NCBI RefSeq assembly: GCF_002909235.1
Contig: NZ_PHQQ01000015.1
Coordinates: forward strand, 1 to 64,000
DNA from: Arenibacter catalasegens
Lineage (GTDB): Bacteria > Bacteroidota > Bacteroidia > Flavobacteriales > Flavobacteriaceae
Length of the DNA: 64,000 nucleotides
Direction of reading: 5' to 3'
The position numbers were made by a program, and so were the translations under genes. Shown here piece after piece: positions 1 to 64,000 of the stretch (its first letter is position 1; the number at the start of each line of letters is the position of its first letter). The notes under the pieces are model-generated. The model did not search any database and had not been told where the DNA came from. It worked only from the letters and a program-made list of their open reading frames with translations.

Positions 1-34
1 AATCTAGACCCAAAATTTGACTATCTTTTTTAAT

Positions 35-108
35 GTAGAGGGGTCAGCATCCGACAGAACGGCAGATGCATTCTCTGACCATTTTTAACCCCAGGTAGAG
101 GGGTCAGC
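35..108. repeat. Direct 14-bp repeat pair before a broken recombinase
   Basis: The 14-mer GTAGAGGGGTCAGC occurs at 35-48 and again at 95-108, exactly 60 bp apart. Between them GGTCAGCATC (42-51) can partly pair with GATGC and CTGACC further on, so the segment can fold. It lies exactly where the following recombinase frame loses its expected N-terminus. It may be a scar or a protein-binding repeat; the function is not known. Confidence 0.5.
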
Positions 109-1313
109 TTGCTCTAGCGTATCCAAATAAGGCAGGGGAATGCACCATCGCCATTCGCATTACTAAAAATAGGAAATCGACTTATATTCATACAGGTCAG
201 AAAATTAAGCCAAAGTATTGGGATGAAGTAACGAGTAAAGTTAAAAAAAGTCACCCGAACTCGAATCGTTTAAACAATTTTATATCCTCCAAAGTCTTAG
301 AAATAAATAAAACACTTTTAGACGTAGAGACCGAAGTCAATTCCAAAAGACAAATTGCAGAAATAAAAAAAACAATTTCAGGTAAATATAAAAGCTCCTC
401 GTTTTACACATTTGCCGAAGCTTATTTTGAGGAACTTGAAAAAAACAAAAAGTATTCTCGAATCGATTGTGAACGACCCCTATTGAATAGGATTAAAAGG
501 TATCCAAGGGCAAAGACGTTGACCTTCGAGGCCATTACCCCTCTTTTTCTACGAGGCTTCATCTCCTATTTAAGAAGCACTAAAGATTCCGTTGGGGAAA
601 GAAGTATTGTAAACACGCTGATTTTCATACGCACCTTGCATAACAGGGCTTCCCAACAAGGCATTGTCTCTAGGGATAATTATCCTTTTGGGAATACCGA
701 TGGAAAGATTAAAATAAGAATTCCAAAATCTATCAAAATCGGTCTTACTTCAGAGGAAATCAGAATTATCGAAGAAATAGATCTTTCTGACAATCCAAAG
801 CAGCACCACACTCGCAATGTATTTCTTTTTAGTTTCTATCTCGCCGGAATGAGGGTTTCCGATGTAGTTCAAATGACTTGGGCGAACGTGCAAGGAGAAA
901 GAATATATTATACCATGAACAAGAATCAAAAAAACCTTTCGCTCAAAATACATGGTAAACTTCAGAAAATTTTGGATAAATACCTCCCGACGAAAACCGC
1001 ACACACCGATTATATCTTCCCTGAATTAAAAGAAGCCGCCAATAATCCGAAAGATATTCTAAGGGTTAGCAAAACGGCCAACAAAAGACTTAATAGATTT
1101 TTGGCGCAAATTGCCGAGCGAGCGGAAATAACAAAGAAAATCACGATGCACGTATCTCGTCATTCCTTTGGGAATATATCTGGAGATCGCATTCCGTTAC
1201 AAGTATTGCAAAAGCTTTATAATCATTCCGACATTAAAACAACCATTGACTACCAGCAAAACTTTGTAAATAAAGATTTGGACGATGCGCTTGATAGTGT
1301 CATTGGTTTTTGA
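99..1313 (+). pseudogene. Tyrosine recombinase/integrase lacking a start codon
   Basis: A frame open from codon 99 to the stop at 1311-1313 encodes about 404 residues of a Bacteroidota-type tyrosine recombinase: an arm-DNA-binding domain (KAGECTIAIRITKNRKSTY, then YIHTGQKIKPKYWDE), a SAM-like core-binding domain and a C-terminal catalytic domain. Catalytic residues are visible: Arg in AGMRVSD, HxxR in HVSRHSFG, then His in YNHSD and Tyr in IDYQ. An in-frame TAG at 96-98 precedes it, and no ATG, GTG or TTG lies in frame before the TTG at 483. That TTG would remove the whole arm-binding domain. The missing part is only some 10-15 residues compared with the usual length, so the 5' end looks cut or rearranged at the direct repeat at 95-108. 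Expression from the TTG at 483 as a shortened protein cannot be excluded. Confidence 0.7.
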
Positions 1314-1385
1314 TCTATTCACGCATGGCGCTTTCCCTAAATACGTTATCGGCCTTATAAATAGTTCCATTTGAAAATAATTATG

Positions 1386-1445
1386 TATATTTGTTCATAA
1401 TTTTTATTTGTTCACGTTTTCGTGAACTATAAAATAAAGTGAACA
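1386..1445 (+). promoter_or_regulatory. Palindromic operator/promoter of the AbiE-type toxin-antitoxin pair
   Basis: A perfect inverted repeat GTTCACG-TTTT-CGTGAAC lies at 1410-1427. It is nested in wider TGTTCA (1392-1397, 1409-1414) and TGAACA (1440-1445) half-sites that run up to the ATG at 1446. A TATATTTG box (1386-1393) matches the flavobacterial TAnnTTTG -7 element. The layout suits autoregulation by the antitoxin, as is known for AbiEi proteins that bind inverted repeats. Binding itself is inferred. Confidence 0.6.
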
Positions 1446-2447
1446 ATGAACGATCAAGGAATTGTGCAATATGCATTGGCCAACCTTCAGAAAACAGGTG
1501 AAATCGAAGCCAAATGGCTTGATAAAGCCCCTAATGAAGTCTTAGATGGCACGATAGCCCTTACCCTGAACGACCGGACTATCAAGCTTGGCATAGAAAT
1601 TAAAAAGGAGCTAAGAAATATCCATCTTCCAAAATTAGAGGCATTCGCCAAGGAGTATGAGCCATTTATGATCGTTGCACAAACCATATTTCCCAAAATA
1701 AAACAAGAGCTTCGTAACAGGAACATCGCCTATCTTGAGGCCAACGGTAATATTTACCTCAACGAAAAAGAAACCTTCCTTTGGCTAGATGCCAATGAAC
1801 CCATCGCAATAAAGCAAAAGACCACAAATAGGGCATTTACCAAAACCGGCCTAAAGGTTGTTTACCAATTCCTATTGGACGATACATGGGTTAACAAAAC
1901 CTATCGTGAGATAGCCGATAAAACAGATACAGGTATCGGCAATATCACGAACATCTTCAATGGTCTAAAGGATGATGGTTTCCTCATTCCACTTACCAAG
2001 GACACTTATATTTTAGAGGACAATAAAAAGTTACTCGAAAAATGGATTATGGCCTATGAAAAAAAGTTGAAACCAAATCTGGTCATTGGAACATATCGAT
2101 TTGTTGATAACGATGCTTTTTTTAATTGGAAGGACATTAAATTAAAACAGGGGCAAACGTTCTGGGGAGGAGAACCCGCCGGAGACATATATACCGATTA
2201 CCTTCGACCGGAGGAGTTAACGCTGTACACCACCGAACCAAGAAACGAACTGATGAAGAACTATAGGCTTGTTCCCGATGAGGGCGGCAATGTCAAGATC
2301 TACGAAAAATTCTGGAAGGACAATACAGAGGAAAAAGAAGCGGTTCATCCTTTGCTCGCTTACGCCGACCTGATAATGAAAGGGGATAGACGATGTACCG
2401 AAACCGCAGAAAAAATATATAATGAGTACTTACAGGATAAATTTTAA
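1446..2447 (+). CDS. AbiEi-like type IV antitoxin / transcriptional regulator
   Basis: This 333-residue protein has an N-terminal region of the nuclease-fold-like type seen in AbiEi relatives (LGIEIKKELRN, then AYLEANGNIYL). A winged-helix part follows around residues 130-185 (KVVYQFLLDD, YREIADKTDTGIGNITNI), and a C-terminal domain resembles the COG4861/AbiEi group. The gene overlaps the downstream nucleotidyltransferase by 26 bp (2422-2447), typical for translationally coupled antitoxin and toxin. It sits directly behind a palindromic operator, which supports autorepression. In known AbiE systems the antitoxin does not bind the toxin but counters its activity and represses the promoter. The family call rests on residue patterns and on the partner gene. 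Confidence 0.7.
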   Translation: MNDQGIVQYALANLQKTGEIEAKWLDKAPNEVLDGTIALTLNDRTIKLGIEIKKELRNIHLPKLEAFAKEYEPFMIVAQTIFPKIKQELRNRNIAYLEANGNIYLNEKETFLWLDANEPIAIKQKTTNRAFTKTGLKVVYQFLLDDTWVNKTYREIADKTDTGIGNITNIFNGLKDDGFLIPLTKDTYILEDNKKLLEKWIMAYEKKLKPNLVIGTYRFVDNDAFFNWKDIKLKQGQTFWGGEPAGDIYTDYLRPEELTLYTTEPRNELMKNYRLVPDEGGNVKIYEKFWKDNTEEKEAVHPLLAYADLIMKGDRRCTETAEKIYNEYLQDKF

Positions 2448-3279
2448 ACAACTCCGCCAAAGACCCGACTTTTTAGAAATGTTGGCAGCTTTGGAACGAG
2501 GTTTTGCAGCATTCCATGTTGACTTTTATTTGGTCGGTGCCGTCGCCCGTGATATATGGATGACGGCAATTAATGAAATCCCGCCAAGCAGAATTACAAG
2601 AGACATTGATTTTGCCGTTTTTATGGAAGACAAGGGAATCTATGAAAAACTAAAACGGCACCTTATTGAAATAGAACACTTTCAACCTTCCATAGAGAAT
2701 AACTTCGTGTTATTTTGGCAGGGCAGAATGCAGGTTGACCTCCTTCCTTTCGGAAACATTGAAGATGAAAATGCCAAGGTAAGTTTGGAAGGTACTGGCC
2801 TTACCAGTTTGAACATGCCTGGCTTCAAAGAAATCTATGAGAGCGGATTGCCCGAAGTAGAATTAGAAGGGGAACATCGATTCAAGTTCTGCACCTTGCC
2901 CGGAATCGTTATTCTAAAGCTCATCGCTTGGGAAGACCGTCCTGAAATCCGAAGGGATGACCTAAAAGACATTCTGACAATACTGACTCATTTTTTTGAA
3001 ATGTACACCAACCAAATTTACGAGCATCATTCAGATCTATTTGGCGACGATGATTTTGGGCTTCATCTCATTGCAGCACGAGTGATGGGTCGAGAGATGA
3101 AAAAAATAGCGATGAGGAATGAAAAACTCTATGAAAGGCTGACCAATCTTCTAGAAAAAAATACGATGGATGTCAATACAAGCGAAATTGGGAAGATTCT
3201 GGCAAATATGGCAAACACTACTGTTGCCGAAAGTCTAAAACCATTAGTTGAAATTCAGCTCGGTTTTCAAGGCGATTAA
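2422..3279 (+). CDS. Nucleotidyltransferase toxin of AbiEii type
   Basis: This 285-residue protein of the DNA polymerase beta-like nucleotidyltransferase superfamily has LVGAVARDIW (about residues 36-45) as the GS/GA-x-ARD-type active-site loop. TRDIDFAVF provides the paired carboxylates DxD and QVDLLPFG the third Asp. LPGIVILKLIAWEDRPEIRRDDLKD matches the conserved helix of AbiEii/COG4914 proteins. Known AbiEii-type toxins transfer nucleotides, for example to tRNA, and cause reversible growth arrest or phage abortive infection. The start is ATG 2422 inside the antitoxin gene. Together the two genes form a compact defence or stabilization module in a mobile region. Confidence 0.72.
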   Translation: MSTYRINFKQLRQRPDFLEMLAALERGFAAFHVDFYLVGAVARDIWMTAINEIPPSRITRDIDFAVFMEDKGIYEKLKRHLIEIEHFQPSIENNFVLFWQGRMQVDLLPFGNIEDENAKVSLEGTGLTSLNMPGFKEIYESGLPEVELEGEHRFKFCTLPGIVILKLIAWEDRPEIRRDDLKDILTILTHFFEMYTNQIYEHHSDLFGDDDFGLHLIAARVMGREMKKIAMRNEKLYERLTNLLEKNTMDVNTSEIGKILANMANTTVAESLKPLVEIQLGFQGD

Positions 3280-3544
3280 AAATTAGTTTTCCGTCCTCCC
3301 CCAAACCATACCATAACTTAACTGCACGTGGATCCTGCAGAGTTTCTTTAGCGTTCCGATAGATAAGAGTTAAGACGAAACTTTGTAGGTCGTAATCAAG
3401 TCTTGACTGGGCATGCAATGCCTTTTCGCTCCACATCAGCAACAGATTCGATTTGGAATGTATATCGAATACTTTTTGCAGATTCGGGCCGCCCAGTCTT
3501 CTATGTACTGTAAAACCTTTGATGAACCGTGCCCGACAATCCAT
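3218..3544 (-). CDS. Hypothetical protein, possible mobilization-region ORF
   Basis: This 108-residue reading frame (ATG at 3544) overlaps the 3' end of the nucleotidyltransferase gene antisense by 62 bp. Much of it has ordinary protein-like composition (SEKALHAQSRLDYDLQSF, LWYGLGEDGKLIF), but no family was recognized. It lies just downstream of the mobilization-like remnant on the same strand, so it could be the worn second gene of a mobilization operon. It may also be a non-coding frame. Confidence 0.3.
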   Translation of the reverse strand: MDCRARFIKGFTVHRRLGGPNLQKVFDIHSKSNLLLMWSEKALHAQSRLDYDLQSFVLTLIYRNAKETLQDPRAVKLWYGLGEDGKLIFNRLENRAEFQLMVLDFRQQ

Positions 3545-3584
3545 TTGGCTGACCAGTCCATACTTTACCCCTAACCTCCCCGTT

Positions 3585-3818
3585 TCATTTTACGCTTTCT
3601 TGACTTGAATATGAAACGGGGAGCATATCCTTTTCTTCAGCCTCTTGTTGTAAGGCCAATCTTCTAAGGAGAGGACTTATCACGCCCCTTTCCAAAATAT
3701 TCAAGTTATAGGCTTCGCATATTTTTCTCAAATTATCGTATTCCGTGATATTGAAACGAAACGTTATAGTAGACTCCCATTTCCTTTCCCTAAAACGTTT
3801 TACCTCCCCTTTTGTTGA
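3585..3818 (-). pseudogene. Mobilization-protein-like (ribbon-helix-helix-like) remnant
   Basis: An open minus-strand frame of 77 codons reads from just after a TAA (3819-3821) to a TGA at 3585-3587 and has no ATG, GTG or TTG start. It encodes a basic N-terminus, then ESTITFRFNITEYDNLRKI and YNLNILERGVISPLLRRLAL. This resembles the beta-strand/helix/helix arrangement of small relaxosome accessory proteins in Bacteroidota. It is probably the tail of a longer gene truncated at its 5' end. Conjugative relatedness is inferred only from this pattern. Confidence 0.35.
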
Positions 3819-3821
3819 TTA

Positions 3822-4188
3822 CCGTTTTATTATACGATATTCTTATCGGTTTTCACTTCGCCAGAAGTAGGAGTTTTAGGATGCTTAAAACATAACTTGC
3901 TATCTTCTCCGAAGATTAATATTTCCAATTCTTTTTTTAAGGATATATTACTCAAAACAGATGGGTCTGTTTTATTCCAACTCCAAAACAAAAATACCTT
4001 CCGAATGCGTAAATCCTATGTGCATATATACATATACCCATATATTTATATATTTATATTTCAATATATCCCGAAAGCAGCATTCCCTTTATTATTTATT
4101 CTTTGGAGGGTTTAATTGTACAAGTGCAACCTGGAGGCTATGGAACATTTCAACGGCTAAAAATAAATGTGGTTAGGGAGAAAAAGGG
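3822..4188. other. Intergenic, no gene seen
   Basis: No coding frame here looks protein-like. The AT-rich alternation around 4018-4075 (repeated TATATA/CATATA units) is simple-sequence-like and explains the low-complexity short frames. Confidence 0.5.
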
Positions 4189-4319
4189 CAAGCGGTTTTC
4201 ATCGCTTGTGCTTTTCAGCGGCCGAGGAGGTCGGGCAAAACTGGAACGGAAAGACTTCCCAAGCGGACCAGCTTAGCGTCTCCGCTTGGGGAGGATTGGA
4301 GCGGAAGGGTTGCCCGACT
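4189..4319. ncRNA. GC-rich, strongly foldable element; candidate structured RNA
   Basis: CAAGCG/CGCTTG (4189-4194 with 4203-4208) makes a first hairpin. A larger fold follows: GTCGGGCAA (4230-4238) pairs perfectly with TTGCCCGAC (4310-4318), enclosing CCCAAGCGGA (4258-4267) paired with TCCGCTTGGG (4281-4290) around a 13-nt loop. The GC content is well above that of the neighbours. No terminator T-run or promoter is obvious, so this could be a non-coding RNA, a recombination-site palindrome or an intron or element relic. Confidence 0.35.
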
Positions 4320-4537
4320 TCCGCAGGGATTGGAAATCTGAGTAGACGATAAAGTGGTTCTAATTTTGAAATATGTCTGTTGCATTTAAGTGTGGAGGAT
4401 ATTGGCTTCATAACATATGAAACTTGTCGATGCCGAGTCCAAATCTCTCATCAATAAGTCTGTCCTTACCTGATTTAACAAATCCGCCAAAAAATGAACG
4501 ATAAGGTCGTAATTAGAATTTGCCAAGGCAAAAAAAA

Positions 4538-4559
4538 GGCTCCCAATTTCTTGGAAGCC
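4538..4559 (-). terminator. Rho-independent terminator of the tRNA fragment, copy 1
   Basis: On the minus strand GGCTTCCAAGAAATTGGGAGCC folds into a hairpin followed by a run of T. It sits just downstream of the tRNA 3' half (4575-4616), as expected for the tRNA gene's own terminator carried inside the attachment core. Confidence 0.75.
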
Positions 4560-4574
4560 TTGTCTTTGTTACTG

Positions 4575-4616
4575 TGGGCCCTACTGGGTTCGAACCAGTG
4601 ACCCCCTGCTTGTAAG
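4575..4616 (-). other. 3' half of tRNA-Val(UAC): attachment-site core, copy 1
   Basis: On the minus strand the 42 nt equal tRNA positions 32-73. They give anticodon loop CTTACAA (anticodon TAC at 4614-4612), 3' anticodon stem GCAGG, variable loop GGGTC, T-arm ACTGG-TTCGAAC-CCAGT, acceptor strand AGGGCCC and discriminator A, with no CCA encoded. Upstream of the loop the sequence stops matching a tRNA, so the 5' half is missing. This is the usual product of integration by a tyrosine recombinase into a tRNA gene. The intact tRNA should lie at the other end of the array. Confidence 0.75.
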
Positions 4617-4734
4617 CCTAAAAGAAAGGACATCAAATCATATCAAACACCCATCATATATATCTGAATATCAATGTTTTATAGCAATTAAATTTTATTT
4701 GATATCATTTGCATCCATTTGACATACAAAAAAA

Positions 4735-4755
4735 GTGAGCGTAAAGTGAGCGTAA
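4735..4755. promoter_or_regulatory. Tandem integrase arm-type repeats at island left end
   Basis: Two copies of GTGAGCGTAA (4735-4744 and 4746-4755), 11 bp apart, lie between the tRNA core and the integrase start. Degenerate copies occur at the other end of the island (45811-45831) and one copy at 46056-46065. The position and phasing suit binding by the integrase N-terminal arm domain. The function is inferred. Confidence 0.55.
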
Positions 4756-4792
4756 TTATTTCTTACCTTTTCCTTGAAATATTCGAATTGCA

Positions 4793-6049
4793 ATGGCCAA
4801 GGTAAGTTTAATATTGGACACTAGGAAGAAATCCAAAAGCAGTATTACAGGACTATATCCCATAGTCCTAAAGGTCTTTCACAAAAAGAGCCGGCTGATC
4901 GTTCTTGGCCACTCTACCAACCTTACTGGATGGAATAGAAAAACCCAACAGCTCCGAAAATCCGCAGTTATGGACAATGGGCTGGATTACCATAAGATAA
5001 ATGCAGAACTTGGAAATAAATTCCATTGGGCCAGGCAAGTGGTATACGAGCTTGGGGAAAGTATCGGCCGTATAGATGTTGATCTACTACTTGACCACAT
5101 AAAGGTCAGATGGGACGGTGAACAGGACTTTGAAATAAAAAAGAAGGTCGAAAATGATATTTCCCTATCCCAATGGGCAGGTGTGATGATAAAAAGAAAA
5201 CGGTCAGCTAATATTCCTGGAACGGCACAATGGTATCAAAGCGGCGTAGATGCCCTGACCAAATTCAACAATGGAAAGGACATAATGTTATATGATATTA
5301 CGGTGACCTTTCTCAAGGACTTCGAGGCCCAACAATTGAGCAGGGGAAATTCGAAAAACACAATAGGGATGTATATTAGGGCCATTAGGTCCATGTACAA
5401 TGGCGCCATCAAAGAGGACCAATTTGTTCCGCTTAAGAATCCGTTCGATCACTACAAAACTCCCTCAATGGCCCGTACTAAAAAAAAGGCCGTGGCAAAG
5501 GCCAGGATCATGGAACTAAGGACACTGGAATACGAACGGGAAAGCCCGCTTTGGCATGCCAAAAACTATGCCCTTATCATGTTCTACTGCAGGGGAATGA
5601 ACTTTATAGATCTGGTCAAGCTTAAAGTGAAGAATATTGAGGGCGACCGTCTTCTATATGGCAGAAGCAAAACTGGTGACCCTTTTTCCGTCAAGATTAC
5701 CGAAAGTCTTGGCAACATCCTGGAGTTCTACCTAAAGGGGAAACGACCCGAAGATTATTTGTTTCCCACAAACTATGACGGCAGCACCAAACATTATCAA
5801 AAGTACAAATCCCAAAGGAGGAGAATGAACGAACGTCTTAAGGTCATTGCAAAGGATGCGGGGATAGAAGGTGAATTCACAACCTACTACATCCGCCATT
5901 CCTGGGCCACAATAGCCAAGTTCATGGGAATCCCTACAGAGGTTATTAGTGAAGGCTTGGGCCATAAATCTTTAAGGACTACAGAAATCTATTTGAAAAG
6001 CTTTACAAACAATGTTTTGGACGAGGCCAATGAGCTTGTTGTTTCTTGA
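4793..6049 (+). CDS. Tyrosine integrase of genomic island 1
   Basis: This 418-residue site-specific recombinase has an N-terminal arm-DNA-binding domain (about 1-100), a SAM-like core-binding domain (about 115-215) and a catalytic domain (about 230-415). Catalytic residues are seen as Arg in YCRGMNFIDL, Arg in YYIRHSWAT (Tyr replaces the usual His of HxxR, common in this family), His in LGHKSLRTT and Tyr in EIYLKSF. It starts at ATG 4793, 177 bp from the tRNA core, typical of tRNA-targeting islands. A sister copy at 46103-47359 differs at scattered residues. A short inverted repeat AGGTTT-TTT-AAACCT at 6096-6110 may be its terminator. Confidence 0.93.
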   Translation: MAKVSLILDTRKKSKSSITGLYPIVLKVFHKKSRLIVLGHSTNLTGWNRKTQQLRKSAVMDNGLDYHKINAELGNKFHWARQVVYELGESIGRIDVDLLLDHIKVRWDGEQDFEIKKKVENDISLSQWAGVMIKRKRSANIPGTAQWYQSGVDALTKFNNGKDIMLYDITVTFLKDFEAQQLSRGNSKNTIGMYIRAIRSMYNGAIKEDQFVPLKNPFDHYKTPSMARTKKKAVAKARIMELRTLEYERESPLWHAKNYALIMFYCRGMNFIDLVKLKVKNIEGDRLLYGRSKTGDPFSVKITESLGNILEFYLKGKRPEDYLFPTNYDGSTKHYQKYKSQRRRMNERLKVIAKDAGIEGEFTTYYIRHSWATIAKFMGIPTEVISEGLGHKSLRTTEIYLKSFTNNVLDEANELVVS

Positions 6050-6217
6050 TTTACGGACAGACAAAGGTCGTTAACTAAGGAAGTCTTAAAGTGGAAGGTT
6101 TTTTAAACCTCGACAGGAGCTAGGGAAACATAGCAAGATTTTCTATTGTAAATTTCCATTCCGATCAAATATTTAAGAACTTTACTTTTCAATATATAGA
6201 ATAGGGGTTAAAAAAAC

Positions 6218-7306
6218 ATGGCTACAACTGAAGCACAACTAAAAGAACGCATCAAGGAACTTACTTGTCTCTACGAGGTTACTTCCATCATCGTTAACTC
6301 AGATTACAACCAATTGGAGGCTTCTCTTGAGGCTATTGCTTATTGCCTGAAAAAAGCATGGCAATTTGAACATGATACCGAGGTGCTATTGAAAAGTGGC
6401 GTATATGACATCGGGACTGAAGGGTATATATCGGACATGGTTTCTATAAAATCCGATATTAAGGTTTTCAATAAATTGGATGGTTTTATTGAAGTGGGAT
6501 ATCCAAAGGACAAATATGCGAAATCCGACTTTTTGAAAGAAGAGGAAAAATTACTTCAAAACGTATCCTTGGAAGTTGGTAACCTACTTGAAAAAAAGCA
6601 GGTACACGATAACGAAGAGGCTATCAAACGACAAGTCGAGCGTGCGGACCGCCTTCATATTTTGGGAGAGATTACAGCTGGCATAGCCCATGAACTAAAT
6701 ACGCCCCTTGCGAATATCTTAGGTTTTACGGAACTTTTGAAGGAAAGGATAACAGACCCGAAGTCCATACGAGATCTCGATAAAATTGTGGACAATGCAA
6801 TCTTCAGTCGCGAGGTGGTTAAAAAACTAATGTTCTTTGCGTGCGAAATGCCCCAACAAATGAAGTCGGTAGTATTAATTCCGGTGGTTGAAAATATATT
6901 GAAGCTGCTTGGGCCTTCCCTACACACGAAAAATATAAATTTGACCAAGTCTTTCGGCGATGATAACATAGAACTCCGTGCCGATACAGTGCAATTGACC
7001 CAAGTATTATTCAACTTGATTATGAACGCCATCTATTTCTCCCCTAAAGGTGGGAGAATTGACATTGGCATCAATGAGAAAGGAAAAAAAATACAAATTC
7101 GAATCTCAGATGAAGGCCCAGGTATCGACCCAAGAAACGAAGATAAAGTTTTTGAACCTTTTTTTACGACAAAACCTTTGGGAGAGGGTTCGGGACTGGG
7201 CCTGAGTGTGGTGCACGGTATTATAAGTAGTCATAAGGGAACGATAACCCATAGTGCGAATACCCCAAAAGGAGCTATTTTTACCATAGATTTTCCAAAA
7301 TTGTAG
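6218..7306 (+). CDS. NtrB-like sensor histidine kinase
   Basis: This 362-residue soluble histidine kinase has no membrane segment. The N-terminal 140 residues form an unassigned GAF-like sensory region followed by a coiled linker. His158 lies in the H-box AGIAHELNTPLANILG. The ATPase part shows the N-box in NLIMNAIYFSPKGG, G1 in DEGPGID and G2 in GEGSGLGLSVVHGI, with FFTTKPLGEG as in NtrB-type kinases. The next gene, a sigma-54 response regulator, starts 2 nt after its stop, so the two form one cotranscribed pair. The signal sensed is unknown; a soluble sensor suggests a cytoplasmic cue such as redox or energy state. Confidence 0.9.
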   Translation: MATTEAQLKERIKELTCLYEVTSIIVNSDYNQLEASLEAIAYCLKKAWQFEHDTEVLLKSGVYDIGTEGYISDMVSIKSDIKVFNKLDGFIEVGYPKDKYAKSDFLKEEEKLLQNVSLEVGNLLEKKQVHDNEEAIKRQVERADRLHILGEITAGIAHELNTPLANILGFTELLKERITDPKSIRDLDKIVDNAIFSREVVKKLMFFACEMPQQMKSVVLIPVVENILKLLGPSLHTKNINLTKSFGDDNIELRADTVQLTQVLFNLIMNAIYFSPKGGRIDIGINEKGKKIQIRISDEGPGIDPRNEDKVFEPFFTTKPLGEGSGLGLSVVHGIISSHKGTITHSANTPKGAIFTIDFPKL

Positions 7307-7308
7307 AA

Positions 7309-8634
7309 ATGGCATTACGTAAAGAAAACATACTGCTCGTCGATGACGATATCGATATTTTAGAACTTTTGCAGAGGCATTTGCAATCGATGGACTATCA
7401 TACCTATAAGGCCGTATCGGTCAAGGAGGCCCTTTATATTTTAAAGGACACTTATATCGACTTGTTGATTACCGATATACAAATGCCCGAAGTGGACGGG
7501 CTGCAGTTGGTAAAGTTCGCCGATGAACATTATCCTGAAATACCCAAACTAGTCATTACTGGCTACCCTTCCGTGGATGGTGCTCTAGAAGTCATCAAAT
7601 CTGGTGCGACTGATTATTTAACCAAACCCTTTACCAAGGACGAGTTAAAACTGGCTGTCCAAAAGTCTTTTGAAAGCGGCGCAAAAAGAAAAAAACCTCA
7701 ACCCCCTTTAAGTGTCCATAAGGGCAGAGGGTATGCCGATATGATCGGTACGTCGGAAGCATTTCAAAGAATTACGGACATCATAGATAGGGTAAAGAAT
7801 AACAAAGCTACAGTCTTGATCCAAGGAGAAAGCGGTACGGGCAAGGAATTGGTAGCAAGGGCCATCCACTATTCTGGCCAATTTTCCCGTGCGCCCTTTG
7901 TGGCGGTAAATTGCGGAGCCATTCCAGAAAATCTATTGGAGGCCGAACTTTTTGGCTATATTAAAGGAGCCTTTACGGGTGCCAACGACAACCGAAACGG
8001 ATTCTTTCAAGCTGCTGATGGGGGTACGCTCTTTTTGGACGAAATTGGTACGGCACCCCTTTCCGTTCAGACCAAACTACTCCGCGTCCTTCAAGAAAAG
8101 GAAATCACAAAAGTGGGTTCCCGACGGGCGGAAAAAGTCGATATTCGTGTTATTGCTGCAACAAATGCCGATTTGTTAGAGGCCATCAAAAAAAAGGATT
8201 TCCGTGAAGATCTTTACTATCGACTTACTGTTGTAGAAATCAATGTGCCTCCACTTCGCGAACGAAAATCAGATATTCCACTGTTGGTCGATAAATTCGT
8301 TCAAAAATATGGGATAGAATATAAAGATCGTCTTATGGGTATTTCCTCAGATGCCCTACAAGTTTTGCAACGCCATCATTGGCCAGGTAATATTCGGGAA
8401 TTAGAGAATATAATTCAACGGGCGGTCATTATGTGTGATGGTGCTATCGATGTTAAAGACCTTCCACAAAACTTAAAATTCCAGATTGATTTTCCCAATG
8501 CCGATTTCCTTCCACTTCGTGAAATGGAGAAGGAATATGTAAAACGCGTGCTTGCAAATGTCGGTGGCAATAAAACCAAGGCGGCTGCAATCCTTCAAAT
8601 AGACCGTAAGACCTTACGTGATAAGTTGAACTAA
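7309..8634 (+). CDS. NtrC-family sigma-54-dependent response regulator
   Basis: This 441-residue protein has three domains. The receiver spans about 5-120, with phosphoacceptor Asp56 in LLITDIQMPEVDG and Lys in LTKPF. The AAA+ sigma-54 activator domain spans about 145-380, with Walker A GESGTGKE at 173-180, the GAFTGA loop at 220-225 and Walker B in GGTLFLDEIG. A C-terminal Fis-type helix-turn-helix ends in NKTKAAAILQIDRKTLRDKL. It would be phosphorylated by the adjacent kinase and then open sigma-54 promoters. One such promoter-like site lies at 8763-8777 in front of the next gene. Confidence 0.93.
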   Translation: MALRKENILLVDDDIDILELLQRHLQSMDYHTYKAVSVKEALYILKDTYIDLLITDIQMPEVDGLQLVKFADEHYPEIPKLVITGYPSVDGALEVIKSGATDYLTKPFTKDELKLAVQKSFESGAKRKKPQPPLSVHKGRGYADMIGTSEAFQRITDIIDRVKNNKATVLIQGESGTGKELVARAIHYSGQFSRAPFVAVNCGAIPENLLEAELFGYIKGAFTGANDNRNGFFQAADGGTLFLDEIGTAPLSVQTKLLRVLQEKEITKVGSRRAEKVDIRVIAATNADLLEAIKKKDFREDLYYRLTVVEINVPPLRERKSDIPLLVDKFVQKYGIEYKDRLMGISSDALQVLQRHHWPGNIRELENIIQRAVIMCDGAIDVKDLPQNLKFQIDFPNADFLPLREMEKEYVKRVLANVGGNKTKAAAILQIDRKTLRDKLN

Positions 8635-8762
8635 CTTCCTGAGGTAAAACTCCTATATCGAGGAATTTCTCCCCGCTTTCTTAATATCGTTCCCTTTCTA
8701 AATTTATCATTATTACTTGATTATTAAGTGGTTACATATTATTCCGCTGAATTTCAATTTTA

Positions 8763-8777
8763 GGGCATGCACTTTGC
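8763..8777 (+). promoter_or_regulatory. Sigma-54-type promoter before the Rnk/GreA-like gene
   Basis: GGGCATGCACTTTGC has the invariant GG-N10-GC spacing, and the longer GGCA and TTGC parts of the sigma-54 consensus also match. It lies 170 bp upstream of the ATG at 8948 and directly downstream of the NtrC-type gene. A TTGATG/CATCAA inverted repeat follows at 8803-8822. It is a natural candidate target of the adjacent regulator, though such a short match can arise by chance. Confidence 0.5.
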
Positions 8778-8947
8778 TTTTAATGGCATGAATCCAAAAC
8801 CCTGTTGATGTTATATTTCATCAATTCATCATAAGCTCAAAAGCACATCTTTTTCTAATTTTTTAAATAAAGGATGGTTTAATAAAATTCAAAAGTAGTG
8901 ATGGGTCGAAGAAGTATGATATTTCAAGGAAATTAAAAACGAGAAAA

Positions 8948-9400
8948 ATGAAATACGGAAGCCTAATCTTGGAAAAAAAAGATCTCGCTATGATAAAACA
9001 GTATCAAAATATAAATTACCATATCGAAGATTATTCGCATAAGGATGCGTTGGAAATGCTTGAAGAAAACATGACGAAAGCTGTGGTTATGGATGTGGAA
9101 GATATGGCCGTTGATATCATACGCTTGTATTCCATCGTAACAGTAACCTCAAAATCTGGATGGAGCGAAACCTTTCAATTGGTGCTCCCCTTAAAAGATG
9201 ACGTCATGGCTAACAGGATTTCTGTACAATGTGCTTTGGGAGCTTCTGTAATAGGAAGATCTGAAGGTGATATAGTTCGTTATAGTACACCGATTGGTGT
9301 AATACCTCTTAAAATTACGAAGGTCGCGCAAACCGCAAATTATTGCGAGACTTCGATTCCAGAGGGCCTTTTAAATAGAGGGCAAGCTCACATAAGTTAG
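8948..9400 (+). CDS. Rnk/GreA-like protein (GreA/GreB C-terminal fold), copy 1
   Basis: This 150-residue protein has a C-terminal FKBP-like domain like that of GreA, GreB and Rnk. Visible features are VDIIRLYSIVTVTSKSG, then FQLVLPLKDDV, RISVQCALGASVIGRSEGD and a final PIGVIPLKITKV strand. Rnk-type proteins bind RNA polymerase through this domain without the cleavage coiled coil. The N-terminal segment here is too short for a GreA coiled coil and contains a conserved ILEKKDL start shared with the paralogue at 9941. A transcription-modulating role under stress is inferred. Confidence 0.75.
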   Translation: MKYGSLILEKKDLAMIKQYQNINYHIEDYSHKDALEMLEENMTKAVVMDVEDMAVDIIRLYSIVTVTSKSGWSETFQLVLPLKDDVMANRISVQCALGASVIGRSEGDIVRYSTPIGVIPLKITKVAQTANYCETSIPEGLLNRGQAHIS

Positions 9401-9505
9401 TTTGGTTTATTAGTTAATTATCGGACTTGTCTGACTTTCGAACCGCTGATTTAATTGAAAACCAATTGAAAGTCAGGCAATTTTTAAAATTTAATATATA
9501 AAACT

Positions 9506-9712
9506 ATGAGACAGCAATATAAAAGGAGCATATGCTCCACCTGCAATTTCCTATTCGTTTGCAGTTTGACTAAGGATAAGAGCAACATTCATTCGTGTAG
9601 TGAATATGACCATAACGTGGAACTACCAAAAGGGAAGACCAAATTGGAACGGCCGTTAATACAACCAGCGTATAGGCAAATCAAAAGAAAAAGACAATTA
9701 TCGATTAAATAG
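9506..9712 (+). CDS. Small cysteine-rich protein of unknown function
   Basis: This 68-residue protein has four cysteines in its first half (CSTCNFLFVC, then HSCSEYDH) and a strongly basic tail (QIKRKRQLSIK). The CxxC plus two further Cys could bind zinc or an iron-sulfur cluster. It sits between the two Rnk/GreA-like paralogues on the same strand. No family was recognized; the coding call rests on position and composition. Confidence 0.5.
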   Translation: MRQQYKRSICSTCNFLFVCSLTKDKSNIHSCSEYDHNVELPKGKTKLERPLIQPAYRQIKRKRQLSIK

Positions 9713-9940
9713 AACTAATGGTGAAATTATACACCTGAACCAATAATTACCACATCAGGTGTACTGGACAACATCCTGTGCCCATCGAAAAATCAAAAAA
9801 ATATTTCTTGGTTTATAGCAACATTCGATAAGGACTGGAAATAACATAGAACCAATTGGCAGTGAAAATCGGTCATTAATGAAAGTTGCCATGGATAGAT
9901 TACTCAACAGGGTATATTCCCTTTAAATAAAAAGACAAAA

Positions 9941-10360
9941 ATGAAATACAAGAATCTGATCATAGAAAAAAAGGAATACGTAGTCCTAAAACGATTTATG
10001 AACCTTTCAGGATATTATAAGGACGTTACCCTACGTAAATCGGTAGAAAAGTTGTTAGGTGAATTGGAATCGGCCCAAATATGCGACGAAATGGATATGC
10101 CAAAAGACGTTATCCGTTTCAACTCAAAAATTAACATTGGATCTGAAAACGGGTGGAGACGAAAATTCCAACTGGTCATGCCCAACGACAGTGATGTGAA
10201 AAACGATAAAGTTTCGATCCTAACCCCTATGGGAGCAGCTGTTATTGGGTATGCTGAAAGCGATTCGCTATCATGGGAATTCCCGTCCGGAGAACAAAAA
10301 TTGACCATTGAAAAGGTCGAACAAGAGAATAAATATATTAACGTAAATATGATATTATGA
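9941..10360 (+). CDS. Rnk/GreA-like protein (GreA/GreB C-terminal fold), copy 2
   Basis: This 139-residue paralogue of the protein at 8948 shares the same opening pattern (MKY-NLIIEKKEYVVLKRF). It has PKDVIRFNSKINIGSENGW, FQLVMPNDSDV, KVSILTPMGAAVIGYAESD and a C-terminal strand. The fold is that of the GreA/GreB C-terminal domain and of Rnk. Its stop codon overlaps the start of the next gene (10357-10360, ATGA), so the two are coupled. The two copies probably arose by local duplication. Confidence 0.75.
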   Translation: MKYKNLIIEKKEYVVLKRFMNLSGYYKDVTLRKSVEKLLGELESAQICDEMDMPKDVIRFNSKINIGSENGWRRKFQLVMPNDSDVKNDKVSILTPMGAAVIGYAESDSLSWEFPSGEQKLTIEKVEQENKYINVNMIL

Positions 10361-10749
10361 ACACTTCAAATTTATTTCACAGCCAGGAGTCCGATAGCAG
10401 GATTATGATAAAAAAAGATAAGGACGAAGTCAATAACTGGATGGACGACTTGGAATATATGAACGAGGAACTTGAGTATCTGTTGGAAATTGAAGATCGT
10501 ATATTGAACAATGCCGCTTTATATGAAGAACTGCAGACCCTTCAAAAGGAAAATACCTTAAACTTAAGAACACTGTTCCGATATAACGGCGCTATAAAAG
10601 GCGCTTTGGAATGCGATACGGTAGAATGTGATGCATTTTATCTAAGCAAACACGAGAGGAATCGCAAATTGTACTTAAATCACAAAAAAAAATATAGGAA
10701 CGTAAAATCAAAAGTGCTATCTAACATTTTGTTGGAGGCCAAACATTAA
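10357..10749 (+). CDS. Hypothetical coiled-coil protein coupled to the Rnk-like gene
   Basis: This 130-residue acidic-then-basic protein is rich in predicted helix (DDLEYMNEELEYLLEIEDRI, then LYEELQTLQKEN) with a Lys/Arg-rich C-terminus. No family was recognized. The ATGA overlap with the preceding Rnk/GreA-like gene and the 19-nt gap to the downstream universal stress protein point to one operon. A partner or anti-factor role for the transcription-factor-like neighbour is possible but unsupported. Confidence 0.6.
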   Translation: MNTSNLFHSQESDSRIMIKKDKDEVNNWMDDLEYMNEELEYLLEIEDRILNNAALYEELQTLQKENTLNLRTLFRYNGAIKGALECDTVECDAFYLSKHERNRKLYLNHKKKYRNVKSKVLSNILLEAKH

Positions 10750-10768
10750 AATTAAAAACATTAAGGTC

Positions 10769-11608
10769 ATGGGAAAAAAGCTGTTATTGCCTACCGATTT
10801 TTCAATGAATTCATGGAACGCTATTCAATATGCGATTATGCTTTATGAAGGTCATCCCTGTGATTTTTATATCCTTAATACCTATACCAAGGATAGCCAT
10901 GGATTTGACCGCATAACCTTAGATCCCGAAGAAGCTTTTAACAAGTTGTCTGAAAATCGTTCTAAAGAAGGTTTGGGGGATATTTTGAACCGGATCTCGG
11001 AAATCGATAGGTATGTTGATCACCGTTTTTATGTAATATCGCGACCAGGCTCAGTAATCGATGCCGTAAAGGATATCGTCAACGTCCTAGAAATCGATAT
11101 GATCTTTATAGGCGGCAAGGGCATGGGCAATGAACAAAAAAACAAATATGGAAAGAACACCTTGGATATTATACAGAACATCAGGCGATGCCCGGTAATG
11201 GTCGTGCCCAATAATGTAACTCTTGACCCACCTAAAAAAATCATTCTTGCCACCAATTTCAATGCTGATTTTGACTTTTTGGAAATGGAGCATCTCGCCG
11301 AGATCGCCAGATTGACCAAGGCCAAGATAAAGGTGCTGAGCCTTGCCGATAATGATGTACTAGACCAACAGCAAAAAGAGAACAAGCTACGTCTTAGTAA
11401 GCATTTCGAAGGGGTGGATTATAGTTTTCATACATTGCAAAACATTAAAATGGAAGAAGCGTTGAACAGTTTGGAGATGGGATCGGGGAATATGCTCAGC
11501 TATATCGACAAAAAACCATCACTTTGGGAAATATTGGGCTTCGGCAAACCCACCTTGGGAAAAATGGGCTACTTAAAGGATACCGCTGTGTTGGCATTGC
11601 ATGGCTAA
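10769..11608 (+). CDS. Universal stress protein, tandem UspA domains (1)
   Basis: This 279-residue protein has two UspA domains. The first opens with KKLLLPTDFSMNSWNAIQYA and carries a GGKGMGNEQKNKYGKNT nucleotide-binding-like loop, then CPVMVVPNNV. The second opens at about residue 152 with KKIILATNFNADFDFLEM and lacks a full glycine-rich loop. It is last in a co-directional run with the Rnk-like and coiled-coil genes. Unlike the other intact USPs of the island it has no TGA-N6-TCA promoter of its own. Confidence 0.88.
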   Translation: MGKKLLLPTDFSMNSWNAIQYAIMLYEGHPCDFYILNTYTKDSHGFDRITLDPEEAFNKLSENRSKEGLGDILNRISEIDRYVDHRFYVISRPGSVIDAVKDIVNVLEIDMIFIGGKGMGNEQKNKYGKNTLDIIQNIRRCPVMVVPNNVTLDPPKKIILATNFNADFDFLEMEHLAEIARLTKAKIKVLSLADNDVLDQQQKENKLRLSKHFEGVDYSFHTLQNIKMEEALNSLEMGSGNMLSYIDKKPSLWEILGFGKPTLGKMGYLKDTAVLALHG

Positions 11609-11798
11609 ACTATCTTGTGATCTTTAAATCCAATTTGACCATCCAACTAAAAACATGTTCAAGAAAGGATCTAAATAAAACAACGCTTTAACCATCTTTT
11701 GCCGGTGTTGCCTTTTTTGATCTAGTCGTCTTTGATCCACCAACTTCATTGACGACAGTGCTATGTGAATTGCATTTATACACCATCACTTTTCTAAA

Positions 11799-13109
11799 TC
11801 ACTTTAGAGGTGTTTTTTTTCCTCCGCTCCATCTCAAAATCATATATCCGACGATTCCCGAAACTACAGAGCCAATAAGTATTCCAACTTTTGAAGAATC
11901 GATAAATATCGAATTTCCAGTAAATGCCAAATTCGCAACGAAGATGGACATGGTAAACCCGACTCCAGACAAAATAGCGACCCCGATGATCTGTCTATAA
12001 TTTATACCATTGGGCAATGCCGCTATTTTCAGTTTCACACTAAGGAATGACATTAGTGTTACACCTATACATTTTCCTACAAAGAGGGCAATGGCTATAT
12101 TCACGATTAATGGAGTATCCAATTCCATATCCGCACTGAATACCACCCCAGCATTTGCCAAAGCAAAAATGGGCATAATAAAATAGGCTACCCAGCCATG
12201 AAGCCCATGTTCAAGATGCTGTAGTGGCGAATTAAATTTTTCCGTCAGATCCTCCAGGTCGTCCATTTGTTCTATTTGTTCCTTGGATAAGATAGGGAGA
12301 TAATCGCGTTTTGTTTTTGCAAAATTTTTGGAGATATCGGCTAAGCTCTCGGTAAAATCTTCAATTGCTATCTTTTGCCGTATCGGGATGGTAAATGCCA
12401 TCAGTACCCCGGCTATCGTTGGATGGATTCCCGACCCAAGAAACAGGAACCAAATGATAATCGCAATACTAATTGATAGATACTTGATGTAGACACCCCG
12501 GTGCGCCAAGAAAAAAAGTAATGCCAAGGGAATCATGGCGTACAAGATCAACCACCAATCTATTCCCGAACTATAAAATAGGGCTATTATAAGTACCGCA
12601 CCCAAATCATCAACAATCGCAAAGGCAGTCAGGAATATTTTTAGGCTCAAAGGCACTCTGTTCCCCAAAATCTTCAATATCGCCAAGGTAAAGGCAATGT
12701 CGGTCGCCATCGGTATTCCCCAACCGTCAGCCGTTTCTGGCGAATTGTTCAAAACTAGAAATAAAGCCAAAGGAAAGAGCATTCCTCCAACGGCAGCGAA
12801 CAACGGAAATGTAGCTTTTCGCAGGCTGTTGAGTTCTCCAATCAGTAGTTCTCGTTTGATTTCTAATCCGATCAAGAAGAAAAACACGGCCATCAAACCG
12901 TCGTTTATCCAAAGAATTAGTGGTTTGGAAAACCTAAAACTCTCGGCACTTATACCAATATCCAATTGCCACAAAGCTTGATATGAATCGCTGTAGCCCG
13001 AATTTGCCCAAATCATTGCAACCAAGGTCGCACCGAACAGTAGTATACCACTAAAGCTTTCGATTTTTACGAATTTTTGAAAGGGGGTCAGAATTATCTT
13101 TTTTATCAT
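11799..13109 (-). CDS. nhaA: Na+/H+ antiporter NhaA
   Basis: This 436-residue inner-membrane antiporter has about a dozen membrane segments. The NhaA signature is clear: GIPMATDIAFTLAIL, FAIVDDLGAVLIIALFYS (the paired ion-binding aspartates), FLIGLEIKRELLIGEL and GLHGWVAYFIMPIFALANAGV. An insertion around residues 250-290 is charged and cytoplasmic. It exchanges two protons for one sodium ion and supports alkaline and salt tolerance. Its ATG overlaps the stop of the upstream gene by 4 nt (13106-13109), so it is translated in tandem with the type-ISP-domain protein. Confidence 0.95.
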   Translation of the reverse strand: MIKKIILTPFQKFVKIESFSGILLFGATLVAMIWANSGYSDSYQALWQLDIGISAESFRFSKPLILWINDGLMAVFFFLIGLEIKRELLIGELNSLRKATFPLFAAVGGMLFPLALFLVLNNSPETADGWGIPMATDIAFTLAILKILGNRVPLSLKIFLTAFAIVDDLGAVLIIALFYSSGIDWWLILYAMIPLALLFFLAHRGVYIKYLSISIAIIIWFLFLGSGIHPTIAGVLMAFTIPIRQKIAIEDFTESLADISKNFAKTKRDYLPILSKEQIEQMDDLEDLTEKFNSPLQHLEHGLHGWVAYFIMPIFALANAGVVFSADMELDTPLIVNIAIALFVGKCIGVTLMSFLSVKLKIAALPNGINYRQIIGVAILSGVGFTMSIFVANLAFTGNSIFIDSSKVGILIGSVVSGIVGYMILRWSGGKKTPLK

Positions 13110-13906
13110 CGTTTTTGTAGTGTTGTCTTTGCAATAATAGCGATTTCTTGTATCAACCGATCCGTTTCGGTCAAGGCGACGATCATTCTTTGATAGAACT
13201 GAATATCCTCAAAACTTAGGGTTCCGCCCATGCGGTCCTTCAGCCATTTTTGGGCTGGCCTGTAGCCATTGATATGAAACTCCCAAGCCACTAAGGGAAT
13301 ATTATCAAAATATTGAGCTTCATTTATCCAAATTCTGCCTTCCTCCCACAACCCATCATGAGCATTAGCGATTAGCTCCCAATCGCTTTCTCCGATATTG
13401 GCGGTGATGGTATTGTCACCTTCTTTGGGGTAGCTAGTAATAAATTCTTCTACCTTAGGCGATTCCAACAAGTGTAGCTGCCGCAGCTGGGAGCCTAGTC
13501 CTGCAAAGTTCCAAAAATGGAGAAGGTCGACAGGATACGGTACTTGTGAAAAATCTATATCTAAGCACTCCTTACCCTTTTTACGGTAGTCGGGCGAGTA
13601 AAGTACAGCATAGATGTAATCGAGGAGATTTATGGACGTAAAGGTTTGCTTATATTCATTTCGCACCTCGGGGCTATGCACCATACAGACATTGCCTTCT
13701 TCCTCTAATTCCGGCATAAAAATCAAGCCTAAATTACTTTCTATTTTCTTGATGATTTGAATACTCCCCCAATCGCTATCGGTATTTATACTACCGTACC
13801 ATTTAGTTAATTCTCCTAAATATTTTGCTAAAATCATGTGCGAAACTTCATGAATTCTGTCGGGGGAAGACCATTCGAAGAAGAGCTTGCCCTCATTTTT
13901 TGACAT
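13106..13906 (-). CDS. Stand-alone C-terminal domain of a type ISP restriction-modification enzyme
   Basis: This 266-residue protein matches the C-terminal specificity domain of type ISP enzymes: LLDYIYAVLYSPDYRKK, PVDLLHFWNFAGLGSQLRQLHLLES, IWINEAQYFDNIP, INGYRPAQKWLKDRMGGTLSFEDIQFYQRM. Full type ISP enzymes exceed 1000 residues and carry nuclease, helicase and methylase parts. None of these is present here, and no decayed upstream part lies in 13907-14019. Its TGA overlaps the nhaA ATG (ATGA). It is either a leftover fragment that kept coding, or a repurposed DNA-binding or regulatory protein tied to NhaA. Confidence 0.75.
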   Translation of the reverse strand: MSKNEGKLFFEWSSPDRIHEVSHMILAKYLGELTKWYGSINTDSDWGSIQIIKKIESNLGLIFMPELEEEGNVCMVHSPEVRNEYKQTFTSINLLDYIYAVLYSPDYRKKGKECLDIDFSQVPYPVDLLHFWNFAGLGSQLRQLHLLESPKVEEFITSYPKEGDNTITANIGESDWELIANAHDGLWEEGRIWINEAQYFDNIPLVAWEFHINGYRPAQKWLKDRMGGTLSFEDIQFYQRMIVALTETDRLIQEIAIIAKTTLQKR

Positions 13907-14019
13907 CTAGATGTTAAAGATACATATATTACTTTCCATGCCTACAGTAACTCTAGAAAATACAAGAAAAATTAATAGGCCTAAAGATAATATATAAGCG
14001 TCATATGGTGTACGGAAAG

Positions 14020-15219
14020 TTATACTTTCCCGGGTCTTCCAGAGCCTAATCCCATATACAATTTCAATGCAGCAAATAAAATAAGTAGAAGAAGGGAATA
14101 GGTCCAACTTCCCGTAAAATCAAAAATACTGCCGAAGATAATCGGTCCCGTAGCCGCTACTATATAACCTATGGATTGTGCCATACCGGACAGTTCGGTG
14201 GCAGACTCCGCATTTTGTGAACGAAGTACCAAAAAAAGCAGGGCCAATCCGAAAGTTCCACCCAACACAAAACCGATGAGCGAGACCCATACTGGAACGA
14301 GTCCAATTTGGGGAAATAGTAGGCCAACTAGGCCGATAACCTCTACAATAATCAGAAACCACACGATGCCACGCTGGTCATTTTTTCTACCTGCTAAAGT
14401 CGGGACAACCAAAGATCCTAGAATACCTGCAGCTTGTGATAGGGAAAGCATCCACCCCGAAAATTCCGCATCGTATCCCCTACTCTGCAAAATGGCCGGT
14501 AACCAAGCTAGAATTACATAGAAAGTCAATGACTGTAAGCCCATAAAAAGGGCGATTTTCCATGCCAGACCGGATTGGCCCAAAGACTTCATTGCTTTTG
14601 GAAAACTGCGTTTTTCTTCAGATTTTTTTAAACGGGACAATTGTGGCAACCAAACAAAAAATGCAATTAAAGCCAAAATTGCCCAAACACCGAGCGAGAC
14701 CCTCCAACCCAACCCATAGTTGTCGGCTAAGGGAACACTGATGCCCGCTGCCAAGGAAGCACCGACCGCCATGACGCTGGAATACAAACTTGTTATATAC
14801 CCTGAATTCGACGAAAAATTACGTTTCGTCAATCCGGGGAGCAGTACATTGCCAAAGGCTATGGCAATACCCAATAATAGTGTACCGAAGTAAAGCAGAA
14901 ATGTTCCGTCCAAAGACCGAATCCCGATACCCAGCACCAACAAAAGCATCGCTCCAAGAAGCGTACCTCCAATGCCAAAACGACGAGTGAACAAGGGGGT
15001 TAAAGTAGAAACGACACCGAAAGCTATCAATGGCAAGGTTGTCAACAGACCGAGCATCGAATTTGAAAGTCCAGTAGCTTGGCGAATATGGTTTATCAAT
15101 GGCCCTACCGCTGCAAGTGTAGGTCGTAAATTGATGGCGATAAACAATATACCGACCAGCAATAAAACATATCTGGGCCTAGACTGGTTATTGTTGATCT
15201 CCGATTTGGATTTTGGCAT
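14020..15219 (-). CDS. MFS transporter, CynX/NimT family
   Basis: A 12-segment major facilitator protein of about 399 residues if started at ATG 15219. The longer frame from 15285 adds 22 unlikely residues. The CynX/NimT pattern is visible in LLVGILFIAINLRPTLAAVGPLINHIRQATGLSN, with GRKNDQRGIVWFL in the second half. Members export or import cyanate, nitroimidazole-like or other small organic compounds; the substrate here is unknown. It is divergent from the USP gene at 15488. A TAAATTTG box at 15222-15229 (minus) is immediately upstream but lacks the Crp-like palindrome. Confidence 0.85.
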   Translation of the reverse strand: MPKSKSEINNNQSRPRYVLLLVGILFIAINLRPTLAAVGPLINHIRQATGLSNSMLGLLTTLPLIAFGVVSTLTPLFTRRFGIGGTLLGAMLLLVLGIGIRSLDGTFLLYFGTLLLGIAIAFGNVLLPGLTKRNFSSNSGYITSLYSSVMAVGASLAAGISVPLADNYGLGWRVSLGVWAILALIAFFVWLPQLSRLKKSEEKRSFPKAMKSLGQSGLAWKIALFMGLQSLTFYVILAWLPAILQSRGYDAEFSGWMLSLSQAAGILGSLVVPTLAGRKNDQRGIVWFLIIVEVIGLVGLLFPQIGLVPVWVSLIGFVLGGTFGLALLFLVLRSQNAESATELSGMAQSIGYIVAATGPIIFGSIFDFTGSWTYSLLLLILFAALKLYMGLGSGRPGKV

Positions 15220-15424
15220 TTCAAATTTATAAAAAAGGATAAATGGAACTGCGAAATTAGGTAAACCTCGGTAATGTATCTGCAATGTATTATATGAATT
15301 CCTGAAAGTTGCATTAATTTCCCTTGTGAACTAAGAATCTTTAAATACTCGCCACTAAATTTATCTTAATGCATTATCCAAGCATTGACTTTCTTGGAAT
15401 CTAATTAGACAAAATAACCTGCCA

Positions 15425-15467
15425 TGACCAAAATCATTTGGTGCCTCCACGAAATCAGATAGCTTTG
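15425..15467 (+). promoter_or_regulatory. Composite Crp/Fnr-like promoter of USP2
   Basis: TGACCAAAATCA (15425-15436) is a TGA-N6-TCA palindrome. Exactly 23 nt after it comes TAGCTTTG (15460-15467), a perfect TAnnTTTG -7 box. The start codon follows at 15488. A centre about 41.5 nt before the expected transcription start is class II activation geometry. The same layout recurs at the other sites of this island. Confidence 0.7.
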
Positions 15468-15487
15468 TTTCTTAAACATTCAAAGTA

Positions 15488-16327
15488 ATGAATACTATAC
15501 TTTATACAACTAATCTTACCGAAAAAGCGGTACCGGCTTTACGCTACGCCTACGACCTGAGCAACAGATTGGGGGCCGAACTAATTGTCTTATATATCCA
15601 TCAAATACCCCATATACGGGTCTCCGTGGCCCGACAACCTGACCAGATAGAACTTCAAGTAATCCAAGAACAAAAGGATATTTTGAGGGCCTATTGCGCC
15701 AAACATTTGGGTGAAAATTTTGACAAAGGAAGAATGTGGCTAGACGTCGTATGTAATGATTCTGTCTTGGATGGTATTATTGAAAAATCGAAGGAAGTAA
15801 ATCCAGACATCGCGTTGATCGGTAGAAAGGCCAAACATACGGAAAGAGGATTGTTCGCAGGTAATATTGCACAAGGTCTTTTGAAAAGATTGGCTTGCCC
15901 GATTCTAATTATGCCGAACAATATAGGTGGCGTTCCAATCCAAACTATGCTCTATGCCTCGAATTTTGGGGAAGCGGATATTGCGGCCATTAAGAATTTG
16001 GTGCCAATGGCAAAGTCCGTTAACGCGAAAATACATATCGTTCATATCGCCACAGAAAAGCAATACTCCGGAAAGGACCAAATGGAATGGTTCAAGGAAA
16101 CGCTCATGAAACAGGTAGATTATGACAATATTGAAATCAAGATAATCCTCTCTAACCATATCGAGGAAGAACTCAAAATCTATTCGAAACATATTCAGGC
16201 GGATATTTTGGCCCTATTGCATAGGGAAAAAAAAGGCTTCTTTCAAAACCTGTTTAACAAAAGTCTAGTCAAAAAACTGGATACGCAAATAGGTATTCCG
16301 TTGCTGAGCATTAACGAGGCCATTTAA
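15488..16327 (+). CDS. Universal stress protein, tandem UspA domains (2)
   Basis: This 279-residue protein has a first UspA domain from NTILYTTNLTEKAVPALRYA to CPILIMPNNI, with GRKAKHTERGLFAGNIAQGL as loop. A second domain opens at about residue 156 with QTMLYASNFGEADIAAI. The canonical first-domain Asp (PTDF) is replaced by TTNL. It is monocistronic, preceded by the composite promoter at 15425-15467. It is divergent in sequence from the other three USPs, so it is not a recent local duplicate. Confidence 0.88.
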   Translation: MNTILYTTNLTEKAVPALRYAYDLSNRLGAELIVLYIHQIPHIRVSVARQPDQIELQVIQEQKDILRAYCAKHLGENFDKGRMWLDVVCNDSVLDGIIEKSKEVNPDIALIGRKAKHTERGLFAGNIAQGLLKRLACPILIMPNNIGGVPIQTMLYASNFGEADIAAIKNLVPMAKSVNAKIHIVHIATEKQYSGKDQMEWFKETLMKQVDYDNIEIKIILSNHIEEELKIYSKHIQADILALLHREKKGFFQNLFNKSLVKKLDTQIGIPLLSINEAI

Positions 16328-16613
16328 TACTTTGTGGTCATGGTAAGAAGGAATAAAAATACATATCTGTAGTTATAACATTGTCCCCACAGGGCATATT
16401 TTATTTTTTTTAATAATGGAACCAATTAAAGAGAAAATTATCTTTCTGTAATACCGGGCACTCGCGAGTGTGCCTGTAACCACCCTATATATTTATAAAA
16501 TTCAATACACTTTCCTGTCCAAATATTTTGGAAAGGCCTACTCGTTATGTAAAAAAATAGTACCAAATATAGGGTCAGTTCGTTGGTCAATTTATAAATT
16601 TAAATATTCTATT
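16328..16613. promoter_or_regulatory. Intergenic region with a 12-bp GC-rich palindrome
   Basis: No convincing coding frame. CACTCGCGAGTG (16459-16470) is a perfect 12-bp palindrome inside GGGCACTCGCGAGTGTGCC, conspicuous in AT-rich DNA. It may be an operator for the small gene at 16614 or part of an RNA hairpin. Confidence 0.35.
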
Positions 16614-16727
16614 ATGGCTGCTGCTAAAAAAAAGCTCTCCAAGTCAGATTTAAAGGCTAAAAGACAAGAAAAAATTCAAAAAAAATTAGAGGAAAAAATA
16701 ATGAAAAAACGCAAATCTAGAGTTTAA
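16614..16727 (+). CDS. Small, very basic 37-residue protein
   Basis: A 37-residue frame from ATG 16614 opens with MAAAKKKLSKSDLKAKRQ and ends in KIMKKRKSRV, with about half Lys/Arg. It would form one long basic helix able to bind nucleic acid or ribosomes. A strong terminator follows 20 nt later (16748-16783), which supports a real short transcript. No family was recognized. The longer in-frame extension from 16470 has no coding character and is not preferred. Confidence 0.55.
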   Translation: MAAAKKKLSKSDLKAKRQEKIQKKLEEKIMKKRKSRV

Positions 16728-16747
16728 AATAGATATCCATTAACTAT

Positions 16748-16783
16748 AACGTCCGTAAAATGTTTTTTTTGCGGACGTTTTTC
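16748..16783 (+). terminator. Rho-independent terminator of the small basic gene
   Basis: AACGTCCG (16748-16755) pairs with CGGACGTT (16772-16779) and is followed by TTTTT, with a T-rich loop. It lies 20 nt after the stop of the small basic protein gene. Confidence 0.8.
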
Positions 16784-16921
16784 AATTTAAAATACCTTTG
16801 ATGCAAAACACCTTCTGAAATTATAATGTCTTTACCGTTCCAAACCTAAAACTAGCCGAAATTATCATGCATTTGAGAAAGAAGATATTAAACCTAAACC
16901 AGGATGAAACTTCCTGCCAAC

Positions 16922-16964
16922 TGATAATTATCATTCCAAGAGTCCATTAGCTATCGTATTTTTA
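16922..16964 (+). promoter_or_regulatory. Composite Crp/Fnr-like promoter with no downstream ORF
   Basis: TGATAATTATCA (16922-16933) is a perfect 12-bp palindrome of the TGA-N6-TCA class. After 23 nt comes TATTTTTA (16957-16964), 5 of 6 matches to TAnnTTTG. No gene starts soon after it; the transcript would run to the terminator at 17136-17168. Confidence 0.6.
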
Positions 16965-16968
16965 CAGT

Positions 16969-17168
16969 TATAAAAAGGATAACGTTCTTTGGAATAAGTT
17001 GAAATTTCAGGTTGCCAAGCAGTAATGCCTTTGCAACAATATAAGGGTGCCCGGTCATACGCTTGTTTTCTATGAATAAATTGATATAAGGTTTAATAGA
17101 ATAATGATTTAAGTAGGTCCAACGGCACCCCTCTGAAAGACCGGGATTCCTGCGTGTCCCGGTCTTTT
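16969..17168 (+). ncRNA. Candidate 200-nt small RNA of the stress regulon
   Basis: The segment lies between a composite promoter (16922-16964) and a strong Rho-independent terminator (17136-17168) and holds no sensible reading frame. It can fold: GTTGC (17011-17015) pairs with GCAAC (17033-17037), and GGGTGCC (17045-17051) pairs with GGCACCC (17124-17130), followed directly by the terminator hairpin. The 5' end is estimated from the -7 box. The identity (6S-like, antisense or other) is unknown. Confidence 0.5.
17136..17168 (+). terminator. Strong Rho-independent terminator without an upstream gene
   Basis: AAAGACCGGGA (17136-17146) pairs perfectly with TCCCGGTCTTT (17157-17167), and more T follows. 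With the upstream promoter-like site it frames the small-RNA candidate. Confidence 0.8.
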
Positions 17169-17375
17169 AATAAAAGAATTATCCCAAATGTCTTAGGAAT
17201 AACATAGACACTTTTGAAAAGTGGAGTTACCATCTCAGGGATTTGTTTGTTAAAAACAATATGGAATAGTTTCTCAAAAAATAAATAACAGAATATTGAG
17301 CCTGTATTTTCACATAAAAAGAGATGCTTCCTTGTTCCTATTTTAATTGCTTGTAAATGCTTAAAACATACCATA

Positions 17376-17699
17376 ATGATTGTAAGAATTGAATATATAC
17401 AAATGGCCGTTAGCCAAACGATGAACACCAGAGTGCATCAAAAGCTGGAGAAACTTGGAAAAAAATTTGATTCCATTGTCAGAGCCGAGGTCACCTTTAA
17501 ACAAGAAAAAAATTCCACTGGCAATGGCAAGAGCTGCAGCATAGAGGTTAGTGCCCCTGGGGTACGGTTTTATGTAAGATCCTATTCGGACCATTTTGAA
17601 AAATCTTTGAACGAATCTTTAAAAGACCTAAAGAGAAAGCTACGCAAAAGAAAAACAGCGTTCCAAAAACAACGGGTACAACCTATTTCAAATCTCTGA
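17376..17699 (+). CDS. hpf: Short ribosome hibernation-promoting factor (HPF/RaiA family)
   Basis: This 107-residue protein with the S30AE/YfiA fold starts MIVRIEYIQMAVSQTMNTRV, followed by KLEKLGKKFDSI, a VRAEVTFKQEKN strand and a basic C-terminal helix KSLNESLKDLKRKLRKRK. It is short-type HPF without the long C-terminal dimerization domain. It binds the 30S decoding region and with RMF-like partners inactivates ribosomes in starvation. It fits the dormancy theme of this half of the island. The spacer before it contains the small-RNA candidate. Confidence 0.85.
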   Translation: MIVRIEYIQMAVSQTMNTRVHQKLEKLGKKFDSIVRAEVTFKQEKNSTGNGKSCSIEVSAPGVRFYVRSYSDHFEKSLNESLKDLKRKLRKRKTAFQKQRVQPISNL

Positions 17700-17930
17700 T
17701 CGAGGAATAAAATATTGTTTCCTTTTGATTTTCATGAACATTCCGAATATAAGTTGCAGGCGGTGCCCACCTAGGCAAATGGGCGCAATATCAAAATTGT
17801 ATAGCTATTGGGATGGAGCTTTCTGAAGCTGTATTTACTAAAGGCGAATAACCGGTATTCGCCATAGCTCAATATAATATGGGGCTGGTCATAAAACGTT
17901 TGGACATTATCTCAAACTTACCATCTCTCC

Positions 17931-18170
17931 AAGCCCATCAAGACTACTCAAAGGGTACAGAACTATAAAATCATTAGCCAAATCACCAAAGTCCCCTGTA
18001 AGAAGGGGATCGACCTAGTTGATATAGGATCACACTATATGTGCATACTTATCGCAATCTTCGGAAACTCCAATACTGAAAGAATAATCTGTACGGCCTA
18101 TGTACCAGTTTTGTTCATCAAAAAAATGTGTCAAGGACTTTGCCTAACTAAAAATGGGCTTGGGTTTTGA
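17931..18170 (+). pseudogene. Decayed universal stress protein fragment
   Basis: One frame reads KKGIDLVDIGSHYMC, then FGNSNTERIICTAYVPVLFIKK, ending at TGA 18168-18170. This lines up with the USP motif D-L-I-x-M-G-S-H-G...GSNTEKIIRTA-x-PVLVIKK. The first part of the domain and the second domain cannot be read in one frame in 17700-18350. It is a relic of another USP gene; the rest of 17700-18357 holds no intact gene. Confidence 0.55.
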
Positions 18171-18357
18171 GCCCAAAAATCTTGAGGCCAGTCAAAGTCG
18201 CCTATTTTTTACATCGCCTATCTAGGACACGGCAATGACCACCGTATGGAAGCCTGCCCGAGATTATTCGGTTGAAATAGAAATCTACAACCATGCGCAA
18301 GAAATCGGCACAGTTGAATCATAAGTTGCCTTTCTGTATCATCTCGATATTTAATTT

Positions 18358-18627
18358 TTAAAAGGAGACCGTGCTTTCTGTATATTCTACAAAATCTGTC
18401 CTTCGTTTTGGTTCCTGATAGGTACATTGCGTAATTGGGAAACCTATATGGTACAATTCCCGCTTTGCCTTTTCAAAAGTCGAATTATTTTGATAGAGAA
18501 AGGAAATCGTGCGGGTTTCGATATCGATATCCAAAATACGGATGTCAAGGATGCGGCTTAGGTTTCGAACGATTGTGTGCTTGCAATTATCTGTTTTAAG
18601 ATTTTTTAATTGTGCCAACGCTCTCAT
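18358..18627 (-). CDS. HMA-like small protein without the metal-binding CxxC
   Basis: This 89-residue protein has an HMA (heavy-metal-associated, CopZ-like) fold pattern: LKNLKTDNCKHTIVRNLSRI, LDIDIETRTISFLYQ and KAKRELYHIGFPI. The usual GMxCxxC metal loop is replaced by TDNC, leaving a single Cys, so ordinary copper chaperone function is doubtful. It is transcribed away from the ROK gene. A TATGTTTA box lies 23 nt from the shared TGA-N6-TCA palindrome at 18683-18694, which suggests one site drives both genes. Confidence 0.65.
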   Translation of the reverse strand: MRALAQLKNLKTDNCKHTIVRNLSRILDIRILDIDIETRTISFLYQNNSTFEKAKRELYHIGFPITQCTYQEPKRRTDFVEYTESTVSF

Positions 18628-18651
18628 GATTCATGGGTTTTATTGAAGGCA

Positions 18652-18725
18652 TAAACATATTACATATAAGCCTGTTGCGGAATGATTCTGGTCATGCGGT
18701 CTTATCATTATTTTCAGTTGATTTG
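18652..18725. promoter_or_regulatory. Bidirectional composite Crp/Fnr-like promoter (HMA-like / ROK)
   Basis: The palindrome TGATTCTGGTCA (18683-18694; TGACCAGAATCA on the other strand) has a -7-like box 23 nt away on both sides. TTGATTTG (18718-18725) points to the ROK gene at 18742, and TATGTTTA on the minus strand (18659-18652) points to the HMA-like gene at 18627. Each box matches 5 of the 6 fixed positions. Confidence 0.65.
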
Positions 18726-18741
18726 TGTAAATTTAATGACT

Positions 18742-19722
18742 ATGGAAAAAGAAGTGGTCTTGGGAATCGATTTGGGAGGCACCTACACCAAATTAGGGTT
18801 AGTAACCAAAACAGGGAGTATTTTAAACGTAAGAAGGTTTGATACTAAAGCAAAATTTTCGTTCCATGATTTTTTAAAAAAATTGGAAGGGGAGGTCAAC
18901 GCCCTAAAATCGGTTTTGGGTTCGGGACAACAGCTGATCGGGATCGGAATTGGGGCACCCAATGCCAATCCGCAATCCGGAAATATGGAGAATCCACCCA
19001 ACTTTAGGTGGGGTCAAACGGTGCCACTAGTAAAGTCCATAAAGAAAATATTTAATTTACCCGTCGCCTTGACCAACGATGCCAATGCGGCTGCTTTGGG
19101 CGAATTGGAATACGGTTTGGGAAAGGGCATGAAAAACTTTGTAGTGCTTACCTAGGGAACTGGGTTGGGTGGTGGTATCATCACCAATGGCGAACTGTTG
19201 ATCGGCTAACATGGCATGGCAGCTGAAATCGGCCATGTCAATGTAAACTCCAATCCCAATGCGCGGCAGTGCAATTGTGGGCTTAACGGATGCCTGGAGA
19301 CATATGTGTCGGTAACAGGAATACGGCGTACCATCTTTGATTTGATTGCCAAGATGACCGAGGATTCCAATCTGCGAAGCATCAGTTTCGACGAGATGAC
19401 GGGCGAGCTTATTTCCGATGCTGCCCTCGACGGCGATGCCATCGCCCTAAGCGCTTTTGAGCAGACCGCCGAAACCCTTGGCATACAATTGGCTGACACC
19501 GCGGCACATCTGGACCCCGAAGCCTTTATACTATTGGGCGGACTCAGCAAAGCAGGTGACATCCTTCTTAAACCGACCATTGCCGCCATGGAACGAAACC
19601 TGTTCAATGCTTATAAAGGCAAGATTAAGGTGCTAATCTCAAAAACCCCAAGCGAGAATGCCGTTTTAGGTCCTGCTACGCTTGCATGGAAAGCGTATCG
19701 CAAAAGAACTCCGACAAAATAA
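18742..19722 (+). pseudogene. ROK-family sugar kinase with two in-frame stops
   Basis: One continuous frame of 326 codons encodes a ROK kinase. VVLGIDLGGTYTKLGLV is the phosphate-binding start, LTNDANAAALGELEYG the catalytic Asp region and CNCGLNGCLETYVS the zinc-type ROK signature. A PEAFILLGGLSKAG motif follows. The frame is broken by TAG at 19153 (in VVLT-stop-GTGLGGG) and TAA at 19207 (in LIG-stop-HGMAAEIGH), both inside conserved motifs, 54 nt apart. All other positions are intact, so the damage is recent or tolerated. Intact members phosphorylate glucose with ATP or polyphosphate. The gene keeps its composite promoter. Confidence 0.8.
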
Positions 19723-19877
19723 ATTAAGTTTTAAAACGTATGGGCACTCTCTGTATAGTATTATAGAGTTGAAAGCTATTATTTCCGGATTGGTTTTAAA
19801 TTCTATACCATCATCAAGGACTTTTATACCCGAGGTATTAACGGGTATTATCTTAATCTATTTAATTGTATTTTTTA

Positions 19878-20294
19878 TCATAAATGCACCAGATGTGCAT
19901 ACCCTTGCTTGACCCTTTCCTGCAAGTTTTGATCTTCCTCTTTCGTAGGGGCATTCACCCATGCGTTCGCCTCTTCCCTTTCATCTAGGTCAAAGACTTC
20001 CACATCTACATTCGGCGTCAAAAAAAAGATAAAATCGACAAGATCCCCTATCCAATCTGCATCGGCAATCAGGGCAAACTTTCTTAAATGCTTGAGGAAA
20101 CTCTGTTTCGATTTTATTTCCGAAAAGAACTTGTTTACATTACGTAAACCATCTATATGATACACTTCCAGCACCAAATTAATCATGCGATCTTTTTTTC
20201 CGATTGCCGCCATTTGTTCAAAAAATTCATTAATATGTTCTTGATCAATTACTCCTTTTATCTTGTATGAAATAGTTATCGTTGAATTTTCCAT
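19878..20294 (-). CDS. SpoIIAA-like (STAS/SEC14-type) small protein
   Basis: This 138-residue protein follows the SpoIIAA-like pattern: ISYKIKGVIDQEHINEFFEQM, NLVLEVYHIDGLRNVNKFFSEI, KHLRKFALIADADWIGDLVDF, VDVEVFDLDEREEANAWV. These single-domain proteins are common in stress gene clusters and are thought to associate with membranes or lipids. It is 26 nt downstream of the HdeD-like gene on the same strand and is probably cotranscribed with it. Confidence 0.75.
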   Translation of the reverse strand: MENSTITISYKIKGVIDQEHINEFFEQMAAIGKKDRMINLVLEVYHIDGLRNVNKFFSEIKSKQSFLKHLRKFALIADADWIGDLVDFIFFLTPNVDVEVFDLDEREEANAWVNAPTKEEDQNLQERVKQGYAHLVHL

Positions 20295-20320
20295 TATTTT
20301 TATTTTAAAATCTCTAATTT

Positions 20321-20905
20321 TTAATGTATTTGAAGTTTGAATTTTCTATTTCCCATCCTATAGAAATGGTATGCACTTGAAATATTGAACATCCCTAAAG
20401 TTAAAAAGGCAAGCGCCGTAGCATAAACGATAATTGTGCCGCCCAAAATAGGATATATCATAATCAATAACGAAAAGACCATTATTGCTATTCCATAGGC
20501 TAACGTCAACACCCAACTAGGGCAATTCCAAGAGTTCAATTTCACAGAAATACCTATTGCTAAAACTCCTTTGTATAACATCCAAAAAGCCAATATATAA
20601 GGCAATACGGCCATCGTTGTTAACGGATTTAACAAAAGATACCCCCCGATTAGAAGGTCAAAGACACCTCCGATCAAGTACCATCCCCAATTTTTGATTC
20701 CTTCTCGGTAGAAAATAGAAGCGAATATTTCAAAGGCCCCGGCCGTGGCCAGGGCAAGACTGAAGAAGATGGTCAAAGAAACATAACTGGCCAAAGGCGT
20801 AATGAAAACCCATAAACCAAGTGAAACAAAAAGCAGTCCCATCAAAAGATTGATCCACCATTTTTTTGCTACAGGCATAACCGTACTGTAAACTAAATCC
20901 TTCAT
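20321..20905 (-). CDS. HdeD-family (DUF308) membrane protein
   Basis: This protein of about 194 residues has six membrane segments and the DUF308/HdeD pattern: WWINLLMGLLFVSLGLWVF, SLALATAGAFEIFAS and GWYLIGGVFDLLIGGYLLLNP. The ATG at 20905 is preferred; the frame can extend 3 codons to a TTG. HdeD relatives are linked to acid and other stress and occur in the proteobacterial transmissible stress-tolerance locus. A perfect composite promoter lies at 20930-20972, and the SpoIIAA-like gene follows in the same operon. Confidence 0.85.
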   Translation of the reverse strand: MKDLVYSTVMPVAKKWWINLLMGLLFVSLGLWVFITPLASYVSLTIFFSLALATAGAFEIFASIFYREGIKNWGWYLIGGVFDLLIGGYLLLNPLTTMAVLPYILAFWMLYKGVLAIGISVKLNSWNCPSWVLTLAYGIAIMVFSLLIMIYPILGGTIIVYATALAFLTLGMFNISSAYHFYRMGNRKFKLQIH

Positions 20906-20929
20906 GATTTTCAATTTTTAGTTATGTCA

Positions 20930-20972
20930 CAAACCTATTGAAAACCTTTGGATCATGCCATGATGCATATCA
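20930..20972 (-). promoter_or_regulatory. Composite Crp/Fnr-like promoter of the hdeD-like operon
   Basis: TGATGCATATCA (20961-20972) is the palindrome. On the minus strand a perfect TAGGTTTG -7 box (20937-20930) follows after exactly 23 nt. The ATG at 20905 gives a short leader of about 20 nt. Confidence 0.7.
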
Positions 20973-20989
20973 TCTGACAGCGTGCAATA

Positions 20990-21032
20990 TGATAAATATC
21001 AGTTCCCAATAATTTTGATGGACTTAGTTTTA
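20990..21032 (+). promoter_or_regulatory. Composite Crp/Fnr-like promoter toward the LOV kinase
   Basis: TGATAAATATCA (20990-21001) is followed 23 nt later by TAGTTTTA (21025-21032), 5 of 6 matches to TAnnTTTG, pointing to the histidine kinase gene at 21250. It stands 18 nt from the hdeD site, so the two divergent transcription units are controlled side by side. Confidence 0.6.
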
Positions 21033-21249
21033 CATTCAAAAAAAAATTAACTAATCTGTCTACCAAAGGAAATGACTAAATAAAGGAAAAGCCTTGTTTT
21101 AACCGGAGTATATTCTTTATTTTAGTAGTAGGAAGTATTCTATAATTTTTAGGAATCAAATAGTTTATCTGAAAAAAGAATATCTAGGGATTATCACAGC
21201 AATACAAAATTCCAAGCATTTCAGAAGCCAAAAGATTTATTCACAGCCT

Positions 21250-23130
21250 ATGCATGTTTTTGAAAAGAACAGTGATATTTTTATGTTGTTATCCGAGGCC
21301 GTATCGGAAGGAATTATCGTGGTAAATGAGGAACAGGGAATCGTGGCCGCCAATCATCTCGCTCACAAATTGTTCTGCTACGGACCAAATAAACTGGTTG
21401 GCCGCCCTTTGGAAATCTTGATGCCAGAAACCCACAGAAAAGTACACCAAAAGTACCTTAAGGAGTATTTCCATAAACATGAAAAAAGAAGGATCGGGGC
21501 AGATCAAAACCTCTTTGGCCTCAGAAAGAACGGCAAAGAGTTTCCATTGGAAGTTAGTCTGAACCGCTTTTCGCTATATGGAAATACTTATACCCTTATT
21601 CTGGTCATCGACATTACCGAACGCCGAAAAATCGAAAAAAGCTACCTGATGAAAACTGCGGCCCTTGAGGCCGCTCTGAACGGAATTACCATTACCGATG
21701 CCTTAAAGGAAGACAACCCTATCATTTATTTCAACCCGGCATTTCAGGAAATTACCGGATACTCCTCGGACGAAATTCAAAATAGAAATTGTCGGTTTCT
21801 ACAGTCAGGGGACAATGACCAGCAAGGTGTCAGGGATATGCATTATGCCATTTCAAAAGGCAAAAGCTGTCAAGTACAACTCAGGAACTATAAAAAGGAT
21901 GGTACCATGTTCTGGAACGAGGTTTCCATAAATCCTATCAAGGACAAAGATGGAACTATCACCCATTTTGTTGGAATACAGAATGATATTACCGAGCGGA
22001 AATTGGCTCTTCAAAAAATTGGACATTTAATTCGAATCTTTGATGAATCGCTCAACGAACTTTATGTTTATGATGCCGAAAAACTACAGTTTTTGAATGC
22101 CAATTACGGAGCCCAAAAAAACACGGGCTATACCTTGGAAGAATTTCTGCAACTTACGCCCTTGGATCTTAAACCTGATTTTTCGGAAGCAGATTTGCGT
22201 GGGTTAATAGCTCCCCTACTCAACGGCAAAGAGGAAAAAGTGGAATACGAGGCGGTACACCGGCGCAAAAACGGTACAAGTTATCCCGTAGAGGTACATC
22301 TGCAATCATCTACCTTGGGCGATCAAAAGGTCATCGTTGCTATAATTCTTGACATTTCGGACCGAAAGTATTATACCCAAAAACTGGAAAAAACCGTTGC
22401 GGAACGTACAGAACAGTTAAAAAAAGCACTTGAAAGGGAAAAAGAATTGAACGAGTTAAAGAGCAAATTCCTGTCCTTGGTCTCGCATGAGTTCAAAACT
22501 CCCTTGAGCGGCATCCTTAACTCTGCAACATTGGTAGGTAAGTATCAAAGGGAGGACCAACAGGATAAAAGGGAAAAACACTTAAAGACCATCATGGGAG
22601 GTGTACAGCACCTTACAAATATCTTGGATGATTTTCTTTCTATTGAACGAATGGAAAAGGGTAAGGAGGTGTACTACCTTTCCGATTTTTCACTCAGTAA
22701 ACTGGTAAACGAGGTCGTTTACAACTCAAATATGCTTCTCAAAAATGGGCAACGCATCAACTATCCACACAATATTGAAGATGTGACCATACATCAAGAC
22801 CAGCGTATAGTAGCCCTGACTTTGACCAACCTTTTGCACAATGCCATAAAATATTCCCCCGAGGATACCGAAATAGACTTAAAAGTGGATTTGTCGGAAG
22901 ACAAGATCACTTTCCAAATCAAGGATGAAGGCATCGGTATTTCCAAAAAAGACCATAAGCATATTTTTGATCGGTATTTCAGATCCGAAAATGTGCTTTT
23001 GACCCAAGGCACAGGTATTGGGCTAAACATCGTAAAGACACATTTGGAAAATTTAGGAGGACGTATCTATTTTACAAGTGCAGAAAATCAAGGCAGCACT
23101 TTTACAGTGGAATTGCCAATAGAGAGTTAG
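21250..23130 (+). CDS. LOV-domain sensor histidine kinase (PAS-LOV-PAS-HK)
   Basis: This 626-residue soluble kinase begins with a PAS domain (about 10-125, MPETHRKVHQKYLKEYF). A LOV-type PAS follows (about 140-250), with Cys181 in RNCRFLQSGDND and the flavin contacts Asn180, Gln185, Asn213 (LRNYKKDG), Asn223 (FWNEVSINPI) and Gln244 (FVGIQNDITERK). A third PAS (about 257-378) and a short coiled coil lead to the kinase domain: H-box SLVSHEFKTPLSGI, N-box LLHNAIKYSPED, G1 DEGIGIS, G2 GTGIGLNIVKTHLENLGG. LOV domains bind FMN and form a cysteinyl adduct in blue light. The next gene on this strand is a receiver-Crp regulator (23299), the likely partner. Confidence 0.92.
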   Translation: MHVFEKNSDIFMLLSEAVSEGIIVVNEEQGIVAANHLAHKLFCYGPNKLVGRPLEILMPETHRKVHQKYLKEYFHKHEKRRIGADQNLFGLRKNGKEFPLEVSLNRFSLYGNTYTLILVIDITERRKIEKSYLMKTAALEAALNGITITDALKEDNPIIYFNPAFQEITGYSSDEIQNRNCRFLQSGDNDQQGVRDMHYAISKGKSCQVQLRNYKKDGTMFWNEVSINPIKDKDGTITHFVGIQNDITERKLALQKIGHLIRIFDESLNELYVYDAEKLQFLNANYGAQKNTGYTLEEFLQLTPLDLKPDFSEADLRGLIAPLLNGKEEKVEYEAVHRRKNGTSYPVEVHLQSSTLGDQKVIVAIILDISDRKYYTQKLEKTVAERTEQLKKALEREKELNELKSKFLSLVSHEFKTPLSGILNSATLVGKYQREDQQDKREKHLKTIMGGVQHLTNILDDFLSIERMEKGKEVYYLSDFSLSKLVNEVVYNSNMLLKNGQRINYPHNIEDVTIHQDQRIVALTLTNLLHNAIKYSPEDTEIDLKVDLSEDKITFQIKDEGIGISKKDHKHIFDRYFRSENVLLTQGTGIGLNIVKTHLENLGGRIYFTSAENQGSTFTVELPIES

Positions 23131-23298
23131 GCGCCGGAAATTGCAGCGAACAGAAGAAAAAATTTTGAGTTTATAACAAAACTAGTTGTAATTATTAATA
23201 AAGAAACTATAATAAAAATTAAGGCTATCCTAGTGGTTAAACTGACAGATTTGTGTAATTATAGTTGGAAATAGCTATCAAGAATAAAATTAATTCCT

Positions 23299-24351
23299 AT
23301 GAGAAAAATCCTATTGATCGAAGACGACACTGTTTTAAGGGAAACCACGGCCGAGCTTTTAGAGCTTTCGGGTTTCGAGGTACGTACTGCCGCAGATGGT
23401 AAAAATGGAATTCAAATAACTAAAGAATATATGCCAGATGTAATTGTCTGCGATATTATGATGCCCGAGATTGATGGTTATGGGGTATTGAAAACACTAT
23501 CTCAAGATAACCATACCAAGAGCATTCCCTTTATATTCCTTTCTGCCAAGACAGAACGAAAAGATGTGCGCAAGGGCATGGACCTAGGTGCGGACGATTA
23601 TCTCACAAAACCCTTTATGGAAACGGAACTTATTGGTGCCATTGAAAGCCGATTGGCGCGAATGGCAATACTCAATGATACCGAAGCTTCAACCAAAAGT
23701 ATCAGGAAGCTTTCAGGCATCAAAATGGAAACCATTCATGAGCTTAAAAACTTCATAGACGACAACGGATCTGAGTACAATTTTGAAATAGAGGAAAACA
23801 TATACCGAGAGGGCACGTATTCAAACACGGTCTATCTCATTATAAAAGGTACAGTAAAGACCCATATTCTGGATCAGAAAGGGAAGGAATTGATTACGGG
23901 AATTTACAAGGCCGATGATTTCTTTGGCTTTACTTCCTTTACCAGCAACACCTTGCACAAAGAATATGCAACCGCCATGACTAAAACCCAATTGGTGGCT
24001 ATCCCTACGATAGAACTGGAGCCATTGTTGCGGGAAAACCATGAATTGACGATGGAACTGATGCAAATTCTATCAGAAAACCTAACTGAGGCCAAGGCAC
24101 AATTGTTGGAAATGGCCTATGGCTCTGTTAGACGGAAAACGGCTGGGACACTTTTAAAATTCGCCGAGAAACTTCAAAAAGACTCCAATGGAAACATACT
24201 TGTACTACGAAGCGATCTAGCCAGCGTTGCGGGTATGGCCACAGAGACCATGATACGGACACTCTCTAGCTTTAAAAAAGAAGGCCTTATTGATATTGAG
24301 AACCATAGAATTAGAATTGTCGACGTTAACGGTCTTGATCAAGTGGATTGA
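23299..24351 (+). CDS. Receiver-Crp fusion response regulator
   Basis: This 350-residue protein has a receiver domain (about 1-120, Asp52 in VCDIMMPEIDGYG, Lys in LTKPF). A cNMP-binding-like beta barrel follows (about 150-260; VYLIIKGTVKTHI, ELITGIYKADDFFGF), then a Crp-type winged helix (about 275-345; LRSDLASVAGMATETMIRTLSSFKKEGLI). The recognition helix keeps Glu and Arg spaced as in Crp/Fnr (E-T-M-I-R), the residues that read a TGA/TCA half-site. It sits 168 bp after the LOV kinase and is the best candidate to bind the TGA-N6-TCA sites of the island. Whether cAMP or another ligand is used is unknown. Confidence 0.9.
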   Translation: MRKILLIEDDTVLRETTAELLELSGFEVRTAADGKNGIQITKEYMPDVIVCDIMMPEIDGYGVLKTLSQDNHTKSIPFIFLSAKTERKDVRKGMDLGADDYLTKPFMETELIGAIESRLARMAILNDTEASTKSIRKLSGIKMETIHELKNFIDDNGSEYNFEIEENIYREGTYSNTVYLIIKGTVKTHILDQKGKELITGIYKADDFFGFTSFTSNTLHKEYATAMTKTQLVAIPTIELEPLLRENHELTMELMQILSENLTEAKAQLLEMAYGSVRRKTAGTLLKFAEKLQKDSNGNILVLRSDLASVAGMATETMIRTLSSFKKEGLIDIENHRIRIVDVNGLDQVD

Positions 24352-24744
24352 TTACTTTGGGAATTTTTTGTTTTATAGCTCCCTTTAGTGTTGATAAGCA
24401 TTAGAAGACGGAATTATTAATCCGGAACGGATTATCGAAAACGAGATTCTATACTTGCAGCATTTTACACAAAAAAATAAAAATCCCTTCTCTCCTTGCA
24501 ATTAAACTTTTCTCAGCCTTAGTCTTATGTTAAGTATAATAAACAAACCTTGGAATATGCTGCCTGCATGACCATTATCATTTCGCATCGTGTTTTGAGG
24601 GCCTAATTTTACAGCATCAAACCGAGATTCATGTCGCAATGAAATGAGTCATAATCCTGCTCCGAATCAAAGCGATATGTTTTATGGCGATGTTTCCCAA
24701 TAATTATCGGGGTGCCCCTATTAAAAACTAATAAATATATCCAG
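24352..24744 (+). promoter_or_regulatory. Intergenic region with composite Crp/Fnr-like promoter of USP3
   Basis: TGACCATTATCA (24569-24580) is followed after 23 nt by TAATTTTA (24604-24611), 5 of 6 matches to TAnnTTTG. The leader to ATG 24745 would be about 130 nt, longer than at most other sites. A small inverted repeat AATCCG-GAA-CGGATT sits at 24419-24433. No coding frame is seen. Confidence 0.6.
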
Positions 24745-25584
24745 ATGAAACAAATCCTTGTACCCACCGATTTCTCTGAAAATGCATGGAACGCTCTCCT
24801 ATATGGACTTGACCTTTTTCAAAATACAAAGTGTATTTTCTATTTGTTGCACGTAAATCCAGTAACAGGATATTCTGGTGCTAGTTCTACCATTCAAAAA
24901 ACGTCCCTTACCTTGAAAGAAAACCTTTTGAACACCAGTATGGGCGAAATGCGCATATGGATGGAACGTATCGAAAAACTTCCAGTGAATACAAAGCATA
25001 TGTTCTTTCCCCTAATCCACTTTAACTATTTTATCGATACGATAAAAAGTGAAGTACAACACAAGAATATAGACCTTATCATTATGGGAACCAAAGGCGC
25101 TACAGGACTCAAAAAAGCAACAATAGGCAGTAATACTGGCGATGTAATTACCAAGGTAAAATGCCCTCTGCTCGCCGTTCCCGAAGATGTGGAGTATATC
25201 AGACCAAAAGAGATCGTTTTCCCTACGGATTATCAAATAGGTTATGACCTAAAAGTCTTGGATTCCTTGATAGAAATGACAAACATGAATAAAGCCGTAC
25301 TGAGGATTTTGCATATTTCCAAAAAAGGAGAGGAACTGAACCAGGAACAACTTAAAAACAAGGATTTTCTACAGGATTATTTATTGGATGTAGACCATAG
25401 TTTCCACTCTCTTACCGGTACAAAACTTGAAACTGCCGTGCAATGTTTTACCGAAAGTAGGGACATCGATATGATTTCAATGGTGGCCAAGAATCTCAAC
25501 TTTTTCCAAAAGATTTTATTTCGGCCAGCCGTTGAAGAAATTAGTTACCATACCAAAGTGCCATTTCTAGTACTGCACGAGTAA
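24745..25584 (+). CDS. Universal stress protein, tandem UspA domains (3)
   Basis: This 279-residue protein starts at ATG 24745 (MKQILVPTDFSENAWNALLY); the in-frame ATG at 24712 adds 11 unlikely residues. Domain 1 has the complete ATP-type loop GTKGATGLKKATIGSNTGDVI and CPLLAVPEDV. Domain 2 opens with KEIVFPTDYQIGYDLKVLD. It is 54 nt upstream of the MscS gene, so the two are probably cotranscribed from the promoter at 24569. Confidence 0.9.
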   Translation: MKQILVPTDFSENAWNALLYGLDLFQNTKCIFYLLHVNPVTGYSGASSTIQKTSLTLKENLLNTSMGEMRIWMERIEKLPVNTKHMFFPLIHFNYFIDTIKSEVQHKNIDLIIMGTKGATGLKKATIGSNTGDVITKVKCPLLAVPEDVEYIRPKEIVFPTDYQIGYDLKVLDSLIEMTNMNKAVLRILHISKKGEELNQEQLKNKDFLQDYLLDVDHSFHSLTGTKLETAVQCFTESRDIDMISMVAKNLNFFQKILFRPAVEEISYHTKVPFLVLHE

Positions 25585-25638
25585 GGATAACGAATCAAAA
25601 ATACCAATAAAACGCAGAAAACATATTTCTTAATACCC

Positions 25639-26724
25639 ATGGAAGAATATTTCAAAACCCACAGTTCGGACCTAATCTACGGAGCCGTCATTATTTTGGC
25701 AGTGGCTGTCTTGTACCTATTGACTAATTTGTTGCACAAATGGCTATTGAGGAGGAGACTCAATAAATTTGCAAGTCTTGATACAACACCCATCAATCTT
25801 GTAAAGCGGGTAGTAAATACCTTGTGGATTGTACTCGGCCTTATTGCACTCACCTTCATTTTTATAGAAGAGGAAGAATTTGCTGCAATGAACGAACATT
25901 TTAAACTGGTATTGTATTTGGGCTTTGTAGCTATTATTACAATCGTGGCCGCAACTTCCTCAAATATGTGGTTTAAAAGAAGTATTCGAAGGAAGATCCA
26001 AACCGGTGACGATCCTACTAATTTTAAATTTTTACAGTATGTATCGGTTTACGGTATTTATATTACAGGAGCTCTTTTTGGTCTTCTGGCTATCCCATCC
26101 CTGCATGGGGTTGCTCAGACCATTCTGGGGGGAGCGGGGGTGATTGCACTTATAGTAGGCGTATCTTCTCAAGAGGCCCTTTCGAATCTTGTCGGCGGCT
26201 TGTTCATTATTTCCTTTAAACCTTTTAAGGTAGGTGATGTCATTGAAATAAGTGACACCATGATAGGCACCGTAACCGATATAACGTTACGGCATACCGT
26301 AATTCGTAATTTTAAGAATAGGATGATTGTTATTCCCAATTCAATAATCAATAAAGAAAAATTGGTCAACTATGATCTGGGCGAACAAAAATGTTGTGAG
26401 TATGTGGAGATGAGCATCTCGTACGACAGCAATGTAGACCTGGCCAAAACGATCATGCGGGAAGAATGCGAGAAGCACCCTCTCATTTACGATAACCGTA
26501 CCGAGCTTGAAAAACAAGATGGTATATCAATGGTCAAGGTGGCCCTTGTCCAATTTGATGACTCTTCAGTAAAGCTTCGCGCATGGGTATGGGCACGGAC
26601 TTTCGGGGATTCCATTGCCCTAAAACGTGATGTCTTTGAAAGTATCAAAAAGCGTTTTGATACCGAAGGTATCGAGATACCATTTCCATATCGGACTATT
26701 GTTGTTAAGGGTAAGGAAGGATGA
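25639..26724 (+). CDS. mscS: Small-conductance mechanosensitive channel (MscS family)
   Basis: This 361-residue inner-membrane channel has N-terminal membrane helices (about 12-30, 55-75, 85-105, 125-150). The pore helix and following region GVSSQEALSNLVGGLFIISFKPFKVGDVIEI is the MscS signature, followed by the beta domain (TVTDITLRHTVIRNFKNRMIVIPNSII) and a C-terminal alpha/beta part. It opens on membrane tension and releases solutes after osmotic downshock. It is paired with USP3 upstream and ends in a terminator shared with dps. Confidence 0.92.
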   Translation: MEEYFKTHSSDLIYGAVIILAVAVLYLLTNLLHKWLLRRRLNKFASLDTTPINLVKRVVNTLWIVLGLIALTFIFIEEEEFAAMNEHFKLVLYLGFVAIITIVAATSSNMWFKRSIRRKIQTGDDPTNFKFLQYVSVYGIYITGALFGLLAIPSLHGVAQTILGGAGVIALIVGVSSQEALSNLVGGLFIISFKPFKVGDVIEISDTMIGTVTDITLRHTVIRNFKNRMIVIPNSIINKEKLVNYDLGEQKCCEYVEMSISYDSNVDLAKTIMREECEKHPLIYDNRTELEKQDGISMVKVALVQFDDSSVKLRAWVWARTFGDSIALKRDVFESIKKRFDTEGIEIPFPYRTIVVKGKEG

Positions 26725-26821
26725 AAATCAAGACGGTCATGCAGGTTTAAGAATAAAAAAGCTGTCACGAAAGACATTTCGCAATACGAAAAAGCTCCGG
26801 AATAGACCTGATTAAATCCCA

Positions 26822-26877
26822 AAAAAGCCATCCGCTTTTCCTTCTTAATAAAAAAGGCTAAAGACGGATGGCTTTTT
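26822..26877. terminator. Bidirectional terminator between mscS and dps
   Basis: AAAAAGCCATCCG (26822-26834) pairs perfectly with CGGATGGCTTTTT (26865-26877). The convergent genes on either side and the A/T tails suit termination in both directions. Confidence 0.75.
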
Positions 26878-26902
26878 AATAATTAAGTTCCACTATTTTG
26901 GA

Positions 26903-27409
26903 TTATACTCCAAGTGGTTTTTTGTCCACAGTTTGCTTCGATATACTAGCCCGAAGCATCCACGCCATTTCTTCGTGTTCCTGCAATAGTCCGGTCAAGA
27001 AATCGGCTGTACCAACATCACCGAATTCCTCTTCCACCTGGGAAATATTCCCCCTGATGAACTGAATAATCGCATCGTGGTCTCCCAACAGGATTTTTAT
27101 ATAATCCTGGCTCGTATTACCACTGTTTGACTTTTCGGTCAAATGGGTCAAGTCCAAAAATTGCTCTAAAGTTGCAGGGGCGTACGATCCTATTTTACGC
27201 ATTCGTTCCGCAACGCTATCGATTGTTTTTTTAATACTGTTGTAGTGTTCCTCAAAGAATAGGTGCTTCGTATGAAAATCGTGACCTTCAAGATTCCAGT
27301 GTGCACCCAATGTTTTAGTATACAGTACAAATTCGTCCGCTAATAATTTGGCCAGTACGTCTGCTACTTTTTCCCTATTCTCTTTTGTAATTCCAATGTT
27401 CGTTTTCAT
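26903..27409 (-). CDS. dps: Dps-family ferritin-like DNA-protection protein
   Basis: This 168-residue protein keeps the inter-subunit ferroxidase ligands at the spacing of Dps: His37, His49, Asp64 and Glu68 (GAHWNLEGHDFHTKH, then IDSVAERMRKIG). Trp38 next to His37 is also conserved. Dodecamers oxidize Fe(II) with hydrogen peroxide and shield DNA in starvation. No composite Crp-like promoter was found in the 27410-27622 gap; a TGATAATCA element at 27450-27458 has the wrong spacing. Confidence 0.92.
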   Translation of the reverse strand: MKTNIGITKENREKVADVLAKLLADEFVLYTKTLGAHWNLEGHDFHTKHLFFEEHYNSIKKTIDSVAERMRKIGSYAPATLEQFLDLTHLTEKSNSGNTSQDYIKILLGDHDAIIQFIRGNISQVEEEFGDVGTADFLTGLLQEHEEMAWMLRASISKQTVDKKPLGV

Positions 27410-27622
27410 TTTATTTCGAATTTAAATTTATAATAAGTTTATATATAATTGATAATCATACGCCATCCAACTCACAATTTAGTCTTTAGGTCATGTCTGA
27501 AGTCATTTGTTCTAGGCTTTGGAAAAATCTTCGTCATATTTACATTTTACTATTTTGAGTAAATAATATTTCATAGTTTTAAATTTAAGTAGGCTTAAGA
27601 TTTGCATTTAGGAATATTACTC

Positions 27623-30403
27623 CTATTCCTCCAAAAACTGTCGAAGCACATATTGTAAAATACCGCCATGCTTTACGTATTCAATTTCGATTTCCGAATC
27701 CAATCGAATGATCACCTTGAATGTGATTTCTGACCCGTCTTCCTTTCGTGCGGTTACATCGAGTTCTTTGCCAGGTTTGAGGCCCGTCGCTATCCCTGTA
27801 ATGGAAATGGTTTCATGCCCTGATAACCCCAAGCTGTTGGCATCTTCCTCTTCTTTAAATTTCAAGGGCAAAATGCCCATCCCCACCAAATTAGACCTGT
27901 GGATTCGTTCGTACGAACTGGCAATGACCGCTTTTACGCCCAATAAGCTGGCTCCTTTTGCCGCCCAGTCTCGCGAAGATCCGGAACCGTATTCACTGCC
28001 CGCAAGAACAATCAAAGGAGTATCGCTTTCCATATACTTCATAGCTGCATCGTATACACTCATTTCCCTATTTTCGGGGAAATAGGTTGTAAAACCACCC
28101 TGTTTTGAGGCTATTTCATTCTTGATGAACACATTGGCAAAAGTGCCCCGCATCATCACTTCGTGATTCCCCCTTCTAGAACCATAGGAATTGAACATGG
28201 ATCGCTCGATACCTTTCGATTTAAGGTATTGTCCTGCTGGACTTTCCTCAGAAAATGAGCCAGCAGGCGAAATATGATCTGTTGTGACAGAGTCACCCAA
28301 CTTCATCAGTACCCTAGCGCTGGCAATGTCCTTTAGCTGATCTGGTGTTTCGCTAATGTTCTTAAAGAACGGTATTTCCTTGATATAGGTGGAATCTTCT
28401 TTCCACTCATAGTCCAGTCCTGTGGGGGCCGGTAGGTTTTTCCATTGTTCTTCCCCGTCAAAAATTACAGAATATTCCTTGGCATAATCTTCCTTGGTCG
28501 TAGCACTTTCAATGGCCTCCTGAATTTCTTCTTGACTGGGCCAAATATCCTTTAGATATACGTCCTGTCCGTTTACGTCTTGAGTCAGTGGTTCTTCCAT
28601 CAGATTGACATCTACACGTCCTGCAATGGCATAAGCTACCACCAACATGGGCGATGCCAAGAAGTTCATCCGAATCTTGGGATGGATCCTGGCCTCAAAA
28701 TTCCGGTTTCCGCTCAAGACCGAAGCGGCCACAAGATCACATTCGTCTATCGCTTTTTCTATATGGGGCGGCAAGGGACCCGAATTACCTATACATGTGG
28801 TACAGCCGTAACCCACCACATGGAATTTCAATGCCTCAAGATGTTGTAAAAGACCTGCACGCCTTAAATAATTGGTCACGACTTTTGACCCAGGCGCCAA
28901 GGAGGTCTTTACCCAAGGTTTTACATCCAGCCCTTTTTCTATGGCTTTTTTTGCTACCAGACCCGCTCCCAACATAACCGAAGGGTTGGAGGTATTTGTA
29001 CAGGAGGTAATGGCGGCCACAACAATGGAGCCATCACTTAATGCATATTCTTGATTGCCCTTGCTAATCCGAACGGAATGCAATGCTGTATCCTTCTGTA
29101 CCTCTACTTCTACATCATCTGCAACTTCTTTATCTCGGAATCGTTTGTTGAAACGGGTGCCAGAACCACCCTCGGCATACCAGGTTTCACGTTCTTCCAA
29201 GGGCACATAATCCCTACCATGCATCTCCTTTAGAAGGTTTCCGAATTGGTCTTTCAAATCCTTGACCAATATTTTATCCTGTGGTCGTTTAGGCCCTGCT
29301 AAAGACGGTTGTAATGTGGACAAATCCACCCTAATAACATCAGAGTAGTCCATATTTTCTTTTCCAGTTCGCCATAAGAGGTTGTTTTTACAATATTGTT
29401 CCACCAAATCGATTTGTTTTTGATCGCGATTGGTCTTTTCCATATACCGAAGGGTCTGGTCGTCAATCGGAAAATAGGTGATGGTACATCCAAATTCCGG
29501 AGACATATTGGCAATGGTGGCACGATCCGGTACGGACAAATGGTCGAGACCGGCTCCAAACACCTCCACAAAATCGCCCACTACGCCATATTTGCGAAGT
29601 CGGTTCGTGATTTCCAATACCATATCGGTAGCTGTAATACCTTCTTGAAGTTTACCATTTAATTCCAAACCGATAACCTTGGGACTGGAAAAATAAATGG
29701 GCTGCCCTAACAATGCCGCTTCCGCCTCAATACCACCAACACCCCAACCTACTACACCAATACCATTGACCATGGGGGTATGTGAATCAGTGCCAACCAA
29801 AGTATCGGGATATGCCCAGCCATCCCTTGAAACAACACCCTTTGCTAGGTATTCTAAATTTACCTGATGGCAAATACCCATTCCTGGAGGAACAACAGTA
29901 AAATCCTCAAAGGCGTTCTGTGCCCATTTTAACAGTTCGTAGCGTTCGCTGTTACGCTTGTATTCAAACTCCACATTCTTTTTATAAGCGTAATCGGTAC
30001 CAAAAAAATCGACCTGAACCGAATGATCAATGACCAGATCTACAGGAACTTTCGGATTAATCTTTGCTCCATCCTTACCTTTTCGGATGGCTTCAGAACG
30101 GATGGCGGCAATATCGACTACGGCCGGTACCCCAGTAAAATCTTGCATGAGCACGCGAGCCGGTTTATAGGGAATGGAAGCATCGCTGCCCTTCGAATTC
30201 CAATTAATCAGGTTTTCGATATGTTCATCAGTTACCAAAAAACCGTCATAGTTTCGTAAGGCATTTTCCAATAAAATACGAATGGAAAACGGCAGTTTTT
30301 TTAACTGTGGATATACCTCGGCTACTTTTTCGAGACTGATGATTTCGAGTTTTGTGCCCTCTACATTTAAGGTGCTTTTGAAAGTGTTTTTATATGTTCC
30401 CAT
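27623..30403 (-). CDS. acnA: Aconitate hydratase (AcnA-type)
   Basis: A 926-residue aconitase if started at ATG 30403 (MGTYKNTFKSTLNVEG); the frame extends to 30478. The [4Fe-4S] cysteines are in AITSCTNTSNPSVM and GYGCTTCIGNSGPLPPH. Substrate loops such as VGTDSHTPMVNGIGVVGWGVGG and AGSEYGSGSSRDWAAKGASLLGVKAV are intact. It isomerizes citrate to isocitrate; AcnA-type enzymes are the stress-resistant form and double as RNA-binding regulators without the cluster. Its promoter region carries the composite site at 30564-30606. It is unusual cargo for an island and is presumably a second aconitase copy. Confidence 0.95.
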   Translation of the reverse strand: MGTYKNTFKSTLNVEGTKLEIISLEKVAEVYPQLKKLPFSIRILLENALRNYDGFLVTDEHIENLINWNSKGSDASIPYKPARVLMQDFTGVPAVVDIAAIRSEAIRKGKDGAKINPKVPVDLVIDHSVQVDFFGTDYAYKKNVEFEYKRNSERYELLKWAQNAFEDFTVVPPGMGICHQVNLEYLAKGVVSRDGWAYPDTLVGTDSHTPMVNGIGVVGWGVGGIEAEAALLGQPIYFSSPKVIGLELNGKLQEGITATDMVLEITNRLRKYGVVGDFVEVFGAGLDHLSVPDRATIANMSPEFGCTITYFPIDDQTLRYMEKTNRDQKQIDLVEQYCKNNLLWRTGKENMDYSDVIRVDLSTLQPSLAGPKRPQDKILVKDLKDQFGNLLKEMHGRDYVPLEERETWYAEGGSGTRFNKRFRDKEVADDVEVEVQKDTALHSVRISKGNQEYALSDGSIVVAAITSCTNTSNPSVMLGAGLVAKKAIEKGLDVKPWVKTSLAPGSKVVTNYLRRAGLLQHLEALKFHVVGYGCTTCIGNSGPLPPHIEKAIDECDLVAASVLSGNRNFEARIHPKIRMNFLASPMLVVAYAIAGRVDVNLMEEPLTQDVNGQDVYLKDIWPSQEEIQEAIESATTKEDYAKEYSVIFDGEEQWKNLPAPTGLDYEWKEDSTYIKEIPFFKNISETPDQLKDIASARVLMKLGDSVTTDHISPAGSFSEESPAGQYLKSKGIERSMFNSYGSRRGNHEVMMRGTFANVFIKNEIASKQGGFTTYFPENREMSVYDAAMKYMESDTPLIVLAGSEYGSGSSRDWAAKGASLLGVKAVIASSYERIHRSNLVGMGILPLKFKEEEDANSLGLSGHETISITGIATGLKPGKELDVTARKEDGSEITFKVIIRLDSEIEIEYVKHGGILQYVLRQFLEE

Positions 30404-30563
30404 AACTGTTGAAATTTTACCGATTCTTGATATTACACTAAAAATTCCAGACTGTATTCTCTTTGTCAACGAGGTCATAATAATTGGCCCTTATCCTATG
30501 AACGATACCCAAAATGACTCCTTGACCCTTATCCTGAATTACATCCTTCTACTTGTTTTACTG

Positions 30564-30606
30564 CGAAAGTATATACTTGTTTCTAGATGTGAAATGATTA
30601 CGATCA
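30564..30606 (-). promoter_or_regulatory. Composite Crp/Fnr-like promoter of acnA
   Basis: TGATTACGATCA (30595-30606; TGATCGTAATCA on the minus strand) is followed on the minus strand after 23 nt by TACTTTCG (30571-30564), 5 of 6 matches to TAnnTTTG. The minus-strand flank GACTGATCGTAATCATTTC closely resembles that of the site at 32130. The leader to 30403 would be about 155 nt. Confidence 0.6.
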
Positions 30607-30643
30607 GTCGCCATAAATATTTGCATCAATCCATAATCTGAAG

Positions 30644-30686
30644 TGACCAATATCATTGCGTAAGGCTTTTATCAAACTTATTTTCG
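30644..30686 (+). promoter_or_regulatory. Composite Crp/Fnr-like promoter toward USP4
   Basis: TGACCAATATCA (30644-30655) plus TATTTTCG (30679-30686) after 23 nt, 5 of 6 matches to TAnnTTTG, on the plus strand. The next gene on that strand is USP4 at 31020, giving a leader of about 330 nt in 30687-31019, in which no ORF is seen. A weaker TGA-N5-TCA at 30811-30821 has no phased box. Confidence 0.5.
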
Positions 30687-31019
30687 CGTCAAATTAAAGT
30701 ACAATGCGAACGGTTTCAGTGCCTACCTATTTCCTGGATAATGTTTTCAGTCTTTTAAAATATGCCTGTCTAATATTCTAATATGAGACTAGCGAAATTT
30801 TCATAGTGATTGACCACATCATTAAGGTATGCCAAAAAATATTGGGAGGGAGTTCTTTCGAAGAATTAAAGATGACAAACAGAGAATCGTATCTATTTTA
30901 CTGTCCTATCCTTAACCACAATTACAAAAATAGGTATGTAGTTAAAGATACCCTTTTTGGCACTCCAAAACAATTCTAGATAAAAAAAGTTAGAAGTACA
31001 AAACATAAAATTTGAACAT

Positions 31020-31868
31020 ATGAAAAAAATAATCCTTCCCACCGATTTTTCCGAGAACGCGTATAATGCTATACGCTATGCTGTACAACTTTATAAGGAT
31101 GTGGAGACAACCTTCTATCTACTCCACACCTATACCCCACCAATTTTTCAAGTGGAGTATGTCTTTCAAAGCCCAAGCCAAAACGGACTCGAAGACCTCT
31201 ATCAAACGAGGGCGATGAAGCAATTGGAAGCATTAAAACAGCGGTTACAAGATGAATTCGAAATTCCGGAACACATCTTTAGGATGCGGGCAGCCTTTAA
31301 TACTTTGACCGACGAAATTCTTTTAATGACCAAGAACGAAAATGCAGATTTGGTCATTATGGGGACCCAAGGAGTAACAAAGGCCAAGGAAATCCTTTTG
31401 GGCACCAATACCACCCATGTTTTGAATAAGACCATTTGTCCTGTGATTGCTGTACCCTCCGACTTTATTTATAAGACCCCGAAGGCTATTCTATTTCCTA
31501 CGGATTATGAAATCGATTATAATAGGGAAAATTTGCAACAACTATTGAATATCTCCAAAAAGTATGGGTCAACAATAGATGTGATTCATATATCCTCAGG
31601 TTACGATTTAACGGAAGAGCAATTGCGGAACAAACAAAAACTAAAAGATATTCTTGTACCTACTGACCATGTTTTTAACGACCTGCCCGATCAAGGAGTT
31701 ATCGATGCTATAAACCAATTTCAGACCAAGAAAGCAATGGACCTTTTAAGCATGGTGCGGAACAAACATACTTTTTTCGAACGTATGTTCGTTGAGCCTA
31801 TCATCAAAAAAATAGGGTTTCAAATTGAAATTCCGTTTATGGTAATTCCGCATGTGGATAAAAAGTGA
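31020..31868 (+). CDS. Universal stress protein, tandem UspA domains (4)
   Basis: This 282-residue protein starts KKIILPTDFSENAYNAIRYA. Domain 1 has the nucleotide loop GTQGVTKAKEILLGTNTTHVL and CPVIAVPSDF. Domain 2 starts KAILFPTDYEIDYNRENLQ. It is closest in layout to USP3 (same 30-residue middle section, IDVIHISSGYDLTEEQLRNKQKL against ILHISKKGEELNQEQLKNK), so these two are likely paralogues from duplication. Confidence 0.9.
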   Translation: MKKIILPTDFSENAYNAIRYAVQLYKDVETTFYLLHTYTPPIFQVEYVFQSPSQNGLEDLYQTRAMKQLEALKQRLQDEFEIPEHIFRMRAAFNTLTDEILLMTKNENADLVIMGTQGVTKAKEILLGTNTTHVLNKTICPVIAVPSDFIYKTPKAILFPTDYEIDYNRENLQQLLNISKKYGSTIDVIHISSGYDLTEEQLRNKQKLKDILVPTDHVFNDLPDQGVIDAINQFQTKKAMDLLSMVRNKHTFFERMFVEPIIKKIGFQIEIPFMVIPHVDKK

Positions 31869-32129
31869 CGTGGGCAGTTGCTGGAAGAAATAAAAAGTTG
31901 ATGCGCGGGTTTATTCATCCAGCCCGTGCACAACTCGTTTCAGAAAACCTGTCGACGAAGCCTGTGTCGAGTAAGGTTGGGACACTCAATATTGGCTGGT
32001 TGAACGCACTTTCTGACTGGACAGACCTTGCGCCGTCCAATAAATTCCTAGTGCGATTGGGCAAGTTCACTGACCATCTAGGAATGACAAGGAAATGGAA
32101 TTCCTTTCTAAGGTTTTTCCTGTAGCGAC
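31869..32129. other. Intergenic between USP4 and the decayed USP
   Basis: No gene is recognized. TTCCTAG and CTAGGAA (near 32045 and 32081) can pair, so some RNA structure is possible. Short frames on both strands here lack protein-like features. Confidence 0.4.
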
Positions 32130-32172
32130 TGACCATAATCATTTCAGAGGTTATTTAAACATCCTAAATTTG
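32130..32172 (+). promoter_or_regulatory. Composite Crp/Fnr-like promoter of the decayed USP
   Basis: TGACCATAATCA (32130-32141) is followed after 23 nt by a perfect TAAATTTG box (32165-32172). The remnant gene starts at 32195. The promoter has outlived the gene it served. Confidence 0.65.
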
Positions 32173-32194
32173 CCTTTAACTTAAAGCTATCGTT

Positions 32195-32583
32195 ATGGGC
32201 AAAAGGAAATTACTTCTCACCGATTTTTCAAAGCACGTCCTCAATACTGTTCGATATTCATTGGTTCTGTAAGCGGGACAAAAATGTTCCTTTTACTTTC
32301 TGAACATATATGAGGTAGAAGGCTATTCCATTGAATGTTTTGCATATAGATCGGAACCGGGCCAACGTTCTTATGAAATAGAAAAATGGAAAAACACTTC
32401 GAAAAATTAATAAAAGTACTACGTCTACGCCATACCAACCCCTATATTTTTTACGAAACGATCAGGACCCACAATACCTTGTTCGGAGCCATTAGGGATA
32501 TCCTGTCTATTGGACAAATATCCAAAGTTTACTTACTAAGCGAATCTTGGACTAAGAGCATTAATAGATTAAATAAAATTTAA
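32195..32583 (+). pseudogene. Universal stress protein pseudogene
   Basis: It starts MGKRKLLLTDFSKHVLNTVRYSLVL and stops at TAA 32270, then continues in the same frame as GQKCSFYFLNIYEVEGYSIECF. After a frame change comes FEKLIKVLRLRHTNPYIFYETI and HNTLFGAIRDIL. This follows the order of a UspA domain 1 and resembles USP1 and USP4. The second domain is absent. The gene is disabled by a stop, a frameshift and a truncation just before the cytosine deaminase gene. Confidence 0.7.
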
Positions 32584-32608
32584 AGTGTCAACATAAAAAT
32601 GAAAGGAA

Positions 32609-33856
32609 ATGAAAAAAAAGTTTTTTAATGCGATAATTTATCGCAACGATTCCGCTACCGATATGATTGTAGAAAATGGAAAAATCACTCATATGGGAAC
32701 GAATTTACCTCAATGTGACGAGGAAATTGACCTAAACGGAAAGCTTGTTATGGCACCTTATGTGGATCCACATTTGCACTTGGATTATGTATATACATTA
32801 TCTGAACTTGGGCAAGAGGGAGCTGGTTCAGGAACTTTGTTCGAAGCCATTGAATTATGGCCAAAATTCAAAGAAACTTTGACTGTGGAAAGCGTTAAAA
32901 AACTTGCTATGAAGGGAATAAAGGACGAGGTATCCCAAGGGGTCCAACATATCCGTACGCATATAGATGTTACAGATCCAAACTTTACGGCACTAAAAGC
33001 GATGCTGGAAATGAAAGAAGATCTAAAAGAAACCGTGGATATTCAAATAGTGGCCTTTCCACAACAAGGTATGTACATGTATAAGGGAGGACGTGATTTA
33101 GTGGAAGAAGCGCTGAAAATGGGTGCCGATGTTGTGGGAGGAATTCCACATTATGAACCTGCAAGAGAATTTGGAGACAAATCCGTTCATGATATTGTTA
33201 ATCTTGCTTTGAAATACGACAAAATGATTGATGTACATTGTGATGAAACAGATGATACTCATTCACGTTTTGTGGAGCTATTAAATGCCCTTATCCTTAT
33301 GGAAGATTACGGCACCAGAACTACTGCAAGTCATACATGTTCCTTTGGTTCTGCAGATAACTCATACGCCTTTAGAATGATGGACTTATTCAAAAAAAGC
33401 AAGATGAACTTTATCTCTTGTCCCACTGAAAATGCCTATTTACAAGGTCGTCAAGACACCTATCCCAAGCGTCGTGGATTAACTAGAGTGAAAGAATTTA
33501 TAGAATCAGGAATTAATGTTGCTTTTGCACAAGATTCAATAAACGATCCATGGTACCCTATGGGGAATGGGAATATGATGAATATTCTTGACAATGGAAT
33601 TCACTTAGCTCAAGTAATGTCTCCAGAAGAAGTAAAAACGAATTTTGATTTGATCACATACAATGGAGCGCGTTGTTTAAATATTCAAGACCGTTATGGC
33701 TTAGAAGTTGGTAAAGCAGCGAACTTCATCGTTTTAAATGAAAGTTCTGTTTATGAGGCTATTCGTAAAAGAGTAGATGTGTTAGCATCTGTACGCAATG
33801 GTGATTTCTTATTCCGTCGTAAAGAAATGGCGTATGATATTCCTTTGAATCTTTAA
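32609..33856 (+). CDS. codA: Cytosine deaminase-type amidohydrolase
   Basis: This 415-residue amidohydrolase is colinear with CodA. Metal ligands His55 and His57 lie in PHLHLD; GIQ/VQHIRTHIDVTDP, VAFPQQGMYMY, DVHCDETDDTHSRFVE (catalytic Glu) and YPKRRGLTRVKEFIESGINV follow. The late Asp motif reads AQDSINDPWYP, where E. coli has GHDDVFDPWYP, so the metal Asp is kept but its neighbours differ, which may shift substrate choice. It deaminates cytosine or a related pyrimidine. The next gene is an MFS transporter that could import the base. It begins the metabolic half of the island, where the composite promoters stop. Confidence 0.85.
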   Translation: MKKKFFNAIIYRNDSATDMIVENGKITHMGTNLPQCDEEIDLNGKLVMAPYVDPHLHLDYVYTLSELGQEGAGSGTLFEAIELWPKFKETLTVESVKKLAMKGIKDEVSQGVQHIRTHIDVTDPNFTALKAMLEMKEDLKETVDIQIVAFPQQGMYMYKGGRDLVEEALKMGADVVGGIPHYEPAREFGDKSVHDIVNLALKYDKMIDVHCDETDDTHSRFVELLNALILMEDYGTRTTASHTCSFGSADNSYAFRMMDLFKKSKMNFISCPTENAYLQGRQDTYPKRRGLTRVKEFIESGINVAFAQDSINDPWYPMGNGNMMNILDNGIHLAQVMSPEEVKTNFDLITYNGARCLNIQDRYGLEVGKAANFIVLNESSVYEAIRKRVDVLASVRNGDFLFRRKEMAYDIPLNL

Positions 33857-33994
33857 ATCTGTTTTTCTTATTAATAGTAAAACATAAATATCAAAAAAAG
33901 ACTGTGGCCGAGGCCTCTTTAATTTTGTACTTTTCTTAGTACATAAAAACCAAAAAGACTTCGGCAACTTTCATTATGTATAAAAAATAGAACT

Positions 33995-35167
33995 ATGAGC
34001 AAACAAAATTATACGGAACAAACTAAAAGTGTTTTTCCGTGGCTGATTATGATTTTGATGTCGTCCGTGACTTTTGTAGGAATACTGTCCGAATTGATGC
34101 CTTCGGGTGTGCTCCCACTAATGATGGCAGATTTAAATATCAGTGAAGTGCAAACTGGCAATCTGGTGGGTTACTACGCCATAGCTTCTGCTATTTTTGC
34201 CATTCCTCTAATTTCAATGACCATGCAATTCAACCGCAAATATTTGTTGATGATATTACTTAGCGGGTTCGCTATTTCCAATATCATCGCAGGACTTGTT
34301 TACGATTATACCATTATTATTGCTCTTAGAGTTATCGGTGGAATTTGCGCAGGGGTAATGTGGCCAATGATTGCTGCTTATGGAATGCGATTGGTAGATG
34401 AAAAGAATCATGGTAAGGCTATCGCAGTAATTATGGCAGGGACTACTTTGGGCATTAGTATTGGGATGCCTATCATGACCTCCATTGGTAATGATTATGG
34501 CTGGCGAACAGAATTTATTGGACTCGGAGGGTTTATTATTGTTATCGCTTTAATCAGTTTTTTTGCATTGCCATCAATGCCAGGAGAGAAACTTACCAAA
34601 AGTTCATCACCATTTGCGCTCTTAAAAATACCGGCAGTTCTACTTGTGCTACTGCTTACGCTACTTGGCGTAATAGCACATTATGGTGTCTATGTGTATA
34701 TCACAAGTCTTGTTGATGAAATTCAGCTTGCAGGAGGTGTTGAAAGTGCCTTATTGTATTTTGGAATAGGATCATTGATTTCGGTGTTGTTGGCCATAAA
34801 ATACACCGATAAACACTTGAGACTGTTGACTATATTAATGTTTGCCTTGCTGATTATCTCCATGGTTATTTTTATATGGTATGGAGGAACAAAAGGGATG
34901 GGACATTTTGCTTTCTTTTTATGGGGCCTTTCATTTGGTCCGTTGGTAACCTTGTTACAGGCAGCCGTAAGCAGACAGGTAGAAACTGCCAAAGACGTGG
35001 CCACATCAGTCCAGTCCTCTGTATTCAACTTATCCATTATGATCGCATCATCAGTTGCAGGCCTGTTGCTCGGAATTTATTCTCCCATGAGCTTGGTTTA
35101 TTTTGCAATTGCTTTGTCTATTCCAGGTATAATCATTTCCTATTTTTCCAAGAAGACTTTAAGTTGA
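33995..35167 (+). CDS. MFS transporter, AraJ-like
   Basis: This 390-residue protein has 12 membrane segments. The first half reads LMPSGVLPLMMADLNISEVQTGNLVGYYAIASAIFAIPL, typical of the AraJ/YdhP efflux group, with a GGICAGVMWPMIAAYGMRLVDE motif. The substrate is unknown. It follows codA by 138 nt. Export of a toxic compound or base transport are both possible. Confidence 0.85.
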   Translation: MSKQNYTEQTKSVFPWLIMILMSSVTFVGILSELMPSGVLPLMMADLNISEVQTGNLVGYYAIASAIFAIPLISMTMQFNRKYLLMILLSGFAISNIIAGLVYDYTIIIALRVIGGICAGVMWPMIAAYGMRLVDEKNHGKAIAVIMAGTTLGISIGMPIMTSIGNDYGWRTEFIGLGGFIIVIALISFFALPSMPGEKLTKSSSPFALLKIPAVLLVLLLTLLGVIAHYGVYVYITSLVDEIQLAGGVESALLYFGIGSLISVLLAIKYTDKHLRLLTILMFALLIISMVIFIWYGGTKGMGHFAFFLWGLSFGPLVTLLQAAVSRQVETAKDVATSVQSSVFNLSIMIASSVAGLLLGIYSPMSLVYFAIALSIPGIIISYFSKKTLS

Positions 35168-35210
35168 TGTTTGTACAGATATTGAGATTGAAAAATTAAT
35201 ATGAAAAAAT

Positions 35211-35591
35211 ATGAAAAATTCAGCAAAAGCAGTAATAGAAAAAATGTTCGTGGCGTTTGGTAGTGGCGATGTTGAAAAATTCGTGGCAACAGTTTCCGAA
35301 GACACAGTATGGATTTATCACGGTACGTAAATTATTCCTGCAAGAACTTTTGAAAAGAAGGAAGGTGTAAGAACATTTTTTACTAATATTCTCGAAAGAA
35401 CTAAAATCATCAATTTTGAGCCACAACAATATATCGTTGAAGGGAATATGGTTGTTATATTAGGCAAAGAACATCAAAAAGTAAAACAATCGGGAAGGGA
35501 ACTAAAACAAAAATGGGTACAGATATATACCGTTAAAAACGATTTAATTTCAAAAATGGAGGAGTTTGCAACTTCGGAAGAAGTAAGTTAA
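35211..35591 (+). pseudogene. SnoaL/NTF2-like protein with one in-frame stop
   Basis: A 127-codon frame starts MKNSAKAVIEKMFVAFGSGD and continues VWIYHGT-stop-IIPARTF, FFTNILERTKIINFEPQQ and GRELKQKWVQIYTVKNDLI. This is the NTF2-like cone fold used by SnoaL-type and uncharacterized isomerase-like proteins. TAA at 35328-35330 is codon 40 and interrupts the conserved HGT-IP-G motif. The rest is intact, so a single nonsense change has silenced it, or a shortened protein restarts downstream. Confidence 0.7.
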
Positions 35592-35655
35592 TTTAATAAC
35601 ATTGATTTCTTTGGGAAACATAACATATTATAAGAGGTAATTTAAAACAAAAAAT

Positions 35656-36579
35656 ATGAATAACGAAACATCAAAAAATAATCCGCTTTTATGCGACATT
35701 GAAACCGGAATGTGTGAAACATCCGCTGAAAATACAGACATCACATCCAACAGTAATTTCCAATCAACAGAAAAATCCGTAAAGCTAATTTATTATACGG
35801 ATCCAATTTGCTCGTCATGTTGGGGAATAGAACCACAATTGCGGAAACTTAAATTGGAATATGGCAATGCTATTGAGATAGAATATAGAATGGGAGGCTT
35901 ATTACCAGATTGGAGTTATAACAGCGGTGGAATTGGCAAACCTTCAGACGTAGCTTCACATTGGGACGAAGTAAGCGTGCATTACGATATGCCTATTGAC
36001 GGAGACCTCTGGTTGGAAGATCCTTTGGACTCTTCTTATCCCCCATCCATAGCATTTAAAGCCGCACAAATGCAAGACAATGAAAAAGCAATTCTATTTC
36101 TTAGGGAGATCAGGGAAATGGTTTTTCTACAAAAGAAAAATATTTCAAAGTGGGAGCATTTAGCAACTGCGGGTAAAATTAAAGGGCTAAACGTTGAGCA
36201 ATTGAAAACTGATTTTGAAGGTAAAGCCAAAGAACTGTTTGCAGAAGATTTAAAATTAGGAAGTGAATTGGGGGTAAGAGGATTTCCTACAATGTTCTTT
36301 TTAGATGATTCTGGTAATAAAGAAATTGTTTACGGCACAAAACCTTATGCTTTTTACGAAATGGCCATTCTAAAGCTTAATCCGAATGCTACAAAAAGTG
36401 AGTACAGTAAAAAATGGGAAACACTCTTCTCAATGTATCATTCGCTCACGGCAAAAGAGTATGCTGAACTTTCAGGTACGCCAAGAAACGAAAGTGAAAA
36501 GATTTTGAATGGACTCTCTAATTCAGGAAAATTGCAAAAGTTGACAACAAAAAACGGGTCTATTTGGACAATTAAATAA
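35656..36579 (+). CDS. DsbA-family (FrnE/SpxH-like) thiol oxidoreductase
   Basis: This 307-residue protein has a thioredoxin fold with active site CSSC (Cys52 and Cys55 in YYTDPICSSCWGIEPQLRKL). A helical insertion and GVRGFPTMFFL with the cis-Pro are intact. An N-terminal extension carries another Cys pair (LLCDIETGMC). There is no signal peptide, so it acts in the cytoplasm, like FrnE or the ClpXP adaptor SpxH. The C-terminus (SLTAKEYAELSGTPRNESEKIL) looks like a small helix-turn-helix. It is upstream of the small 36610 protein and pirin in one run. Confidence 0.8.
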   Translation: MNNETSKNNPLLCDIETGMCETSAENTDITSNSNFQSTEKSVKLIYYTDPICSSCWGIEPQLRKLKLEYGNAIEIEYRMGGLLPDWSYNSGGIGKPSDVASHWDEVSVHYDMPIDGDLWLEDPLDSSYPPSIAFKAAQMQDNEKAILFLREIREMVFLQKKNISKWEHLATAGKIKGLNVEQLKTDFEGKAKELFAEDLKLGSELGVRGFPTMFFLDDSGNKEIVYGTKPYAFYEMAILKLNPNATKSEYSKKWETLFSMYHSLTAKEYAELSGTPRNESEKILNGLSNSGKLQKLTTKNGSIWTIK

Positions 36580-36609
36580 TATCACAATAACAAATAAAAC
36601 TATCTTACA

Positions 36610-36918
36610 ATGGGAAAATACACAACTTTATCTGAAGCCATTAATGACCTAACAAAAAAAGGCTATACCTATAATTTTAATTTGAAGGAAGATTGTATTG
36701 AATGTGCAGAAAAACAATATCAATTAGAGCCCGAAGAGTTTAATATCGATAAAAAACACCGTTTTCAAGAAATGTCGGATGTTGATAATGAAAGTGTTTT
36801 ATATGCCATTTCTTCAAAAGAAGGTGGTTTAAAGGGGCTTTTAGTAAACGCATACGGTATTTATGCAGATTATACATCTTTTAAACTGGTTCAAAAACTC
36901 AACACACCAAATAGGTAA
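36610..36918 (+). CDS. Small conserved protein of unknown function
   Basis: This 102-residue protein (MGKYTTLSEAINDLTKKGYTYNF, then LYAISSKEGGLKGLLVNAYGIYAD) belongs to a group common in Bacteroidota that is often labelled phosphoribosylpyrophosphate synthetase. It is far too short and has no PRPP motif, so that label should not be used. It has a single globular alpha/beta pattern and two Cys in DCIECAEK. It lies 30 nt after the DsbA-like gene and 8 nt before pirin. Confidence 0.7.
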   Translation: MGKYTTLSEAINDLTKKGYTYNFNLKEDCIECAEKQYQLEPEEFNIDKKHRFQEMSDVDNESVLYAISSKEGGLKGLLVNAYGIYADYTSFKLVQKLNTPNR

Positions 36919-36926
36919 TTTTAATT

Positions 36927-37811
36927 ATGTCAAACATTAAACTAATAATTGAAGAAAGAGCCGCAAGCATCGGGAAGTTTATGGTAGGTCGTTTATTGCC
37001 CTTTAGACAAAAAAGAATGGTAGGTCCTTTTATCTATATAGACCACATGGGTCCAGTTAAATTAAGTGAACGAGACAACTTTGACGTACTGCCTCATCCA
37101 CATATTGGACTGTCAACCCTTACTTTTTTATTTGAAGGCAGTATTATGCACCGTGATACCTTGGGCAACGAAGTAGAAATAAAACCAGGTGCAGTCAACT
37201 GGATGACAGCAGGACAGGGGATTGTACATTCAGAACGAACACCTGAGTATTTGCGAAAATCCCAACTATATATGCACGGTTTACAAATCTGGGTAGCACT
37301 GCCAAAAGCTCTGGAACAAATGGAACCACAATTTTCTCATATCGAAGAGAAAGAAATTCCAAGATGGACAGAAGGTGACCTGCAATTTAAACTGGTGGCT
37401 GGAGAAGCCTTTGGAAGACAATCACCAGTGCCTGTTTTTAGCAAATTGTTTATGCTCGAAATAAAAAGCAAAACCAAACAGCTTGTTAATATTGGTAACG
37501 AGCTTTATGGTGAAGCAGGTTTATATATTCTTGAAGGAGCTATTGAAAGTGAAGGGAACGTTTATGACCCTAAGCAATTATTAGTGGCAAAAGACAGTAC
37601 CCTTTGCGAATTTACAATTCAGGAAAATAGCACCATTTATATTTTTGGTGGTGAGCCTTTTCCCGAAGAACGATTTATTGACTGGAACTTTGTTTCATCT
37701 AACAAAGATCTAATTGAACAAGCCAAGCAGAAATGGAAGTCACAATCATTTCCTAAAATTAAAGGAGACGAAACGGAATTTATTCCTTATCCATCAAATA
37801 CTAAAAAATAA
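36927..37811 (+). CDS. Pirin-family bicupin
   Basis: This 294-residue cytoplasmic cupin shows the N-terminal pirin motif FIYIDHMGPVKL, DVLPHPHIGLSTLTFLFEGSIMHRDTLG (metal His residues) and NWMTAGQGIVHSERTP (metal His and Glu). A second cupin half carries LYILEGAIESEG. Pirins bind iron and act as quercetinases or redox-sensitive regulators. It sits with the DsbA-like oxidoreductase, which suggests a redox-linked unit. It ends near 37811 with no clear terminator. Confidence 0.88.
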   Translation: MSNIKLIIEERAASIGKFMVGRLLPFRQKRMVGPFIYIDHMGPVKLSERDNFDVLPHPHIGLSTLTFLFEGSIMHRDTLGNEVEIKPGAVNWMTAGQGIVHSERTPEYLRKSQLYMHGLQIWVALPKALEQMEPQFSHIEEKEIPRWTEGDLQFKLVAGEAFGRQSPVPVFSKLFMLEIKSKTKQLVNIGNELYGEAGLYILEGAIESEGNVYDPKQLLVAKDSTLCEFTIQENSTIYIFGGEPFPEERFIDWNFVSSNKDLIEQAKQKWKSQSFPKIKGDETEFIPYPSNTKK

Positions 37812-37897
37812 AAAGCCTGTAATTGTCCATTAGCCCAAAAAATCGCCTGTTTTTCTAGGAGGAATATTGAAAAAATAAAAGTAAATGTAAATTAGTA

Positions 37898-40219
37898 TTA
37901 ATCCAGTTTAACTGATGCAGCCAGTCTGAACATTTTACCACTTAAGGAAAACAGCCATTGCAGTTGTTCCCAAACCAAATGGGCCTCTTGAAGATCACGT
38001 AGTGTTTCTTTTTCCTTAAATGTCCACTTACTAATTTCTAAAGAAATGAAAGCAGGCAACTGCTCCTCAAAAAGAGTTTCGTTTTCAAAAGAAGCCTCCG
38101 CAGCATCGCACTTACTATTATTTAGGCATTGGAGTACCTTCTCCAAGTTTTTCCCTATTTTTTCTGTTGCAACCTCGACCTGTTCGGATGCCTCCCCAGT
38201 TTTGTTATTCTGTATATAGGTGCTTAACGAAGCTAGTGAAGCTAAAAAGGAGTGGTTCAAGACGACCATTTCGTAAATTTTATCAGCTTCCCTTTGTTTC
38301 GACTTGGGCTCCTGTGCCATCCGCTGAAATGCCGAGCTCAAATTGGATGTTTCCAAAAATGCGTCCTTACGAGCTATATTGTAAGAGGTGGGTATGTTTC
38401 CCTTCCGCTGATAATACTCGGTAATTTTAAGAAGAAAATCCTTGTTGGCTTTTACGCTCTTTTCTATGCTCTCATTGATTCCAACGAACTCCCAGGTAGG
38501 CCACAGCCACAGCATGGCGGCATAGGACAGTCCGGCCCCTACAAAAGTGTCCAATACGCGGAATTTTATTAAGTTCAAGACGTCCGGACTAAGAGTAGCA
38601 TAAATAAATACCGCACTCAAAGTAATGAAGGTTGCCGCAGCTTTATAGTTTTTTTGAACCAAGGAAAGTGCAATCACCAAAGAAAGCACTCCCATGGCTC
38701 CGAAAATATAAGGGTTCTGAATCAGGAAAACCAAACCAAAGGCAATGCCCCCGCCGATCAGCGTACCAATAATACGGTCTTTTGCCCGGTTCCTTGTGAG
38801 GCCGTAGCTGGGTCGCATAATTACGATAATGACCAACAAAATCGAGTATGGATCCTGAAAAGCAAAGATCGAACCCAGCGCATAACCGATCATAACTGTA
38901 ACTGCCAGCCGTAACGAATGTCTAAAAATGATAGACTTAAAACTAAAGCTTGTTAGCAATATCCTGGGGTCATAATCTTGGGGTGCTATAAAGCGTTTGG
39001 CCGTTTTTCTGTCGATAAAATCGATTTCGGTTGTATTGGGCTCACCTAAAAGCCATTTTATTCTTTTGAGCTTTTCGAACTGTTTTTCCTGGTATTCGAG
39101 TAAATTTTGAAGCATAAAATATTCCTCATAATCCCGGGTTTCACGTAGTAAGGCTATTTCAATTCTTACTTCCTGAAAACATTGCCTTAAATAATCGTTC
39201 TTAGGAAGCATTTTTTTGTTGCTTCCCGCAATAGAAATCATCCGCAGTTGATAGGACATTTCAAAAATCAGTGACTGAAGTCTATTAATGAATTGCGAAT
39301 GGTCATTAAAGAGCGCATCCAATCGGTCATAATTTACGGGATTGGCGATTGCCGTTTCCAGCATTTCCACCAATTGCACGAATATCAACAGGCGTTTATC
39401 CTGATAATTAGACCTACCCGAAGTCTTTCTGGAAAGAATCAAAATTTCTCTCAGGGTCTCATGATTCTCTGTAAGCCCGCTCTGCAGCTCCAGTAAATGA
39501 GACTGTAATTTTTCGTGGTCTTCCAATGGGTTTATCAATTTTCCACGCGTTTCTAAAAATTCGGCAGTAAGTACATAAGTTTCAGATAAAAATTCCTCGG
39601 TCTCTGCTGTTGGGTTTAATCGATGCCAAACCTTGGATAAGAGTAAATACCAAAGCCCGCCTATTCCCATCAACAAAGCATATTGATAGATTTCCACTCC
39701 TTCAGAATCGTGGGCAGAACTCAGTACCAATGCCATAAGGCCTGAAAAGCTTATGAGCGAAGCCCGAAAGCCATAGACCGAAATAAAAGCAATGGCAAAT
39801 GTGAGCAACCCCAAAATGGAAAGTGACAACCAGAGTTCCGCAGGTAGATAGCCCTTTATAAAACTGACAATCATAACCAAAAAAGCAGAAATAAAAATAC
39901 CTATTTTTTTATGTCCAAAACTACCAATGACATCGCTGAACGAACTCCAAAAGGCACCAAAGCTGAGTGCCATCCCAATTTCAAAATACCCGAGTTGTGT
40001 GCCTATTACTGCCGGCAGGGTGACCGCAATTCCGACCCTGATGGCCCTTGAAAAACTAATGCTGTTCAAAAACCGTTGCAGTTCCTTAAAACTATTTGAA
40101 ATAAAATAAGTTACAGTGCTCAAAACAGTACGGTTAGACTGCAAATATAGGGTTTGTTGCAAGACGTATTCTATTCTAAAAAGCAAATAGGTGCATTTGA
40201 TATTAGGCCAGTACATCAA
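37898..40219 (-). CDS. FUSC (YccS/AaeB-like) membrane protein
   Basis: A 773-residue protein in the frame from 40219. Two sets of membrane segments (about residues 60-200 and 440-580) flank a soluble helical middle and are followed by a helical C-terminal domain. Conserved parts are FSRAIRVGIAVTLPAVIGTQLGYFEIG and RHSLRLAVTVMIGYALGSIFAFQDPYSILLVIIVIMRPSYGLTRNRAKDRIIGTLIGG, the FUSC signature. Relatives export aromatic acids or act in membrane stress. The first 50 residues look unlike the family, and the true start is probably inside, near the first FSRAIRV motif, at a non-ATG codon. It is divergent from the AraC-type gene. Confidence 0.85.
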   Translation of the reverse strand: MMYWPNIKCTYLLFRIEYVLQQTLYLQSNRTVLSTVTYFISNSFKELQRFLNSISFSRAIRVGIAVTLPAVIGTQLGYFEIGMALSFGAFWSSFSDVIGSFGHKKIGIFISAFLVMIVSFIKGYLPAELWLSLSILGLLTFAIAFISVYGFRASLISFSGLMALVLSSAHDSEGVEIYQYALLMGIGGLWYLLLSKVWHRLNPTAETEEFLSETYVLTAEFLETRGKLINPLEDHEKLQSHLLELQSGLTENHETLREILILSRKTSGRSNYQDKRLLIFVQLVEMLETAIANPVNYDRLDALFNDHSQFINRLQSLIFEMSYQLRMISIAGSNKKMLPKNDYLRQCFQEVRIEIALLRETRDYEEYFMLQNLLEYQEKQFEKLKRIKWLLGEPNTTEIDFIDRKTAKRFIAPQDYDPRILLTSFSFKSIIFRHSLRLAVTVMIGYALGSIFAFQDPYSILLVIIVIMRPSYGLTRNRAKDRIIGTLIGGGIAFGLVFLIQNPYIFGAMGVLSLVIALSLVQKNYKAAATFITLSAVFIYATLSPDVLNLIKFRVLDTFVGAGLSYAAMLWLWPTWEFVGINESIEKSVKANKDFLLKITEYYQRKGNIPTSYNIARKDAFLETSNLSSAFQRMAQEPKSKQREADKIYEMVVLNHSFLASLASLSTYIQNNKTGEASEQVEVATEKIGKNLEKVLQCLNNSKCDAAEASFENETLFEEQLPAFISLEISKWTFKEKETLRDLQEAHLVWEQLQWLFSLSGKMFRLAASVKLD

Positions 40220-40346
40220 TCAGGCTTTTATCAAGAGCACGATAACCGAAAGACCTTGGTCGTAAATTATTCGGAAGATTTTCTAAACCTAAAATGGAAT
40301 ACAATCCTTCACAATAAACTATATTTAGCCAATACCAAAGTGTAAT

Positions 40347-41186
40347 ATGCCAATAGAAAACATACCTGAAATCTACATTAAAGATCCAAAAGCAAATCAA
40401 GACTTATTTGTGTACGACTTTAAAATGACCAGCGATGTGGTCAAAAGTAAGGTCAATTTAAGCAAGAATATGTTTAGCTTTCTTCAAGTTGGAAAAAAGC
40501 AAGTGCATTTCGCTAATACTTCAATGGCCGTAAATAGCCAGCAATCGCTTCTATTAAAAAAGGGAAATTGGTTGTGGACCGAATTATTGGATACGGAAGC
40601 TATCTATTATTGTAAACTTTTCTTTTTTTCAGAAAAAAAACTCACGGATTTTTTGAGCAAGTACACCAATGATGTAAAGCCATATAAAGAGGAAATTCCA
40701 TATTTCGTGATTGAAAACGACAATTATATCGCTACGTTTATCACCTCTTTATCATCTAGCACCTTTACTGATCACAGTTTTAGCGATGCGTTGTTAGTCT
40801 TAAAATTTGAAGAAATTATGCTGTATTTACTCAATAAGTACGGATCTGATTTTGAATACTATTTACATTCCTTAATCTCAAAAGAAGTTTCCCCATTCAA
40901 AAACATTGTTGAAAGTAATGTGCACTCCAATTTAAAATTGGAGGAAATTGCCTTTCTCTGTAATATGAGCCTTTCAACTTTTAAACGTCATTTCACAAAC
41001 GAATACAATGAACCACCAGGAAAATGGCTTCAAGACAAACGCCTACAAAGAGCAAAGGAATTATTACAGACCGGCAATTTAAAGGCCTCTGACATCTATC
41101 TGGAAATTGGATATAACAACCTCTCCAACTTTAGTGTAGCCTTTAAAAACAAGTTTGGAATTAGTCCAACAGATATTTCCAATTGA
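40347..41186 (+). CDS. AraC-family transcriptional regulator
   Basis: This 279-residue protein has an N-terminal ligand-type domain (about 1-165) and a C-terminal double helix-turn-helix (about 178-277): LKLEEIAFLCNMSLSTFKRHF, AKELLQTGNLKASDIYLEIGYNNLSNFSVAFKNKFGISPTDI. It lies between the FUSC gene (divergent) and the aldehyde dehydrogenase gene (downstream, same strand) and could control either. No operator was identified. Confidence 0.9.
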   Translation: MPIENIPEIYIKDPKANQDLFVYDFKMTSDVVKSKVNLSKNMFSFLQVGKKQVHFANTSMAVNSQQSLLLKKGNWLWTELLDTEAIYYCKLFFFSEKKLTDFLSKYTNDVKPYKEEIPYFVIENDNYIATFITSLSSSTFTDHSFSDALLVLKFEEIMLYLLNKYGSDFEYYLHSLISKEVSPFKNIVESNVHSNLKLEEIAFLCNMSLSTFKRHFTNEYNEPPGKWLQDKRLQRAKELLQTGNLKASDIYLEIGYNNLSNFSVAFKNKFGISPTDISN

Positions 41187-41282
41187 AATATATTTTATTT
41201 AAATACCTGATTATTAGTATTTTAACTGTTTAGAAAAGTTTTTATTTTTTACAAATCTTCACATTGACCTTTTTTCATAAGT

Positions 41283-41331
41283 TATTGAACCGTATCAATA
41301 AATAAGAAGGAAACAACCCAACGTACATTTG
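41283..41331 (+). promoter_or_regulatory. Fnr/Crp-like palindrome and -7 box before the aldehyde dehydrogenase
   Basis: TATTGA-ACCGTA-TCAATA is a palindrome of the TGA-N6-TCA class (core 41286-41297). A perfect TACATTTG box lies at 41324-41331, but 26 nt after the core and not 23, so it differs from the phased regulon of the left half. The ATG is at 41397. Confidence 0.5.
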
Positions 41332-41396
41332 CACTGTAATTACACAGCGCTTGTTTTGGCAAGCATTAATTAAGAATCAAATTAAAATATAATATT

Positions 41397-42899
41397 ATGG
41401 CAAATGTAACTAAACCTGTATTCAAAGAAAGATACGGAAACTTTATTGGCGGTAAATTCGTAGCTCCTGTAAAAGGTCAGTACTTCGATAACGTATCTCC
41501 AGTAGACGGTAAAGTATTTACCCAAGCTGCTCGTTCAACACAAGAAGACATTGATCTTGCTCTTGACGCAGCACACGAAGCGTTCCCATCTTGGAGCACG
41601 TCTTCAGCAACTGAGCGCAGTAATGCTTTATTAAAGATTGCTCAAGTAATGGAAGATAACTTCGAATACTTGGCAACTTTGGAAACTATAGATAATGGGA
41701 AACCAATTCGTGAATCCCGTGCAGCAGATATCCCTTACTGTATTGACCACTTCCGTTATTTCGCAGGTGTTATCCGTGCAGATGAAGGTAGTATTTCAGA
41801 ACATGACAAGGACACTGTAAGCATCGTATTACACGAACCTATTGGTGTTGTTGGTGAAATTATTCCTTGGAACTTCCCAATGTTAATGTTGGCTTGGAAG
41901 ATTGCTCCAGCTTTGGCAGCAGGTTGTACAGCAGTTGTTAAACCGGCAGAACAGACTCCTACCAGTGTTATTGCATTAATGGAACTAATTGGTGACATTT
42001 TACCTCCAGGTGTATTGAACATCGTAACTGGTTTTGGCGCAGAAGCTGGACAAGCCTTGGCAACGTCTAAGCGTATTGCAAAACTTTCCTTTACTGGTTC
42101 TACGGAAACAGGTCATAAAGTATTGCACAATGCAGCCGAAAACATTATTCCAGTAACCATGGAATTAGGCGGTAAGTCTCCAAACATTTTCTTCCCATCG
42201 GTAGCAGATCAAGACGATGAATTCTTTAGCAAAGCTATTGAAGGCGCGTTAATGTTCGCACTTAACCAAGGAGAAATTTGTACTGCTCCATCACGTATTT
42301 TAGTACACGAAGATATTGCAGATCTTTTCATTGAAAGAATGCAAGAGCGCTTACGAGGTATCAAAACAGGTAATCCATTAGATCCTGAAACTATGATCGG
42401 TTCTCAAGTGTCCAAAGCACAATACGAAAAAATCCTTAGCTATATCAATATAGGTAAAGAAGAAGGTGCATTAGTATTGGCTGGTGGTGACGCCGGTAAC
42501 TACGAAGGTGAACTTTCTGAAGGATATTACATCCAACCTACAGTATTAAAAGGTGACAACAATATGCGTGTGTTCCAAGAAGAAATTTTTGGCCCAGTTG
42601 TAGCTTTAACAACATTCAGTTCTACTGAAGAAGCTATCGCAATCGCAAATGATACACCATACGGTTTAGGTGCCGGAGTTTGGTCTCGTGATGCTCACGA
42701 ATTATACCAAGTTCCCCGTGCTATCCAAGCCGGTAGAGTTTGGGTAAACCAATACCATACCTATCCTGCACACGCCCCTTTTGGTGGTGTTAAGGAATCA
42801 GGATTTGGTCGTGAAAACCATAAAATGGCCTTAGATCATTACCGTGTAGTAAAAAACATGTTGATCTCTTACGACAAGAAACCTATGGGGTTCTTTTAA
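41397..42899 (+). CDS. NAD-dependent aldehyde dehydrogenase (ExaC/AldB type)
   Basis: This 500-residue enzyme is colinear with acetaldehyde dehydrogenases of alcohol oxidation. It shows [36 protein letters not shown], the Rossmann loop [11 protein letters not shown], catalytic Glu in [14 protein letters not shown] and catalytic Cys in [11 protein letters not shown]. The C-terminal [26 protein letters not shown] is conserved. It oxidizes acetaldehyde or other short aldehydes to acids. It lies behind its own promoter and before a strong terminator at 42923-42953. Confidence 0.93.
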
Positions 42900-42922
42900 T
42901 TGAAACTGGCAATTAAATTTCA

Positions 42923-42953
42923 AGTAAAACCCCGGAATATCCGGGGTTTTACT
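42923..42953 (+). terminator. Rho-independent terminator after the aldehyde dehydrogenase
   Basis: AGTAAAACCCCGG (42923-42935) pairs perfectly with CCGGGGTTTTACT (42941-42953) around AATAT, 24 nt after the stop codon. Confidence 0.85.
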
Positions 42954-42996
42954 GTTTTAACATCAAGGGTTAACGCGCTTTAATCACTTTATAATT

Positions 42997-43512
42997 ATGA
43001 AAAAACCATTTTATATCTTTCGTTTTATCAGTTGGATCGCGATCATCTTTTCGCTTCTAGGTTCTTTGCTTCTTTTTATCGTGGGAGCATTAAAAACGCT
43101 AAATGCCTTTAAAGTATTCTTTTTGGGCTATATTCCAGTAGGCAAGGAACATTTGCACACGGCAGACATAGGAATCACCTTTCTTATTAAATCGTTGGAC
43201 ACATTCTTAATCGCCTTAGTGCTCTTTATTTTTGCACACGGCATTTATACATTATTTATTTCGAATACTTCAAGTAACAAAAACAGTGGTGTTCTTAACT
43301 GGATTCAAACGCCAAACATTGGGCATTTAAAAAACGTCCTGGCCGAAGTAATCGTTATCATTCTATTTGTAAAATTTCTTGAAGTGGTTTTTGTGAATAT
43401 TGATAATTTAAAATGGAACCTACTGATTCTTCCTATTTCCATTATTTTAATGGCCGTAGGGTTAAAAGTATTGAACCTGAATAAAGAGGAAAGAAAAAAC
43501 AATAAAAACTAA
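42997..43512 (+). CDS. YqhA/UPF0114-family membrane protein
   Basis: This 171-residue protein has four membrane helices and the UPF0114 pattern: FRFISWIAIIFSLLGSLLLFIVGALKT, ADIGITFLIKSLDTFLIALVLFIFAHGIYTLFIS, LKNVLAEVIVIILFVKFLEVV. The function of the family is unknown; bacterial members are linked to stress. The next gene starts 7 nt later (43520). Confidence 0.8.
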   Translation: MKKPFYIFRFISWIAIIFSLLGSLLLFIVGALKTLNAFKVFFLGYIPVGKEHLHTADIGITFLIKSLDTFLIALVLFIFAHGIYTLFISNTSSNKNSGVLNWIQTPNIGHLKNVLAEVIVIILFVKFLEVVFVNIDNLKWNLLILPISIILMAVGLKVLNLNKEERKNNKN

Positions 43513-43519
43513 GTAGGCC

Positions 43520-44023
43520 ATGAGCAGAGGATTTGTAAAGGAAGATGACCAAGAAGAAATTCCGATAGTGCCACCAAGAGCTGATTTGCCTGAAGGTGTA
43601 ACTAATTACGTTACGCGAATTGGTATGGATGAACTCTTGATTGAAAAAGAAATGCTCATAAATGAAAGAGAGCAGCTAGAAAGCACAGATGAAAACGAAA
43701 GACGCATAGCACTGAACCATATCAATGCAAAATTGCAATTACTGAACAATAGGATTTCTACGGCCAAAATAATCGATTTGAATGAACAACCCCAACATGA
43801 AATTCGTTTTGGCGCTAGGGTTACCCTTAAAATAGGAGATACGAAGAAAACTCAAAAATACCAGATTGTTGGGGTAGACGAAGCAGATATTTCCAAGGGG
43901 AAGATCTCTTTTATCTCGCCGATAGCCAAAATACTGATTCATAAAAAAGTGGGAGAAAAAGCTACTTTAAAGCTGGCGGAAGAAGACAGGGTTTTTGAAA
44001 TTATGGGTATAGCTTATAATTAA
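43520..44023 (+). CDS. GreA/GreB-family transcript cleavage factor
   Basis: This 167-residue protein starts MSRGFVKEDDQEEIPIVPPRADLPEG, the GreB-like N-terminal tail. An antiparallel coiled coil follows (about 35-80; MLINEREQLESTDENERRIA), then the FKBP-like C-terminal domain (IRFGARVTLKIGD, YQIVGVDEADISKGKISFISPIAKILIHKKVGE). Its coiled coil has acidic residues at the tip as needed for cleavage stimulation. It is a full Gre factor, unlike the two Rnk-like genes at 8948 and 9941, and is the third of this fold in the island. Confidence 0.88.
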   Translation: MSRGFVKEDDQEEIPIVPPRADLPEGVTNYVTRIGMDELLIEKEMLINEREQLESTDENERRIALNHINAKLQLLNNRISTAKIIDLNEQPQHEIRFGARVTLKIGDTKKTQKYQIVGVDEADISKGKISFISPIAKILIHKKVGEKATLKLAEEDRVFEIMGIAYN

Positions 44024-44048
44024 CCATTTATAAAAATAACATCAGAAA

Positions 44049-45062
44049 ATGGAAAACAAAATAAAAACTGGAATATTGTCTTACGGAATGTCGGGTCAGC
44101 TGTTCCATTCCCCTTTTGTAGATGCTCATAAGGGATTTGAACTTATAGCCATTGTGGAGCGATCTCAAAAACGCGCACATCAAAAATATCCGACCATAAA
44201 AAGTTACGACTCTGTAGATGCTCTTTTGGAGGATGACCAAATAGAACTGGTTATTGTAAATACGCCCAACGTTACACATTTTGAATTAGCTCTAAAAGCA
44301 CTTCAAATGGGTAAGCACGTATTGATTGAAAAACCTTTTACTACTGCACTTGGACAGGCCGACCAACTTTTTCAAGCGGCCAAGAAAAACAATCGACACG
44401 TACTTCCTTATCATAACAGAAGATTTGATAGCGATTTCCTATCTGTAAAAAAAGTTTTGGATTCGGGAAAATTGGGCAGGTTGGTAGAAGTGCATTTTCG
44501 TTTTGACCGGTATTCGTTACAAATTGGTCAGAAAGCCGGCATGGAGACTCCCATTGATGGCAGCGGACTGTTGTTCGATCTTGGACCCCATGTTCTTGAT
44601 CAGATAATTTCGCTTTTTGGCACACCTTTGAAGTGGACCAAGACTGTGGGCCATTTTCGTCCGAATACGCAAGTAGACGATTACGCTCACCTACATTTAA
44701 CTTATCCCAATGAACTGCAGGTTTTTGTTACCATAAGTTTATTGGTCGCCGATTCAAAACCTGCCTTCATATTAAACGGTACTAAGGGGTCATATACAAA
44801 ACATCGAACTGATATTCAGGAAGAACAATTGTTGCAAAATATGAGTCCCCTAGACCCTTTGTACGGTGTTGAGGAAAAGGGAAATGAAGGTATGCTTGTT
44901 ACCATGGCCGAGGATGGTTCAAAAAAAACTGAAACTATTGTCTCCTCCAAATCGAATTATTTAAATATGTTCGATGCAGTACACGCAACCATTCGGGATG
45001 GAAAAGCGTATTCTATAACACAAGAACAGGTTATAACTCAATTAGAAATTTTGAACGGTTGA
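44049..45062 (+). CDS. Gfo/Idh/MocA-family oxidoreductase
   Basis: This 337-residue NAD(P)-dependent enzyme starts KTGILSYGMSGQLFHSPFVDAH, where the nucleotide-binding glycines are GYGMSGQ-like. It continues VIVNTPNVTHFELALKALQMGKHVLIEKPFT (the Lys-Pro motif of the family) and VLPYHNRRFDSDFLSVKKVLDSGKLG. The C-terminal beta-sheet domain contains GSGLLFDLGPHVLDQI. The substrate is unknown, probably a sugar or inositol-like compound. It is the last gene of island 1 before the junction region. Confidence 0.88.
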   Translation: MENKIKTGILSYGMSGQLFHSPFVDAHKGFELIAIVERSQKRAHQKYPTIKSYDSVDALLEDDQIELVIVNTPNVTHFELALKALQMGKHVLIEKPFTTALGQADQLFQAAKKNNRHVLPYHNRRFDSDFLSVKKVLDSGKLGRLVEVHFRFDRYSLQIGQKAGMETPIDGSGLLFDLGPHVLDQIISLFGTPLKWTKTVGHFRPNTQVDDYAHLHLTYPNELQVFVTISLLVADSKPAFILNGTKGSYTKHRTDIQEEQLLQNMSPLDPLYGVEEKGNEGMLVTMAEDGSKKTETIVSSKSNYLNMFDAVHATIRDGKAYSITQEQVITQLEILNG

Positions 45063-45125
45063 ACAGTATGGAGCTGCAGGAATTATGTTAGAGAATTGAA
45101 AAGTGATACTATTTCATTATCCTAG

Positions 45126-45158
45126 TCAGCATAAAATATAAAAGATATTTTATGCTGA
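45126..45158 (+). terminator. Perfect 14-bp inverted repeat after the oxidoreductase
   Basis: TCAGCATAAAATAT (45126-45139) and ATATTTTATGCTGA (45145-45158) pair perfectly around AAAAG, 64 nt after the stop codon. There is no long T-run, so it may be a weak terminator or an mRNA-stabilizing hairpin. Confidence 0.5.
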
Positions 45159-45676
45159 TGTCGGTAATATCCAATAGACAACCTTCTTTCATGAAAGTAT
45201 AAATTTCATATATTATAAGCTTTTCAGGTGCTTGCTTATCAATGTCCGACACACCTTCAGACGCTTATTTGCCGTTCTTTCGCCTTTCGAACAAATGTTT
45301 TTGTAGTTTTAATACCTTAAATTTAAACTAAAACTGTCCATCAAATAGAGAATTTTCATTCCACTATTTTTTCCTACATAACTTTATAAAAGTCACTACA
45401 ACTTCTCTTATAATTATTATTAACAACAAAAGATGACCTCTAATTATTACTTGTTTTATTCTTTCATTAGGACTTGTAACATACCCATGGCATACCCAGA
45501 ATTACTAGACTTCCTACTACTATGCTACGCCTCCTCCCTATTAGATAAAAACCCCAATTCCAACAGCACCCCTGGACAAATGTATTGGGTCTCTCTTAGC
45601 CCCTGAAAATTGGTAAATTTCATTCCTCTAATTTACATACTAACCACAACTAGAGACTCTAAATGATCACAAAAAA

Positions 45677-45689
45677 TGACCCCCTGCTT
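45677..45689. other. 13-bp partial copy of the attachment core
   Basis: TGACCCCCTGCTT equals the anticodon-arm-to-variable-loop part of the tRNA core (compare 45920-45932 and the first copy), but flanking bases do not match. It lies 243 bp before the full core of island 2. It may be a remnant of an earlier crossover site. Confidence 0.4.
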
Positions 45690-45810
45690 TTTAGATTTTC
45701 AAAACCAAATATATTTCAATTCAGCATATTCATAAAATATTGATTATAAGTTGATTATAATGAATGTAATAGTCTAGAGTACAATTCAGTTTCGACAAAA
45801 TAGAAGAAAA

Positions 45811-45831
45811 GTGAGCCTAAAGTGCGCGTTT
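45811..45831. promoter_or_regulatory. Degenerate arm-type repeats at island 1 right end
   Basis: GTGAGCCTAA and GTGCGCGTTT, 11 bp apart, are the diverged counterpart of the GTGAGCGTAA pair at 4735-4755, in the same orientation and spacing. They are placed where an integrase would need its second arm site for excision. Confidence 0.5.
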
Positions 45832-45858
45832 TTAGCGATTTTATGAAAAACCAAAAAA

Positions 45859-45880
45859 GGCTCCCAATTTCTTGGAAGCC
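45859..45880 (-). terminator. tRNA-fragment terminator, copy 2
   Basis: Same hairpin as at 4538-4559 (GGCTTCCAAGAAATTGGGAGCC on the minus strand), followed by a T-run (AAAAAA at 45853-45858 on the plus strand). Confidence 0.75.
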
Positions 45881-45895
45881 TTGTTCTTGTTACTG

Positions 45896-45937
45896 TGGGC
45901 CCTACTGGGTTCGAACCAGTGACCCCCTGCTTGTAAG
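45896..45937 (-). other. 3' half of tRNA-Val(UAC): attachment-site core, copy 2
   Basis: This is identical to 4575-4616 and gives tRNA positions 32-73 on the minus strand. The 5' half is again missing, as the integrase-side sequence replaces it. Confidence 0.75.
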
Positions 45938-46102
45938 CCTAAAAGAAAGGACATCAAATCATATCAAACACCCATCATATATATCTGAATATCAATGTTT
46001 TATAGCGATTAAATTTTATTTGATATCATTTGCATCCATTTGATATACAAAAAAAGTGAGCGTAATTATTTCTTACCTTTTCCTTGAAATATTCGAATTG
46101 AT

Positions 46103-47359
46103 ATGGCCAAGGTAAGTTTAATATTGGACACTAGGAAGAAATCCAAAAGCAGCATTACAGGACTATATCCCATAGTCCTCAAGGTCTTTCATAAAAAGAG
46201 CCGGCTGATCGTTCTTGGCTACTCTACCAACCTTACAGGATGGGATAGAAAAACCCAACAGCTCCGAAAATCAGCGGTTATGGACAATGGGCTGGATTAC
46301 CATAAGATAAATGCAGAACTTGGCAATAAATTCCATTGGGCCAGGCAAATGGTATACGAGCTTGGTGAAAGTATCGCCCGTATTGGTGTTGATCTACTAC
46401 TTGACCACATAAAGGTCAGATGGGACGGTGAACAGGACTTTGAAATAAAAAAGAAGGTCGAAAATGATATTTCCCTATCCCAATGGGCAGGTGTGATGAT
46501 AAAAAGAAAACGGTCAGCTAATATTCCTGGAACGGCACAATGGTATCAAAGCGGAGTAGATGCCATAACCAAATTCAACAATGGAAAGGACATAATGTTA
46601 TATGATATTACGGTGACCTTTCTCAAGGACTTCGAGGCCCAACAATTGAGCAGGGGAAATTCCAAAAATACGATAGGGATGTACATTAGGGCGATCAGGT
46701 CCATGTACAATAGCGCCATCAAAGAGGACCAATTTGTTCCGCTAAAAAATCCGTTCGACCATTACAGAACGCCCTCAATGGTCCGCACTAAAAAAAAGGC
46801 CGTGGCAAAGGCCAGGATCATGGAACTAAGGACATTGGAATACGAACGGGAAAGCCCGCTTTGGCACGCCAAGAACTATGCCCTTATCATGTTCTACTGC
46901 AGGGGAATGAACTTTATTGATCTGGTAAAGCTCAAAGTAAAAAATATTGAGGGCGACCGTCTTCTATATGGCAGAAGCAAAACTGGTGACCCTTTTTCGG
47001 TCAAGATTACAGAAAATCTTAGCATCATCCTGAAGTTCTACCTTAAGGGGAAACTACCTGAGGATTTTCTGTTTCCCACCAACTATGACGGCAGCACCAA
47101 ACATTATCAAAAGTACAAATCCCAAAGGAGGAGAATGAACGAACGTCTTAAGATCATCGCAAAGGATGCAGGGATAGAAGGGGTATTTACGACGTATTAC
47201 ATTCGTCATTCTTGGGCCACGATAGCCAAATATATGGGAATATCAACTGAAATCATAAGTGAAGGTCTTGGGCATAATTCCTTAAGGACCACAGAGATTT
47301 ACTTGAAAAGCTTTACCAACACAGTTTTGGATGAGGCCAATGAGCTTGTTATTTTATGA
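46103..47359 (+). CDS. Tyrosine integrase of island 2
   Basis: A 418-residue sister of the integrase at 4793, with the same domains and catalytic residues (YCRGMNFIDL, YYIRHSWAT, LGHNSLRTTEIYLKSF). Differences are scattered, for example LGHN for LGHK, SMVRTKK for SMARTKK, and ITENLSIILKF for ITESLGNILEF. Synonymous changes cluster in the last third, so the copies diverged some time ago or came from related but separate elements. It stands right after the second tRNA core. Confidence 0.93.
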   Translation: MAKVSLILDTRKKSKSSITGLYPIVLKVFHKKSRLIVLGYSTNLTGWDRKTQQLRKSAVMDNGLDYHKINAELGNKFHWARQMVYELGESIARIGVDLLLDHIKVRWDGEQDFEIKKKVENDISLSQWAGVMIKRKRSANIPGTAQWYQSGVDAITKFNNGKDIMLYDITVTFLKDFEAQQLSRGNSKNTIGMYIRAIRSMYNSAIKEDQFVPLKNPFDHYRTPSMVRTKKKAVAKARIMELRTLEYERESPLWHAKNYALIMFYCRGMNFIDLVKLKVKNIEGDRLLYGRSKTGDPFSVKITENLSIILKFYLKGKLPEDFLFPTNYDGSTKHYQKYKSQRRRMNERLKIIAKDAGIEGVFTTYYIRHSWATIAKYMGISTEIISEGLGHNSLRTTEIYLKSFTNTVLDEANELVIL

Positions 47360-47562
47360 GCCAAAAACAGCGAAAATTAAATACAACCCATAATTTAATT
47401 CAACATTGAATTACAACAAAAATAGCTGAATGCTCACGAATACAGTTTTAGCTACTAAAAATTTATCAAGCTTTTCTAAATTTCAGCAGTCATTTTCAAC
47501 TTGACTATAAGAAACTATTTGTCATTTCCTAGGGTTAAATCACGAATAATAAATTCAAAAAG

Positions 47563-49191
47563 TCATTCCATTATTGGCCCATTAAATGCCTCTGGTTGAC
47601 GTATTTTACGTTCATCAATTCCAATATTCGGAATTCGGTAATTAATACCCGCCCTTTGATATCTCAAGTACTGCATGGACAATCTTTCTTGAAATGAATC
47701 CCAATCAATATTATCCTCGTAGGTCCATGCCTTTTCAGCTACTGCAGATAGCCTTGGATAGGCAATATATTCCAATCGCTTTTCATCGGCAATAAATTCG
47801 GTCCAGATACCGGCCTCAATACCAATAATACGGGCAGACATAGTATCGTTAAAAGTTTCTGGAATTGGCAGCCATCTATATATTGCTTCCAATGAATTTG
47901 GTCCATTGTGCAATCCTTCCCATTGTGCACCTGCCTCCTTTAAATCAGAGGGATAGTCCAAATAAAGGAAATCTACAGGGGATAAAATAATATCATAGCC
48001 TTGTTGGGCGGCAGTATATAATACTTCAGGGAATTCCCCACGCCACCATTGCAAGGTGGTCTCCTTATTTATACCAAAAACGGAAGCTTCATCCCAGGCT
48101 ACTGGATTTAATCCTGAGCTTACAATGAAATCGGCCATTCTACGGTCGAACCAGCCTTCAAATTCACGTTGATCTTTAAGGTTTAGTTCGTTCATTTTGG
48201 CCTTCATATCAGGTCTTCCCTCCCAATTATGGTGTCTTACCTCATCGCTTCCAAAATGGATATAGGTGGTGTTAAAAAGTTTGGACAAACGCAGGATTAC
48301 CGTTTCTATCATTTTTATCGCATCATCATTGGCAATATTTAGCGTGTTATTGCCACCACTAAATTCTGGATAAGCTCTTTCTATTGCTCCCGAATGACCA
48401 GGAATATCCACCTCAGGGATTATCATAATCTGCCTTTCGTTTGCATAGGCCGTAATATCCCTGGCTTCTTCCTCGGCAAGGTACATAGCTGGACCATTAG
48501 GATCGGTCCTATCCCCCATTGAACCAATTTCATGAAGTTTGGGATATTCCTTTACTTCTATTCGCCATCCAGTATCATCCGTAAGATGAAGGTGCAGCCT
48601 GTTCAATTTTTGAGCCGCCATCTGATCTATAAATTTCTTTATTACTTTAGGGCCAAAGAAATGTCGAGAAATATCCAGCAGTGCGCCTCGCCATGCAAAC
48701 CTGGGCTGATCAGCTATAGTAAGTTGATCGAACTTAAGTTCCGTTAATATAATTTTTTCTGTTAAAACCGGAGCCAACTGCAAAATCGTTTGAAAAGCGT
48801 AAAAATATCCGGACTCCGAAGATGCTCTTATAGTTATCCCAGTGTCATTAATATCTAGCAAATATGCTTCGTTGACCATGGAACTATCCTCGATTAATAC
48901 AATCGAATTCTTCCTTAATGATTCTGTTCCAATACGGCAAGACAATCCAACCAAATTCTCCAACTCTCTTTTGAACCAGTTGGCCACTCTGTGCTGTTCT
49001 TCTGTAGAAAATACCACCTGAGTCATGGAATCCATAACAAATGACCCCTCAAACACATGAATCTCTTGGGGTTGTGGAATTATAGGCAATACTACATTAG
49101 TTTTTTCTTTCCGGACCGCAGGATTACAAGAAACTAAAAACATCAATAATAGGCTCTGGAATAATGCTTTGGGTGAAATAAATTTTTTCAT
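47563..49191 (-). CDS. Beta-N-acetylhexosaminidase, GH20 lipoprotein
   Basis: This 542-residue protein has a lipoprotein signal (FLVSC, Cys22), a GH20 N-terminal domain (about 30-150) and the catalytic barrel: PRFAWRGALLDISRHFFGP, KLNRLHLHLTDDTGWRIEVKEYP and the Asp-Glu catalytic pair in YIHFGSDEVRHHNW. VAWDEA and QWWRG follow. It removes terminal GlcNAc or GalNAc by a substrate-assisted mechanism. It lies 142 nt downstream of the GH5 gene on the same strand, likely in one operon. Confidence 0.92.
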   Translation of the reverse strand: MKKFISPKALFQSLLLMFLVSCNPAVRKEKTNVVLPIIPQPQEIHVFEGSFVMDSMTQVVFSTEEQHRVANWFKRELENLVGLSCRIGTESLRKNSIVLIEDSSMVNEAYLLDINDTGITIRASSESGYFYAFQTILQLAPVLTEKIILTELKFDQLTIADQPRFAWRGALLDISRHFFGPKVIKKFIDQMAAQKLNRLHLHLTDDTGWRIEVKEYPKLHEIGSMGDRTDPNGPAMYLAEEEARDITAYANERQIMIIPEVDIPGHSGAIERAYPEFSGGNNTLNIANDDAIKMIETVILRLSKLFNTTYIHFGSDEVRHHNWEGRPDMKAKMNELNLKDQREFEGWFDRRMADFIVSSGLNPVAWDEASVFGINKETTLQWWRGEFPEVLYTAAQQGYDIILSPVDFLYLDYPSDLKEAGAQWEGLHNGPNSLEAIYRWLPIPETFNDTMSARIIGIEAGIWTEFIADEKRLEYIAYPRLSAVAEKAWTYEDNIDWDSFQERLSMQYLRYQRAGINYRIPNIGIDERKIRQPEAFNGPIME

Positions 49192-49333
49192 TTAACTGTT
49201 TATATTAATTATCTCGCTTAATCGTTTACAGAGAACAAATGCATACAGAACTAATGGATTCTATGATCCAAACATTGAAGATAGAAAATTCGGCGATAGT
49301 TTGACTTAACGATCAATTAATGGAAACCGAAAG

Positions 49334-50944
49334 TTAATCACCTATATCAAAGGTCAGTTTTCTTTCCCCTCCATCTTTTAATGGAGGAATAATTAACCAA
49401 CCTGCATCCGAGTATTTAATTTTTTCAATTTTAACATCACCCCATTTATTTAATGCGTCTATATCAAGTTTGGATAGTGAGGATGCAAAAATCATGGTCA
49501 CAGCATTGTTCTTTTTACCTTCCCTCCATGTCATAGTGAATTGGCGGGATTCAAAATCATTGCCATAACTGATTAATTCCCCACTTACATATGCCGGATA
49601 CACCCGGACCAAAGCTTGTTTAAAATATTCCAAATTTTCCGTCCCAGGGTCATAAGACCAATAGGCATTTCCAAAAAGATGCTTTTCAATCAGTTGAACA
49701 GAATTTTTTGCAACGGGAATAACGCTCGTTGAATTTCCATAAAAAGCACCCCATTCACCCAACCAGACAGGCATTTTTAATTGCTCCCCTTTTTTGGCAA
49801 TCTGATCAAAAATATAGGACACCCTCTCATTGGATGCCATAGCCACTGACTCTGTATCCGTTACCAAATCGTAACCATGTGGTGCATATGCAATCAATGG
49901 ATCTGGTGACCCATTGGGTAAATTAACCCTTTCGATACTACTCCCCACCCCTGTGTTACTGTAATAACTATGCTCAAGAAATAAAATATGTTTTGTATCC
50001 ACTTCTCGGATAGCTAGTGCAACTTTCTGATACATTTGCTGCAAATATGTTGTTTCAAACTCTTTATTAAGTTCAAAAAGTCGACTAAAAACAAAATGAT
50101 AATTTTCAGTGTTGGAGAGAATTTTAAGAGCCTCCATTCTATTCCCTTCATCTCGCCATATAATGGTCAATTGTTCTTCATTTAACTTTTCCCCAGTTAA
50201 GGAATAATGCAGTTCCCCATAAGCGGTTAGTAAGATTTTGGTGGATTCCAAGGCTGAAGATCCAGGAAAAGGCTCATTCATAATATCGAACCCGATAATC
50301 GTTGAATTGTCTACATACCTTTTTGCTATATGTTGCCATAGAGAGGCATAATGGTCTTGAAGACCAATACCATCGCTTGCTGGTTTGTTCAACCAAAAGT
50401 TGTCGAAAGAAGTTTGAACCGCCTCACTCATCATATAGGCATCACTCCATATGACACCCGTGGTATGTGGTTTCCCGTCGTCCAAAGTAGCCCATTCCGG
50501 CGCTCCATCGGAATATTTCACACTAAATAGATCCTGATGCATATCCAACACAACAAACAAGTTATTTTTTTCCGCTAGTGCGATCCGCTGATCTATTTCT
50601 TTTAAATATTCTTCGTTATACACTCCGGGTTCGGGCTCCAATCTATCCCAAATAATAATAAACCGAATACAATTGACTCCCCATTTTGCCAGATTCTCAT
50701 ACAATTCCGGCCCACTTTGAAAAATATAGCCTTCCTCCTTGTTTTTGCTAACAATGTTTATCCCATTTAAAATAACTTGTCTTCCATTATTATCAACAAA
50801 ATAACTCCCGTTAATCGTTATGGTTTTTGGAAATTTTTCACCGACCAAAGCTGTAGAATTCCCATTATTTTTACAAGACATAAAAAAAATCCCAAGCAAC
50901 ATTACAGTCATGGGAACAATCCTAATTTTCATTTTTACATTCAT
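49334..50944 (-). CDS. Endoglycoceramidase-like GH5 lipoprotein
   Basis: This 536-residue protein has a lipoprotein signal (FFMSC, Cys24) and a GH5 barrel. Acid/base Glu lies in GFDIMNEPFPG and nucleophile Glu in PVWLGEWGAFYG. Several stretches are typical of endoglycoceramidases rather than cellulases: VVLDMHQDLFSVKYSDGAP, EWATLDDGKPHTTG and FWLNKPASDGIGLQDHYASLW. The C-terminal 90 residues form a small beta domain. Endoglycoceramidases release the whole glycan from ceramide. Its pairing with a GH20 suggests attack on glycolipids. A GH5 with another specificity remains possible. Confidence 0.78.
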   Translation of the reverse strand: MNVKMKIRIVPMTVMLLGIFFMSCKNNGNSTALVGEKFPKTITINGSYFVDNNGRQVILNGINIVSKNKEEGYIFQSGPELYENLAKWGVNCIRFIIIWDRLEPEPGVYNEEYLKEIDQRIALAEKNNLFVVLDMHQDLFSVKYSDGAPEWATLDDGKPHTTGVIWSDAYMMSEAVQTSFDNFWLNKPASDGIGLQDHYASLWQHIAKRYVDNSTIIGFDIMNEPFPGSSALESTKILLTAYGELHYSLTGEKLNEEQLTIIWRDEGNRMEALKILSNTENYHFVFSRLFELNKEFETTYLQQMYQKVALAIREVDTKHILFLEHSYYSNTGVGSSIERVNLPNGSPDPLIAYAPHGYDLVTDTESVAMASNERVSYIFDQIAKKGEQLKMPVWLGEWGAFYGNSTSVIPVAKNSVQLIEKHLFGNAYWSYDPGTENLEYFKQALVRVYPAYVSGELISYGNDFESRQFTMTWREGKKNNAVTMIFASSLSKLDIDALNKWGDVKIEKIKYSDAGWLIIPPLKDGGERKLTFDIGD

Positions 50945-51407
50945 TCTAAATCAATTTTTATCGGCATTTTAATTATCAACCTTACTACTTAAACTAAAAG
51001 AAACGGAATTCCGCGCATTGCCAATAATAATTTGGGATAAACATTTAACATTTTTAAACCCGGTAAATCTCTGGATATTTACTTTTTAATTGTAATAAAC
51101 AAAGGGTGATCAAAATCACCCTTTGTTACTACAAATTAACTCAAAACAACTAACTTATTACTTTTAATACTTGTTGACCTCAACAATTGCTATATTGTCT
51201 ATTATCTTCCAACACACCCATTATTGACCACAATTATTATTCTTCAATAATACATAACTAAGAACACAACTCGTTATAACGGATTCCGATATCTATGGCA
51301 CAATTTCATGGAATACAACATTTTCAGGATTGTCTACCATATTTTCGGAAAGGCAATATGAAATCCTTACAAATCCCTATTTTTACGTAAAGACCAGAAT
51401 AAGCTTT
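50945..51407. other. Divergent intergenic region with perfect 13-bp hairpin
   Basis: AACAAAGGGTGAT (51098-51110) and ATCACCCTTTGTT (51115-51127) form a perfect 13-bp inverted repeat with a CAAA loop. It lies midway between the GH5 start and the HTCS start. No T-run follows on either strand, so an operator or 5'-leader hairpin is as likely as a terminator. No coding frame is seen. Confidence 0.55.
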
Positions 51408-54400
51408 ATGAGTTTTAGGAAGATTTTTTTACTAGTCGCTCTATTTACGTTTTTAATAGTGAATAAGACCTATACACAAATTGTCAACTACAATACCAAG
51501 GATGGTTTGGTATTTAACAACGTGGACCACATAAGTGAGGATGACGAAGGACTTATCTATATTTCTACAGGGGAAGGCTTAAATATTTTTGATGGTAGCC
51601 AGTTTACGCTCTTCAATATGCATAATACTGATGGCTTTAGCAATAAAATATCCCAAGCCTTATTTTTAAAAAAAGGATTGATATTAATCGGAACCCGTGA
51701 CAAAGGCCTTTTTTTATGGGATAAACTCAAAAAAAAGATTATTCCTTTAGTCATAGATAAGGAGCCGTTACATTCCCTTGTAAACATTTCCACATTATTT
51801 TTGGATAGCCATGATGTTGTATGGGTAGGCACTAATAATGGAACCCTATTTTCGTTTCCACTCGCGGATATCGATTCAAACTCATCTGATTACCTTTTAA
51901 AGGAGGCTGAGGCACTCACAATGCTTTCTGGGGCAATTCATACTATCCTGGAAATAGATGGCACAATGCTCATTGGCACTGAAGGCTCCAAAATCACCAG
52001 GATCAGGAAAGCAAATAACAATTACATTATTGATCAACCGATAGAATTGGAAGCGCCGACTAACATAACTAGTCTTGCCATTAAGAGGGAAGTACTGTTT
52101 GTAGGTACGGACAAAGGCCTTTTCAAAATAATGGATTTCGCGCCTCAAGAAAACAATAATGTGCAAACCCTTACAGATTCCTGGAAACTGGACAATTCTA
52201 TTATAAGTTCTCTAAGCATTCATCAGAACTCCATATGGGTGGGAACAGAAGGGGAAGGTATTTTTAATTTTTCAACCAATGGTTTAGAGCTGGAGCATTT
52301 CCTTTATGAACAGCTCAAACAAAACAATCTGAACTCCAATTACGTATTGAATACTTACATTGACAGCAATAATAATCTTTGGATAGGCACTTGGTTTGGA
52401 GGAGTGAACGTAATTGATTTAAGTAAAAAGAATTATTCCGTTGTCTATGATGCGGAAAATGAGAAGAATCTCTTTTCCAATATTATCTGGGCCATGGCCA
52501 AGTTACCCGATGGTAGAATCTTTCTAGGCACTCACGGCAATGGGCTAGGGGAATATATCACGCACCAGAAGAATTTCAAATCCATAGTAACCAACGAAGA
52601 AATAAAATCCATTTCATCCCTTTATTACGATCCCATAACCAATCTCCTGCTCATCGGCACATGGGGAAATGGAATCAGAATGTACGATCCCTATACCCAT
52701 AAATTAGTGCCCAACAAATATGATCTGGGCCTATTAGCTAAAGATCGCATTTACAGTATAACACGCGGACCCAGTAATAACTTGTGGATTGGCAGCTCGG
52801 AGAATGGTCTATATCGATTCTCAAAAGACAATTTGCAATTGCAAAAAATAGACCTTCCGAAGGAAACGACAAAAAAACCTACGGATATAAAGAGTCTCAT
52901 AAGCGATAACAAAAACAGACAAATATGGGCCGGATCTATAAAAAACGGCCTTTTTTCCCTAAAACTTAATGAAAATGGGGCCATTGAAAGCATAAAGCAG
53001 TTTGAATTATTTGCCTCTGAAAATGATAAAATATTTGTTGAAAACCTTTATCTTCAGGATAATGGAGATTTATGGATACTTTGTAGAAATGGCTTCGGTA
53101 CTCTAAAACCCAACGAGGTTCCCAAAAGAAATACTTTAATTAATGGATGTGTTGTCACAGGAATGACATCAGATGCATCAGGAAATTTATGGGCAGGCAC
53201 CCATAAGGGCATTTTTAAAATAAATCCCGAAGCATTGACCGCAACATATCTCTTATCCGAATTCTCTTGTTACGGTATGCTTTACAACTCCTTGGACAAC
53301 ACGCTCATCACAGCTTCGGACAATGGGCTGCTAAAAATAGCACCTGATGAACCAATTCGTCTTCCACCATTTCCTAGACTAATGTTATCTGAATTTCAAA
53401 CTCTAAATCAAACAGTCTTGCCGCAAAAAGAATTACATGGAAAGGTAATCTTGCATCAAAATCTAAATTATAGCGACACCATTGTTCTACCTCACAATAT
53501 TGAGTCCTTTTCCATAAGCTTTAATGCATTGGCCTTTACCGGCAAGAAAAAAATACAATTGTTACATAGGCTTAATAATTTTGAACAAGAATGGAAAACA
53601 TCACGCGGTATATCCAGTATTGCCAATTACACCAATGTGCCGTCGGGAACTTACGAACTGGAAGTAAAGGTAGGGCATGAATATGTTGGTTTAAATCCTC
53701 AGTCCAGAAAGCTTACCATCATTAAATTAAAACCTTGGTGGGCAACTTCGCTGGCATATTTGGCTTACTTTCTTTGCCTAGTACTAATTCTTTTTATAAT
53801 AATTAAAGAGGTAAGGGCTCGTATGGAAATTAATCAAGCATTGAAAATAGAAAAAATAAAACAGGAGCGAAACCATGAACTCTACCAACAGAAACTATCC
53901 TTTTTTACTAATGTTTCACATGATTTAAGAACTCCCTTAACACTTATTATTGGTCCCCTCGAGGAAATGATTTCGAGTGGCGAGCTAGAGCAAAAACTCC
54001 AAAAAAAGATGATTCGAATGCATAAAAATGGACAAATGCTTTTAAATATTGTTAACCAGATCCTGAATTTTAGAAAGGCCGAGAGCAATACAATGGATTT
54101 GGAATTGGAGCAAATAGACCTTAATGCTTTTGTTAAGAATACCTGCTCCCAATTTTATGAATTGGCACAAAAAAACGATTTGGATTTTGAGGTGTCGTGT
54201 CCTGAAGAGAAATTGATTCTTTTGGCAGATTCCAACAAATTGGAGTCCATTCTAATAAATTTAATCTCCAATGCCATAAAATTCACTCCCAAATACGGAG
54301 AAGTCATTGTACAAGTGTATAATGACAACGAATATATCTCCATTAGCATTATGGATACGGGCATGGGTATCCCAAAAGATGAATTAGATTTAATTTTTAA

Positions 54401-55433
54401 CCAATTTTACAGATCAAAGAAAAGCAATGAATTACAAGGCAATGGTATTGGAACCACCTTAATAAAAAAATATACAGAAATGCACAATGGAAAAATTGAA
54501 GTGCATAGTATAGAAAATGAAGGGACCGAATTTATTGTTCATTTCCCAATTATCAATGCACTTTCAGATTATCCACATCATGTTATAAATTCCAATCCTG
54601 AATTTAGTATAGATGCTACCCCTGAAATTAAGCCTGCATCTATAAACCCAAAGAAACTTTCCATATTGGTAATAGACGACAGTGAGGATATTAGAGATTA
54701 TTTAAAGGAAATCCTTGAAAGCGATTATAAGGTCTATACCGCTAATAATGGGAAAGAAGGGCTTTGTGTGACCAATAAAAATATGCCAAATTTAGTAATA
54801 AGTGATATTATGATGAAAGGTTTGGATGGAACAGAGGTATGCCAACAGATAAAATCCAATTTAAATACCTCCCATATTCCTGTAATTTTATTGACGGCCA
54901 AAACGTCTATAGACTCCAAAATTGAAGGGTTTGAAAAAGGTGCCGATGCCTATATTGAAAAACCGTTTAATAGTAGGTTTTTATTGACCAGGGTCAAAAA
55001 AATAATAGAACAAAAGGAGGCTTTAAGAATGAAAATGTTGCAATCTGACAATTTATTAGGGGAGGCCCAACCCCAATCAGTGGACGAACGGTTTATTGAA
55101 AAAATTATTGGGCACATAGAATCCAATATTTCGGAATCGGAATTCTCTGTACAAAGTCTTATCGAAAACATGAATATGAGTCAAGACCAACTTTATAGGA
55201 AATTAAAAGCGCTGACCGGACTGTCTATTAACCATTTTATACGTCTAGTTCGATTAAAAAAAGCCGCCCGATTGCTTGCCAACAGTGATTATACCGTTAG
55301 TGAAGTTTTATTTAAAGTTGGATTCAACAATCCATCCTATTTTACTAGATGTTTTAAAGCTGAATTTGGAGTGCTCCCTAGAGAATACAGTCCATCTGCT
55401 TCTGCATCGTTGATACAAAATGAGCATGATTAG
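51408..55433 (+). CDS. Hybrid two-component system (HTCS) glycan sensor-regulator
   Basis: A 1341-residue protein from ATG 51408, which gives the signal peptide FRKIFLLVALFTFLIVNKTYTQ; the frame from 51330 adds 26 unlikely residues. The periplasmic part (about 25-760) has two-bladed propeller repeats of the WIGT/G type (VWVGTNNGTLF, LWIGTWFGGVNVI, LWIGSSENGLYRF, LWAGTHKGIFKI) and a Y_Y_Y domain. After one membrane helix (near 785-805) come a histidine kinase (His838 in NVSHDLRTPLTLIIGP), a receiver (Asp in LVISDIMMKGLDG) and an AraC helix-turn-helix. HTCS proteins bind the oligosaccharide and activate their adjacent SusCD locus. It converges with the FG-GAP gene. Confidence 0.95.
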   Translation: MSFRKIFLLVALFTFLIVNKTYTQIVNYNTKDGLVFNNVDHISEDDEGLIYISTGEGLNIFDGSQFTLFNMHNTDGFSNKISQALFLKKGLILIGTRDKGLFLWDKLKKKIIPLVIDKEPLHSLVNISTLFLDSHDVVWVGTNNGTLFSFPLADIDSNSSDYLLKEAEALTMLSGAIHTILEIDGTMLIGTEGSKITRIRKANNNYIIDQPIELEAPTNITSLAIKREVLFVGTDKGLFKIMDFAPQENNNVQTLTDSWKLDNSIISSLSIHQNSIWVGTEGEGIFNFSTNGLELEHFLYEQLKQNNLNSNYVLNTYIDSNNNLWIGTWFGGVNVIDLSKKNYSVVYDAENEKNLFSNIIWAMAKLPDGRIFLGTHGNGLGEYITHQKNFKSIVTNEEIKSISSLYYDPITNLLLIGTWGNGIRMYDPYTHKLVPNKYDLGLLAKDRIYSITRGPSNNLWIGSSENGLYRFSKDNLQLQKIDLPKETTKKPTDIKSLISDNKNRQIWAGSIKNGLFSLKLNENGAIESIKQFELFASENDKIFVENLYLQDNGDLWILCRNGFGTLKPNEVPKRNTLINGCVVTGMTSDASGNLWAGTHKGIFKINPEALTATYLLSEFSCYGMLYNSLDNTLITASDNGLLKIAPDEPIRLPPFPRLMLSEFQTLNQTVLPQKELHGKVILHQNLNYSDTIVLPHNIESFSISFNALAFTGKKKIQLLHRLNNFEQEWKTSRGISSIANYTNVPSGTYELEVKVGHEYVGLNPQSRKLTIIKLKPWWATSLAYLAYFLCLVLILFIIIKEVRARMEINQALKIEKIKQERNHELYQQKLSFFTNVSHDLRTPLTLIIGPLEEMISSGELEQKLQKKMIRMHKNGQMLLNIVNQILNFRKAESNTMDLELEQIDLNAFVKNTCSQFYELAQKNDLDFEVSCPEEKLILLADSNKLESILINLISNAIKFTPKYGEVIVQVYNDNEYISISIMDTGMGIPKDELDLIFNQFYRSKKSNELQGNGIGTTLIKKYTEMHNGKIEVHSIENEGTEFIVHFPIINALSDYPHHVINSNPEFSIDATPEIKPASINPKKLSILVIDDSEDIRDYLKEILESDYKVYTANNGKEGLCVTNKNMPNLVISDIMMKGLDGTEVCQQIKSNLNTSHIPVILLTAKTSIDSKIEGFEKGADAYIEKPFNSRFLLTRVKKIIEQKEALRMKMLQSDNLLGEAQPQSVDERFIEKIIGHIESNISESEFSVQSLIENMNMSQDQLYRKLKALTGLSINHFIRLVRLKKAARLLANSDYTVSEVLFKVGFNNPSYFTRCFKAEFGVLPREYSPSASASLIQNEHD

Positions 55434-55510
55434 ACAGCAGATACTATACCTTGTTCGGGCTAATATAATTTTGAATTATAAATGACCTTTAGTCACCTAA
55501 AGTAGCGTAT

Positions 55511-58500
55511 TTAATATTTAATAATTTTCAATGGCCCATCATTTACCCCTACTAGCATACCCCTATCCGGCCCCAATTTTATCGATTTCAATTCCTTTAC
55601 ATCATAAGGCAGGCTTAAGCCACTTTCAGCCATGGGGATGGCTTTAAAACCACATTTTCCATTTCCTTTTAAAAAGAGTCCAATGCCCGCATCGTTACGA
55701 GGTGTTTCAACTTCTGAACCATACATGTTCCCGGCTAGTATAAGATCCAATGCACCATCATTGTCCACATCGGCAATTATAATATCATTTATACTGGATA
55801 CTTGCGTCTCTATAGGCAACTCATGTATTTTGAAATTTCCATTTCCTAAATTCTCAAGGGCTATACTTTGGAACGTATGGGCCTTATACTCCAAGGATCG
55901 GTTTAATTGATCCTCCCCATATACTTCGCTTAGGGATGCGGAGGCAAAAGTATCGTAGTTCGGAAAGATTTTTTTTAATCCAGGGATTTGTTGCGATGAG
56001 CAGGATCTACCTCTCAAAGGATAATGCTCCCCGTAATTATAGTATCCCAGCACAATATCACTTTTCCCATTTTGGTCAAAATCACCATAATTCACCGTAA
56101 AGGGTTCTTCTGGATTGGCCTTATACTTGTAATTGAGCCCGAGATTCCCAATTATATAGTCATCATCCCCGTCATCATCCAAATCGGCAGCTTTTATACT
56201 GTACCACCAGCCTGTAGTGTTTTGGAGGGAATTTGGCAGGGCCAGTTTTTTAAAACTACCTTCTTTGTTCTCCAGTATGGTTACCGGCATCCACTCCCCC
56301 ACAACTATAAGGTCTAAATCCCCGTCTTGATCATAGTCAGTCCAGGAAGCATCCGTTACCATACCCAAATCAATTAGGTCTTTAATAATAACTTTCTCAA
56401 ACTCAAGTGATCCTGTTTCCTTCCTATTATTTTTCAAAAGGTAACTTTCTGTTGGCTCGGGGTAATGGCCAGGAACCTGCCTGCCACAGACAAAAAGGTC
56501 TATATCTCCGTCCTTGTCATAATCTACCTTTATTACCCGAGAACCGCTGGCCGTTAGTTGCGGCAAGGCAGATTTTAACAAGGAAAAAATGCCGTTGCCA
56601 TCGTTTGTATAAAACCTGTCCTGATATAGGTCAATTCCCTTTTCGTATTCATTACCGCCACTTACTACATACAAATCCAAATCCCCGTCCAGATCAGCAT
56701 CGATAAATACGGCACCCATATCCTCGTGATAGGGATAACCAGCATACGTTTCAGACCCTGTCTTGGTGAATGTTCCATCCTTAGCTTGAAAAAAGACACT
56801 TCCGCTTTGCCCCACTGCTCCACCAACGAAGAAATCATCCAGCCCATCCCCATTAACATCACCTACGGCGAGTCCTGGGCCAAATGCAGACATTTTATGG
56901 GGCAACAACACTTCCCTTTCAAAATCATCAAAAGTGTTCTCTTGATGAATATGATTTAGGCCAATCTCCTTGGAAATGTCCTTAAAGGGTCTGTTTGTTG
57001 TTTTTTGCATACCTACAGCTGTAATTTTCAATTTTGCCCGATCAAGGACCATAGTCTGATTGGGTCTGATTTTATGTAGCACCGAGTTTCCCCCATCGTA
57101 CCATGAGATTACCAAACTATCAATTTTCTTGGCAGTTCCCAATCCAAAATGAATAAGGCTTTCGCTACTCGAATAAAATCCCCTCGCACTTGTTAACTCC
57201 CCTAGCTGTATACCTCCATTATAGTAAATAGTAGCCCTGGTTCCAAAAAAGCTTTTGTGTTTGTTATCTTCTGTAAATTTTAAATTAAGAAAATTATTCT
57301 TGGTCAATTTGTCAGAATTATTCTCATAGATGAATGCTATATCATCAACATTATTCACCACTAGATCCAAATCCCCGTCGTTGTCAAGATCTCCATAGGC
57401 GGCCCCAGAAGAAAATGAAGGTTGGTCAATTCCCCACTCTTCTACCGCTTTCACAAAATTTAACCCACCCCTATTCTTAAAACCATAGTTGGATATTTTT
57501 TGTGTTGGAAAAAACGCTAAAATAGTATCCAATGAGACTAACTCCCTAATTTTGTCCAAATTGGCAGCAGCATCCTTAATTTGGTGTTTTTCAACGATAC
57601 CGGCCAGATAAGTATCAATATTCTTAAGGGCATCCGTATTTCTAATATCCCTCTTAATACCATTGGTAACATAAATATCTTGAAAACCATTATTATCAAA
57701 ATCTGCAAATAAGGTGGACCAGCTCCAATCTGTGTTCGACATACCTGCCAATTGCCCAATCTCGCTAAATACAAGGTTACCATCGGCATCTGCCCCATTA
57801 TTCATTTGCAGGGTATTGAACATATACTGGTAATGCCCGCCAAGATCTACTATGTTCCAAAATTCTTGTGGGTTCATGCCTCCCATATTTGCCTTAAGTC
57901 GATAGTTGTCCTCTGCGACCATATCTACCACTGCCAGATCTAACAGGCCATCATTATTAATATCACCAACGTCAGAACCCATACTAAAAAATGACATATG
58001 CTTTAAATAGTCATTGGCCTTATTGGTAAAGGTTCCGTCTCCATTGTTAATATAAAAGAAGTCGGGGCCCTCATAATCATTGGTCACGTAAAGATCAGGC
58101 CATTGATCATTATTAAAGTCGCCCACCACAGAACTAAGGCCATACCCCACATTCTCGAGACCTACAGCTGCTGTAATATCCCTAAATCCTTCATCTGTGT
58201 TCTCCAAAAACCGATAGGTAAGATCCGGGCTAAGCCAATTTCGACCTTTTAAAGGGGACAATAAGGAAGGATTTGGAGGTTGATTGATCAAGAACATATC
58301 AAAATCCCCATCTTTATCAAAATCAAAAAAATTAGCGTGGATTGCTCTAAAGGGGTCGTTCAAATTATATTTACGTGCAGACTCCGTAAATGTTAAGTCC
58401 CCATTATTGATGTACAGTTCATTTATTCTAAGTTCAGGATTATCATCGAACAAATTCTTGCATACGTAGATGTCCTGGTAACCATCCCCGTTAATATCTA

Positions 58501-58888
58501 CTATATTAACGCCCTTAGACCATCCGCCTCTATCCAATATTCCCGATGATTCGGTGATATCCTTAAATTTAAGGTTTCCTAGATTTAAATATAGCCTATC
58601 TCGTACTTGGTTACCCGCGAAGTAAATATCAGGCAATCCATCATTATTGATATCCTCTATGGCCACACCTGCGCCATTATAGAACAATTCATAAATAAGG
58701 GCATTGGCCTCCTTAGTATCGGTTACCGAATTGTTAAAATTTATACCCGTTTGGCTACTGGCCAATAAGGAGAATAGTTTTTCTTCGTTTGCTCTTTTAT
58801 GGGGGGTTTGGGTGTGACCAAATTGTACTCCAAACCAGAGAATAGCGAGAAACAAAGCAATTTTGATTATTTTTCTATTATTCTTCAT
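55511..58888 (-). CDS. Secreted FG-GAP/ASPIC-UnbV (CRTAC-like) protein, downstream paralogue
   Basis: A protein of about 1125 residues if started at ATG 58888, where the signal peptide MKNNRKIIKIALFLAILWFGVQF begins; the frame extends to 58906. Many VCBS/FG-GAP calcium-binding repeats are seen (GDLDNDGDLDLVVNN, DINGDGYQDIYV, DYDQDGDLDLIVVGEW). An ASPIC/UnbV part carries FGTRATIYYNGGIQLGEL and ESLIHFGLGTAKKIDSLVISW. It overlaps the upstream paralogue by 11 nt, so they are translated together. The function in SusCD loci is unknown; surface binding of glycan is inferred. Confidence 0.88.
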   Translation of the reverse strand: MKNNRKIIKIALFLAILWFGVQFGHTQTPHKRANEEKLFSLLASSQTGINFNNSVTDTKEANALIYELFYNGAGVAIEDINNDGLPDIYFAGNQVRDRLYLNLGNLKFKDITESSGILDRGGWSKGVNIVDINGDGYQDIYVCKNLFDDNPELRINELYINNGDLTFTESARKYNLNDPFRAIHANFFDFDKDGDFDMFLINQPPNPSLLSPLKGRNWLSPDLTYRFLENTDEGFRDITAAVGLENVGYGLSSVVGDFNNDQWPDLYVTNDYEGPDFFYINNGDGTFTNKANDYLKHMSFFSMGSDVGDINNDGLLDLAVVDMVAEDNYRLKANMGGMNPQEFWNIVDLGGHYQYMFNTLQMNNGADADGNLVFSEIGQLAGMSNTDWSWSTLFADFDNNGFQDIYVTNGIKRDIRNTDALKNIDTYLAGIVEKHQIKDAAANLDKIRELVSLDTILAFFPTQKISNYGFKNRGGLNFVKAVEEWGIDQPSFSSGAAYGDLDNDGDLDLVVNNVDDIAFIYENNSDKLTKNNFLNLKFTEDNKHKSFFGTRATIYYNGGIQLGELTSARGFYSSSESLIHFGLGTAKKIDSLVISWYDGGNSVLHKIRPNQTMVLDRAKLKITAVGMQKTTNRPFKDISKEIGLNHIHQENTFDDFEREVLLPHKMSAFGPGLAVGDVNGDGLDDFFVGGAVGQSGSVFFQAKDGTFTKTGSETYAGYPYHEDMGAVFIDADLDGDLDLYVVSGGNEYEKGIDLYQDRFYTNDGNGIFSLLKSALPQLTASGSRVIKVDYDKDGDIDLFVCGRQVPGHYPEPTESYLLKNNRKETGSLEFEKVIIKDLIDLGMVTDASWTDYDQDGDLDLIVVGEWMPVTILENKEGSFKKLALPNSLQNTTGWWYSIKAADLDDDGDDDYIIGNLGLNYKYKANPEEPFTVNYGDFDQNGKSDIVLGYYNYGEHYPLRGRSCSSQQIPGLKKIFPNYDTFASASLSEVYGEDQLNRSLEYKAHTFQSIALENLGNGNFKIHELPIETQVSSINDIIIADVDNDGALDLILAGNMYGSEVETPRNDAGIGLFLKGNGKCGFKAIPMAESGLSLPYDVKELKSIKLGPDRGMLVGVNDGPLKIIKY

Positions 58889-61800
58889 GCAAACTTGAAT
58901 TACCATTTATTTTTATACTCCCCATCATCCCATTGTTAACTGCACTTATTATCAGTCTATTTGTGGGTGTGCTAATCAGCATCAATTTCTGAACATCCCC
59001 TTCTAGAAACAAGCCACTTTCCGTTGGTGATACCGGAATAAACCCTCCCTTGCCGTCACCTTTTAAGAACAGGCCAACACTGGCATCATTTCGTGTAGTC
59101 TCTACTTCTACCGGATACAAATTACCGGCCAACAGAATATCTTTATTCCCATCACCATCAAAATCTTCGAGTAGAATGGCATCCACATTGGAAACCTGCG
59201 CTTCATTTGGCAGCACTTTCATACTAAACATTCCGTTACCTTTATTTTCGAAATATGCGCTGGCAAAGGTTTTTGCCGTATAGTGTAATGCCGATTGCAG
59301 GTTATCCTCCCCATAGACCTCTGATAAATTGGCGGATGCAAAAATATCATAGGTCTGGAATCGTTGAGAGATCAAAGGTATTTGCTCAGAGGAACAGGAC
59401 CTTCCACGAAGCGGAAACTGCTCCCCAAAATTGTAATAACTAAGCACTATATCTTTGGAGCCATTTTTATCAAAATCGCTATAATGCACCTCAAAAGGAG
59501 TGTTCACAGTAGCCTGATATTTATAATTTAGTCCTAAATTACCGGCTACCAGATCTATATCCCCATCATGGTCCATATCAGCAGCTGCCAAACTGTACCA
59601 CCATCCTTCGGTATCGGGCAGCCCCTGGGAATCGGTTACATTAACGAATTTCTTTCCCGTATTTTTAATAAAGGTAATAGGCATCCATTCTCCGGTAAGA
59701 ACAAGGTCTATATTACCATCTTCATCAAAATCGATCCATTCTGCATCCGTGACCATGCCTATATCCAATAATTCTTTGGCTATGGTTTTTGTAACATCCT
59801 TAAAAGTCCCCTTATGGTTATTCAATATTCTACTGCTTACCGGCGATGGATAATCCCATGGCATATGTCGCCCTCCTATAAATAGGTCAAGATCACCATC
59901 ATTATCATAATCGTAAGGCCGAACAACCGATCCACTTTCCGTAAACGTGGGGAGTCTATTTGTGGTTAATTTAAAGTTCCCCTTCCCATCATTGATATAT
60001 AGTCTATCTTGGTAATATTCGGAATTCGGTGCCCATTCATTTCCACCGCTCACTACATAAAGATCTTGATCCCCATCATTGTCCATATCAAAAAACACGG
60101 CATCCAAGTCCTCATATCTTAACGCTTGGTTCCAGGTCTTGCTTGGGACTTTCTTAAATTCTTCCGCCTTATTTTGGAGAAAAAGTGCTGGTTCATATCC
60201 CGCTGCCCCTCCAATAAAAAAATCTTCCAAACCATCCCCGTTAACATCGCCAACTGCTAATGCGGGACCAAACTGGGATTGTTTATGGGGCAATAGCACT
60301 TGTTTGTCAAAATCATTGATTTTGTTCTCTACGTGCTCAAATTGGATATTTTTAACCACGCTAAACAATGGGCTCCTATTGGAAATATTATTCACCTTGA
60401 CTGTATCGGCCTCGATGATATCAATATTTAGCAATTGGTTTACATCTAGATCGGTGAAAATACTAATTTTAAGATTTGGCCATGTCACCTTTAGGGTATC
60501 TATTTTTTTGTTTTCATTAAATCCAAAATGGGCCATTTGTTCACTTGATGAATACATTCCCCGAACACTTGTAAATTCATAAAGCTGTCTTTTTTTTCCT
60601 TGTAGGACCTCCACTCTTGCACCTAGCATTGGAGTATTCTTTTCTGTATCTGTTAATTTGATTCTCAAGTAATTTTGACCTGCTTTTTTCTCCCCGTTAT
60701 TTCTGTAAATAAATGCCAGGTCATTAACATTATTTACTACTAGGTCCAAATCCCCATCATTATCGAGGTCGCCGTAAGAGCAACCTGCTGAAAAAGTCTT
60801 TTGGGACAGGCCCCATTCTTCAGACATTTTCTCGAAGGTCATTCCGTCCTTATTTTTGAACGCATAATTGGACAACTTAACGGAAGGAATATGATCAAGT
60901 GTTTTCTCCAAGTCAAGAATATCCCAAATTGAAACATCTCCTGCCGTAGGATTGTTTTTTACAAAATCGTTGGCCACTTGAGTGACATAGTTTGAAACGG
61001 CCTTATCAGAATCCGTATTGCGAATGTCCCGTAGAAGTCCGTTGGTCACGTAAATATCTTTTAATCCATCGTTGTCAAAATCGGCAATAACATTGGACCA
61101 GCTCCAATCGGTACTGGACACGCCTGCCATCTGTGCAATATCTCCAAACTGGGGTGTTCCAGAGAAAGTACCTTGATTTAATTGCAAGGTGTTATACATA
61201 TATTGATAATGTCCATCATTATTCACAATATTCCAAAACGATTTCGGGTTCATTCCGCTCATATTGGATTTAATACGAAAATTATCCTCTGCCACCATAT
61301 CTAAGACCATAAGGTCTAAATAGCCATCATTATTAATATCCGACGCATCAACACCCATACTAAAATAGGAAATATGATTTAAGGATTTATCTATGATATT
61401 GGTAAAGGTCCCATCAGTATTATTTAAGAAAAAGGCATCTGGAGGTCCAAAATCATGCGCTATGTAAATATCTGGCCATCCATCATTATTGGCATCAAAT
61501 ACGGAAACACTATTAGCGTTACCAAATTTTAAAATCCCAGCATCCAAGGTAACATCCGTAAAAGTTCTGTCCCCATTATTTTTATATAATTTCGGAGCAA
61601 ATCTTTCTTGGTTGCGATCTACATCGTACATTTCTGAAAAATTTCCTGGATTGGGTGGGTTATTAAGAATAAATATATCCAGCAAGCCGTCTTTATTGTA
61701 ATCCAAAAAAGTGGCATGTCTAGTCCTTTCGCTATTGTCCAGTCCGTACTCTGCCGCAGATTCCTTAAATGTTGTTTTATTATCTGAATTGTCTTTAGAG

Positions 61801-62267
61801 GTATTTATATACAGTCTGTTCTTTCGAATTTCAGGATTGCCATCATAAAGCTCTCTAGTTACATAAATATCTTGCCAACCATCGTTATTAATATCTCCAA
61901 TTATAACGCCAGAAGACCACCCTCCATTATCTTCGATACCCGAAGACTGAGTTATATCCTCAAACTGCATTTCGCCCTTATTTAGATACAATTGATCACT
62001 GACCAAGTTTCCAGCGAAAAAGATATCTTGTAAGCCGTCATTGTTAAAATCACCCATTCCTACGCCTGCTCCACCGTAAAAATTTGAATATATAAGGATA
62101 TTACTCTCCTTGGTGTCCTCTATTGTATTTTCGAAAGTTACACCAGTAGTTGCAGAGTCCAATAAAGTAAATTGCTTATGTTCTTGGGCAAAGGCAAATA
62201 TTGGCAAAAGAAGGATTATAGTTACTGTAAGTTGCCAAATACAAATTGTCGATTCATATGTTTTCAT
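58878..62267 (-). CDS. Secreted FG-GAP/ASPIC-UnbV (CRTAC-like) protein, upstream paralogue
   Basis: This 1129-residue protein has a signal peptide (TVTIILLLPIFAFAQ) and the same order of FG-GAP repeats as its neighbour (GMGDFNNDGLQDIFFAG, DYDNDGDLDLFIGGRHM, DMDHDGDIDLVAGNLG). An ASPIC/UnbV region (GARVEVLQGKKRQLYEFTSVRGMYSSSEQMAHFGF) and a C-terminal region ending GNSSLHEE follow. The two proteins are alike along their full length, so they arose by tandem duplication. It is preceded by a hairpin between it and susD. Confidence 0.88.
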   Translation of the reverse strand: MKTYESTICIWQLTVTIILLLPIFAFAQEHKQFTLLDSATTGVTFENTIEDTKESNILIYSNFYGGAGVGMGDFNNDGLQDIFFAGNLVSDQLYLNKGEMQFEDITQSSGIEDNGGWSSGVIIGDINNDGWQDIYVTRELYDGNPEIRKNRLYINTSKDNSDNKTTFKESAAEYGLDNSERTRHATFLDYNKDGLLDIFILNNPPNPGNFSEMYDVDRNQERFAPKLYKNNGDRTFTDVTLDAGILKFGNANSVSVFDANNDGWPDIYIAHDFGPPDAFFLNNTDGTFTNIIDKSLNHISYFSMGVDASDINNDGYLDLMVLDMVAEDNFRIKSNMSGMNPKSFWNIVNNDGHYQYMYNTLQLNQGTFSGTPQFGDIAQMAGVSSTDWSWSNVIADFDNDGLKDIYVTNGLLRDIRNTDSDKAVSNYVTQVANDFVKNNPTAGDVSIWDILDLEKTLDHIPSVKLSNYAFKNKDGMTFEKMSEEWGLSQKTFSAGCSYGDLDNDGDLDLVVNNVNDLAFIYRNNGEKKAGQNYLRIKLTDTEKNTPMLGARVEVLQGKKRQLYEFTSVRGMYSSSEQMAHFGFNENKKIDTLKVTWPNLKISIFTDLDVNQLLNIDIIEADTVKVNNISNRSPLFSVVKNIQFEHVENKINDFDKQVLLPHKQSQFGPALAVGDVNGDGLEDFFIGGAAGYEPALFLQNKAEEFKKVPSKTWNQALRYEDLDAVFFDMDNDGDQDLYVVSGGNEWAPNSEYYQDRLYINDGKGNFKLTTNRLPTFTESGSVVRPYDYDNDGDLDLFIGGRHMPWDYPSPVSSRILNNHKGTFKDVTKTIAKELLDIGMVTDAEWIDFDEDGNIDLVLTGEWMPITFIKNTGKKFVNVTDSQGLPDTEGWWYSLAAADMDHDGDIDLVAGNLGLNYKYQATVNTPFEVHYSDFDKNGSKDIVLSYYNFGEQFPLRGRSCSSEQIPLISQRFQTYDIFASANLSEVYGEDNLQSALHYTAKTFASAYFENKGNGMFSMKVLPNEAQVSNVDAILLEDFDGDGNKDILLAGNLYPVEVETTRNDASVGLFLKGDGKGGFIPVSPTESGLFLEGDVQKLMLISTPTNRLIISAVNNGMMGSIKINGNSSLHEE

Positions 62268-62294
62268 CCTAATAAACCTAGTAAATAAAAATAA

Positions 62295-62322
62295 AATAAA
62301 GGAGGGTTTCCCCTCCTTTATT
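62295..62322 (-). terminator. Hairpin between susD and the FG-GAP genes
   Basis: AATAAAGGAGGG (62295-62306) and CCCTCCTTTATT (62311-62322) form a perfect 12-bp stem. On the minus strand a T-rich tail (TTTATTTTTATTTAC) follows. It is a Rho-independent terminator or an attenuator that lowers expression of the downstream FG-GAP genes relative to susCD. Confidence 0.8.
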
Positions 62323-62371
62323 AATCTAACTAAAAAAAAATAAAATTGTTTATGTAATAAGAATATTAATA

Positions 62372-63868
62372 CTATTGCTTATCCCACCATACTCGGGTAG
62401 TGTACGTGTTTGGGCCTTGATTTGATATAGCAGCATTTACATGTTCTGCATTTACTGTAAATTCCACCAAAGGATACTTCATTCGTCTGGGAATAGTTCC
62501 TCCGGTAGCATTTCCTGTATAATTTATGGGTGTCAAAACAGGGTATTCAACTCTTCTCCAATTGGCATAAGCTTCCAATGGATTTAAAAAGGTCGCGGCC
62601 CAATATTGCTCACCGATCATCTCCAGACCGTTAGCCTCTACAAAAGGATTCGCTACTAAATAAGCATCAACATCTGCTGTTGCAGGTGCCGTTACACCAT
62701 AAAAGCTCCAGTTTGCCATGGCAGCACGCACTCCTTTGTTGTAATGTGTTTCCGCGTCGCCTGTAGACCATTCTCTTACTGCAGCCTCTGCCAACATTAA
62801 TTCTACTTCGGCATAAGTTATATACATAGAAGGTGAATTTCTTTCAACCAAGGCTTGATTAACTTGTGAATAATCTAAAAGATTGCCTCCTGCTGGCCCG
62901 TCGGATGCCAATGTTGTGGGATCCAAGCCATTTGGCAAGCCCTGATGTGGCGCACCAGACTCCACAAAGGACAATATCTCCAATCTTGGATCATCATTAT
63001 CTTGCATCCAACTAACGAAGGTATCACTTATACGCATGAATTTATCAACCACAAATGAATAGCCAATAGGACTTTCAACACCGCCTTCTTCATGTTCAAT
63101 TTTAGCCAAGTCATTCAGATCGGTCATAACACCTCCTGCGATAGCTTTCTTAACCCATGATTCAGACGCTGCTGGATCTACTTTAGACATCCTAAGGCCT
63201 AATCGTAACATCATCGAATACGATAATTTTTTCCATTTTGTAATATCACCACCATAGATTACATCTTGAGACCCTGGGTTTTCAGCTGAAGCACTTAATT
63301 GCAATGCCGCTGCTTCCAATTCACTTAACATGTTGGCATAAATGTCTTGCTGAGGATCGTATGCCGGAAACCAAGTGTTGGTTAAATAACCTTGGCCAGC
63401 TTCAGAATAGGGAATATCACCATAAAGGTCAGTTACCTTATGAAAAGAGATTACCTTCATAATACGTCCAATAGCGTTGTAATTCACATCTGCTGGATCT
63501 TCAGAAGTACGAGTTACAAAGTCAATTACATCTTTGGCTTCATTTACCCAATACTGATCAAAAACTGCATAGCTATAATCGATAAAGTCCATGTATTTAT
63601 CTCCAGGCAAAAGGTTGGTCGCAATATTTATATCGGCCAACTGTTGAATAGCCGATGACGCCCACCCAAGACCGACCCGACGCATTTCATATTGTGCACC
63701 AGCTGCACTTAATTGAATCTGTGTCAGTTGAAGTCCAAGAGGTAAGTTTGCAATTGCATTTGGGTTTTCATTCAATTCAGCTAATTCATCAGTACAAGAT
63801 GACATTGAAATAGCCATAATTACAACAAAAAAACAGGCAATTTTTATGCTAATTTTATTTATTTTCAT
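62372..63868 (-). CDS. susD: SusD/RagB-type nutrient-binding outer-membrane lipoprotein
   Basis: This 498-residue lipoprotein (SMSSC, Cys25) has the mature start TDELAELNENPNAI, typical of the SusD-like_2 group. Helical repeat parts read WVNEAKDVIDFV, GRIMKVISFHKVTDLYGDIPYSEAGQG and YAEVELMLAEAAVREW. The C-terminal VEYPVLTPIN and TIPRRMKYPLVEF are conserved. It caps the TonB-dependent SusC channel and binds the oligosaccharide. It starts 23 nt after the stop of the susC gene on the same strand. Confidence 0.93.
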   Translation of the reverse strand: MKINKISIKIACFFVVIMAISMSSCTDELAELNENPNAIANLPLGLQLTQIQLSAAGAQYEMRRVGLGWASSAIQQLADINIATNLLPGDKYMDFIDYSYAVFDQYWVNEAKDVIDFVTRTSEDPADVNYNAIGRIMKVISFHKVTDLYGDIPYSEAGQGYLTNTWFPAYDPQQDIYANMLSELEAAALQLSASAENPGSQDVIYGGDITKWKKLSYSMMLRLGLRMSKVDPAASESWVKKAIAGGVMTDLNDLAKIEHEEGGVESPIGYSFVVDKFMRISDTFVSWMQDNDDPRLEILSFVESGAPHQGLPNGLDPTTLASDGPAGGNLLDYSQVNQALVERNSPSMYITYAEVELMLAEAAVREWSTGDAETHYNKGVRAAMANWSFYGVTAPATADVDAYLVANPFVEANGLEMIGEQYWAATFLNPLEAYANWRRVEYPVLTPINYTGNATGGTIPRRMKYPLVEFTVNAEHVNAAISNQGPNTYTTRVWWDKQ

Positions 63869-63890
63869 AATACTATTATTTTATTAATTA

Positions 63891-64000
63891 CTAAAAAGTA
63901 AGGTTCACATTAAATCCAAATGAACTTGTTTGCGGCATAGCAAAGAAATCCAATCCTTGTGCGTTTCCTGCATTATAACTAGATTCTGGGTCAATATTAT
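63891..64000 (-). CDS. susC: SusC/RagA TonB-dependent transporter, C-terminal end only
   Basis: The minus-strand frame ending at TAG 63891-63893 reads DPESSYNAGNAQGLDFFAMP and then FGFNVNLTF. This is the typical SusC C-terminus with a terminal aromatic residue for the outer-membrane beta barrel. The rest of the gene lies beyond the window. It is immediately upstream of susD, as in all Sus-type pairs. Confidence 0.88.
   Translation of the reverse strand, partial: NIDPESSYNAGNAQGLDFFAMPQTSSFGFNVNLTF

Follow-up and report, generated by a model that had tools for sequence, protein, structure and literature searches.

A FixL-like PAS kinase with an inserted LOV domain and its receiver-Crp partner in a mobile island of Arenibacter catalasegens: a predicted low-oxygen and stress circuit

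What does a LOV-containing histidine kinase sense when it sits beside a receiver-Crp regulator in a mobile island of Arenibacter catalasegens, and which genes does the pair control? A sequence-only reading of the window (the whole stretch of 64,000 nucleotides that was analyzed) had proposed that blue light or flavin redox acts through the kinase and the receiver-Crp protein on dormancy genes, with feedback on the kinase. Both genes lie exactly where that reading had placed them (Table 1), and our analysis points to a compressed FixL-FixJ-FixK-like circuit of two genes, supplemented with LOV as an input and driving low-oxygen and stress genes, as the probable arrangement.

Table 1. Features of the window, with examples of two regulon families from other loci. 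Target and ligand assignments are predictions.
Feature	Position	Strand	Details
Left island end	4532..6044	+	tRNA 3' remnant (4586) and tyrosine integrase 4793-6049
Operator-promoter of USP 15488-16327	15425..15467	+	51 bp
Operator-promoter before candidate ncRNA	16922..16964	+	followed by a terminator-ended stretch of ~200 nt without a longer ORF
Operator-promoter of 89-aa ORF 18358-18627	18652..18694	-
Divergent operator-promoter of DUF308 gene 20321-20914	20930..20972	-
Operator and -7 element facing the kinase	20990..21032	+	TAGTTTTA; 248 bp from site to start codon
Sensor histidine kinase	21250..23130	+	626 aa; PAS-A, LOV, PAS-C, HisKA, HATPase (Pfam and AlphaFold model)
PAS-A, FixL/DosP-like heme-PAS	21250..21630	+	aa 1-127; PDB sequence matches, paralog fold search, residue survey
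LOV domain	21652..22002	+	aa 135-251; adduct Cys is C181
PAS-C	22027..22371	+	aa 260-374
HisKA (H413) and HATPase	22372..23130	+
Receiver-Crp response regulator	23299..24351	+	350 aa; Response_reg, cNMP_binding, HTH_Crp_2
Operator-promoter of USP 24712-25584	24569..24611	+	131 bp
Operator-promoter of aconitase gene 27623-30478	30564..30606	-	116 bp
Operator-promoter	30644..30686	+	followed at 48 bp by a short USP start, apparently decayed; USP 31020-31868 lies further downstream
Operator-promoter	32130..32172	+	followed at 54 bp by a decayed USP start (MGKRKLLLTDFSK..., a stop after 25 codons)
Right island end	45853..47354	+	second copy, tRNA remnant and integrase 46103-47359
Regulon families without a domain match, examples	L116:8246-8650, L059:2897-3340

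The whole-kinase AlphaFold model has a pLDDT of 81, with about 92 in the LOV part, and Pfam together with a residue check identifies H413, within HisKA, as the phospho-acceptor next to a HATPase domain. LOV photoreceptors are the best solved relatives in a PDB search. As had been proposed, the domain keeps Cys181 and the Asn/Gln flavin contacts, and its motif is complete (N180-C181-R182-F-L-Q185, R195, N213, N223, Q244). These features support a LOV domain of the photoactive type, for which flavin binding and a response to light are predicted. The regulator likewise has the receiver and the Crp-type module first described for it, with D52 and K104 in the receiver and the expected Glu and Arg (E316, R320) in the recognition helix. 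A stretch of this protein read by eye (DDFFGFTSF...KEYATA) is without the Glu and the Arg-Ser of the CRP cAMP pocket.

We collected relatives as receiver-Crp proteins from 199 Flavobacteriaceae genomes, one per genus, plus 80 named loci, a set in which a few loci represent one strain twice (e.g., L064 and L081). At E 1e-60 the regulator is present in 86 of the 199 genera sampled. Directly upstream of 100 of the 103 regulator genes, and on the same strand, lies a histidine kinase gene, commonly overlapping by 1-4 bases, and the distances among kinases correlate with those among regulators (r 0.776, 0 of 2000 permutations), a correlation to which shared species history contributes. Linkage and correlated divergence strongly support the pairing suggested by the sequence-only reading as real, and the predicted phosphotransfer runs from the kinase to the receiver domain of its neighbor.

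The input side of the circuit looks different across the family than it does from this locus. Among 100 kinases, the architectures were PAS-A-HK (54), PAS-A-PAS-C-HK (27), and PAS-A-LOV-PAS-C-HK (18), with one distant kinase carrying none of PAS-A, LOV, or PAS-C; LOV was never found without PAS-C in this set. At E 1e-3, the PDB sequence matches of PAS-A were FixL (8e-14), DosP, and 10jx, the FG214 heme-binding PAS by its title in the fold search. The same genome encodes on another contig (C18) a LOV-less kinase of 503 aa that, the absent LOV aside, is colinear with the window kinase; its PAS-A has one further PDB match, a PAS of unnamed ligand (E 5e-4). In a fold search with the model of this second PAS-A, EcDOS, FixL, and FG214 scored best and LOV structures were equally close (4gcz at rank 2), as expected for PAS folds. 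The constant input of the kinase family, present in 99 of the 100 kinases, is by these matches a putative N-terminal FixL/DosP-like heme-PAS and not LOV, which is an extra cassette. Such an input would make the core circuit one of oxygen or redox type to which light is accessory, so that blue light or flavin redox, on which the original circuit claim centered, keeps the backing of a photoactive-type LOV motif but loses its place as the main signal. Mapped on the regulator tree, presence of LOV takes eight changes, at least four of them forced by well-supported branches; the cassette has been gained or lost repeatedly, and we reject one origin for all LOV forms.

How much of the heme-PAS function survives where LOV is present is the point on which readings of the input diverge. 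The window PAS-A keeps a histidine (H66) at the position of the FixL proximal His, which is conserved in 94 of 99 PAS-A kinases; a proximal His is by itself no proof of heme. At the position of the FixL distal Arg the window kinase has a glutamine (Q86), and of the kinases without LOV, 71 of 81 keep this arginine, versus 6 of 18 of those with it (Fisher p 6.5e-6). Given Gln86 and the general loss of the arginine in LOV forms, O2 binding in the window PAS-A may be altered or lost. Light might even have replaced oxygen, with PAS-A a relic dimerization module and the LOV kinase a pure blue-light or flavin-redox sensor placed on an old low-oxygen regulon. This we consider unlikely: loss of the distal Arg in 12 of the 18 LOV kinases, the window kinase included, and a Tyr (in two) or Leu (in one) at the proximal-His position speak for it, but the other 15 LOV kinases retain the proximal His, and the association of arginine loss with LOV is not independent because the LOV forms are related. 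The tree offers four supported independent contrasts (sign test p 0.5), which leaves a replacement of O2 sensing suggestive at most. Nor does a LOV domain that works as a flavin redox sensor instead of a photosensor, with all inputs reporting respiration or redox, seem to us a good bet. It would fit a natural LOV kinase of the family (L107:8109-9995) in which Leu replaces the adduct Cys (NLRFLQ), the altered LOV Gln of three others (L134, L136, L068), and the description of LovK as integrating light and redox in a title cited in PMC6798134; set against this, the window kinase retains the adduct Cys and the flavin contacts, and the Cys is present in 17 of the 18 LOV kinases. A more far-reaching possibility, to which we give somewhat less than even odds, is a heme-PAS kinase family that has repeatedly gained or lost LOV, sums light and oxygen into the receiver-Crp/USP regulon, and spreads on mobile islands. 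The kinase would sense low O2, NO, or redox through its FixL-like PAS, probably by way of heme, and in the window variant blue light or flavin redox would enter as a second input through the inserted LOV, with a sign that we can only infer.

On the output side, the regulator can be tied to a precise DNA signal. In the intergenic DNA of 100 loci, TGA-N6-TCA ranked top of 320 half-site/spacing palindromes, with 595 occurrences observed versus 73 expected. The operator consensus is [A/C]TGAY....RTCA[T/G], with T at -1 in 7% of sites, a frequency that rules out the classical FNR site TTGAT-N4-ATCAA as the consensus. The known -7 promoter element of Bacteroidota is TAnnTTTG. TAnnTT starts exactly 35 bases downstream of the operator's first T (29.5 bp from the operator center) in 592 of 2502 oriented sites, compared with 13-41 sites (typically about 28) at each of the other offsets from 25 to 59. 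This spacing puts the predicted site center near -41, where class II activators of the Crp/Fnr family bind. The commonest distance from operator to start codon is 50-59 bp. Operator-promoters thin out with distance from the regulator gene, from 0.48 per kb to 0.17 per kb, with an off-register control at 0.003-0.014. Full operator-promoter counts strongly distinguish genomes that have the regulator from those that lack it, compared with a weak separation by bare operators (median log2 1.26 vs 0.86, p 9e-4). From these statistics we predict with high confidence that TGA-N6-TCA is the operator of the receiver-Crp regulator. The Glu/Arg helix, the palindromic TGA half-sites, and the fixed promoter spacing are those of a class II Crp/Fnr protein, and the receiver-Crp protein, bound at this consensus, would activate transcription in that manner. 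That it acts there as a repressor is very improbable; the operator does overlap the -33 region, but a center near -41 at a fixed distance from the -7 element is the geometry of an activator.

Within the window, the sequence-only picture of an island full of such promoters holds in a narrower form. The loose motif TGA-N6-TCA is not enriched (27 found, 21 expected), whereas ATGAYN4RTCAT with one mismatch is (21 vs 11.9 expected, 0 of 100 shuffles), and nine island operators all have a -7 element at the family-wide distance, with a chance of about 1.5e-15. In the ORF map eight of these fall between genes; the ninth (18683) overlaps no more than the opening codons of an ORF whose start is doubtful. 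Enrichment of the tight motif, the palindrome rank, and the fixed -7 spacing rule out a chance motif. By operator position, the predicted island targets are two intact USP genes (15488, 24712), the DUF308 gene, the 89-aa ORF, the aconitase gene, and the kinase gene, in agreement with the USP and acnA targets proposed at the outset. The promoter said to face the kinase is there, on the forward strand and with a correct -7 element, so that a feedback loop can be drawn for this copy, but an operator within 320 bp of the kinase occurs in 3 of 18 LOV loci (and in 3 of 53 PAS-A-HK loci), which rules out conserved feedback as a general feature. Two short USP-like starts on the forward strand (30704-30780 and 32196-32275) stand at canonical operator distance and then run into stops, apparently as decayed USP genes. 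The stretch at 16922-17178 (+) ends in a strong intrinsic terminator and folds better than 200 of 200 shuffles (z -3.4), and we regard it as a candidate operator-controlled small RNA. Rfam gave no match at gathering score in the island, this candidate included; a weak 73% match over 64 nt (E 0.03) follows another gene-less operator, at L016:9306.

Across the family loci, 460 genes lie within 200 bp downstream of operator-promoters. USP forms the largest cluster of targets, with 196 genes from 97 loci, followed by two families without a Pfam match, Hsp20 (17), WG-repeat, HPF (14), thioredoxin (13), and MlaE, names that rest on one representative per cluster. The two unnamed families, of 134 aa in 49 loci and 147 aa in 27 loci, had no match in Pfam or NCBIfam. 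In the window's genome we counted 47 operator-promoters versus 4 by a control pattern; they include sites 50 bp before ccoS and the fused ccoNO of a cbb3 oxidase and one before a NirK-like multicopper oxidase. By its gene content, this target set bears the apparent marks of a low-oxygen-type regulon. The outputs of the circuit would be USPs, Hsp20, a ribosome-hibernation factor, and thioredoxin, with aconitase added in this island and the kinase gene in this copy. A larger cluster on contig C18 (G000:C18:8000-50000, L013-L015), with about 16 operator-promoters and about 12 USP genes, also holds the LOV-less kinase and its receiver-Crp partner.

The operator is not assignable to the receiver-Crp protein alone. 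The window's genome also encodes a stand-alone Fnr-like protein (C23) whose recognition helix (TATESAIR) is similar and whose own gene has an operator, and apparently this protein is a second reader that would recognize the same boxes. Across the 199 genomes, and with kinship ignored, the median number of operator-promoters was 2 with neither regulator, 12 with the Fnr-like protein only, 19 with receiver-Crp only, and 32 with both, so that the two effects look additive in this comparison and the two regulators probably share TGA-N6-TCA sites. The operator counts and the Fnr-like helix make partly true what the sequence-only reading had named as a danger to itself, a different cognate regulator, yet the sites are still abundant where receiver-Crp stands without the Fnr-like protein. 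The C23 protein could in principle serve the island operators in the main, leaving the kinase/receiver-Crp pair to control something else, and its helix, the operator at its gene, and the operators of genomes that lack receiver-Crp would suit that arrangement. We think it improbable, given the excess of sites in receiver-Crp-only over neither-regulator genomes (p 1.4e-12) and the peak of operator-promoter density around the receiver-Crp gene.

A probable FixL-FixJ-FixK-like circuit invites comparison with known systems. It would work like FixL/FixJ/FixK, sharing with FixL-FixJ-FixK/FnrN a heme-PAS-type kinase, a Crp/Fnr-type output, cytochrome oxidase targets, and a parallel Fnr protein; FnrN and FixLJ-FixK are redundant in Alphaproteobacteria (PMC4999443). 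It differs in that receiver and Crp module are one protein in place of FixJ plus FixK, in its USP-centered regulon, and in the inserted LOV. The kinase is not to be filed as a FixL, having lost the distal Arg, nor the regulator as a FixJ, as Pfam finds cNMP_binding and HTH_Crp_2 as its output and not a LuxR-type domain. In the engineered kinase YHF, which unites LOV with a heme-PAS, the responses to light and O2 are cooperative (PMC6798134). Compared with YHF and YF1, both engineered LOV-FixL kinases, the window kinase is natural, has the order PAS(heme-like)-LOV-PAS, and serves another regulator and other promoters. LovK of Caulobacter and LOV-HK of Brucella, the latter among the best structural matches, are likewise soluble LOV histidine kinases; the window kinase differs in its extra heme-PAS-like domain, HisKA/HATPase core, and receiver-Crp partner. 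DosS/DosT-DosR of Mycobacterium, a system of heme sensor kinases that control USPs and Hsp20 under hypoxia, governs a dormancy regulon of comparable content, and its regulator and operator are unrelated to those here. AppA/PpsR of Rhodobacter also brings blue light and oxygen or redox together in one protein, AppA integrating them by other domains (PMC4844311): it is a BLUF and SCHIC antirepressor and not a kinase, and a Pfam search found neither domain in the kinase and regulator proteins.

If these predictions hold, a widespread Flavobacteriaceae regulator would have an exact operator-promoter grammar and show class II Crp-type activation at the unusual promoter of Bacteroidota, and the window kinase would give the engineered light-plus-oxygen kinase YHF an equivalent in nature. 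As material on signal integration by tandem PAS domains, the family would also offer matched kinases that carry or lack the LOV cassette. A kinase that reads both blue light and low oxygen would be ecologically meaningful, since the two are opposing cues in surface water and sediment. The open-access literature held no description of this kinase/receiver-Crp system, which is weak evidence of novelty, subscription journals being outside the scope of the search.

The mobile nature of the island, suspected from the start, is borne out by its ends, two direct 1.5-kb copies, 93% identical, of a tRNA 3' remnant plus integrase. A search of plasmid records found no similar DNA. In 17 genus mates, no regulator came closer than 63% to that of the window, and the C18 paralog groups with Arenibacter sequences in the regulator tree, so the window pair is probably a later arrival. 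Between the island ends, an apparently broken ROK-family gene persists as N- and C-terminal ORFs (18682-19155 and 19216-19722, +), and a Type ISP restriction enzyme is reduced to its C-terminal specificity domain in a remnant at 13106-13906 (-). An AbiEi-type antitoxin gene lies beside the island, where it neighbors another integrase and overlaps a gene for a 285-aa protein without a Pfam match, possibly its toxin partner (1446-3279, +).
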